From Bacillota bacterium (GTDB lineage Bacteria; Bacillota; UBA4882; UBA8346), in contig JAKOTQ010000024.1 of NCBI GenBank assembly GCA_029776205.1, positions 1 to 38,653 of the forward strand: 38,653 bases of DNA, in the 5' to 3' direction. Positions 1 to 38,653 of this stretch are shown piece after piece. Position 1 is the first letter of the stretch. The number at the start of each line of letters is the position of its first letter. A program made the translations under genes and the position numbers. Under the pieces are notes generated by a model. That model did not search any database. It saw only the letters and a program-made list of their open reading frames with translations, and was not told the DNA's origin.

Positions 1-171
1 GAGGCTGTCCACTGGAGACATTTTCAAACCCGCGAGGAAGCTCGTCAAGCTATCTTTGCATATACGGAAGGATTTTATAACACGCGTCGCATCCAAAAAC
101 GTTTGGGTTATCTTAGCCCCATCGAATGGCTTAATTGCTATCATGAACTGGTTTCAGAAAGTGTCGCTTAA
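1..171 (+). mobile_element. IS3-family transposase OrfB, C-terminal fragment (5' end outside window)
   Basis: The frame is open from base 1 to a TAA at 169-171 and encodes the last 56 residues of a DDE integrase. The tail contains FYNTRRIQKRLGYLSPIEW, which closely matches the C-terminal integrase end of IS3-family (IS150/IS51-like) OrfB proteins, normally written as YN-RR-H--LGY-SP-E. The N-terminal domain and most of the catalytic core lie to the left of the window, so integrity cannot be judged. The stop is followed within a few bases by a probable terminal inverted repeat, so this is the right end of an insertion sequence. Confidence 0.88.
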
Positions 172-177
172 TGAAAT

Positions 178-201
178 GTCCGGAAAAGTGTTGACTTCCC
201 A
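178..201 (+). repeat. Probable right terminal inverted repeat of the IS3-family element
   Basis: Immediately after the transposase stop the sequence runs from TGTCCGGAAAAG to GTTGACTTCCCA. Read on the other strand it begins TGGGAAGTCAAC, the usual TG...CA style of IS3-family ends. The left repeat is outside the window, so the exact boundary and any target duplication cannot be confirmed. Confidence 0.55.
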
Positions 202-215
202 TACTTTGTATTGTT

Positions 216-251
216 AAAAAACCACTAAGGATGATACCTTAGTGGTTTTTT
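216..251. terminator. Strong bidirectional intrinsic terminator
   Basis: A perfect 15-bp stem (arms 216-230 and 237-251, core ACCACTAAGG / CCTTAGTGGT) has a 6-nt loop. It carries an A-tract on the left and a T-tract on the right, so it can stop transcription on both strands. It separates the IS element from the kinase operon. Confidence 0.85.
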
Positions 252-327
252 AGAGTTGATTAAAAATATAAATGATATCTATGTTTGCGTTGAATTGCCA
301 GAGTTGTCATTCGGGGGGAGGATTTTG

Positions 328-780
328 GTGTTAATCAACCTTTTATTGTCATTATTGCTTTTCATTACGTATCATTTGGCCTTAACATATGTTGGAGCGA
401 GAGTGCGCTTCTTAAAAACCATCCTTCCTTCATTGTTTCTGGGATTGTCAGCATTTCTCATTCGAACGGTCTTTCAAGCGCCTCCTGTCATTTACAGCAC
501 TTCGATAGTGGTGATTTGTGCAGTTTTAATGTTCCTTTTTAACAAAATTGATTACTTATCAAGCATTATCGGCTCTATCCTAAGTTTTACGACCTTTATC
601 GTCAGCAGCCTGTTGATAGCCTGTCCGATAATGGTAACTCTAGGTTTTGAAGTTCCGAGAGAAACCAAAGGCTTACCGTGGATATTGATTAATTTAGCTG
701 AATTTGCTGTACCGACTATTGTTATTTTCATACTGAAGACCTGTAAATTTAATCTTGCAAAATATTTGCGAAACATATAG
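328..780 (+). CDS. Polytopic membrane protein paired with a GHKL kinase
   Basis: This is a very hydrophobic protein of about 150 residues with four to five predicted membrane segments and short loops. I place the start at GTG 328 because GGGGGAGG sits 6 nt upstream (TTG 325 is also possible). The frame extends back to a TTG at 256 that has no binding site and lies against the terminator. The stop is only 15 nt before the sensor kinase, so the two are almost certainly co-transcribed. I do not recognise the family. It may supply the sensing membrane part for the kinase, which has only two membrane segments of its own. It lacks the His/Cys protease signature expected of AgrB. Its role is inferred from context only. 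Confidence 0.6.
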   Translation: MLINLLLSLLLFITYHLALTYVGARVRFLKTILPSLFLGLSAFLIRTVFQAPPVIYSTSIVVICAVLMFLFNKIDYLSSIIGSILSFTTFIVSSLLIACPIMVTLGFEVPRETKGLPWILINLAEFAVPTIVIFILKTCKFNLAKYLRNI

Positions 781-795
781 AACAGGAGTCCTCCG

Positions 796-1659
796 TTGAA
801 ACAGTTATACTTTTTAAAAGCATTTCTTTGCATACTCATTTGCATATTTACCATGCTGCTGTTTGAATTATCCATTTTTGAACAGTTGAATCGGACCATT
901 TACTTTTCCTTCATGGCATGTATATTTTTTATTCTCATTTTGTGGGTGTTAAGCATTTGGTTTTTTTACAAATTTGCTATGGTAGTCAACGAAGAAAGAA
1001 TCGCCCGGGAGACTGACCAATTTCAGTTGGAAGAAAGCCGTAAACTGGTACAAACCCTTCAATCCCAACGGCATGATTATCGCAATCAACTCCAGGTTAT
1101 TCGCGTATTAGCCCAGTTTAATAAAAATAGTGAAATCATTAAATACATTGACGATTATATTTCGCTGGCAAATGTATCGGCAGCTGCATCCTCCCGTATC
1201 AATAACTCAGCTATCTCTGCCTTGTATTTAGTTTATGAAACGGAAGCCCGTGATAAAGGAATTAAAATGACCATCGATTCCGACATCGATTTTACTCATT
1301 TTAAATATTCTCCGTCAAAGGTCACCCGGATTATCGGCAATATCATCCGTAATGCCATTGAATGCTTGGAGGAGATCAACCGTCAGGACAGGGAAATTCA
1401 AATTACCATGTGGGAAGCCAATGACTATTATGTGATCAGTATCTGGAATAATGGAGACCCGATTCCGGAGACACATATAGAACGTATCTTTTTACCCGGT
1501 TTTTCGACAAAAAACAGTTCCGGACTGAGACTTGGAATCGTAAAAGAACTGGTTCAAGAATTGGGTGGAAATATTTCAGTCGTCAGTCAAGTCGAATTTG
1601 GAACCGAATTTAAAATTACATTGCCTCGAACCAAACCGAACAGCCTTTCGACCGCATGA
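796..1659 (+). CDS. GHKL/Spo0B-type sensor histidine kinase
   Basis: This 287-residue protein has two N-terminal membrane segments (about residues 8-28 and 38-60) and then a short coiled linker. A Spo0B/AgrC-type dimerisation helix carries the motif RHDYRNQLQVI, with H93 as the likely phospho-acceptor. A GHKL ATPase domain follows: N-box at residues 182-189 (NIIRNAIE), G1 box NNGDPIP at 218-224, and a G2 region GLRLG at 243-247, where an Arg sits in the usual GxGxG-like stretch. The start is TTG 796, with AGGAG 8 nt upstream. It lies 15 nt after a membrane protein, its probable sensing partner. No response regulator is present in the window, so the phosphorelay target is unknown. The fold is clear; the signal is not. 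Confidence 0.85.
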   Translation: MKQLYFLKAFLCILICIFTMLLFELSIFEQLNRTIYFSFMACIFFILILWVLSIWFFYKFAMVVNEERIARETDQFQLEESRKLVQTLQSQRHDYRNQLQVIRVLAQFNKNSEIIKYIDDYISLANVSAAASSRINNSAISALYLVYETEARDKGIKMTIDSDIDFTHFKYSPSKVTRIIGNIIRNAIECLEEINRQDREIQITMWEANDYYVISIWNNGDPIPETHIERIFLPGFSTKNSSGLRLGIVKELVQELGGNISVVSQVEFGTEFKITLPRTKPNSLSTA

Positions 1660-1750
1660 TTTAAAGTCAATTTTCTTATTCAAAAGAGAAATACGTTATT
1701 AAGTGAAGTTTTCGTTTCTATAAAGGAATTAAAATAAATATTGTCGAAGA

Positions 1751-1779
1751 ATGATGGGATAAACCCATTTATTTTTTTT
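1751..1779 (+). terminator. Weak hairpin plus T-run before mutS
   Basis: A 5-bp stem ATGGG/CCCAT (1754-1768) is followed by TTTATTTTTTTT, which ends at the mutS ribosome binding site. It could be a weak terminator for the kinase operon or an attenuator in the mutS leader. The stem is short, so the call is tentative. Confidence 0.35.
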
Positions 1780-1795
1780 GAGGTGTATTAAACTT

Positions 1796-4432
1796 ATGGC
1801 CAAAACCACTCCAATGATCGAACAATACTTGGCGATTAAAAAAGAATATCAAGATTGTATTCTGTTTTTTCGCTTAGGTGATTTTTATGAAATGTTTTTT
1901 GAGGATGCCGTGATTGCCTCCAAAGAATTGGAAATCGTATTAACGTCACGGGAGAACAGCTCCGAACGCATCCCTATGTGTGGCGTGCCGTATCACTCCG
2001 TATCCAGTTATCTGGGGCGTTTATTAAATAAAGGGTATAAAGTAGCCATCTGTGAACAAGTGGAAGATCCGAAAGCAGCTAAGGGTATTGTGAAACGGGA
2101 GGTCGTTCGGGTCATTACCCCCGGAACCATTATTGAAGATCAGCTGCTGCAAGAGAAATCCAATAATTATCTTGCAGCGATCACCCAATATGAACACCAT
2201 TTAGGTTTTGCTTATGTAGATATCTCAACCGGTGAATTTAAAGCGACTCAATTTCCCAAACATCAGCATACATTATTGGCTGCCGAATTAACCCGGGTCC
2301 GTCCGGCTGAAATATACATATGCGAAAATGATGCTGAAACTTTACAGGAAATTCTGAAGCGGACAGAAAGCATGATCACTCACGGTGAACCCCATAATTT
2401 CAATTATGATCAGACCTATCGTGAATTGCAGGATCATTTCCAGGTGCAAAATCTCAGGTCTTTCGGGTGTGAAGAGTTACGGGCAGCCACGATCGCTGCC
2501 GGAGCCATTTTGTTTTATTTAAAATCAACGCAAAAAAATACCTTATATCATTTACGGCATTTAACCACCTATGAGACTGGGGATTATATGGCGTTGGATC
2601 CGGCAACCCGTCGTAATCTGGAACTCACCAAAAATATCCGAAGTGGAGAAACTGCCGGAAGCCTGTTAGCTGTATTAGATTTAACCGTAACTTCGATGGG
2701 TGCACGAACCCTGCGCAATTGGATTGAACAGCCCTTATCCAAACTGGACCACATTTTGGAACGCCAGGAAGCTGTCGCTGATTTTGTCGCCAATCTCGAA
2801 TTACGGGAGATGATGCGGGAAGCTCTTAAAAGCACCTATGATCTGCAACGAATTTTAAGCAAATTATCCGGCAATTCCGCCAATGCCCGGGATTTGCTGG
2901 CTCTCCGCAACACTTTACAAGTCTTGCCCGAGATAAAAGGGTTGATTCGCCGTTGTCCGTCGAAAAAATTGCAGGAGTTGGAGAAAAACCTATTACCGCT
3001 TTCGGACCTTACCGACTTATTGGAGCGAGCTTTGGAGGATAACCCGCCCCTCACATTGAAAGAAGGAGGGATGATCCGGGAATCTTTCGATCCGGAATTG
3101 CAAAAATTATTGAATGCAGCCAGCCGCGGGAAACAATGGGTGGCTGAGTTGGAACAAGCTGAACGGGAACGGACCGGCATTAAATCGCTGAAAGTCGCTT
3201 ACAATCAAGTATTCGGTTACTATATCGAAGTTACCAAAGCCAATCTCGATCTTGTTCCGTCAGATTATATCCGAAAGCAAACGCTGGCCAATTGCGAACG
3301 TTTTATCAATCAGCAACTTAAAGAATATGAAGACCTGATCCTCAATGCCCATGATAAAAGTATAGCCTTGGAATATCAAATCTTTATGAGCATTCGGGAT
3401 GAAGTTTTAAAGCAAATCGACAGTTTGCAAACGAATGCTATGATCTTGGCCGAACTGGATGCTCTCAATGCCTTAGCGGAAGTTGCCACCCGTTATCATT
3501 ATGTTCGGCCGGAGTTTACGGATACCGGAGAAATCCAGATTATCGACGGCCGTCATCCGGTAGTCGAACGGATGTTGCCTTCCGGTACGTTTGTTCCCAA
3601 TGATACGTTTTTGGATTTAAATGAATATCGCGAACAAATCATCACCGGTCCCAATATGGCCGGTAAATCCACCTATATGCGGCAAGTGGCTTTGATCGTT
3701 CTAATGGCTCATATCGGAAGTTATGTTCCAGCAAAACGCTGTGTCCTTTCTCCGGTAGACCGTATTTTCACCCGCGTGGGCGCTTCCGACGATTTGGCCA
3801 CCGGACAAAGTACTTTTATGGTTGAGATGAATGAAGTGGCTTACATCTTAAACCATGCTACCCGCCAGTCCTTTATTATCCTGGATGAAATCGGCCGTGG
3901 AACCAGTACCTTTGACGGTCTAAGCATTGCCTGGGCAGTTATCGAATTTCTAAACAATCCGAACCGGATTGGTGCTAAAACTTTAGTTGCGACCCATTAT
4001 CATGAATTGACCGTTCTCGAAGACAAGCTGAAGGGCGTTAAAAACTATCATGTAGCTGTAGAACGAAACGGTTCCGAGATTATCTTTTTACGAAAAATCA
4101 TGCCCGGCAGTGCTGCCCAAAGTTATGGTATTGAAGTAGCGGCTTTGGCAGGCTTACCAGCAGAAGTTACAGATCGGGCCAGGGAAATATTGAAAAGCCT
4201 AGAAAAAAATGAAGTGCTGGAATTTAAGGAAATCCAAAAAAAAGAAGAGGCTCAAACTGCTCAATCTGTTCAATCCGTCCAATCTGTCCAACCTGTTCAA
4301 CAATTGGCACTCTTTGAAACAGCACACAACCAAATTATCGATCAGCTACGTGCGGTGGATTTGGCCTCAACGACTCCATTGCAGGCTTTAAACTTACTAT
4401 ATCAATGGCAACAGGAACTCAGGAAAAATTGA
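1796..4432 (+). CDS. mutS: DNA mismatch repair protein MutS
   Basis: MutS binds mismatches and small loops and recruits MutL. At 878 residues it has the usual full length. The mismatch-reading Phe-X-Glu is F30-Y31-E32 (GDFYEMF). The Walker A motif is GPNMAGKST near residue 618, and the Walker B/signature region reads ILDEIGRGTSTFDG. ATG 1796 has GAGGTG 10 nt upstream and gives the standard N-terminus MAKTTPMIEQY; an in-frame TTG at 1778 has no such site. Near the C-terminus a run of Gln-Ser-Val repeats, encoded by a 9-bp tandem repeat, leads straight into QLALF (residues 836-840), a match to the sliding-clamp binding motif QLxLF. It is followed by mutL 56 nt downstream, so this is a classic mutSL operon. 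Confidence 0.98.
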   Translation: MAKTTPMIEQYLAIKKEYQDCILFFRLGDFYEMFFEDAVIASKELEIVLTSRENSSERIPMCGVPYHSVSSYLGRLLNKGYKVAICEQVEDPKAAKGIVKREVVRVITPGTIIEDQLLQEKSNNYLAAITQYEHHLGFAYVDISTGEFKATQFPKHQHTLLAAELTRVRPAEIYICENDAETLQEILKRTESMITHGEPHNFNYDQTYRELQDHFQVQNLRSFGCEELRAATIAAGAILFYLKSTQKNTLYHLRHLTTYETGDYMALDPATRRNLELTKNIRSGETAGSLLAVLDLTVTSMGARTLRNWIEQPLSKLDHILERQEAVADFVANLELREMMREALKSTYDLQRILSKLSGNSANARDLLALRNTLQVLPEIKGLIRRCPSKKLQELEKNLLPLSDLTDLLERALEDNPPLTLKEGGMIRESFDPELQKLLNAASRGKQWVAELEQAERERTGIKSLKVAYNQVFGYYIEVTKANLDLVPSDYIRKQTLANCERFINQQLKEYEDLILNAHDKSIALEYQIFMSIRDEVLKQIDSLQTNAMILAELDALNALAEVATRYHYVRPEFTDTGEIQIIDGRHPVVERMLPSGTFVPNDTFLDLNEYREQIITGPNMAGKSTYMRQVALIVLMAHIGSYVPAKRCVLSPVDRIFTRVGASDDLATGQSTFMVEMNEVAYILNHATRQSFIILDEIGRGTSTFDGLSIAWAVIEFLNNPNRIGAKTLVATHYHELTVLEDKLKGVKNYHVAVERNGSEIIFLRKIMPGSAAQSYGIEVAALAGLPAEVTDRAREILKSLEKNEVLEFKEIQKKEEAQTAQSVQSVQSVQPVQQLALFETAHNQIIDQLRAVDLASTTPLQALNLLYQWQQELRKN
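4253..4297 (+). repeat. Five tandem 9-bp repeats inside mutS
   Basis: Five units of the form CAATCTGTY lie in tandem: CAAACTGCT, CAATCTGTT, CAATCCGTC, CAATCTGTC, CAACCTGTT. They encode the (Q-S/T/P-V/A) linker just before the clamp-binding motif. The unit is a multiple of three, so gain or loss of copies would alter linker length without a frameshift. Confidence 0.85.
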
Positions 4433-4488
4433 TATGACACAATTCTCATCTTATTTAACTGATATTCGAAAACAGGAGGTGGGTTCCC

Positions 4489-6306
4489 ATGAAAGTCCAT
4501 CGGCTTGATGAACAGACCATCAACAAAATAGCTGCCGGTGAAATTATCGAGCGTCCAGCTTCAGTTGTCAAAGAATTGGTTGAAAATTCGATCGATGCCG
4601 GAGCAACCCGAATCGAAATCGAAATTAAAAACGGAGGACGCCAGCTGATAAAAGTCGTAGATAACGGATGTGGTATGGAGCAGGAGGATGCCGTCCTGGC
4701 TATCGAGCGCCACGCAACCAGTAAAATCATGCAAGTGGAAGATCTTCTTAATTTATATACGTTGGGCTTTCGTGGTGAAGCATTACCATCTATCGCTTCC
4801 GTGTCGACCTTTTCATTAATTACTAAACCTGCCTCTGCTGATTTCGGAACGTTGATCGAATGTAAAGGAGGCATTCTGCAAAAAGTCAAAAGTATCGGTG
4901 CCCCGGAAGGTACCAGTATCTCGGTCCAGGATCTTTTTTATAACACACCGGCACGACTCAAGTACTTAAAATCCATCCCGACAGAGAGTGGATATATCAA
5001 TGAAATTGTCACCCGGCTGGCTTTAAGTCATCCTGAAATCAGTTTTCAACTGAAACATCAGGATTACGATATGTTATTTACCCCGGGAAACGGCCGCTTG
5101 GAAGACACCGTTATTTCGCTGTTTGGCACGGAAATACACAGGGAAATGATCCCGATAGCAATGGAAGATCGTCATCTGAAAATCACCGGTTTTTACGGGA
5201 AACCCTCTATTGCCCGGACCAACCGAAAATACGAAATCTTTTACATTAACGGCCGTCATGTCAATAGCCGCATTTTAAGCTCTGCCGTGGAAAAGGCTTA
5301 TCATACTTTACTGCCGATCGCCCGTTATCCGTTTGTTATATTATTTATCGAACTTCCCCGCGACTGGGTGGATGTCAATGTCCACCCCACCAAACTTGAA
5401 GTTCGGTTTGCCAATGAATCCGATATATATAAAGCTGTTTATCATCTCATTCATAATTCACTGAAAGAACATTCCTTAATTTCGGAATGGATTAATCCGG
5501 ATGATGCCGTGTCTCTTTCCCGCATTGCAACCGAAACAACTGTACCGTTAAAATCGGAAGTACCGGCCACTTCAGCAACACCGGCGGCAAATCTGGATCT
5601 GAACTATCAGGTTTATCATGATATCTATGCAGTTAAAGAAGAAGTGTCATCCGTCCAAGAACCTGTAGCGTCAGAGAATACGCTTCATGTCGTACCGACG
5701 ATTCCCGACATACCGCCGGAGAAATCTTACCGCAATTGGTATGTCTATCCAAAAACCGTTCAAAATACCTACATTATTGTCCAGGACGAACAAGGTCTAT
5801 TGTTTGTTGACCAACATGCTGCCCATGAACGGGTGTTATTTGAACGGTTTTTTACAAAAACTCAGGAATTATTAGGAACCCAGGCATTGTTAATTCCGGA
5901 AACGGTTACGCTAAATTACACCCAATACAAAATCATCTCGGAACGTATGTCTCTCTTCAACGGTTTGGGATTTGATCTTGAAGCCTTTGGGGGAAAAACT
6001 CTTATTATTCGAGGTGTTCCCTTGACATTGGCCAATATGGACCATACCCAAATAATTTTCGATTTGTTAGAAGAATATGCCAACTTTAAAACCTTTAAAA
6101 GTCCTTCCGAAATTAAAGAGGCCTTTTTGATTACCATGGCATGCCGTGCAGCTGTGAAAGCCGGGGACAAACTGGATGTCCTGGAATGTGAAAACTTGAT
6201 TAAAGACCTTTTCCGGTGCGAAAATCCATATACTTGTCCCCATGGACGGCCAACTATCTTTCGAATGAGTTATGATGAATTAGGAAAGAAATTTTTGAGG
6301 CGATAA
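4489..6306 (+). CDS. mutL: DNA mismatch repair endonuclease MutL
   Basis: MutL is the ATP-dependent matchmaker of mismatch repair, and here it also carries the nicking endonuclease typical of organisms without MutH. The N-terminal GHKL ATPase is clear: ELVENSIDAGA and GFRGEALPSIASVS. The C-terminal domain has the metal-binding motif DQHAxxExxxxE at residues 441-452, an ACRAAVKAGD box and CPHGRPT near the end, the full set of endonuclease motifs. A segment QALLIP resembles the clamp-interacting Q-x-x-x-P region of Bacillus MutL. It has 605 residues and starts at ATG 4489 behind AGGAGGTG. The stop abuts the miaA start with no gap, which implies translational coupling. Confidence 0.98.
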   Translation: MKVHRLDEQTINKIAAGEIIERPASVVKELVENSIDAGATRIEIEIKNGGRQLIKVVDNGCGMEQEDAVLAIERHATSKIMQVEDLLNLYTLGFRGEALPSIASVSTFSLITKPASADFGTLIECKGGILQKVKSIGAPEGTSISVQDLFYNTPARLKYLKSIPTESGYINEIVTRLALSHPEISFQLKHQDYDMLFTPGNGRLEDTVISLFGTEIHREMIPIAMEDRHLKITGFYGKPSIARTNRKYEIFYINGRHVNSRILSSAVEKAYHTLLPIARYPFVILFIELPRDWVDVNVHPTKLEVRFANESDIYKAVYHLIHNSLKEHSLISEWINPDDAVSLSRIATETTVPLKSEVPATSATPAANLDLNYQVYHDIYAVKEEVSSVQEPVASENTLHVVPTIPDIPPEKSYRNWYVYPKTVQNTYIIVQDEQGLLFVDQHAAHERVLFERFFTKTQELLGTQALLIPETVTLNYTQYKIISERMSLFNGLGFDLEAFGGKTLIIRGVPLTLANMDHTQIIFDLLEEYANFKTFKSPSEIKEAFLITMACRAAVKAGDKLDVLECENLIKDLFRCENPYTCPHGRPTIFRMSYDELGKKFLRR

Positions 6307-7233
6307 ATGGAACGACCGATTATCATCATTGCCGGACCTACGGCTGTCGGAAAAACTGATTTTGCCATCTGGCTTGCCGAACAGTTGAATACCGAAATCA
6401 TTTCAGCCGACTCGATGCAGGTTTATAAATATATGGACATTGGTACCGCCAAACCAGATGCTCCCCAACAACAACGGGTCAAACACCATTTGATCGATTT
6501 GGTCCGTCCGGATCAAAGCTTTTCGGTTGCTGATTATCAACAGTTATTCGATAAGACCGTTGACGATTTCAAGCAGAAAGGCCGGATACCATTAGTCGTC
6601 GGAGGGACTGGTCTTTATATCCGCGCATCGATTCAATCCTTTGCCTTGGATAACTCGGCTCAACCCGATCCGGAGCTCCGCCATCGTTATAAAGAACTTC
6701 TCCAAACTTATGGCAACGAATATCTCCATCGAAAGCTGACTGAAGTTGATCCCGAAGCAGCTGCACGTATTCATCCCAATGACGCAGTAAGGATCATTCG
6801 AGCGCTGGAAGTATTTGAATTAACCGGAACTCCCATTTCCAAACTTCAAACTAAACATGGTTTGAAATATCCGGTGATCTATATTTTCTTAGATCGGAAT
6901 CGGGAGGAATTATACGACCGGATCAACCGTCGGGTGGAACTCATGCTGGAACAGGGTCTCCTGGAAGAGGTGAAATCCCTTTTAAACATGGGCTTTTCTG
7001 CTGATTTAAAACCAATGCAAGGCTTAGGCTATAAACAGTTGGTTGATTATTTGGAAAATCGACTGACATTCGACGAAGCCATTGATCAGATGAAGCAAAA
7101 AACCCGAAATTATGCCAAACGGCAAATTACCTGGTTTAAAAGAGAACCTCTTGATTATTCCGTCAACCTTTCTGGAAAAAAAGAGGAATTTTATTATGAG
7201 ATATTGAACTATATTGAAGGTAGATTGGGCTGA
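6307..7233 (+). CDS. miaA: tRNA dimethylallyltransferase MiaA
   Basis: MiaA transfers a dimethylallyl group to A37 of tRNAs that read codons starting with U, an early step toward ms2i6A. The 308-residue protein shows the P-loop GPTAVGKT (residues 10-17), the substrate motif SADSMQVYKYMDIGTAKP and the KRQITWFKRE segment close to the C-terminus. It begins directly after the mutL stop and has no spacer or independent promoter, so it depends on the mutSL transcript. The order mutL-miaA-hfq is widely conserved in Bacillota and Proteobacteria. Confidence 0.97.
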   Translation: MERPIIIIAGPTAVGKTDFAIWLAEQLNTEIISADSMQVYKYMDIGTAKPDAPQQQRVKHHLIDLVRPDQSFSVADYQQLFDKTVDDFKQKGRIPLVVGGTGLYIRASIQSFALDNSAQPDPELRHRYKELLQTYGNEYLHRKLTEVDPEAAARIHPNDAVRIIRALEVFELTGTPISKLQTKHGLKYPVIYIFLDRNREELYDRINRRVELMLEQGLLEEVKSLLNMGFSADLKPMQGLGYKQLVDYLENRLTFDEAIDQMKQKTRNYAKRQITWFKREPLDYSVNLSGKKEEFYYEILNYIEGRLG

Positions 7234-7282
7234 AATGTCGAATAAGATCAGTGGGAATTTGTTCAGTGGAGGGAATTAAATT

Positions 7283-7525
7283 ATGAATAAACCGATCATC
7301 AATTTGCAGGATGCTTTTTTAAATCAAGTTCGTAAAGAAGGCACTGCTGTGACCATTTTTTTGGTCAATGGTTTTCAACTCCGCGGTTTAGTCAAAGGCT
7401 TTGATAACTTCACCATCATTCTGGACAGTGAAGGGAAACAACAAATGGTTTATAAACACGCAGTTTCTACCATAATACCGGTAAAACCCCTTCCTGAGTT
7501 TGCTGCTGAAAAAAGAGAGGAATAA
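7283..7525 (+). CDS. hfq: RNA chaperone Hfq
   Basis: This 80-residue Sm-like hexameric RNA chaperone promotes pairing of small RNAs with mRNAs. The Sm1 region ([15 protein letters not shown] to [15 protein letters not shown]) and the Sm2 motif YKHAVSTI are intact. There is almost no C-terminal tail, as is usual in Gram-positive Hfq. ATG 7283 is preceded by GTGGAGGG. It follows miaA by 49 nt and is followed at once by a strong terminator, so it closes the mutS-mutL-miaA-hfq unit. Confidence 0.97.
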
Positions 7526-7547
7526 AGACCCTCACGGGTCTTTTTTT
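7524..7547 (+). terminator. Intrinsic terminator after hfq
   Basis: The stem AAAGACCC/GGGTCTTT with loop TCAC is followed by a T-run. The left arm begins within the hfq stop codon. Confidence 0.88.
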
Positions 7548-7603
7548 ATGGCCATTATAATTTCAGGGAAACGATAGATGTAATAGATAAGGGAGTGATA
7601 ATG

Positions 7604-8443
7604 ATGCGTTTCACCAAGATGCATGGCCTTGGCAACGATTATATTTATATCAACTGTTTTAATCAGACCGTCCACCATCCGGAAGCCTTGGCGGTCGCGA
7701 TGAGTGATCGCCATTTTGGTATCGGGGGAGACGGGATCGTTTTAATTCTCCCTTCGGATAAAGCTGACGCCAGGATGCGGATGTTTAACGCCGACGGAAG
7801 TGAAGCAGAAATGTGTGGTAATGCCATTCGCTGCGTTGGAAAGTACCTCTATGATCACGGGCTGGTTCGTAAAAATGAGGTAACCATTGAAACTTTGGCA
7901 GGGATAAAATATCTTTCCCTCAATGTCCATCATGACCGGGTGGAAACGGTCACCGTGGATATGGGAGAGCCGATTCTCGAAGGGTTGAAGATTCCGGTAA
8001 ATGTCGATATGACACCGGTAATCGACCAACCCATTCAAACAGAAAGGTCTGAGTACCGCTTCACTGCCGTTTCCATGGGAAATCCACATTGTGTCATCTT
8101 TGTGCCGAAGATTACCGATACCATGGTATGGGAGGATGGAGCTTCTATCGAGGTCAATCCGCTATTCCCGCGGAAAGTCAATGTGGAATTTGTTACCGTA
8201 AACTCGGAGACAGACCTGAGCATGCGCGTTTGGGAACGGGGGAGCGGAGAGACTATGGCTTGTGGGACTGGCGCTTGTGCCGTTTTGGTTGCTGCGGTTC
8301 TCAATCAAAAAACAAAGCCCGAGGCTACCGTTCATTTGCTAGGTGGCGATCTTCAGATCCGCTGGGATCCTGAAACCCGTCATGTATTCATGACCGGACC
8401 GGCAACCGAAGTTTTCCATGGCGAGTGGCCGGATGAACCTTGA
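7604..8443 (+). CDS. dapF: Diaminopimelate epimerase DapF
   Basis: DapF converts LL- to meso-diaminopimelate for lysine and peptidoglycan synthesis. Both catalytic cysteines are present: C71 in EMCGNAIRC and C220 in MACGTGACA. The N-terminal signature KMHGLGNDY is intact. I choose ATG 7604 (MRFTKMHGLG) with GGGAGTG about 6-8 nt upstream; ATG 7601 and GTG 7595 are in frame just before it. It sits right behind the hfq terminator with little room for a promoter, so it may rely partly on readthrough. pheA follows after a 30-nt gap, making an amino-acid biosynthesis pair. Confidence 0.97.
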   Translation: MRFTKMHGLGNDYIYINCFNQTVHHPEALAVAMSDRHFGIGGDGIVLILPSDKADARMRMFNADGSEAEMCGNAIRCVGKYLYDHGLVRKNEVTIETLAGIKYLSLNVHHDRVETVTVDMGEPILEGLKIPVNVDMTPVIDQPIQTERSEYRFTAVSMGNPHCVIFVPKITDTMVWEDGASIEVNPLFPRKVNVEFVTVNSETDLSMRVWERGSGETMACGTGACAVLVAAVLNQKTKPEATVHLLGGDLQIRWDPETRHVFMTGPATEVFHGEWPDEP

Positions 8444-8473
8444 GTTAATATTCATGAGAAAGGGCTGACCAGT

Positions 8474-9352
8474 TTGAAAATCGCCATTTTGGGGCCAGCC
8501 GGCACTTATTCCGAACGTGCCGCCAAAGCATTTGCCCATCGAATTGGGATAAAACCCGGACAATTGGAATTGATTTATACGACGATCAATGATTCGTTAC
8601 GGCGGGTCCAAAATAATCAGGCTGATTATGCCGTCATTCCGGTAGAAAACATGATCGACGGATTGATTGGAACTTCACTAGATGCACTCTTAGAGTATCA
8701 GGATTTTGTGAAAGTATGCGATGAGGTGCATTTGCCGATCACCCACGTCTTAGCCATACATCCAGAAGGCGATTGGGAAAAGATAAACCGGATTTATTCA
8801 CACCCTTCCGCACTAAACCAGTGTCAACGCACCTTAGCAGAGTTACTTCCCGATGCCGAACTGATTCCGGTTTCATCCACGGCAGAAGCAGCAGGAAAAG
8901 TACAACAGGACCCACACCGTCAATCGGCGGCAATTTGCAATCATGAAGCCGCCAAACTTGAAAATTTGAAAATTGTTGACCGTGAGATCCAAGACTATCT
9001 GGTCAATGAAACCCGTTTTATGGTCTGTGCCTTACACGACGGGCTTCCTACCGGTAATGATCGGACATTAATGGCGGTCCGCTATGGTACCAACCAACCC
9101 GGACAACTTTATCAAACTGCGAAATATCTGGCCGAACAGGAGCTGGACTTAACCTTTGTCCAATCCCGGCCATATAAAGTAAAACCTCAGGAATATGTCC
9201 TTATTTATGAGTTTGTCGGCCACCGTTCAGATCCCAAGGTGGAGCAAGCACTGAAAAATATTGAAATGCAGGTTCGGACCACGGATGGTTGGAAAAAAAT
9301 CTTAGGTAGTTACCCCAAGAGAGAAAGAGAAGAAGAAAAAAATGGAATATAA
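8474..9352 (+). CDS. pheA: Prephenate dehydratase PheA
   Basis: This enzyme decarboxylates and dehydrates prephenate to phenylpyruvate in phenylalanine synthesis. It is a stand-alone 292-residue enzyme with no chorismate mutase domain. The N-terminal domain carries GPAGTYSERAA, the PVENMIDG region and the catalytic T-R-F at residues 180-182 (NETRFMV). The C-terminal ACT domain (about residues 195-275) contains SRP, the usual phenylalanine feedback region. The start is TTG 8474, with a modest AAGGG upstream. Its last 11 nt overlap the next gene, so the two are translationally coupled. Confidence 0.94.
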   Translation: MKIAILGPAGTYSERAAKAFAHRIGIKPGQLELIYTTINDSLRRVQNNQADYAVIPVENMIDGLIGTSLDALLEYQDFVKVCDEVHLPITHVLAIHPEGDWEKINRIYSHPSALNQCQRTLAELLPDAELIPVSSTAEAAGKVQQDPHRQSAAICNHEAAKLENLKIVDREIQDYLVNETRFMVCALHDGLPTGNDRTLMAVRYGTNQPGQLYQTAKYLAEQELDLTFVQSRPYKVKPQEYVLIYEFVGHRSDPKVEQALKNIEMQVRTTDGWKKILGSYPKREREEEKNGI

Positions 9353-10625
9353 CGATCAATTATTACAATGGATTGAAAAACATGAAGATTCCCTTTCGGA
9401 AATTTTCCGAAATATTTCACGCATCGCATTATATAATCAACGAAAAGTATTGAATGCATTTCACGCCGAAAAAATTGGCACCCATCATTTCCAATCAACC
9501 ACCGGTTATGGTTACAATGACTTGGGACGTGAAGCCCTTGAAAATGTTTTTTCAAGGGTTTTCGGCACTGAAGCCGCTTTGGTCCGCCAGCAAATGGTAT
9601 CCGGTACCCACGCCATTGCCTGTGCCATATTGGGAAATTTGAAACCTTCCCAGGAGCTGATCTTGGCCACAGGATACCCTTATGAAACATTGCTAGGCGT
9701 CTTAGGCATCAAGCCGGGGCAGGAAACCGTGGTCAGTGAAACGGGAGGATTTACCGTTAAAGTTATTCCGCTTTTGCCCGATGGAAATATCGATGTCGAA
9801 CGGATCCTGGATGCGATCACTCCAGCTACCGCCATGGTGGCCTTTCAACGTTCCTGCGGTTATTCATCCCGTCAATCCTTTACCATTGATAAATTACAAA
9901 AAGTATTTCAAGATATTAAAAGGATCCATAAAGATTTGCCATTATTTGTCGATAATTGTTATGGGGAATTTGTGGAAACTTTGGAACCTACTGAAGTGGG
10001 AGCTGACTTAATCGCCGGTTCCCTGATTAAAAATCCCGGAGGATGTTTAATCCCCAGCGGAGGATATATTGCAGGCCGGGCCGATTTGGTCAATAAAGCG
10101 GCGGAACGATTGTATGCACCGAAAATTGCCGGAGAAATCGGTCCGTCTCTATTAAATTTACAAATCTTCTTTCAAGGCTTCTTTGAAGCACCCCATCGGG
10201 TCAGCGATATGCATCGGGGAGCAGTTTTAACGGCAAAACTCTTTGAAGAAATTGGCTATCGTGTTTCTCCGCGCTTTGATGAGAAACGCACCGATATCAT
10301 TCAAAAGATTTTCTTCGATTCCGATCAGGATTTGATCGATTTTTGCCGGGCTGTTCAACGAAATTCACCCATCGAATCCCATGTGGTTCCGGAACCGGCA
10401 TTGCTGCCAGGATATTTACATCCGGTAATCATGGGAGGTGGAACTTTCATATCCGGTTCGACCAGTGAGTTTTCAGCTGATGCGCCGTTAACTCCGCCTT
10501 ATACCGCATTTATGCAAGGTGGTTTATCTTATACCCAGATTAAACTCAGTCTGGCAGGCATATTCCTTTCTAACTATTTACCAAAAATAATGGGTAATTT
10601 TACAATGTCAAGCAGGAATCCATAA
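9342..10625 (+). CDS. ynbB: Met-gamma-lyase-like PLP enzyme (YnbB / 'aluminium resistance' family)
   Basis: This 427-residue fold-type I PLP protein belongs to the family annotated as methionine gamma-lyase-like or aluminium resistance protein (Pfam Met_gamma_lyase). The likely Schiff-base lysine is K230 in AGSLIKNPGG, preceded by the cofactor-binding segment FVDNCYGEFVE. The N-terminal region TTGYGYNDLGRE and the VSGTHAIA segment are typical of the family. The substrate is not established. In Bacillus subtilis the homologue ynbB lies close to hfq, so the context fits. ATG 9342 overlaps the end of pheA. Confidence 0.9.
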   Translation: MEYNDQLLQWIEKHEDSLSEIFRNISRIALYNQRKVLNAFHAEKIGTHHFQSTTGYGYNDLGREALENVFSRVFGTEAALVRQQMVSGTHAIACAILGNLKPSQELILATGYPYETLLGVLGIKPGQETVVSETGGFTVKVIPLLPDGNIDVERILDAITPATAMVAFQRSCGYSSRQSFTIDKLQKVFQDIKRIHKDLPLFVDNCYGEFVETLEPTEVGADLIAGSLIKNPGGCLIPSGGYIAGRADLVNKAAERLYAPKIAGEIGPSLLNLQIFFQGFFEAPHRVSDMHRGAVLTAKLFEEIGYRVSPRFDEKRTDIIQKIFFDSDQDLIDFCRAVQRNSPIESHVVPEPALLPGYLHPVIMGGGTFISGSTSEFSADAPLTPPYTAFMQGGLSYTQIKLSLAGIFLSNYLPKIMGNFTMSSRNP

Positions 10626-10705
10626 TTTTTGAATTGAATACTTTTAAGCTCTCTTATACGTTTAAGATGGGTTTCTTATTTTGACTTGGTTGAAAGGAGA
10701 TTATT

Positions 10706-11074
10706 ATGAACCTTGTGGAGCTGCTTATTAATTTGGTTTTAGCCATCCCTATGGCCATTTGGTTCTACAAAGATGCCCGTGCTAGAGATTATATGTGGTA
10801 TTTCTGGGTTTTTGTGCCTTTAATCTTGATTTTCTCATCAACCATCATTACCATTGTCTTACTCTTGATTTTATTAGTATGCTATATAATGCTTCGACCC
10901 AAGGGAAATCTTTTTAAATGTCCCCATTGTCAGAAGGCTGTTCTCGAAGAATTATTCGTTTGTCCCTTTTGTCGTAAAAATGCTAAAAGAGAATGCTTAA
11001 ATTGTCATGAACCGGTTCCTTGGGAAGCAGACCAATGTCCGAAATGTAAGTCTAGGTCTCTGACGAAAGAATAA
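10706..11074 (+). CDS. Small membrane protein with double zinc ribbon
   Basis: This 122-residue protein has two or three membrane segments in its first 65 residues. Four CxxC knuckles follow (CPHC, CPFC, CLNC, CPKC), which form a double zinc ribbon of the DZR type. Start ATG 10706 has AAGGAG 7 nt upstream. Such proteins are common in Bacillota, and their function is usually unknown. The ribbon is probably cytoplasmic and may mediate protein or nucleic-acid contact. The gene is followed 38 nt later by a HEAT-repeat protein in the same direction. Confidence 0.8.
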   Translation: MNLVELLINLVLAIPMAIWFYKDARARDYMWYFWVFVPLILIFSSTIITIVLLLILLVCYIMLRPKGNLFKCPHCQKAVLEELFVCPFCRKNAKRECLNCHEPVPWEADQCPKCKSRSLTKE

Positions 11075-11112
11075 TATGTTGTTGGTTGGATGTATGAAGA
11101 AGGGAGACCATC

Positions 11113-12036
11113 ATGGGAATAGAGGCACAGCGCATAGACCACTTGATACAATTTTTAAATAAAATCGAACAGGAAATCACCGATACCTGTATGGATAAAA
11201 CCCGCCGTAAAGAACTGATTGAAAATTTACGGAATGAAGTCATCGAAGTTTTAAAAATCGCATTTATGGAGGGTGACCGTACGGTTCGGCATAGTGCCAT
11301 GTACGGACTGAGTAAAGTCGGCCTTGATCAATCATTGGATCTCTTTATTTCAGCATTGAATGATTCAGATGAACATGTCCGTGGATGGGCAGCTGAAGCA
11401 TTAGGAAAATTAAAGAATAACCGGGCTATTCAAGGATTGATTAAAGCGCTGGCTGATGAAAATCACTATGTTTGCTTCAACGTTTGTTCGGCATTAAAGC
11501 ATTTTGATCCAGACCAAATTGTGCCTCCTCTTACCCAAGCGCTTCAAGACCCGGATCAACAAATTCGCCGTCTCGCCTGCAAACTTCTTGGCGAAATTGG
11601 CGATTCCCAGGTCACCGAAGGGTTGATCATTGCCTTGAAAGATGAGGACTCGGGAGTCCGGTATGAAGCGGCCGAAGCTTTGCGTAAACTTCGAAATCCA
11701 GCCAGTATTCTTCCGTTGATTTCTGCGCTTCATGATCCAAATCATGATGTCCAAGCCGTCGCCATTATGGCATTGGGCAGTTTCGGGGATGAACGGGCCG
11801 TAGAGCCTTTAGTAGCTATGATGATTGAGCAAAAAAATCATCGTCACGCCTGTCTGGAGGCGTTACGGGGAATCTGTGGCGATGAATGCCTAGATACCCT
11901 TTTTGAATTGATCCGTTCCAGCAAAAAGGCAATTAGCGAAACTGCTGCCACAATCTTAAAGAATATGTACCGGCGTAATAATGATAATATCAATGTATCC
12001 CAGAAGCAATATCAGCGGGCTGGAAATGCCAGCTAG
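11113..12036 (+). CDS. HEAT-repeat (PBS-lyase-like) protein
   Basis: This 307-residue protein is built of about six to seven helical repeats of roughly 31 residues. Repeated phrases such as VRGWAAEALGKL, IRRLACKLLGEIGD, VRYEAAEALRKL and VQAVAIMALGSFGDERAVEPL mark the HEAT_2 / PBS-lyase type. There is no signal peptide or membrane segment, so it is cytoplasmic. HEAT proteins of this kind act as interaction scaffolds, and no enzymatic function should be assumed. ATG 11113 follows AAGGGAG. It is probably co-expressed with the zinc-ribbon membrane protein upstream. Confidence 0.85.
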   Translation: MGIEAQRIDHLIQFLNKIEQEITDTCMDKTRRKELIENLRNEVIEVLKIAFMEGDRTVRHSAMYGLSKVGLDQSLDLFISALNDSDEHVRGWAAEALGKLKNNRAIQGLIKALADENHYVCFNVCSALKHFDPDQIVPPLTQALQDPDQQIRRLACKLLGEIGDSQVTEGLIIALKDEDSGVRYEAAEALRKLRNPASILPLISALHDPNHDVQAVAIMALGSFGDERAVEPLVAMMIEQKNHRHACLEALRGICGDECLDTLFELIRSSKKAISETAATILKNMYRRNNDNINVSQKQYQRAGNAS

Positions 12037-12103
12037 AGTAATTGTGAACAACGTTTATGGATATACTATTTAAAGTGCAAAAGCTTAAAACAAGGAGATT
12101 CTC

Positions 12104-12157
12104 TTGAACCGTTTTAGCAATATTGAGTTTAGCTTAAAGCGGGTTGTATTTCCATGA
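12104..12157 (+). CDS. 17-residue leader ORF coupled to surE
   Basis: A TTG at 12104 has a very good ribosome binding site, AAGGAG at 12092-12097, 6 nt upstream. It opens a frame encoding MNRFSNIEFSLKRVVFP and ends in TGA at 12155-12157. That stop overlaps the surE ATG at 12154 as ATGA. surE itself has no Shine-Dalgarno sequence at the right distance, so translation of this short ORF probably delivers ribosomes to surE. No experimental or homology support is available to me. Confidence 0.6.
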   Translation: MNRFSNIEFSLKRVVFP

Positions 12158-12915
12158 AACAACCACTGAAGATTTTATTAAGTAATGATGACGGCTTTCA
12201 TGCTGCCGGTTTACAAGCACTCTATCAAGCCATTAAAGATAAAGCAGAAGTAACCATCGTTGCACCGGACCGGGAACGGAGCGCAGTCGGCCATGGTATC
12301 ACCATGCATCAGCCTCTCCGGGTCGAGCAGGTTCAATTGGATGGCAAAACCCATTGGACTGTCGACGGAACCCCATCCGACTGCATCAAACTTGCTTTGG
12401 AAAAAGTACTTCGCGATCAATGGCCTGATTTGATCATCTCTGGAATTAACCGCGGCCCCAACTTAGGAAGCGATGTTTTATATTCTGGGACTGTTTCGGC
12501 AGCGATTGAAGGTCATATGTACGGTATTCCAAGTATAGCAGCATCCGTCTATGACTTTGGAAATGCAAATTTTTCACCGGCTGCTCAATTTTTGGCTGAC
12601 CATATAGAGAAATTATTGGAACTTGCTTCCCATAGCCTTATCAATATTAACTTTCCCACGGTTTCCGCAACTAACCCCCAAGTACGGTTTACCAAATTGG
12701 GCAGGTTAAACTACATCAATGTTTTTGAAGAACGAAAAGATCCTCGGGGGCGCATTTATTACTGGATGGGGGGAGAACCGGCTAAACAAGAACAGGAAGC
12801 CGACTCCGACATCCGAGCAGTGGAAGAAGGGGATATATCCATTACGCCACTTACCATTGACTTAACTCATTATCAATTTTTACAGAGTGATTATCTGAAA
12901 ACTTTTAAATGGTAA
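12154..12915 (+). CDS. surE: 5'/3'-nucleotidase SurE
   Basis: SurE is a metal-dependent phosphatase acting on nucleoside monophosphates, often linked to stationary-phase survival. The 253-residue protein has the metal-binding motif SNDDGF at residues 10-15. The conserved segments DRERSAVGHGIT, VDGTPSDCIKLAL and SGINRGPNLGSDVLYSGT, and the later AAIEGHM, all fit. The start ATG 12154 has no proper ribosome binding site of its own and overlaps the stop of a short leader ORF, so expression looks translationally coupled. A shared terminator separates it from convergent lexA. Confidence 0.96.
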   Translation: MKQPLKILLSNDDGFHAAGLQALYQAIKDKAEVTIVAPDRERSAVGHGITMHQPLRVEQVQLDGKTHWTVDGTPSDCIKLALEKVLRDQWPDLIISGINRGPNLGSDVLYSGTVSAAIEGHMYGIPSIAASVYDFGNANFSPAAQFLADHIEKLLELASHSLININFPTVSATNPQVRFTKLGRLNYINVFEERKDPRGRIYYWMGGEPAKQEQEADSDIRAVEEGDISITPLTIDLTHYQFLQSDYLKTFKW

Positions 12916-12918
12916 ACG

Positions 12919-12950
12919 AAAGGAACTGTTTCCGAACAGTTCCTTTTATT
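12919..12950. terminator. Bidirectional terminator between surE and lexA
   Basis: A 12-bp perfect stem, AAAGGAACTGTT/AACAGTTCCTTT with loop TCCG, is followed by T-rich sequence on the + strand and offers a shorter T-run on the - strand. It lies between the convergent surE and lexA stops. Confidence 0.85.
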
Positions 12951-12969
12951 TATTACTTGTGGGATTGAT

Positions 12970-13599
12970 TTAGTGAATTTTACGGACCAAACCGATCACT
13001 TTGCCTAGAATTTGAACGTTATCGGTGATAATCGGGTCGTACTTGTCGTTCTCCGGTTGCAGCCGAATCGCGTTTTTCTCTTTATAGAAGCGTTTTACCG
13101 TTGCTTCCTCCTCAAGTAAGGCCACAACAATATCCCCGTTATCTGCGTAACGATGTTCGTTGGAGACCACGACCAAATCTCCGTCATATATCCCGGCATT
13201 GATCATGCTGTCTCCTTTGACCCTTAGCATAAAAACCGAATCTGTCCTGGTAAAATCCCGGGGAAGCGGAAAATAATCTTGAATATTTTCAGAGGCTAAT
13301 ATGGGTGCACCTGCAGTTACTGTACCAACCACCGGAATATTGACTAAATCCCGATGGAAAGCAGGCAGATCCGAATCATGATCGTTCCCAATCAACACTT
13401 CAATAGCTCGAGGTTTGGTAGGATCCCGCCGCACATATCCGAGCTTTTCCAGTTGGGCTAAATGTGCATGTACTGTCGAACTGGAGCTTAAGCCCACAGC
13501 TTCCCCGATTTCCCGCACTGATGGGGGATATCCTTTTTGTTGAACTTCATTGATGATATACTCCAAAATTTGGCGTTGGCGTTTTGATAATTCCTCCAC
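12970..13599 (-). CDS. lexA: SOS repressor LexA
   Basis: This 209-residue LexA represses SOS genes until RecA filaments trigger self-cleavage. The winged HTH spans residues 1-65 ([17 protein letters not shown] and [18 protein letters not shown]). The cleavage site is A96-G97 in VTAGAP. The catalytic serine is S131 (KGDSM) and the lysine is K169 (ATVKRF). The start is GTG 13599 with GGGAGTG about 8 nt upstream. It is divergent from a yneA-like gene across a control region holding three GAAC-N4-GTTC type boxes, one of which overlaps the -35 of lexA, so autorepression is expected. Confidence 0.98.
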
Positions 13600-13708
13600 G
13601 AATGGTTCACTCCCGAAACAAAATTAAAAAAATATTTTTATATGAAAGAGTAGAGTAGGGGGCCTTGAATGTCTCAAATTCTAATTCTAAAGAAATTTCA
13701 CTAAAGCC

Positions 13709-13737
13709 ATTATATCATAGCTTCTGTCGAAATACAA
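13709..13737 (-). promoter_or_regulatory. lexA promoter
   Basis: On the - strand TTGTAT (13732-13737) and TATAAT (13709-13714) are separated by 17 bp, a good sigma-A type match. The -35 overlaps LexA box 1 by three bases, which gives a direct route to autoregulation. Confidence 0.7.
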
Positions 13738-13748
13738 ACATTTGTTCT
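13735..13748. promoter_or_regulatory. LexA box 1 (lexA-proximal)
   Basis: CAAACATTTGTTCT has one mismatch to the Gram-positive LexA (DinR) consensus core GAAC-N4-GTTC. It overlaps the lexA -35 element and is centred 30 bp from box 2. Confidence 0.7.
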
Positions 13749-13757
13749 ATTTTCCTA

Positions 13758-13787
13758 TTGACACCGAACAATTGTTCGTGTTATATT
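13758..13787 (+). promoter_or_regulatory. yneA-like gene promoter
   Basis: TTGACA at 13758-13763 is a perfect -35. TATATT at 13782-13787 is the best -10 with an 18-bp spacer (TTATAT at 17 bp is the alternative). LexA box 2 fills the spacer, so repressor binding would block polymerase directly. Confidence 0.75.
13765..13778. promoter_or_regulatory. LexA box 2 (perfect palindrome)
   Basis: CGAACAATTGTTCG is a perfect 14-bp palindrome matching the consensus CGAAC-N4-GTTCG exactly. It sits between the -35 and -10 of the yneA-like promoter. Confidence 0.92.
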
Positions 13788-13795
13788 ATAACCAT

Positions 13796-13809
13796 CGAAC
13801 ATCCGTTTG
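13796..13809. promoter_or_regulatory. LexA box 3 (yneA-proximal)
   Basis: CGAACATCCGTTTG has one mismatch in the GAAC-N4-GTTC core. It begins near the predicted transcription start of the yneA-like gene and is centred 31 bp from box 2, so the three boxes repeat at about three helical turns. Confidence 0.65.
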
Positions 13810-13829
13810 GGTTGAGGAGGAATCTTTAA

Positions 13830-14129
13830 ATGAAAGTAAGAACCAAATATTATAAATGGTCATTCAAAAGATTCTTAACGAATATGTTTCTTTTAACGTT
13901 AATCGTCGGTATCGGAATTTTCTGTTTTTCCATCGCAGTAAAAGCCACTCAAGAAAAATCCATTGAATGGATTACTGTTAAACCTGGAGATACTTTATGG
14001 ACTATTGCTGTCAGCATCGCACCGGAAAACGACCCGCGAAATACCATCGCGAAAATTAAACAGTTAAATCAATTAACCGGCTCAGATCTGATTGTAGGCC
14101 AAAATTTAAAAATTGAAGTTATCAAGTAA
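13830..14129 (+). CDS. yneA: SOS-induced cell division inhibitor, YneA-like (LysM)
   Basis: This 99-residue protein has a basic N-terminus, one membrane segment (about residues 16-38) and an extracytoplasmic LysM domain (about residues 47-97; TVKPGDTLWTIA ... VGQNLKIEV). Size, architecture, divergence from lexA and LexA operators in the promoter all match YneA of Bacillus subtilis, which halts septation during SOS. ATG 13830 follows GAGGAGG. The resolvase and small protein that follow yneA in Bacillus are absent; instead an AT-rich stretch with a dif-like site follows. The assignment is strong by context, although the LysM sequence alone would not prove it. Confidence 0.87.
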   Translation: MKVRTKYYKWSFKRFLTNMFLLTLIVGIGIFCFSIAVKATQEKSIEWITVKPGDTLWTIAVSIAPENDPRNTIAKIKQLNQLTGSDLIVGQNLKIEVIK

Positions 14130-14258
14130 ATTTAAGGCTTAAACCATTACTACAATTATATATTAATTATTGAGAGTTAAATTCCATAGATTAATCAAGT
14201 AATTTAAAGTAGTTTCTTTAAATATAATAAAATTAATATAAAAAGAGATAAATTAAGC

Positions 14259-14290
14259 GCTCAGGTTTATCATCTGAGCTTATTTTATTA
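14259..14290 (+). terminator. Weak terminator-like hairpin after yneA
   Basis: The stem GCTCAG/CTGAGC with a 9-nt loop is followed by TTATTTTATTATT, about 130 bp after the yneA stop. The T-run is interrupted, so efficiency is uncertain. Confidence 0.45.
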
Positions 14291-14316
14291 TTCGTAGCCT
14301 TTCAAGGTAAATTTTT

Positions 14317-14344
14317 GAGTCGTATAATATATATTATGTTAACT
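14317..14344 (+). other. dif: dif-like XerC/XerD recombination site
   Basis: The left 11-bp arm is GAGTCGTATAA, the 6-bp centre is TATATA and the right 11-bp arm is TTATGTTAACT. From memory of known sites, the right (XerD) arm matches Escherichia coli dif (TTATGTTAAAT) and Bacillus subtilis dif (TTATGTAAACT) at 10 of 11 positions each. The centre equals the Bacillus one, and the left arm shares 7 of 11 with E. coli dif, including the ATAA next to the centre. It lies in a non-coding gap where gene direction switches from mainly + to mainly -, as expected at a terminus. A mobile-element Xer site is the main alternative. Confidence 0.8.
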
Positions 14345-14616
14345 TATAACCGCGAAAAGACCGCAAACGCAATTTTTCGCCCATACGTTATTTTCCAATC
14401 CATTCATCGAAGAATCTTTTCATTTTCAGCAGCAATTTTATATAACTCATAATTATTTCACATCAATAACCCGACCAAGTATTTTATAACTCGAAATTGA
14501 ATTTTGGCTATAGATTTCAGTAAAATAATTATGCTAATGATTTAAGTCATAGGCTTAAAATTTGGTGTATAAATTTTTGAATTATATTATCCCTTAATTT
14601 ATAATGTAAAATTTAT

Positions 14617-16188
14617 TTAATACTTTGAAGCCATTTTTAATAAAGCTTCTTTAGCGTATGCGGCTTGTGATTCATCGACTAAAACCACCAGATAATCGCC
14701 AGCACCAATTGACGTTTGACCGTTGGGAATAATATCTTTCTGGCCTCGTAAAATACTTACCAGTAAGGTTCCAGCAGGCCATTGAACATCTTTGATACGT
14801 ATGCCATCAATCGATGAACCCATTTGAACAGCGATCTCCAAAAGTATTTTAGCTGTTGTCTCCTTAGACACTCTATGCTTGTCTTTATTATTATTCTCTA
14901 GCATTCTTTCCAAAAGCGATTCATAGATCGGCTTAGAACCGGTTAAATCAGCAACGATAAACGCCACAAATGAGACTACGGCCAAGGAAAGCAAATGATT
15001 TAAAGAACCAGTCATTTCTGATATCAAAATGCAGCCGGTGATGGGCGCCCGGACGATAGCCGTAAAATATCCGGCCATAGCCAAAATAATAAAGTTGTTT
15101 ACATAATGTATTTCAATACGAAAACCTAAATTCAGCGTTTTTCCATAAATGAGCCCTATCAGCGCCCCTAATGCCAGCATAGGCAGAAAAATGCCTCCAG
15201 GCGCTCCGGAACTGTAGCTGATCATCGTAAATATAAATTTCATGGTTAAAAGAATAATAGCGATGTTAAGGATAATCTCTTCCCGGGTTAAGGACATAAT
15301 GAGATCATGCCCTCCCCCCATCACTTCCGGAAGGAAAATACCCAAAATACCACCGAGCCATAACGGGATCACTATTTTCCAATATCCCGAAAGCCAAGGC
15401 AAGTTTCCCCATAACTCCTGACATCTAAGCAACGCCCAATTGAAAAATGATCCTGCTAAGCCCAAAATAATACCAAGTAACACTAGATATCCGTAATATT
15501 CAAGAGGCAACGGTGAAATTTCGGCAAAATTGAGCACCGGCTTCATACCAAAAAACTCTTTCGATAGGATATCAGCTGTTACTGCGGCAGACATAGCTGT
15601 TATTAATACGCGCGGCGAAAAGTTCTTATGGACTTCTTCCAAAGCAAAAATAACACCAGCCAATGGCGCATTAAAAGCTGCCGCAAGTCCAGCACTGGCG
15701 CCGCCGGTAATTAAAAACTTTTCCTCAATGGTCGGCCGCTTTAACATTTTACTGATTCCTTGTCCTGCGGCAGCCCCCAATTGTATCGAAGGGCCCTCCC
15801 TTCCTAAGGAAAGTCCCGCTCCGAGTGCCAATGACCCGCCGATGAATTTTCCGAGAATCACCTTCCACCAATTCATCTCCAATTGATGTAAGAGAACTCC
15901 TTCAACCTGCGGAATGCCGCTTCCCTTCGTCATCGGTTCCTTTCGAATGATCCAATAGATAATAGCCGCGATCCCTGTAAGAAATAAAAACCAGACAGGT
16001 ATCAATCGGTAATTGTCTGAAAGGCAATGATATATCCATACCGATAACCGGCCCATTTTTTCTAGGACAAACCGATAAAAGACGACAATGAGACCTGAGA
16101 CCAGCCCAACCAAAATTCCTTGAAAAACAAGGAGCATTTTAAAGTTTTTCCAATGAGTGAGCATCCTTGAAACAGATTGAGCAGACAT
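14617..16188 (-). CDS. ClC-family H+/Cl- antiporter with C-terminal RCK_C (TrkA-C) domain
   Basis: This 523-residue chloride transporter has the ClC signatures GSGIPQVEG, GREGPSIQLG (with the gating glutamate) and GGIFLPMLALGALIG. An EE pair in FALEEVHKNF corresponds to the internal proton-transfer glutamate of exchangers, so antiport rather than channel activity is likely. The last 80 residues form an RCK_C/TrkA-C regulatory domain, which suggests ligand control. The start is ATG 16188 with AGGTG upstream. It is a single gene, separated from ilvC by the ilvC terminator. Confidence 0.94.
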   Translation of the reverse strand: MSAQSVSRMLTHWKNFKMLLVFQGILVGLVSGLIVVFYRFVLEKMGRLSVWIYHCLSDNYRLIPVWFLFLTGIAAIIYWIIRKEPMTKGSGIPQVEGVLLHQLEMNWWKVILGKFIGGSLALGAGLSLGREGPSIQLGAAAGQGISKMLKRPTIEEKFLITGGASAGLAAAFNAPLAGVIFALEEVHKNFSPRVLITAMSAAVTADILSKEFFGMKPVLNFAEISPLPLEYYGYLVLLGIILGLAGSFFNWALLRCQELWGNLPWLSGYWKIVIPLWLGGILGIFLPEVMGGGHDLIMSLTREEIILNIAIILLTMKFIFTMISYSSGAPGGIFLPMLALGALIGLIYGKTLNLGFRIEIHYVNNFIILAMAGYFTAIVRAPITGCILISEMTGSLNHLLSLAVVSFVAFIVADLTGSKPIYESLLERMLENNNKDKHRVSKETTAKILLEIAVQMGSSIDGIRIKDVQWPAGTLLVSILRGQKDIIPNGQTSIGAGDYLVVLVDESQAAYAKEALLKMASKY

Positions 16189-16226
16189 CGCATTAACACC
16201 TATTTTTCAACTTAAAATGAATAATC

Positions 16227-16260
16227 CATAAAAAACCGGAAGAATTTTATTCTTCCGGTT
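16227..16260 (-). terminator. Intrinsic terminator after ilvC
   Basis: The 12-bp stem AACCGGAAGAAT/ATTCTTCCGGTT with a 3-nt loop is followed on the - strand by a T-run (the A-tract at 16229-16233). It lies 15 bp past the ilvC stop. Confidence 0.88.
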
Positions 16261-16275
16261 GATCTAGCATCAATA

Positions 16276-17331
<1,056 letters not shown>

Positions 17332-17370
17332 TCATACAATAATACATTTTTTAAGTCATTTTTATTAAAA

Positions 17371-17400
17371 AATAGAGCGATCATTTTGCAATGATAGCTC
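17371..17400 (-). terminator. Terminator after pduL
   Basis: On the - strand the stem GAGCTATCATT/AATGATCGCTC (one mismatch, 4-nt loop) is followed by TATTTTTTA. It lies about 40 bp after the pduL stop. Confidence 0.75.
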
Positions 17401-17439
17401 TAAGGTGTTTATCAATATAGATGATTGGGATATATCATT

Positions 17440-18015
17440 TTATTTTAAAACGATGCCTTGATCTCCATTGTTCAAACCAGCAGCATTGGCTTCGTCAGTA
17501 TCCAGGTGAAAATCTTTCGCGAAATTGGGGCTGACCCGTACTAAAACGTTATTGAAAATCACTCCCCGAGGGCCGTCAAATTTCACCGATACGATATCTT
17601 TATCTTTCAAGCCCATTTCGGCAGCTTCATCCGTGTGTAAATGGATATGCCGTTGGGCAATAATCACGCCTTCATCCAAAGTAACAGAACCTGCAGGCCC
17701 TTCCAACACGATTCCAGCCGAACCGTCAAGAGCTCCCGAATCCCTCACCGGCGGATTAACTCCTAAAATGAAACTATCGGTACGGGAAATTTCAACCTGA
17801 GTTTTAGGACGAACCGGGCCTAAAACACGAACTTTAGCAATTTTGTTTTTCGGACCGACTAAAGTCACGACTTCTTCAGCAGCATATTGTCCAGGTTGGG
17901 ATAACGGTTTCATTGGAGTTAACTCATGGCCCTTGCCAAAAAGGATTTCGAGATGTTCTTGTGACAAATGTAAATGACGATTGGAGATACCTACAGGAAC
18001 AGTATAGTTTGACAA
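17440..18015 (-). CDS. pduL: Phosphate acyltransferase PduL-type (phosphotransacylase)
   Basis: PduL enzymes interconvert acyl-CoA and acyl phosphate and are unrelated in fold to Pta. The paired zinc-site motifs are present: NRHLHLS near the N-terminus, AQRHIHLHTDEA in the second barrel, then the DFHLDTDEANAAG end. I choose TTG 18015 (MSNYTVPVGISNRHLHL) because GTGAGG lies 9 nt upstream; GTG 18030 would overlap that site. The protein has 191 residues and no encapsulation peptide is evident. No microcompartment shell genes are nearby, so it probably works as a housekeeping phosphotransacetylase with an acetate kinase encoded elsewhere. Confidence 0.92.
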   Translation of the reverse strand: MSNYTVPVGISNRHLHLSQEHLEILFGKGHELTPMKPLSQPGQYAAEEVVTLVGPKNKIAKVRVLGPVRPKTQVEISRTDSFILGVNPPVRDSGALDGSAGIVLEGPAGSVTLDEGVIIAQRHIHLHTDEAAEMGLKDKDIVSVKFDGPRGVIFNNVLVRVSPNFAKDFHLDTDEANAAGLNNGDQGIVLK

Positions 18016-18093
18016 GATAAACAACCTCACTTTATAAAAATAATGTATGTATAATAGCTAAAAATAAAAAAAGCAGTATTAAACCACTATAAA

Positions 18094-18169
<76 letters not shown>

Positions 18170-18182
18170 GTAACACCATTAA

Positions 18183-18211
18183 ATTATACATAATTTGCTC
18201 TTGTTTGTCAA
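18183..18211 (-). promoter_or_regulatory. tRNA-Trp promoter
   Basis: TTGACA (18206-18211, - strand) and TATAAT (18183-18188) are separated by exactly 17 bp. This is a perfect sigma-A promoter, 13 bp before the mature tRNA 5' end. Confidence 0.9.
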
Positions 18212-18275
18212 TTTATTTTCAACAAGTTTATCGATAAATTTTTATACAATGATTCAATAAATTCACAATTCAAAC

Positions 18276-18665
18276 TCAGCTTGAAAAATTGACGCCAATA
18301 ATTCCGCCAAAAGCACCTATAAAAGCATTAATCGCAATTTTCACCAGAAATACGGGCCAATTCACCGGCTCTCCCATTATAAATGCCAACAATAAAATGA
18401 AAACAGAGCTGATAACGCCTACTCCCGCGCCAGTCAGCCAACCATTCCTCCCACTTTTTAAACCTGCTAAAACAGCTCCGATGACCACTGAGCCATAGAT
18501 AAAAAGCATCCATATATCGTTGGCCCAACTCATCACTCCGGTCCATCCCAATTGAGTTAATACCCCGAATAGAAGTGCCAAAATGAAAATTATGAGAATA
18601 ACCGTTAATGAACCCGACATTATCGGTCCGAAGGGAATACTCATGGTATTTTCCTTCTCTACCAT
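18276..18665 (-). CDS. Small four-helix membrane protein, TIGR04086-like
   Basis: This hydrophobic protein of 129 residues has about four membrane segments and glycine-rich helices (YGSVVIGAVLAGLKSGRNGW, GAFGGIIGVNF). The layout resembles the TIGR04086/YrzE membrane family of Bacillota, whose function is unknown. ATG 18665 has GAGGTG 7 nt upstream, and the in-frame extension to 18710 lacks a binding site. Family placement is from overall pattern, so only moderate confidence is justified. Confidence 0.65.
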   Translation of the reverse strand: MVEKENTMSIPFGPIMSGSLTVILIIFILALLFGVLTQLGWTGVMSWANDIWMLFIYGSVVIGAVLAGLKSGRNGWLTGAGVGVISSVFILLLAFIMGEPVNWPVFLVKIAINAFIGAFGGIIGVNFSS

Positions 18666-18778
18666 TTCCTTCACCTCAACCCCATTTAATTGATGATGAG
18701 TTACCATCAAAGACTGAGATCACTTTATCACCAATTTATGGGTTGCAGTCAGTAAATATTACTTTTTAGCGAAGGAAA

Positions 18779-19879
18779 TTAATTATTTTTATCGCCAATC
18801 TCACTTTTACTAACGACATTGATCTGGCGGTTATGTCCCAACAACCAGTACTCTTTCTCATCGGGAACCGGTATAATTTGGGCGATTCGGCCAGTATAAA
18901 ACACTTGAGTTTCATTCCAGCGCTTTTGAACGGGATTGTACCCTAAAATATGGGTATTGCCTGCACTATCGGTTACAATGACTTCTGAAGATTTACCCGG
19001 AACATACTGTATATTTTCGATCAAATAATTACTTTGCCAGGGCGCCTGAATAAACCGATAGCTTTTATTAGCATAACTCAATATATAATTTACCTTTTGA
19101 CTGGTGGTCACCATAAACCCAGGTTTTCCGTCCTGATTCCAATCTCCGAAATGAACTGCTAAAACTTTCCCCCAAGGATAGTTTTCCGATTGGGAAACCA
19201 CTGCATTTTTTTCGATTTTCAATACTGCAAGACTACCGTTTTGATAAGAAACCAAAATCTCATCCAGTGAATCCCCATCTATATCAATAACTTGCAAAAA
19301 TCGAATCTGGCGCCATGGCGACGGACTTTTCCATACAATATTCAAAGCATCATCCATTCGTTTGAGATAAAACAATGAACCTTCCGAATTTTGGGCGATA
19401 AATTCGGTTTCTTCCGTTTCGGTAAACCTACCACTAACAATGTGGTTTATATTAGACCATAGATATTTGCTATTATCCCTGATTGTCCATTGAGAATCTT
19501 GGTTTAAAGCATAAATGTATAAAAATCCGGGTTCATCGGTACCAGCGATAATCTCCGGCTGGTTATCCCAATCAAAGTCACTTACCCAAACTGTGGTAAA
19601 GTGATTTGATTTGGCTAATAAACGTTGATATTCCACCCATTGGTTATCTACACACTGATGAATAACCAGCTGCCCATCCTGGATCGAAACCGAAAACAAT
19701 TGATGGTCATAATAAAAAAACTGCTCCGGTAAGCGTTCATACGGCCAGGCCTGAACCATTCCTGTAGATATACTCCATTGGGCAGAAGATGACTGGGTCC
19801 ATCCTGGTGAAAAAGAACCCGTTCCTATGATTAAACCCAAGCAGATCGCGAACATCAGTAAAAAGGTGAACCGCTTCAC
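18779..19879 (-). CDS. Secreted FG-GAP/VCBS-like beta-propeller protein
   Basis: This 366-residue protein has a clear N-terminal signal peptide (basic start, hydrophobic core to about residue 22). Repeats with calcium-loop-like motifs follow: SDFDWDNQPEIIAG, VIDIDGDSLDEILVS and GDWNQDGKPGFMVT. These are typical of FG-GAP/VCBS propellers. It has no sortase or S-layer anchor and no catalytic motif that I can see, so it is probably exported and may bind a ligand or assist cell-surface assembly. Start GTG 19879 has AAGGAG 9 nt upstream. Neighbours give no functional clue. Confidence 0.72.
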   Translation of the reverse strand: MKRFTFLLMFAICLGLIIGTGSFSPGWTQSSSAQWSISTGMVQAWPYERLPEQFFYYDHQLFSVSIQDGQLVIHQCVDNQWVEYQRLLAKSNHFTTVWVSDFDWDNQPEIIAGTDEPGFLYIYALNQDSQWTIRDNSKYLWSNINHIVSGRFTETEETEFIAQNSEGSLFYLKRMDDALNIVWKSPSPWRQIRFLQVIDIDGDSLDEILVSYQNGSLAVLKIEKNAVVSQSENYPWGKVLAVHFGDWNQDGKPGFMVTTSQKVNYILSYANKSYRFIQAPWQSNYLIENIQYVPGKSSEVIVTDSAGNTHILGYNPVQKRWNETQVFYTGRIAQIIPVPDEKEYWLLGHNRQINVVSKSEIGDKNN

Positions 19880-19954
19880 TTTTTACATCTCCTTACACGC
19901 TATTCGTTTTTGGTATATAATTCCATCTTTATTTTAAAGTTCCTCTCAAGGTTA

Positions 19955-19990
19955 ACAAAAAAGGTTTGTGTAAAAATCACACAAACCTTT
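19955..19990 (-). terminator. Terminator after tRNA-Pro
   Basis: The stem AAAGGTTTGTG/CACAAACCTTT with a 9-nt loop is followed on the - strand by TTTTTTGTT. It lies shortly after the tRNA 3' end. Confidence 0.85.
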
Positions 19991-20003
19991 AAAATATCAA
20001 AAA

Positions 20004-20080
20004 TGGTCGGGCAGGCGGGATTTGAACCCACGGCCCCCACCACCCCAAGGTGGTGCGCTACCAAGCTGCGCTACTGCCCG
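20004..20080 (-). tRNA. trnP: tRNA-Pro (GGG anticodon)
   Basis: The 77-nt cloverleaf has acceptor stem CGGGCAG/CTGCCCG, D-arm GCGC/GCGC, anticodon stem CCACC/GGTGG with loop TTGGGGT (anticodon GGG) and T-loop TTCAAAT. The CCA end is encoded. It is a single-gene transcript with its own promoter and terminator. Confidence 0.97.
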
Positions 20081-20095
20081 TAACGAACAAAAATT

Positions 20096-20124
20096 ATTGT
20101 ATCACTTCTTTGCCGCTCCGTCAA
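20096..20124 (-). promoter_or_regulatory. tRNA-Pro promoter
   Basis: TTGACG (20119-20124, - strand) and TACAAT (20096-20101) are 17 bp apart, with the -10 placed 15 bp before the mature 5' end. Confidence 0.82.
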
Positions 20125-20164
20125 TAGCTTACCTTCGTTTAAATCCCCAGGTACTATTGAAAAA

Positions 20165-21184
20165 TTACTCTGGACTGATTCTCCGGCTTTTAAGAACATT
20201 CCCAAATTGATCGACAGTAATCTCCAACCGGTGCATAAAATCGCCTAAGGATGCTAATTTTGATACACTTTCCAAACGCATAAAATCGGACAACATCGTA
20301 TCCAGCATCTTATATACATCGTTCAATTCGGCTTCCCGTTTTTTGATCTTTTCCTGTTCAGACATTAATTTCTGTTGTAACCTTTCGTTCTCATCCATCA
20401 ATTTTTGAATCTCTTCCATCAACTTATCTTCCCGTTTCAAATCCCGTTCAACAGCCAACAGATGCTCAACGAAGCCGCGCAGATCAAGCTGATGTCGCTG
20501 TTGCGCTTCTACTTTTTCCAAACGTTCTTCAATGGATTTGATGGTCTCAGGCAAAGAGGATAACTGATAAAAAAACATATGATCATCGCCCACCGGGCGA
20601 ACCGGTAATGGCGTAATATTGGATAACGGTTTCTCCACCGGATTATCGACTACCGATGGAGCCTCAGATTCTCCAGTCTCCCCCTGCTGTCCCAATACTT
20701 GTTTCCCGAGGCGCACCAAATCAGCATCTTGATAATTCAAGCGTTTTAATAATCGATAAAATCTCAATTTAAGTGCCGCTGTAGTAAATGTATCGCCCAG
20801 TATCTCTTGGAGTTCTTCGCAAGCAGCAGCCCGCGAATTTCCCAAAGCTTGATGTTTGGCAAACACCTCCAAAATTGTCCGGTCAATATCTTTTATTTCC
20901 CGGCTGCGTTTACGTGGAGCGATACCAGCCTGATTCATGTATTTGGCTTGCATCATATTATAATATTCCTGATTGGACATACCTTTTTCTTTTAATAGTC
21001 GGCAAAATTGACTCCGTAAGGCACTCATCTTTCGACCTAAACGGGTAACGAGTTCCCGTCGCTGTTGCGGATTCCACCATGACTCAAATAAAATCTGATT
21101 TTCTTCTTCAGTATATCTTGGTTTTGATTTTTGCAATACTTCATTATTCGGAACTCTAGTAGTTGCAAGCGCTTTATCACTCAT
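20165..21184 (-). CDS. RsfA-like regulator: Myb/SANT-type DNA-binding plus coiled coil
   Basis: This 339-residue soluble protein has three parts. The N-terminal part has two helical units: one at residues 23-66 beginning PRYTEEENQILFESWW, the other at about 98-150 ending TAALKLRFYRLLKRL. They resemble Myb/SANT-like or RsfA-type HTH repeats. A low-complexity linker follows, then a long coiled coil (about residues 215-300). The C-terminal tail, with LEITVDQFGNVLK, recalls the end of RsfA, the prespore regulator of Bacillus, whose layout is also Myb-like plus coiled coil. Start ATG 21184 follows GGAGGG. The upstream region has a possible forespore-type promoter. DNA binding is inferred, and the specific RsfA assignment is tentative. 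Confidence 0.55.
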   Translation of the reverse strand: MSDKALATTRVPNNEVLQKSKPRYTEEENQILFESWWNPQQRRELVTRLGRKMSALRSQFCRLLKEKGMSNQEYYNMMQAKYMNQAGIAPRKRSREIKDIDRTILEVFAKHQALGNSRAAACEELQEILGDTFTTAALKLRFYRLLKRLNYQDADLVRLGKQVLGQQGETGESEAPSVVDNPVEKPLSNITPLPVRPVGDDHMFFYQLSSLPETIKSIEERLEKVEAQQRHQLDLRGFVEHLLAVERDLKREDKLMEEIQKLMDENERLQQKLMSEQEKIKKREAELNDVYKMLDTMLSDFMRLESVSKLASLGDFMHRLEITVDQFGNVLKSRRISPE

Positions 21185-21236
21185 CTATCTTTCCCTCCTA
21201 TAAATGCAATCATCCTTTTTAATGGGGGCCCTATCA

Positions 21237-21266
21237 TATTGTGTTCCAGTTATTTCCGAATTATGC
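21237..21266 (-). promoter_or_regulatory. Possible forespore (sigma-F/G-like) promoter
   Basis: On the - strand GCATA (21262-21266) and CACAATA (21237-21243) are 18 bp apart, compared with the sigma-G pattern gHATR-N17/18-CATxHTA; one core base differs. It lies about 50 bp before the RsfA-like start. The motif is short and degenerate. Confidence 0.3.
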
Positions 21267-21397
21267 TATATTGCAAAAAATATTTACTATTTTTTCTTCA
21301 TAGAACATAGATTAAAGATTTTAACAATCTTCTCCGCAATAAAAAAACCAAAACACTAAAGGTATCATGGCTTTTAGTATATATATGCAATAGGTTA

Positions 21398-21580
21398 TCA
21401 ATTAGGTTCAGAGATGTTTTCATCTTCCATTAGAAAGCCAAAATTATTTATCGCACATACAGTACCATCTTTAAGACGTTATTTAATTTTGATCTCTGTA
21501 CCTTCCCAATCAAAGGCAAGACCTTCCCTCCTCTCCACGGGTGGGAGGAAATATTCGTAAGGATAGCTATGTTTGACAGG
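21398..21580 (-). pseudogene. Relic reading frame with one internal stop
   Basis: Reading leftwards from about 21580, one frame encodes phrases such as YPYEYFLPPVERREG and FDWEGTEIKIK, stops at TAA (21479-21481), then continues in the same frame as RLKDGTVCAINNFGFLMED to a TGA at 21398-21400. Composition looks protein-like across the stop. There is no start codon with a binding site, and the upstream end runs into the pseudopilin terminator. It may be the decayed 3' end of a gene or a repeat. I do not recognise the family. Confidence 0.3.
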
Positions 21581-21585
21581 AAAAC

Positions 21586-21621
21586 ATAAAAAAGACGTGG
21601 GCCAATTTCACCCACGTCTTT
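21586..21621 (-). terminator. Intrinsic terminator after the pseudopilin gene
   Basis: The 11-bp perfect stem AAAGACGTGGG/CCCACGTCTTT with a 9-nt loop is followed on the - strand by a T-run. It starts 8 bp after the stop codon. Confidence 0.9.
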
Positions 21622-21628
21622 ATCATCT

Positions 21629-22033
21629 TTATTTAACTATTTTTATAAATTCCTCACTGTTTTTGTCACTGCTAATCCTAGCTTCATTCAGAGTTTTGCT
21701 ATAGTTATAATCAGCCGTTTGATCTTCTTCGGTGATTCGAGCAAATGGATCCATCGGCAATTCATTCAATAATGGTTTATATCCTTTCGTACCTTCTTTA
21801 AGTAAGTCGCTTAAAGATTCCGGAAAATCTCCCTCTTTTGCTTTATACACTTTAATGGCAGTCGCTAACATCCGTAAATCAGCTTTGACGATAGAAGCCT
21901 TCACGTTTTCCTCGGAACCGCCCATATGGACCAAGGCAACCCCTGCTAAAACAGCTAAAATAATTACTGCGACAATCAATTTGACCATGGCAAACCCATG
22001 TTCACTTTCGAATATTTCTACCCATTTTGGCAT
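21629..22033 (-). CDS. Type IV pilin / GspG-like pseudopilin, orphan
   Basis: This 134-residue protein has a short leader ending ESEHG, then FAMVKLIVAVIILAVLAG, the hydrophobic N-terminal helix of class III prepilins. A soluble part resembles the GspG core, with YKAKEGDFPESLSDLL and LPMDPF (the Pro-x-Asp-Pro-Phe type segment). Start ATG 22033 has AGGAGG 8 nt upstream. The usual glutamate at +5 of the mature protein is a lysine here (F-A-M-V-K). No assembly ATPase, peptidase or secretin is adjacent, so it must use machinery encoded elsewhere, or it is a minor or atypical pilin. Confidence 0.78.
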   Translation of the reverse strand: MPKWVEIFESEHGFAMVKLIVAVIILAVLAGVALVHMGGSEENVKASIVKADLRMLATAIKVYKAKEGDFPESLSDLLKEGTKGYKPLLNELPMDPFARITEEDQTADYNYSKTLNEARISSDKNSEEFIKIVK

Positions 22034-22346
22034 CGACTTCACCTCCTTTCACCATCCATCCTTCACGGCTGGATTACTGTCAAGTACGAATGTCATTGAA
22101 TTTACGATGCCACAGGGACTAAATATGGTAAACACAATTACACATTATGCTTATTATATATATCGACCATTTTAAGAAAGGAATAAACCACATTTCCCTT
22201 AGTGTCATAACATACACTTATCTGATACATAACCATTTGACTTTCATCAAAAGCTGTTGGTCGAGATATAGCTGGGACAGCAGAATTGAGCGGTTGCGCT
22301 TAACATGATATAATGATTATATTGAGCTATAGAAAGGTGACATCAG
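22034..22346. other. Intergenic region between the divergent pseudopilin and apgM genes
   Basis: In about 313 bp I find only the apgM promoter and the pseudopilin leader (a TTGACA at the right side of that leader lacks a convincing -10). No gene or RNA structure is recognised. Confidence 0.5.
22286..22314 (+). promoter_or_regulatory. apgM promoter
   Basis: TTGAGC (22286-22291) and TATAAT (22309-22314) are 17 bp apart, 32 bp before the apgM start. Confidence 0.75.
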
Positions 22347-23561
22347 ATGAAATACTTGGTTCTTTTAATTGATGGAGTTGCCGATACTCCGGTTCCTCAA
22401 CTTCACGGGAAAACCCCGTTACAAGCTGCTAAAAAACCACATATTGATGGTTTAGCCAAATCTTCTGAAATCGGTATGGTAAAAACCGTTCCTGAAGGAC
22501 TTCCACCGGGAAGCGATGTAGCCAATCTATCAGTTTTAGGATATGATCCACTCACGTATTATACCGGCCGTTCGCCTTTGGAGGCCGTCAGCATTGGCGT
22601 TGATCTTAAACCGGAAGATGTGGCGTTTCGTTGTAACTTGGTAACATTATCGAATGAATCCGCTTACTCTGAAAAAACGATGATCGATTATAGCTCCGAT
22701 GAAATCACCACTGCTGAGTCATCCCAGTTAATGACGGCCATTGCTTCTCAGTTAAACTCGGACTCGATCCAATTTTATCCCGGTATTAGTTACCGCCATC
22801 TGATGGTATGGCATCATGGCCCAACCGATAGTCATCTTACCCCGCCCCATGATATTTCTGATAAAATCATCGGCCCTTACCTTCCTTCCGGCCCTGGAGC
22901 TGACCAATTGCTGAAACTGATGGAACGAAGCCAATCCATCCTAAAGGATCATCCAGTCAACCAACGCCGGATAGCACGGGGGTTACGTCCTGCCACATCC
23001 ATCTGGCTTTGGGGACAAGGCAAAAAACCGCAAATCGATAGTTTCTCTCACAAATACGGGTTAAGCGGGGCCACTATCTCTGCGGTTGATCTTATCAAAG
23101 GATTGGGGATTTGTGCCGGACTGGAAGCCATCGAAGTCCCTGGTGCTACCGGTAATATTCATACCAATTTTAAAGGAAAAGCCGAAGCAACCATTGAAGC
23201 TTTTCGTAAAGGTAAGGATTTCATCTATCTTCATTTTGAAGCAGCAGATGAAGCCGGGCATCGCGGTGAAATCGAAAACAAAGTCCTCGCTATCGAAAAA
23301 ATCGATGCGGAGGTATTAGGCCCGATTCTGTCTGAACTCCCCCACATCGATCCGGAATTTCGCATTTTGATTTTACCGGATCATCCGACGCCGTTGGCGA
23401 TTAAAACCCATACAGCCGACCCGGTACCCTATTTAATTTATGACTCGACGAGCAAAATAAACTCAGGCATCGAATCTTTCGATGAATCCAGTGCCGCTCA
23501 GACTCTGAGCTTTGTGGCCGAGGGTCATCGGTTGATGGACCGGTTTATTCTGAACGTTTGA
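22347..23561 (+). CDS. apgM: Archaeal-type cofactor-independent phosphoglycerate mutase
   Basis: This 404-residue member of the alkaline-phosphatase superfamily interconverts 3- and 2-phosphoglycerate without 2,3-bisphosphoglycerate. The metal-binding start LLIDGVADTP, the GSDVANLSVLGYDP loop that holds the catalytic serine, HFEAADEAGH and LPDHPTPLAIKTHTADPVP are all family features. The aPGAM form is common in archaea and scattered in anaerobic Bacillota. ATG 22347 follows AAAGGTGA. It is the only + strand gene between 14130 and 32467, and its last 17 nt overlap the end of convergent rsmB. Confidence 0.93.
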   Translation: MKYLVLLIDGVADTPVPQLHGKTPLQAAKKPHIDGLAKSSEIGMVKTVPEGLPPGSDVANLSVLGYDPLTYYTGRSPLEAVSIGVDLKPEDVAFRCNLVTLSNESAYSEKTMIDYSSDEITTAESSQLMTAIASQLNSDSIQFYPGISYRHLMVWHHGPTDSHLTPPHDISDKIIGPYLPSGPGADQLLKLMERSQSILKDHPVNQRRIARGLRPATSIWLWGQGKKPQIDSFSHKYGLSGATISAVDLIKGLGICAGLEAIEVPGATGNIHTNFKGKAEATIEAFRKGKDFIYLHFEAADEAGHRGEIENKVLAIEKIDAEVLGPILSELPHIDPEFRILILPDHPTPLAIKTHTADPVPYLIYDSTSKINSGIESFDESSAAQTLSFVAEGHRLMDRFILNV

Positions 23562-24909
23562 ACCGGCACATAAAAAATCCGTCGCCGCCCCGGCTGTTCG
23601 GTAACACTTTTACCCAAGGCTGGTTGGGATCATCTAAAAACTTTTGTATTCTTTCAGGCAGAAATTGGCGGTAATCTTCAATTTGGTATTCCGGATATCG
23701 ATGTAATAACCATTCGACCTGCGCCTCATCTTCTTCCCATTCTAAAGCACAGGTACTATAAACCAGGCAACCGCCTGGTTTTACTAATTGTACGGCCCGT
23801 TCGAGGATTTGGCGCTGTAATACTGCTAATTCCCTAATATCTTCGGGTTTCTTCCGGTATTTGGCGTCGACTCTCCGGCGTAATACCCCCGTTCCCGAGC
23901 ATGGCGCATCTACCAATACCCGGTCAGCCCAACCGCCGTCAGGCAATTGAAAATCACGAGCATCACCTAAGCATGGATGAATGGACCGAAGCTGCAACCG
24001 TTCGGCATTTTTCCGGATCAACTCAATCTTATGGGGATGGTCATCGTTACTAAAGACTCGGCCGTGATCATTCATTAATTCAGCTAAATGCGTGCTTTTG
24101 CCTCCGGGAGCCGCACAAAGGTCGATAATCGTTTCGCCGGGCTTTGGATCCACCAGATGCGCAACCAGCATCGAACTTTCATCTTGGATAATCAATTGAC
24201 CTTCTTTAAACAAAGTTGTATCCTCGATCGGTAATGGCGCTTCTTTTAAAACCAATGCTTCCGGCAGGAAAACTCCGGATTCCACCTGAAACCCCAAATC
24301 GATCAATCCGTTACAGACCCGGGATATTTCTGCCCGGCATCGATTAATCCGAATCGTTAAAGGAGCCCTTTCATTGCCGGCTTGTACAATCTGTTCGGCC
24401 TTATCCAGTCCAAATTGATCTACCCATCGCCGGATCAACCATTCAGGCGTCGAGTACTCCAGGCTCAGATATGAAAGGCGATCCTTTCGAGGATCAGGGA
24501 AAATAATCTCCCCTCGGTTTCTTAAGTAATTGCGCAAAACGCCGTTAACTAATCCGGCTAAACCAGTATATTTAGATTTTTTGACCTGTTCAACGGCACT
24601 ATGGATCACGGCCCTTTCCGGAATTTCCGGCAAATAGATCAATTGGTACAAAGCAATCCGCAGAATATTTTTTATCGGCAGTTTCAACGATTTTAAAGGA
24701 CGGCTTAACAGCCGTCCCAAAATATAATCTAATTTTAATAAATTTCGGACAACGCCATAAACCAATTCGGTACAAAAAGCCCGCTCCCTTTGGTCTATCT
24801 GGGGATACTGGCGCAATAATTCGCTTAATGCCAGATTGGCATAAGCGTTGTCGGACTCCACTCGATCGAGTACTTGCTGGGCCAATTGGCGGCCTGAAAC
24901 CTCAGTCAT
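23545..24909 (-). CDS. rsmB: 16S rRNA m5C967 methyltransferase RsmB
   Basis: RsmB methylates C967 of 16S rRNA. The protein has 454 residues. An N-terminal NusB-like RNA-binding domain (about residues 5-130) is followed by a SAM methyltransferase domain with DLCAAPGGKSTHLAEL, VDAPCSGTGVLRR and the second catalytic cysteine in YSTCALEWEEDE. ATG 24909 has GGGGGAG 5 nt upstream, so the longer in-frame extension into the upstream gene is not used. The start overlaps the metallopeptidase stop (ATGACTGA, 8 nt), which implies translational coupling. The 3' end overlaps apgM by 17 nt tail to tail. Confidence 0.96.
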   Translation of the reverse strand: MTEVSGRQLAQQVLDRVESDNAYANLALSELLRQYPQIDQRERAFCTELVYGVVRNLLKLDYILGRLLSRPLKSLKLPIKNILRIALYQLIYLPEIPERAVIHSAVEQVKKSKYTGLAGLVNGVLRNYLRNRGEIIFPDPRKDRLSYLSLEYSTPEWLIRRWVDQFGLDKAEQIVQAGNERAPLTIRINRCRAEISRVCNGLIDLGFQVESGVFLPEALVLKEAPLPIEDTTLFKEGQLIIQDESSMLVAHLVDPKPGETIIDLCAAPGGKSTHLAELMNDHGRVFSNDDHPHKIELIRKNAERLQLRSIHPCLGDARDFQLPDGGWADRVLVDAPCSGTGVLRRRVDAKYRKKPEDIRELAVLQRQILERAVQLVKPGGCLVYSTCALEWEEDEAQVEWLLHRYPEYQIEDYRQFLPERIQKFLDDPNQPWVKVLPNSRGGDGFFMCRFKRSE

Positions 24910-25591
24910 TATTTCTCCCCCGAAGCATGAACATCCGTAACAACTGTAAAATGGCGGTAGCTGCCGAAGCAACATAAGTTAAGGCTGCAGCGTTCAAAAC
25001 TTTACGGGCACCCGCATCTTCACTACCCCGCATTAAAAATCCGCTCTCAGTCAGCATCACCATTGCACGGTTACTAGCATTGAATTCTACCGGCAGTGTT
25101 AATACTGTAAAGAAAACAAAGAAACTGAAGAGAATAATTCCCAAATCAATCATAAAGGTATTACCGCCAAAGATAAATCCGAGAAAGAACAGGAAAAACC
25201 CTAATTGAGAACCCAAACTAGCTACAGGGAAGATTTGGTTTCTTAGCGTCAGCGGAAAATACGCATGAGCATGTTGAACCGCATGACCAGTTTCATGAGC
25301 GGCAACTCCTAAGGATGCCAGTGAACGCCCATGATAGACCTCTGGCGATAATCGAAGGACCCGAGCCCGTGGATCATAATGGTCTGATAATGTCCCCGGA
25401 GTCAATTCTACAGGAACGTCATACAGCTGATTTTCATCTAATAGACGGCGGGCCACTTGAGCGCCAGTCAAGCCGGATGTCGCATTCACATTCACATATT
25501 TGCTGAACGTGGATTGTACTTTAAATTGTGCATAAATCGAAAAAATGATGGCCGGCAAGAGTAAAATATAAGTCCAATCATAATAATACAC
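24902..25591 (-). CDS. Membrane-anchored neutral zinc metallopeptidase, YugP-like
   Basis: This 229-residue protein has one N-terminal membrane segment (residues 5-22) and two or three more in the second half. A zincin motif H-E-T-G-H (AAHETGHAVQHAH) lies at about residue 115. This matches the Zn_peptidase_2 family (YugP in Bacillus). The substrate is unknown; a role in membrane protein turnover is plausible. The start is GTG 25591 with GAGGAGTG upstream. It sits between fmt and rsmB in the def-fmt-rsmB operon, a position also seen in other Clostridia-like genomes. Confidence 0.9.
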   Translation of the reverse strand: MYYYDWTYILLLPAIIFSIYAQFKVQSTFSKYVNVNATSGLTGAQVARRLLDENQLYDVPVELTPGTLSDHYDPRARVLRLSPEVYHGRSLASLGVAAHETGHAVQHAHAYFPLTLRNQIFPVASLGSQLGFFLFFLGFIFGGNTFMIDLGIILFSFFVFFTVLTLPVEFNASNRAMVMLTESGFLMRGSEDAGARKVLNAAALTYVASAATAILQLLRMFMLRGRNND

Positions 25592-25617
25592 GGTAAATCA
25601 CTCCTCTGCGCATTAAT

Positions 25618-26559
25618 TTACACTGTTGTGCCGAAAAACATACCCGGTTGTAGTCGTCGCCCATTAGCATAGTCCGTCGCTGCCATCGCTTTTTTTCCCG
25701 GCGGTTGAACCTGAGTGACCAGAAGTGGTCTATCTCCAGTTCCTATTAAAATGCCCCTATTCTTTTGAACAGCAATAATTTCGCCGGGAGCAGCCGATAA
25801 TTGCTCATCGATCAATCGCGTTTCTAAAATCTTCAAACGTTCACCCTGCCAAAAAGTTTCCACACCCGGTGCCGGTGCAAACACTCGAACCCGGTTATGA
25901 AGTGTCTCTGCCGGCAGGGTCCATTCCATCTGCTGCAAATCCGGAGATAACTTAGGAGCTATGGTAGCCTGTGTGTGATCCTGAGGGATTCGCGGATTTC
26001 TACCAGTGGCGATGTCTTCTACGGTCTTGACCAAAAGATCGCCGCCCATCTCGGCAAGGCGCATATATAATTGGCCAAAGTTTTCATTGATATCAATGGA
26101 CGTCTTCTCCTGATAAATGATATCTCCCGTATCCCAACCTTCATCCATGTACATGGTGGTCACTCCGGTTTCACGGTCACCGTTTAAAATACTCCATTGG
26201 ATCGGCGCCGCTCCCCGATATTGTGGTAGTAAAGAACCGTGAACATTAATACAGCCATATTTCGGATTAAATAAAACCGGTGCCGGAATCTTTTGTCCAA
26301 AAGCCACCACTACGACTAAATCCGGATTAAGCTCGGCAAAACATTGCAAAAATTCAGTATCGCTGACCTTGGCCGGCTGCCAAACCGGAAGTTGATGTCG
26401 GAGTGCCACACATTTAACCTCACAGGGACTCAGCTGCATCCCACGGCCCCTAGGCTTATCAGGTTGAGTCACGACTCCGATGATCTCATGGTTCGTTGTC
26501 AGCAATTTTTCCAAACTAACCGCCGCAAACTGAGGCGTTCCCATATATAATATCCGCAA
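25618..26559 (-). CDS. fmt: Methionyl-tRNA formyltransferase Fmt
   Basis: Fmt formylates the initiator Met-tRNA using 10-formyl-tetrahydrofolate. The 313-residue protein has the N-terminal YMGTPQFAAVSLEKL, the catalytic N-V-H-G-S-LLPQYRGAAPIQ segment and the downstream WDTGDII loop. A C-terminal OB-like domain completes it. The start is TTG 26559 with AAGGAG 9 nt upstream. It lies 38 nt after def, the deformylase that removes the same formyl group, in the usual def-fmt order. Confidence 0.97.
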   Translation of the reverse strand: MRILYMGTPQFAAVSLEKLLTTNHEIIGVVTQPDKPRGRGMQLSPCEVKCVALRHQLPVWQPAKVSDTEFLQCFAELNPDLVVVVAFGQKIPAPVLFNPKYGCINVHGSLLPQYRGAAPIQWSILNGDRETGVTTMYMDEGWDTGDIIYQEKTSIDINENFGQLYMRLAEMGGDLLVKTVEDIATGRNPRIPQDHTQATIAPKLSPDLQQMEWTLPAETLHNRVRVFAPAPGVETFWQGERLKILETRLIDEQLSAAPGEIIAVQKNRGILIGTGDRPLLVTQVQPPGKKAMAATDYANGRRLQPGMFFGTTV

Positions 26560-26597
26560 AATTATCGACTCCTTATCCCAACAGGGATATGCAATGA

Positions 26598-27041
26598 TTA
26601 TTTTTGCTCCTTCAAGTAATCAATAAACAAAATCCCATCCAAATGATCGATCTCATGTTGCAAAGCCCGGGCCAGTAACCCTTCGCCTTCAACCGTCACT
26701 GGTTTTCCATCGAGATTGATCCCGGTGGCTTTTACCTTTGCCGCCCGGGTAATATACTCACTACGTCCAGGGATAGATAGACATCCTTCAACGTCCCGGT
26801 CTTGACCTTCAGCTGCCACAATTTGGGGATTGAAAAGGACAATGGGCCCATCCCCGACATCAATCACAATTAACCGTTCGGAAACCCCAACCTGCGGTGC
26901 AGCCAACCCCACACCATTAGCATGATACATGGTTTCCAACATATCTTTGACCAATACCCGATGGCGTTTGGTAATTTTACTGATGGGTTTTGCTTTCAAG
27001 CGAAGCACCGGTTCATTTTCACCGTAAATCTTCAATTTCAA
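26598..27041 (-). CDS. def: Peptide deformylase Def
   Basis: Def removes the N-formyl group from nascent proteins. Its three metal-site motifs are intact: GVGLAAPQVG, EGCLS and QHEIDHLDG. The 147-residue length fits the type I (short) class. I choose TTG 27041 (MKLKIYGENEPVLR) because GAGG lies 8 nt upstream; GTG 27050 would overlap that site. It heads the def-fmt-peptidase-rsmB operon behind a good promoter. Confidence 0.97.
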   Translation of the reverse strand: MKLKIYGENEPVLRLKAKPISKITKRHRVLVKDMLETMYHANGVGLAAPQVGVSERLIVIDVGDGPIVLFNPQIVAAEGQDRDVEGCLSIPGRSEYITRAAKVKATGINLDGKPVTVEGEGLLARALQHEIDHLDGILFIDYLKEQK

Positions 27042-27076
27042 TGAATTCACCTCAAATTTTCAAAATAAATTTTTAT

Positions 27077-27105
27077 ATTATAGTACACAAGTACACAGTT
27101 CACAA
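27077..27105 (-). promoter_or_regulatory. def operon promoter
   Basis: TTGTGA (27100-27105, - strand) and TATAAT (27077-27082) are 17 bp apart, about 36 bp before the def start. It makes def-fmt-peptidase-rsmB independent of priA. Confidence 0.72.
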
Positions 27106-27322
27106 TTAACAACCAAGATGCGGAGTTCTGGGTTGCATCTCAAATTTCGCCCGCCTATTCTCTATATTTTATGGAAACGTATTTATCCGGTAACCTGTCC
27201 CAGAATACTTGACATATTACCCAACATCAAATTACTCACGTCATTTCTTCTGACTTCATAGCCTGTCTTTTAATTATCAGCACTCATATCCAAAACCTAA
27301 TACCTAATACCAGTACCTTATT

Positions 27323-29782
27323 CTATAGTACAGAATACGGGTTCCTATCCCGGATAATCCGGACATCGGGATATTTTTTGAACGGAAATTGTTTCCATAT
27401 CTCTGTGCCGATTTGTTGGAGCCAATCAGGACGATTGGTTTTAAGGATGATCTGATGTCTATACCGGTTTTGAATTTTTTCTATCAAGGCTGGCGCCGGT
27501 CCCAATATTTCTATCACATCATCCGTCCTCGGGCAGTTGGCTACCTGGTGAATACATTGATCTAATCTATCCCTAAAAGTTTCGGTCGCTGCAACCACTT
27601 GTTCTTTGCGAATACCTGAAAACCCAAACTTCAACAATTCGGTAAACGGTGGATATTTAAGTAAACGCCGGTTTTGAATTTCAGTTTCATAAAATCCGAT
27701 ATAATCGTGGATTTTAGCAAATTGTATCGCATAATGTTCGGGATTATAAGTTTGGAAAATGACCTGGCCCTGACGATCGCCTCGTCCGGCTCTGCCGGCA
27801 ACTTGGGTCAACAATTGAAAGGTCCGTTCCGCCCCACGGAAATCCGGCATATTCAAAGTCATATCCGCCGTAATCACCCCTACCAAAGTAACTCTAGGCA
27901 AATCCAGCCCTTTCGCAATCATCTGTGTTCCCAGTAAAATATCGACTTCCCCGTTGATCAACTGTTGATAGATGCGTTGATGTGCTCCCTTCGTCGAAGT
28001 TGAATCCACATCCATCCGGATCACCCGGGCCTCCGGAAACATGGAGGACAACTCGGCCTCAAGTTTCTGCGTTCCGCTGCCAAAATAACGAATCCGATGG
28101 CTTTGACATTTGGGGCAGATGTTCGGTATAGGCTGGCGATAATCGCAATAATGGCAGCGTAATACCGTTTCATGGGAGTGATAGGTTAATGAAACTTCAC
28201 ACGAAGGGCACCGCAAACTCTCCCCGCAATCGCGGCACATCACAAAAGTCGAATGTCCGCGGCGGTTTAATAATAAAACGACTTGTTCTTTCCTTTCTAA
28301 ACGTTCCTGAATCCCTTTAGAAAGAGCTTCACTGAAAATGGTTTTATTGCCGCGTTTAAGTTCTTCCCTCATATCGACGACAAGCACTTCCGGCAAAGGA
28401 ATCTGGTTATAACGCTGGGTAACTTCGACATAAGCATATTTTCCTTGTTTAACAGCATAAAAAGACTCTAATGCCGGAGTCGCCGAACCCATGATCACTT
28501 TTGCTCCGGTCAATTGAGCCAGCTGCTCAACGACCTCCCGGGTATGATAACGGGGGGAATCCTCTTGTTTATATGAGGACTCGTGTTCTTCATCGACCAC
28601 GATCAGGCCCAAAGCTTCAAATGGTGCAAATAACGCGGAACGAGCACCCAAAACAAACCGGGCTTCACCCCGCTTGATCTTGAACCATTGATCGTACCGT
28701 TCACCATCGGACATATTGCTATGGATTAAAGCGACTGTCTCCCCGAATCGTTCTCGCGCTCTTTTTAAGGTTTGTGGAGTTAAGGCAATTTCAGGGACAA
28801 GATATAACACCTGTTTTCCATCGGCGATGATTTGCTTGGCCAGTTCAAAATAAATTTCGGTTTTCCCGGAACCGGTAATCCCGCGCAATAAAAAAATGGA
28901 ACCGGGCTGTGAATGATAAACTTTAGCATATACTTCGGCTTGCTCTTTATTTAACGTGACGGAACGATATTCCGCCGGTGATTCCAACCCTACCGGAATC
29001 CGTTCGACCGTCGTTTGACAAAGCTCCACCTTTCCTTCGCGAATCAAGCGGTTGATCACGGCTATACTGACGGAGGCTGCTGCAGCAATCTGTGTACGGG
29101 TCATGCCGATTGAATTTTCTAATAAAACCTTTTTCACCCGTTCTCCGGCTTCAGTCTCCGGTTCCTGTTCAGAACCAACCCATCGACATATGAAAGCCTG
29201 CTTTGTTGAAACCCGTGATTTTCCAAACAACTGAACCGGTTCAACCCAACGTCGGTGTAACAAATATTCAAAAAGCTCAGGATATTGGCCAAATTCTTTT
29301 TGCCACTCAGTCTGAGTCCAGCTCAGACTTTCTCTTTCCCGTAAAATCGGTTTAACCCGTTCCACAATGGCTCGTGGTAAAACCTCATCGAGAGCTGACA
29401 GTAATTCATTAAGATTTATATTTATTCGTAAACCGTTCTCTTTTTCAAGACGAGAACCAGGAGGTAAACATAGGCGAACCACTTCGGCTCGATTGCAAAA
29501 ATAGTTGCTTGCCATCCACTCAACTAAATGATATTGGGTTTCAGTCAGTAACGGAAAAACATCCACCACTTTTTCGATGGGTCGAAGATTGTCAAAATCC
29601 GAATGATCGGCAAAATCCCAGATAACCCCGACTGCCATTCTCTTTTGAATCGGCACAATCACCCGGGAACCCAATGCAGCCATTGCCGCCCACTGTTCGG
29701 GAATCTCATAATCAAAGAGAGTATCTAAGGCGATGGCCGATGAATCAATTAATACCTTGGCTATCTTATGTTTTTTGCTCAT
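27323..29782 (-). CDS. priA: Primosomal helicase PriA
   Basis: PriA restarts collapsed replication forks by loading the replicative helicase. The 819-residue protein has an N-terminal DNA-binding domain, Walker A GITGSGKTEIYFEL, a DEEH box (VVDEEHESSYK) and a two-zinc region with eight cysteines (CRDC, CPSC, CHYC, CPKC). Helicase motifs GTQMIAKGLDLP and QVAGRAGR are also present. ATG 29782 (MSKKHKIAKV) has no Shine-Dalgarno sequence, and a -10 element ends 7 nt upstream, so the message may be leaderless; TTG 29800 lies upstream of that predicted start. Unlike in Bacillus, coaBC does not precede it. Confidence 0.97.
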   Translation of the reverse strand: MSKKHKIAKVLIDSSAIALDTLFDYEIPEQWAAMAALGSRVIVPIQKRMAVGVIWDFADHSDFDNLRPIEKVVDVFPLLTETQYHLVEWMASNYFCNRAEVVRLCLPPGSRLEKENGLRININLNELLSALDEVLPRAIVERVKPILRERESLSWTQTEWQKEFGQYPELFEYLLHRRWVEPVQLFGKSRVSTKQAFICRWVGSEQEPETEAGERVKKVLLENSIGMTRTQIAAAASVSIAVINRLIREGKVELCQTTVERIPVGLESPAEYRSVTLNKEQAEVYAKVYHSQPGSIFLLRGITGSGKTEIYFELAKQIIADGKQVLYLVPEIALTPQTLKRARERFGETVALIHSNMSDGERYDQWFKIKRGEARFVLGARSALFAPFEALGLIVVDEEHESSYKQEDSPRYHTREVVEQLAQLTGAKVIMGSATPALESFYAVKQGKYAYVEVTQRYNQIPLPEVLVVDMREELKRGNKTIFSEALSKGIQERLERKEQVVLLLNRRGHSTFVMCRDCGESLRCPSCEVSLTYHSHETVLRCHYCDYRQPIPNICPKCQSHRIRYFGSGTQKLEAELSSMFPEARVIRMDVDSTSTKGAHQRIYQQLINGEVDILLGTQMIAKGLDLPRVTLVGVITADMTLNMPDFRGAERTFQLLTQVAGRAGRGDRQGQVIFQTYNPEHYAIQFAKIHDYIGFYETEIQNRRLLKYPPFTELLKFGFSGIRKEQVVAATETFRDRLDQCIHQVANCPRTDDVIEILGPAPALIEKIQNRYRHQIILKTNRPDWLQQIGTEIWKQFPFKKYPDVRIIRDRNPYSVL

Positions 29783-29788
29783 ATTCTC

Positions 29789-29817
29789 ATTATAAAGCAA
29801 AAATCCCAGAGGAACAA
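29789..29817 (-). promoter_or_regulatory. Possible priA promoter nested in a terminator
   Basis: TTGTTC (29812-29817, - strand) and TATAAT (29789-29794) are 17 bp apart. The -35 lies in the loop of the rpoZ terminator hairpin and the spacer covers its distal arm. Transcription would start at about the priA ATG. Confidence 0.55.
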
Positions 29818-29830
29818 GGTTCTGGGATTT
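29796..29830 (-). terminator. Terminator of the yicC-rpoZ operon
   Basis: The 10-bp stem AAATCCCAGA/TCTGGGATTT with a 10-nt loop is followed on the - strand by TTTTTGCTTT, about 41 bp after the rpoZ stop. Confidence 0.82.
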
Positions 29831-29871
29831 GGTATCTTAGTGATAAATCTAAGAGCAAGCGATATTCATGA

Positions 29872-30078
29872 TTATTTAATCCCGGTTTTGGTACGCTCGA
29901 TGCCGATTTTTCCTGCGTAAATCTCTTTCAACGCCAGAGATACCGCTTTCTCCTTTTGCTCTTCATCATTGTTGTTGTTTTCTTCAAGTATTTGGCGGGC
30001 TCGTTTCGCTGCAGCGATAACCAACGTATATCGGCTGTCGACATGCCGAATCAGTTCGTCCAATGATGGATAGATCAA
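29872..30078 (-). CDS. rpoZ: RNA polymerase omega subunit RpoZ
   Basis: This 68-residue omega subunit assists assembly of the beta-prime subunit. The hallmark stretch IYPSLDELIRHVDSRYTLV is followed by AAAKRARQI and a C-terminal ALKEIYAGKIGI. The start is TTG 30078 with AGAGGGGG 9 nt upstream. It follows gmk by 21 nt, the standard gmk-rpoZ order, and ends the operon. Confidence 0.95.
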   Translation of the reverse strand: MIYPSLDELIRHVDSRYTLVIAAAKRARQILEENNNNDEEQKEKAVSLALKEIYAGKIGIERTKTGIK

Positions 30079-30099
30079 TGAATTTCCCCCTCTGTTTGA

Positions 30100-30711
30100 T
30101 TATACCTCATGAAGTATTTTATCCATACAACCCGATTCTAAGCGGATTGTTCGACATTTCTCAGCCTGTATAATACATTCAATTTGAGAACATGTCAAGT
30201 CGATTTCATTATTTATTATAAAATAATCATATTCGGGGGCATGCTGAAATTCGGTCGTAATATATTTTAAACGTTCCTCGATCTGCTGTTCACTTTCGGT
30301 TTGGCGTCCAACCAAACGGTCGCGTAAAGCTTTAAGCGAAGGTGGAGCCAAAAAGATCAGTACTGCTTTAGGGAAAGACTTTTTAATTTGAAGCGCACCC
30401 TGGACATCAACATCCAAAATAACGTCTTGTCCGGCGCATAATTTTTTCATCACTTCCGACTTGAGCGTCCCATAATAATATTGATATACTTTGGCCCATT
30501 CCAAAAATTCAGCGGCAGCGATCTTCTCCAGAAAATCAGCTTCCGCCATAAAATAATAATGTTTACCATGAATTTCATTGGGTCTGGGATTTCGGGTAGT
30601 TGCCGAAATTGAGTAACTCAAATTCGGCAACTTGGAAAACAAATTCGAAATAATCGTATTTTTTCCAACACCCGAAGGACCCGAAATAACAATCAATAAA
30701 CCTTCTTGCAT
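30100..30711 (-). CDS. gmk: Guanylate kinase Gmk
   Basis: Gmk phosphorylates GMP to GDP and also affects (p)ppGpp-linked GTP balance. The 203-residue protein has the P-loop GPSGVGKNT (the usual residue before Thr is Gly or Ser; here it is Asn) and the GMP-binding SISATTRNPRPNEIHGKHYYF. The segments EFLEWAKVYQYYYGT and DVDVQGALQIKK are also present. ATG 30711 has AGGGG 8 nt upstream. It lies 11 nt after remA, so it is co-transcribed. Confidence 0.97.
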   Translation of the reverse strand: MQEGLLIVISGPSGVGKNTIISNLFSKLPNLSYSISATTRNPRPNEIHGKHYYFMAEADFLEKIAAAEFLEWAKVYQYYYGTLKSEVMKKLCAGQDVILDVDVQGALQIKKSFPKAVLIFLAPPSLKALRDRLVGRQTESEQQIEERLKYITTEFQHAPEYDYFIINNEIDLTCSQIECIIQAEKCRTIRLESGCMDKILHEV

Positions 30712-30722
30712 GAAAAAGACCC

Positions 30723-30989
30723 CTATTCCTCTGCTTCAACCGGTGTATCTTTACTAATAAGACGGTGAGCGACAGTTTCTGGTTGAACGGCTGATAAAAT
30801 CACATGATCGCTGTCGGTAATAATCACTGCCCGGGTTCGTCGACCATATGTAGCATCGATTAGCATCCCTTTATCCCGGCTTTCTTGAATAATCCGTTTG
30901 ATCGGCGAAGATTCCGGACTGACAATAGCTACGATCCGGTTGGCAGAGACAATATTGCCAAAACCGATGTTAATAAGTTTGATATCCAT
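30723..30989 (-). CDS. remA: Matrix-gene regulator RemA (DUF370)
   Basis: RemA is a small oligomeric DNA-binding protein that activates biofilm matrix and osmoprotection genes in Bacillus. The 88-residue sequence is highly conserved: [30 protein letters not shown] and [17 protein letters not shown] 30989 gives the family N-terminus. The only good Shine-Dalgarno sequence (GGGAGG, 31009-31014) is 19 nt away and lies inside a small palindrome, so initiation here looks unusual. It sits between mihF and gmk; in Bacillus remA also precedes gmk. Confidence 0.96.
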
Positions 30990-31017
30990 TACAGTACAGC
31001 GGCAAGGGCCTCCCTTC

Positions 31018-31332
31018 TTAATTGTTGCCAAGACGTTCGATCAGAGCTTGTTTTTGACGATTGCCAAGGCCCTGGATACGCCGGGTCTCATCAATACCGA
31101 TATCGGACATGATTTTCTTGGTTTTCACTTTACCAATACGCGGTAATGATTCCAACATATAAACGACTCTCATTTTGGCGATGACTTCATCATCAATATT
31201 CGCCAACAATTCCCGAATGGTGGTTTTACCGCTTTTCAAGTTTTGACGAATTTGAGCCCTTTTACTCCGGACTTCCTGCGCCTTTTTAAGTGCTTTTTTC
31301 TTCTCCTCCAGTGAAAGCTTTGGTAATGCCAT
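31018..31332 (-). CDS. mihF: Integration host factor, actinobacterial type (mIHF)
   Basis: This 104-residue basic nucleoid-associated protein has a long N-terminal helix rich in Lys/Arg and a helix-two-turn-helix domain. The segments [26 protein letters not shown] and [11 protein letters not shown] match the mIHF family first described in mycobacteria. ATG 31332 ([10 protein letters not shown]) has GGAGG 8 nt upstream. In mycobacteria mihF lies directly before gmk; here remA is inserted between them. It probably bends or compacts DNA. Confidence 0.93.
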
Positions 31333-31349
31333 GCTTCTCACCTCCTCTT

Positions 31350-32228
31350 CTATTCGATATTTTGAACTTGTTCTCTTAACTTTTCCAATTCCGCCTTAAA
31401 CTCGATGACAATCTGAGATATCTGTAAATCATTGGCTTTGGAGCCAATGGTATTAATCTCCCGATTCAATTCCTGAATCAAAAAATCAAGTTTGCGACCA
31501 ATGGGTTCGTCAAGATTGAGGGCATGAGTAAACTGTTGCAAGTGGCTGGCGATCCGTACCAATTCTTCATTAATATCGGAGCGTTCAGCGAAGATCGCAA
31601 CTTCCATAGCAACTCGGTTCGGATCAACCTCGATTCCTCCGGTTAAATCTTGAATCCGTTTGGTTAATCGTTCCCGATAAAGCTCAACCACTGAAGGAGC
31701 CAACTCTGTGATTTGATGGCGTAAATTGCTTAAGATGTTAATTCGCTGCATAAAATCTTCGACAAGTTTTTGGCCTTCCCTTCTTCTCATCGCAAGCAAG
31801 ATTGCCATGGCCTCGGCCAATGCTTCGGAAGCAATTTGACTCACTGTCTCCTGATCTTCCTCGACGGGAGTCAGCTCAAAAACTTCGGGTAACCGCACGA
31901 TAGTTGGCAAATCCAATTCTCCGGGAATGGCATATATTCCTTTAAGCTCAGCAGCAGATGTAAGATAAGCCGTAATGACAGAATGATTTAATTTGATTTG
32001 AGTCCGGTTGTTGATGAATGATTCGATATTGACGGAGACATCGATCTTTCCCCTGGAAACAAACTGTGAAAGATCCCTCCGGAGCTTGTCTTCTAAATAA
32101 GCATAATTTTTCGGAATCCGAAAATTAATATCTAAATAGCGATGGTTTACTGATTTTACATCAATAGTGATACTGTAGTCGGCGGTCGTTTTCACGCCGC
32201 GACCGTAGCCGGTCATACTTAATGTCAA
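31350..32228 (-). CDS. yicC: YicC/YloC family endoribonuclease
   Basis: This 292-residue protein has the family start SMTGYGRG, the N-terminal domain VKSVNHRYLDINFRIP and the C-terminal DUF1732 end with GRKLDFLIQELNREINTIGSKA and a terminal VIEFKAELEKLREQVQNIE-like helix. YicC proteins are hexameric RNases involved in RNA turnover. The start is TTG 32228 with AAGGAA 10 nt upstream. It is the first gene of the yicC-mihF-remA-gmk-rpoZ operon, the ancestral Bacillota order. Confidence 0.94.
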   Translation of the reverse strand: MTLSMTGYGRGVKTTADYSITIDVKSVNHRYLDINFRIPKNYAYLEDKLRRDLSQFVSRGKIDVSVNIESFINNRTQIKLNHSVITAYLTSAAELKGIYAIPGELDLPTIVRLPEVFELTPVEEDQETVSQIASEALAEAMAILLAMRRREGQKLVEDFMQRINILSNLRHQITELAPSVVELYRERLTKRIQDLTGGIEVDPNRVAMEVAIFAERSDINEELVRIASHLQQFTHALNLDEPIGRKLDFLIQELNREINTIGSKANDLQISQIVIEFKAELEKLREQVQNIE

Positions 32229-32313
32229 GATATTTTGATTCCTTTCTGATGATTTTCTTGATGAATCATTACCGAAAATCCGGTGATATTTGGATGGGAA
32301 TTTAAGTATATAT

Positions 32314-32325
32314 TCAACCTATCAT
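32314..32325 (-). other. Micro-ORF / strong ribosome-binding site in the yicC leader
   Basis: On the - strand AAAGGAGGAA (core at 32334-32339) precedes ATG ATA GGT TGA by 8 nt, about 85 bp before yicC. It may be a three-codon leader ORF or an mRNA-stabilising Shine-Dalgarno site, or chance. Confidence 0.3.
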
Positions 32326-32367
32326 GGGAAATTCCTCCTTTTTGCTTGTAAAATTAATTCAATTCAG

Positions 32368-32392
32368 GGAACTTTTTTTTCATTCACCCGTT
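32368..32392 (+). promoter_or_regulatory. Possible ECF-sigma promoter upstream of htrA
   Basis: GGAAC (32368-32372) and CGTT (32389-32392) are 16 bp apart, the general ECF pattern (AAC in -35, CGT in -10). It lies about 95 bp before the htrA start, and an ECF sigma gene is the next transcription unit downstream. The sequence is AT-rich, so chance is possible. Confidence 0.35.
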
Positions 32393-32487
32393 TTAAATGT
32401 AAAAAAGGTAAATAATAGAATAAACATAGTATATGGTAATTCCCTTAATTTAACCGTATACATTCCATGCAGACAGGAGGATTGATC

Positions 32488-33672
32488 ATGAACGAGACAT
32501 TCAAAAAGTACTTATCCTATGTTCTGGTAGCCGCCTTTGCATCGTTAATGACAACCGGGTTGATTTTCGGACTAGCTCCGGAAAAATTCAATTCGCCAAC
32601 CAACAACTCTGCGGTTCCAGCTCCAAATATCGTTAAAGCCAATTATATGGAAACTGCCCTTGAAAACTCGATTATCAATGCCCGAAACAAAGTGGCACCG
32701 GCAGTGGTGTATATTGATACGGTCACCATCGTTTCGCAGCGTCCCTTTATTCCCTTTGGTTTTCGTGACTTTTTCCCACCGGAATTTTTTCAAGAGCAAA
32801 AACAAGAACGTCGCGGGACCGGTTCCGGTTTTATCATCCGTCCAGACGGATACATCGTCACCAACGAACACGTCATCCGCGGCGCTCAGAAACTGGAAGT
32901 CACTTTATTTGGCGGTAAAAAATTCACCGGTAAAGTCGTTGGCAGCGATCCTTATACCGATCTGGCCGTTATCAAGATCGATGCCAAAAATCTTCCGAGC
33001 GTTAAATTTGGTGATTCCGACAAATTAACCCCCGGCCAATGGGTGGTAGCCATCGGGAATCCCTATGGTTTTCATGATACAGTAACGGCCGGCATCATCA
33101 GCGCTTTAGGCCGCTCTCTGGAAGATCCCAATCAAGCAGGTAACCTGATTCAAACTGATGCTGCTATTAACCCCGGTAACAGTGGCGGTCCTTTGGTTGA
33201 TTTGTCCGGCAACGTCATCGGCATCAACGAAGCCATCATCGCCAACGCCCAAGGTCTTGGTTTTGCCATTCCATCCAATACCGCCAAAAAAATCGTTGAG
33301 GAATTGATCGAAAAAGGAAAAGTCCAACGTCCGGCAAAACCATGGCTGGGTGTTGCCTTAACTGCAATCAACGAACGTATCGCCGAATATTATGGACTGG
33401 CCAACCAGGACGGCGCCATTATCCAGGTATTCCCCAACAGTCCGGCTGCTAAAGCAGGTTTGCAAGACGGAGATATTATTAAGGAAATTAACAGACAAAA
33501 AATTAAAACCCCTGACGATGTGGTGAATAAGATCAAATCGTTGAAAGTTGGAGATACTGTCGAAATTCTCATTTACCGCGAAGGAAGCCTAAAAGTGTTT
33601 AAAGTGAAATTGGAAGAACAACCTCAACAATCAACCAATGAATCCCGTTCACGGTCGCCCTTTGGTCCATAA
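32488..33672 (+). CDS. HtrA/DegP-type membrane-anchored serine protease
   Basis: This 394-residue envelope quality-control protease has one N-terminal membrane segment (residues 8-30) and then a trypsin-like domain with triad H128 (TNEHV), D158 (YTDLAVIKI) and S232 (NPGNSGGPL). A single PDZ domain follows (about residues 290-380: LGVALTAINE ... SPAAKAGLQDGDIIKEIN). ATG 32488 has ACAGGAGG 7 nt upstream. One PDZ plus a membrane anchor matches Gram-positive HtrA. It stands alone but lies next to an ECF sigma operon, and a possible ECF promoter precedes it. Confidence 0.96.
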   Translation: MNETFKKYLSYVLVAAFASLMTTGLIFGLAPEKFNSPTNNSAVPAPNIVKANYMETALENSIINARNKVAPAVVYIDTVTIVSQRPFIPFGFRDFFPPEFFQEQKQERRGTGSGFIIRPDGYIVTNEHVIRGAQKLEVTLFGGKKFTGKVVGSDPYTDLAVIKIDAKNLPSVKFGDSDKLTPGQWVVAIGNPYGFHDTVTAGIISALGRSLEDPNQAGNLIQTDAAINPGNSGGPLVDLSGNVIGINEAIIANAQGLGFAIPSNTAKKIVEELIEKGKVQRPAKPWLGVALTAINERIAEYYGLANQDGAIIQVFPNSPAAKAGLQDGDIIKEINRQKIKTPDDVVNKIKSLKVGDTVEILIYREGSLKVFKVKLEEQPQQSTNESRSRSPFGP

Positions 33673-33730
33673 CCTCTAATCTCCTTTTGAAGAATTATTG
33701 ACAAACTTTAGATTTTGTAGAATTTGTCTG

Positions 33731-33759
33731 CTTACAGTTTGACATAAATTTGATACAAT
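33731..33759 (+). promoter_or_regulatory. Candidate promoter of the ECF sigma operon
   Basis: CTTACA (33731-33736) and TACAAT (33754-33759) are 17 bp apart, about 75 bp before the start. No clear ECF-type autoregulatory motif was found. Confidence 0.4.
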
Positions 33760-33834
33760 AAAATAAAGACATAGCCTGTACAGTTTCCTAATACGGTAGC
33801 GTCTTTATGGCAAAACAAAAAGAAGGTGATATTA

Positions 33835-34431
33835 TTGACTGTAGCACAATCCGTTGTTCGCGCCAAACCTGTATCCGACCAGATCGCATCATTTGAAAGT
33901 ATGGTTCTTACGCATGAAAAGGCATTATATCAGTTTGCCTACAGGTTGTGTGGAAACCATCATGAGGCTCAGGATTTGCTTCAGGAAGGACTGTATCGGG
34001 CTTATAAATCATTTGCCAAATTCGAAACAAGAACTGCGTTTGATCGTTGGTTATACCAGATCATTCATAATCTCTACATTGATCACTACCGTAAAAAGAA
34101 ACGGCGGCCGGCGGTGACCTCCATCGACGAACCCATTCAACATCTTGAGACGGAAAAAACCGTTGAAATCGCCGATTGGACGCTCAATCCTGAAAATCAG
34201 GCCATGCGTAGTGAATTAGGAGACCAAATTCAACGGGGATTGGAAGAACTTTCCCCGGAATATCGGACTGCCGTGATTTTGTGTGACATTCAAGGGTTAT
34301 CATACGAAGAAATTTCCCAAGTATTGAACTGCTCCATCGGCACGGTCCGTTCTCGGATTCACCGCGGACGTAAAATGTTGCGTCGTTTATTACTCCCTTA
34401 TATTCAAGAAAAGGGGGTTGCTCAAGCATGA
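33835..34431 (+). CDS. ECF-family RNA polymerase sigma factor
   Basis: This 198-residue sigma-70 family protein has only regions 2 and 4. Region 2 runs from LYQFAYRLCGNHHEAQDLLQ to the DNA-melting WLYQIIHNLYIDHYRKKKR. Region 4 has the HTH LSYEEISQVLNCSIGTVRSR followed by IHRGRKML. I choose TTG 33835 because AAGGTG lies 6 nt upstream; GTG 33826 overlaps that site. The stop overlaps the anti-sigma start as ATGA, the usual sigma/anti-sigma coupling. Confidence 0.93.
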   Translation: MTVAQSVVRAKPVSDQIASFESMVLTHEKALYQFAYRLCGNHHEAQDLLQEGLYRAYKSFAKFETRTAFDRWLYQIIHNLYIDHYRKKKRRPAVTSIDEPIQHLETEKTVEIADWTLNPENQAMRSELGDQIQRGLEELSPEYRTAVILCDIQGLSYEEISQVLNCSIGTVRSRIHRGRKMLRRLLLPYIQEKGVAQA

Positions 34432-34874
34432 ACTGCCTGACGGTGCGAAACTTGATATCTGCTTATATCGATTGCGAACTGGATCCCGACCAAAGGCGCG
34501 AACTTCGCAACCATCTCTTTCATTGCCAGGAATGCAATCAAGAATATGAGCAACTAGTATCCATAAAAAACTGTCTGGAAAACTCTTGTCAAGAACCGAT
34601 TGATTTCAATCTATTGGAAGCCCTTTATGCCCGAATTGAATCAGAGAAAATAGCGATTATCCCTCATCCAAACGGATTCTATTGGGGCAGCCGGATTTTG
34701 ATGATAGCAGCTTGTTTAACTGCTTTCTTCTTGGCAACCTTTATGCTTTACCCGCTTAATCAAAAATCCACTGCCCAAAACAATCTCTCCTTCTCTTCAA
34801 CAGGCATGATGGACCAAAACATCACCATCGACCAACCGGTCAATGTTTATCAGGCTTCTTTTGTCTTACCCTAA
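34428..34874 (+). CDS. Membrane anti-sigma factor with zinc-finger (zf-HC2/ZAS)
   Basis: This 148-residue protein has an N-terminal zinc-binding anti-sigma domain with the H-x3-C-x2-C motif (HLFHCQEC). A single membrane segment lies at about residues 84-105 (ILMIAACLTAFFLATFML), and a short extracytoplasmic tail follows. Such proteins hold their ECF sigma at the membrane until a signal (proteolysis or redox at the zinc site) releases it. The start overlaps the sigma stop by 4 nt. No close sequence cue shows the inducing signal. Confidence 0.88.
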   Translation: MNCLTVRNLISAYIDCELDPDQRRELRNHLFHCQECNQEYEQLVSIKNCLENSCQEPIDFNLLEALYARIESEKIAIIPHPNGFYWGSRILMIAACLTAFFLATFMLYPLNQKSTAQNNLSFSSTGMMDQNITIDQPVNVYQASFVLP

Positions 34875-34883
34875 TGATTAAAA

Positions 34884-34908
34884 CAACTCCCCCTTCGGGG
34901 GTTTTTTT
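34884..34908 (+). terminator. Terminator after the sigma/anti-sigma pair
   Basis: The CCCCC/GGGGG stem with loop TTC (34889-34901) is followed by TTTTTTT. Confidence 0.82.
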
Positions 34909-34978
34909 ATGGGCATCCTATTCTGTAATGGAAATCTCCTTCATAAAATGGTAGCGTATATTTTCCAAGGAGACGACC

Positions 34979-36103
34979 ATGTTCCTGATTGTATACCGCA
35001 AGCAAATCATCGGTTGGAGTATTGGTTTTATAGCGCTTTTCAGTATCGCTGCGGCCTGGACCCATCTATGGTGGCCTCCATCAGCCTCGACCAGTCTTCC
35101 GCCGGACAGCGAGATCGTATCGATGGTTGATGATCTCTTCCGGTTACGCAATCATGCTATATTAGAAGCCAAACCCGAAATTTTGGAAACCCTTTATGAC
35201 CGAAGCACCCGGCACGGCAAATGGAGTTTTGAGCATCAATATAAAAAGTTAAGATACTTACAAAACTGGACCGAAAAGCAAGGAACCAGGCTAACAGCAA
35301 TCCGTTCATTAGTCCGAATTCGCCGCATTGACGCCAATGACCGTCGGATCCGTGTAACTCTACTAGCATCCACAGAGTATCGTTATGTTTATATCGATGA
35401 ACCCGATAAGGAAAACTTGATGCGCATCGGTACCTATCATTCCCTTGATCTGGTTCGCTGCGGCGAACATTGGCAAATTAGCCGCGAATGGTTTACCGAT
35501 CCCTTCGCCGATGCCTTAAGCTTAAACAATCCATTAGTGCTGGAGGAACGGAAATTCATACTCAGTCAAAAGCCGAAAGATTTTTCCAATTTATCCTCCA
35601 GGCGCCGGAATGCATTAAATTATGCCGATACATACTGTGGCGCTGCCGCCAACGACGAGCAGGGATTTAAATACAATTCGAAATACCGTAATTATAATTA
35701 CAGTGGCGGCGACTGTGCCAATTTCGCCTCACAGGTTTTACATGAAGGTGGTGGCGGTTTACGAAAAACCTATGCCTGGAATTACGGAAAAGGAGCCAGT
35801 AAAGCCTGGGTTAATGCTCATGCGTTCAACCGCTATATGTTGCAAAGCGGCCGAGGCACCCGAATCGCTTACGGTACATACAGCCAAGTCCTTCCCTATT
35901 CATACCGTTTAGAACCCGGAGACTATATTGCTTACGAAAAAAAAGGCAAAGTCACGCACATTTCTGTCGTGACTGGTGCTGACTCCAAGGGATATACCTT
36001 GATGAACAGCCATAATGCAGACCGTTACCGGGTACCGTGGGATCTTGGGTACAGTGATCGAGGCATCCGATTTTGGCTGGTCAAAGTCAATTATGGCGAT
36101 TAG
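34979..36103 (+). CDS. Exported amidase-domain protein (Amidase_6, Cys-His type)
   Basis: This 374-residue protein has one N-terminal membrane segment (residues 10-32). A middle region of about 150 residues resembles the helical/NTF2-like part often found ahead of Amidase_6. The C-terminal amidase domain spans residues 208-372. The catalytic cysteine is C246 (GGDCANFASQ), the histidine is H327 (VTHISVVTG) and a polar residue follows in NSHNADRY. The fold is of the NlpC/P60-CHAP type, probably cutting peptide bonds in cell wall. ATG 34979 follows AAGGAG. It sits right after an ECF sigma/anti-sigma operon but behind that operon's terminator. Confidence 0.88.
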   Translation: MFLIVYRKQIIGWSIGFIALFSIAAAWTHLWWPPSASTSLPPDSEIVSMVDDLFRLRNHAILEAKPEILETLYDRSTRHGKWSFEHQYKKLRYLQNWTEKQGTRLTAIRSLVRIRRIDANDRRIRVTLLASTEYRYVYIDEPDKENLMRIGTYHSLDLVRCGEHWQISREWFTDPFADALSLNNPLVLEERKFILSQKPKDFSNLSSRRRNALNYADTYCGAAANDEQGFKYNSKYRNYNYSGGDCANFASQVLHEGGGGLRKTYAWNYGKGASKAWVNAHAFNRYMLQSGRGTRIAYGTYSQVLPYSYRLEPGDYIAYEKKGKVTHISVVTGADSKGYTLMNSHNADRYRVPWDLGYSDRGIRFWLVKVNYGD

Positions 36104-36140
36104 CTTTCTCCTATCTTCTCAATCCAAATTTCGAACGCAT

Positions 36141-36178
36141 AAAAAAGACAGGCGGCCGCAAGAGCCCCTGTCTTTTTT
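36141..36178. terminator. Bidirectional terminator between the amidase gene and prc
   Basis: A perfect 12-bp stem AAAAAAGACAGG/CCTGTCTTTTTT with a 14-nt GC-rich loop gives T-runs on both strands between the convergent genes. Confidence 0.88.
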
Positions 36179-36195
36179 ATTATTTTGGCAACTGA

Positions 36196-38271
36196 TCACT
36201 GCATTTCGATAATATCATTCAAAATCTGTGAAGCTTCTTCCAGATAGATATCTTCGCTCAATTTTTTCAGCCATTCATTGTTTTGCTTGTTCTTGGGTAA
36301 CGTCGAAGTCACCGTCATCGGCAGTTTCTTATGTTGTGACTCATCGTACAACTTCGTCTGCTTATTGGCTGCATTCCGTTTTTGGATAGCTTCTGATAAT
36401 ACCAGCGACCGACGGGTTTGTTCATTTTCCTTTTTCACCCGGAGAATCGTCGAATTTACCATCTGAAACGCTTCGCTGGATTTAACCCGTTCAGCGCTTT
36501 TTTGCTTAAGAGCTGCTATATTATATTTGGAATTAGCCCATTTGGTATAGCGCACCGGCTTGATAGTATCCCATGGAAGCGCTGTATCGTAGAATTCCTC
36601 ACCGATCTCAAGGTATCCGTAAGGATCCGGAAGCACAATATCGGATTGCACCCCTTTAAACTGAACGGAGCCTCCGGTAATACGGTAATATTTCTGAACA
36701 GTTAATTTGAGTGAACCTGCTGGACGGTACTTCGCATATTTGTCGGATAATAGTTGATCCAAATCAGCTAAAACCTGAACCGTTCCTTTTCCAAAGGTGT
36801 CCGGGCTACCGACAATAACTGCCCGGCCATAGTCTTGTAATGCCGCCGCCAAAATTTCCGAAGCCGAAGCACTTAACGAGTTGACCAAAACGACCATCGG
36901 CACATCTGAAACAATGCCCGGATCCGGATCTTCATAAACTTGAACCTTGCCAGTTTTATCCCGGGTTTGGACTACCGGGCCATCTTTAATAAACAGGCCG
37001 GACATTTCCACAGCATCATCTAATGATCCTCCGGAATTATTCCGCAAATCCAATATAATTCCGGACACTTGATCCTGATTCAACTTTTCAAGTTCTTTAC
37101 GAACATCATTGGCAGAGCTACGGGCATCTTTGGAGTTAAAATCCCGATAGAACGAAGGCAATGAAATATAACCAATCTTCTTTTTGGTTTTTTGATGATA
37201 GATCACTGCCGATCGGGCATAAGAGTCTTCCAATACCACCACGTCTCGAATTAACCGGATAACCCGAATCTCACCGTCCGGTTTTTTGACAGTCAGTTGA
37301 ACTTCCGTCCCTTTTTTGCCCCGTATCAGCTGGACCACATCATCAATAGGCATATTGGAAACATCCACCGGTTCTTTCGAACCTTCACCGACCTTCAATA
37401 TCAAATCTCCGGCTTTTAATTCGCCACTTCGCCAAGCGGGGCTTCCCGGCACAATCTGTTCCACCCGAACATATTCTCCATCCACAGTAAGCATGGCGCC
37501 GATTCCTTCCAAGGTTCCGGACATACTGATATCAAATTCCTCTTTTTGCTTGGGCGGAAAATATGAGGTATGGGGATCGTAACAAGACAATATAGCATTG
37601 ATATAAACTTCCAATTGCTTTTCCCGTGAATCCTGAAGCATCCGGGTTAATGTGCTTCGAATATTGCGGCTTACCCGTTGGCGGGCTTCCGCTTCCAGCT
37701 TCACGTCGATTTTCGAGGTCTGAGTCAAGGGTTTTCCAGGATTCTTTTCTTCTAATAATTCCATATAAACATCAAGCGTGCGAGATTTCAGGATTTTGGT
37801 CCAAAGAGTTTTTAGTTCCCCTTTATTTTTGGGATAATCCCGTTTTTTAGGATCAGTTTCTAAAACATCATTTTGATGATAATTAAACGGATGTTTCAGG
37901 ATGTCATCGGTCAATCCGATTACTTCCCGTATCCGCTCCTTCAAAATTTGGTTAGCTTCATCCATTAATTCAGTAGATGAACGTAAAATTTGATTATCGA
38001 TCTGATTTTGATACCGTTGTAAACGATCTAAATCGGATTGGAGAAAAAATCGTTTATTGGGATCAAGCGTATCAAGGTATTTTTGATATGCTTTTTGGGA
38101 AAGTTGGTCATTAAGGGCAACCGGTCGATAATGCCAATAATTTAAAGTTTGAAAAATAATGCTGGTAACGAACTTTTCTTTCTCGCGTGATGGTTCGGCA
38201 AATGTAAAACTGCTAAACAGCAGAATAATCGCCAATACCAAAACCGTAAGTTTAACATATTGCTTGCGCAT
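36196..38271 (-). CDS. prc: Tail-specific protease Prc/Tsp (S41 family)
   Basis: This 691-residue exported protease has a signal peptide or anchor (residues 8-26). An N-terminal Tsp domain (FQTLNYWHYRPVALND, YLDTLDPNKRFFLQSD) is followed by a PDZ domain with LEGIGAMLTVDGEYVRV. The S41 core has serine motif SASASEILAAALQDYG and catalytic lysine TFGKGTVQ. A Prc-type C-terminal domain (DUF3340-like) ends the protein. This long architecture is typical of Gram-negative Prc and differs from the shorter CtpA/CtpB usual in Bacillota. I choose ATG 38271 because AAGGGA lies 9 nt upstream; ATG 38289 has no site. Confidence 0.94.
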   Translation of the reverse strand: MRKQYVKLTVLVLAIILLFSSFTFAEPSREKEKFVTSIIFQTLNYWHYRPVALNDQLSQKAYQKYLDTLDPNKRFFLQSDLDRLQRYQNQIDNQILRSSTELMDEANQILKERIREVIGLTDDILKHPFNYHQNDVLETDPKKRDYPKNKGELKTLWTKILKSRTLDVYMELLEEKNPGKPLTQTSKIDVKLEAEARQRVSRNIRSTLTRMLQDSREKQLEVYINAILSCYDPHTSYFPPKQKEEFDISMSGTLEGIGAMLTVDGEYVRVEQIVPGSPAWRSGELKAGDLILKVGEGSKEPVDVSNMPIDDVVQLIRGKKGTEVQLTVKKPDGEIRVIRLIRDVVVLEDSYARSAVIYHQKTKKKIGYISLPSFYRDFNSKDARSSANDVRKELEKLNQDQVSGIILDLRNNSGGSLDDAVEMSGLFIKDGPVVQTRDKTGKVQVYEDPDPGIVSDVPMVVLVNSLSASASEILAAALQDYGRAVIVGSPDTFGKGTVQVLADLDQLLSDKYAKYRPAGSLKLTVQKYYRITGGSVQFKGVQSDIVLPDPYGYLEIGEEFYDTALPWDTIKPVRYTKWANSKYNIAALKQKSAERVKSSEAFQMVNSTILRVKKENEQTRRSLVLSEAIQKRNAANKQTKLYDESQHKKLPMTVTSTLPKNKQNNEWLKKLSEDIYLEEASQILNDIIEMQ

Positions 38272-38290
38272 CCGTTTTATTCCCTTCATT

Positions 38291-38310
38291 TATAGACTTT
38301 TATAGACTTT
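38291..38310. repeat. Two tandem copies of TATAGACTTT upstream of prc
   Basis: The 10-bp unit occurs twice in a row (38291-38300, 38301-38310), directly upstream of the prc ribosome binding site. Confidence 0.7.
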
Positions 38311-38351
38311 TTGCTGCCCTATTATTTAAAACTAACACTATCATTATCTAA

Positions 38352-38373
38352 AGTCAACCGTTAGTCAACCGTT
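38352..38373. repeat. Two tandem copies of AGTCAACCGTT next to a putative IS end
   Basis: The 11-bp unit occurs at 38352-38362 and 38363-38373. The following sequence GGGGTCGTGTCAACTTG could be a mobile-element terminus, so the duplication may mark an insertion boundary. Only one side is visible. Confidence 0.55.
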
Positions 38374-38434
38374 GGGGTCGTGTCAACTTGTTTTAGGTTT
38401 TATATCACTGTCTGCCCCTCTTTTTGGGCAAGGA

Positions 38435-38653
38435 TCATATGGCAAATCCATTATCCCGTATGGATCTAAGTGTCTGTGTCAGCAGAGTTACTTTCCCGCT
38501 ATTCAGCAGTGTTATGTTATGTATCAGCTCTCTTGAGGCATCCTTGTACACTTTTGTTGCTTTACTCAATACTTTCTTCGTTACCTTGTAGAAGCCTTCA
38601 GACTTCCTAATATGCTTTGTTTCTACGTGTCCTCCATTACAGCAATATACCCT
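38435..38653 (-). CDS. Unknown protein, C-terminal fragment (runs off the right edge)
   Basis: On the - strand the frame is open from the window edge to a TGA at 38435-38437, giving 72 residues. It includes YCCNGGHVETKHIRKSEG, a possible metal-binding Cys/His segment, then a basic helical tail ending RSIRDNGFAI. A hairpin TGCCC/GGGCA at 38413-38430 follows the stop. I do not recognise the family. Given the nearby tandem duplication and IS-end-like sequence, a transposase end is the best guess, not an established call. Confidence 0.45.
   Translation of the reverse strand, partial: RVYCCNGGHVETKHIRKSEGFYKVTKKVLSKATKVYKDASRELIHNITLLNSGKVTLLTQTLRSIRDNGFAI

Follow-up and report, generated by a model that had tools for sequence, protein, structure and literature searches.

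A stretch of DNA from an uncultured Bacillota bacterium (hereafter the window, 38,653 bases, which is the whole of contig C2 in a 124-contig draft genome of 2.73 Mb) raises the following question: is a 28-bp sequence that lies between two opposing sets of genes the chromosomal dif site, and is it the place where the replication forks meet? An earlier note, made from the letters of the window, had proposed that it is a candidate dif at the terminus. This reading is upheld in its main part, a dif at the terminus, whereas the local skew showed a step and no clear inversion, and the neighbouring repair genes proved not to be specific to the organism. From sequence comparison, we estimate a probability of about 0.96 that the 28-mer is the chromosomal dif, at or beside the meeting place of the forks. 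We prefer this interpretation because the sequence is identical in a congener, the motif of relatives is placed at a switch, the match is unique, and XerC, XerD and an FtsK-type protein are encoded in the genome. The site would be ordinary in kind, and it would locate the replication terminus in a lineage known solely from draft genomes.

The 28-mer, its arms and its conservation

The 28-mer with its TATATA centre was found exactly where the earlier note had reported it, in a gap of 487 bp (14130-14616) bounded by a YneA-like gene and a ClC gene, and comparison with the dif sequences of E. coli and B. subtilis as printed in PMC3025954 (GGTGCGCATAATGTATATTATGTTAAAT and ACTTCCTAGAATATATATTATGTAAACT, respectively) gave the same count for the XerD-side arm as that stated there. 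The gene directions described on either side were also as stated: the genes from 328 to 14129 are all on the + strand with the exception of lexA, and those from 14617 to 32228 are all on the - strand with the exception of apgM. The two tRNAs of the right arm are likewise both on the - strand. The layout is that of dif, with two 11-bp arms forming a partial inverted repeat around 6 bp and a XerD arm close to TTATGTWAA, and the XerC-side arm shows 7/11 identity to E. coli dif and 7/11 to B. subtilis dif. The coordinates of the main features are presented in Table 1.

Table 1 Features of the window around the putative dif site
Feature	Position	Strand	Characteristics
mutS, mutL, miaA, hfq	1796..7525	+	Portion of the conserved block preceding dif, in the left arm; order in relatives from tblastn
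lexA, SOS repressor	12970..13599	-	Reads away from dif; Pfam LexA_DNA_bind and Peptidase_S24; NCBIfam lexA 236 bits
Three LexA-box-like sites (13736, 13766, 13797)	13736..13808	+	Divergent promoter of lexA and the yneA-like gene; site at 13766 perfect (GAACAATTGTTC)
YneA-like protein, putative SOS cell-division inhibitor	13830..14129	+	LysM, Pfam 43.5 bits; ends 187 bp before dif
dif (putative), 28 bp	14317..14344	+	GAGTCGTATAATATATATTATGTTAACT; XerC-side arm, centre TATATA, XerD-side arm
XerC-side arm	14317..14327	+	GAGTCGTATAA; outer bases GAGTCG
XerD-side arm	14334..14344	+	TTATGTTAACT; 10/11 identity to E. coli and B. subtilis dif (PMC3025954)
ClC-family channel	14617..16188	-	First gene to the right of dif, at the start of the leftward-reading arm; Pfam Voltage_CLC 334 bits
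rpoZ (omega subunit)	29872..30078	-	Right arm; TIGR00690 60.4 bits

Searches in the whole genome, which is 99.4% complete, revealed the 28-mer as the sole match at ≤3 mismatches, and a reversed control pattern gave 0 matches at the same threshold. When a looser pattern was applied, the 28-mer was the only site with zero mismatches, and eight further matches were obtained at one or two mismatches, a number not above that obtained with the reversed control. The second, equal or better dif match for which the earlier note had proposed to look was therefore not found with either pattern, and the single full match corresponds to the one copy per chromosome that is characteristic of dif.

The search of genome contigs with MutL yielded one useful near relative, a congener (G001) represented by a contig of 17,099 bases, in which the genes and their order are the same as in the window. 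All 28 bases are identical in the alignment of the two; the identity starts and stops at the edges of the motif, and the spacer on either side is mostly scrambled. Homologous sites were also identified in other families. In those further genomes of the window's family that have a match, the outer part of the XerC arm is GAGTCG (GGGTCG in one case); the same form is present in G046 and, with one change, in G011, and ACGTCC or a similar sequence occupies this position in most of the other sampled Bacillota. Thus, the weaker match of the XerC-side arm to E. coli and B. subtilis is explained by GAGTCG being the form of the outer XerC arm in this lineage. The lineage-specific consensus, GAGTCGTATAATAYATATTATGTTAACT, can be used to orient other fragmented assemblies. 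A separate observation is that several genomes contain at least two dif-like matches, including contig C24 of G063 and contig C1 of G130, where the paired matches are on opposite strands at distances of 1.5 kb and 0.15 kb, respectively.

Could the 28-mer be something other than a chromosomal dif? The gap is rich in AT and the 28-mer includes TATAAT, which is similar to a -10 box, as would suit an AT-rich palindrome formed by chance or a promoter, but the 22-base core had no match at ≤3 mismatches in 100 dinucleotide shuffles of the window, which rules out a chance origin, and neither a palindrome nor a promoter of this kind agrees with an exact and sharply bounded identity in the congener or with the fact that numerous families have the motif at this same switch of strand; we regard this explanation as extremely improbable. 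Plasmids and the ends of elements can carry Xer sites as well, and the 28-mer might accordingly be a pdif-like site that belongs to a plasmid or to an integrated element. The core genes on the same contig (mutSL, gmk, def-fmt and priA), an order of genes across the 28-mer that is shared with the congener and includes no insert, and the single occurrence of the site in the genome all speak against such an origin, which we consider very unlikely, if slightly less so than the former.

Skew and the meeting place of the replication forks

Assuming that the 28-mer is a chromosomal dif, do the forks meet there? Most of the contigs sampled from this genome have a skew with an absolute value of ~ 0.10-0.20, which varies little along each contig and depends only in part on gene direction. 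In the window, raw skew is about 0 to the left of dif (+0.015) and about -0.115 to -0.13 to the right. The effect of gene direction was corrected using third-position G minus C per codon, with a mean of +0.10 for genes read with the fork and -0.136 for genes read against it, and the result was expressed as a replichore index that extends from +1 for a pure + replichore down to -1. The left arm has an index of -0.15 (bootstrap -0.28 to -0.04) and the right arm an index of -0.73 (bootstrap -0.90 to -0.56), i.e., 73% of full strength. After this correction, a plain + replichore was ruled out for the left arm. The best change-point in corrected third-position skew is located between lexA and the YneA-like gene, beside dif (permutation p 0.0015). 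The GC-skew switch anticipated in the earlier note was thus borne out in part: the composition step at dif is real, but in this 124-contig draft it starts from about 0 and does not show a clear inversion from plus to minus.

Some further features of the composition were recorded. The index of the left arm (328-14129) is smaller in size than that of every other sampled stretch of the genome. The candidate FtsK-guiding octamers GAGAAGGG and GGGNAGGG show a bias to the leading strand in the sampled contigs and are too rare within the window to judge, and most of the top polar 7-mers change orientation at dif, an effect that is confounded with gene direction.

The same question was addressed in relatives, whose motifs were set in one orientation so that the flanks could be compared. 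In 17 of the 20 loci of this panel, skew is + before the motif and - after it; the three loci with no such change have <400 bp on one side (G022 and G023) or 1.5 kb (G046). Gene direction usually switches at the motif too, where both flanks have enough genes; it does not in G040, in which the genes around the motif show no clear bias. In two single-contig genomes, skew was sampled every 100-250 kb. The sole sampled + to - change in G048 is at the motif (1,828,736), where gene direction also switches, and that in G043 falls between 1.359 and 1.379 Mb, an interval that includes the best motif (from 1,365,792). The first match in G043 (1,339,235) was rejected as dif because its XerC arm is poor and skew does not switch at its position. 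In G005, a member of the window's family, the 130 kb that lead up to dif have positive skew, and the first 10 kb beyond have a skew of -0.12. Clear switches at the homologous site were found in G005, G011, G048 and G043, and the window itself combines a switch in gene direction with a step in composition.

These data are also relevant to another possibility, namely, that the 28-mer is a true dif, yet the forks usually meet elsewhere, with a termination zone reaching to the left and a gene-direction switch that marks dif only. Third-position skew is neutral in the left 14 kb of the window and strong in its right arm, as such a displacement would predict, but the step between the two adjoins dif, and in G005 the sign inverts cleanly at dif. 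The congener can be cited on both sides, since its raw left-side skew is also near zero but its corrected index is ~ -0.2 on both sides of dif, the right side being just 3.7 kb long. A neutral stretch beside dif is present in G048 as well, to the right of the site and hence on the opposite side from that in the window. We rate this possibility at somewhat below even odds. For the interpretation that we prefer, a dif at or beside the meeting place of the forks, the combination of a neutral left arm and a right arm on the minus replichore suggests that the fork-meeting zone probably extends to the left of dif.

Linkage of lexA, a YneA-like gene and dif

The gene that precedes the putative dif has the features of the YneA type: it is small, encodes a LysM domain and (by eye) a membrane segment, and is divergent from lexA, with LexA-box-like sites between the two. 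YneA of B. subtilis is described as an SOS-induced division inhibitor (PMC13396833). The score of the window protein with the NCBIfam YneA model (NF010723) is 49.7 bits (E 2.7e-13), below the cut-off of 60; judged by its sequence, the protein appears to be YneA-like and was not filed as YneA. Over the window as a whole, LexA-box-like sites are no more numerous than expected by chance, but three of them are placed within 73 bp at the divergent promoter of lexA and the yneA-like gene, and relatives have comparable clusters. A LysM gene beside lexA and before dif was also identified in G001, G060, G010, G020 and G011, the last with an extra small ORF between this gene and dif, and in G007, G054 and G051 the LysM gene is likewise present and separated from dif by one further ORF. 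In G011 and G051, the interval from the YneA-like gene to dif includes a small cysteine-rich ORF, ICNNCGECLKCDVDPSKICDNCGACIG in one case and a similar one in the other.

How widespread is this arrangement? From 149 Bacillota genomes, drawn evenly, 77 had both the motif and lexA; the motif search made no use of lexA, so the linkage count is not circular. The distance between lexA and dif is ≤2 kb in 36, ≤5 kb in 45 and ≤25 kb in 56 of these 77 genomes, related genomes among them not being independent samples, and a lexA placed at random in a genome of 2.5 Mb would be within 5 kb of dif in about 0.4% of cases. In 14 of the 77, lexA and dif are on different contigs, and the true linked share may be higher. 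Where the distance is ≤25 kb, lexA is on the XerC-arm side in 55/56 cases; in the remaining case, both its side and its strand are opposite, and lexA reads away from dif in all 56. Among the close cases with miaA on the same contig, this gene is at a median distance of 8.4 kb from dif and on the same side in 30/31. Since miaA is also linked and on the same side, the block as a whole has been preserved, and within it lexA is closer to dif than miaA is.

The earlier note had also proposed that repair genes flank the terminus in this organism. These genes are present, but they belong to an old Bacillota block: tblastn recovered the block order before dif in G001, G060 and G048 and partly in G007 and G055, and the order mutS, mutL, miaA, hfq, a PLP-enzyme gene (9342-10625 in the window) and lexA is shared with other Bacillota families (G060, G048 and partly G055). 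A peculiarity of the organism was thereby ruled out.

The terminus is commonly viewed as a region of the chromosome that is prone to change, and an order of genes kept there across dozens of Bacillota families calls for a functional or a historical explanation. A speculative proposal, which we think rather unlikely, is that lexA, a YneA-type SOS division inhibitor and dif constitute an old linked Bacillota module, possibly a functional one in which SOS output and the division block are tied to the completion of replication. If the linkage were functional, the checkpoint genes would be copied last, beside the site that resolves dimers made by recombination. In the literature searched, mostly without subscription papers, no description of a lexA-dif linkage was found, and we do not claim that it is unpublished; Kono et al. 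touch on LexA merely in passing (PMC3025954).

Xer machinery and other genes of the window

All components expected of a dif/Xer system are encoded elsewhere in the genome: XerD on contig C94 (TIGR02225, 401 bits) and XerC on contig C103 (TIGR02224, 360 bits), both above the cut-off, and an FtsK-type translocase with a gamma domain on contig C105 (PF09397, 104 bits). By analogy with known dif/Xer systems, we infer that XerC and XerD bind and recombine the 28-mer under the control of FtsK. XerC would occupy the left arm and XerD the right arm, strand exchange would take place in the 6-bp centre between two copies of dif, and the translocase would gather the dif sites at the septum, a dimeric chromosome thus being converted into two monomers.

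A close parallel is B. subtilis dif with CodV/RipX, which is similar in its 28-bp length, 11-6-11 layout and XerD-side arm, as well as in its two Xer recombinases and FtsK/SpoIIIE-type translocase; the difference is in the outer XerC-side arm, ACTTCC in B. subtilis and GAGTCG in the window. The E. coli XerCD-FtsK system is alike in layout, class of function and XerD-side arm. However, E. coli MG1655 dif is on the minus strand (NC_000913.3 1,590,750-1,590,777) with the XerD arm toward lower coordinates, whereas in the Bacillota panel the XerC arm points toward the + gene arm, so that the order of the arms relative to the coordinates is reversed between the two. The XerS system of streptococci and lactococci also resolves dimers with a tyrosine recombinase, but it consists of one recombinase and a 31-bp site (PMC3025954), in contrast to the two recombinases and the 28-bp site of the window genome.

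Two proteins of the right arm deserve a mention. A protein of 339 aa (20165-21184) had no Pfam match, and its N-terminus resembles, by eye, a DNA-binding segment of the Myb/SANT type. An S13-like H2TH-domain protein (31018-31341; PF22525, 86 bits) has yicC, a RemA-like gene and gmk as neighbours and resembles the integration host factor of the mycobacterial type, here in a Bacillota genome.
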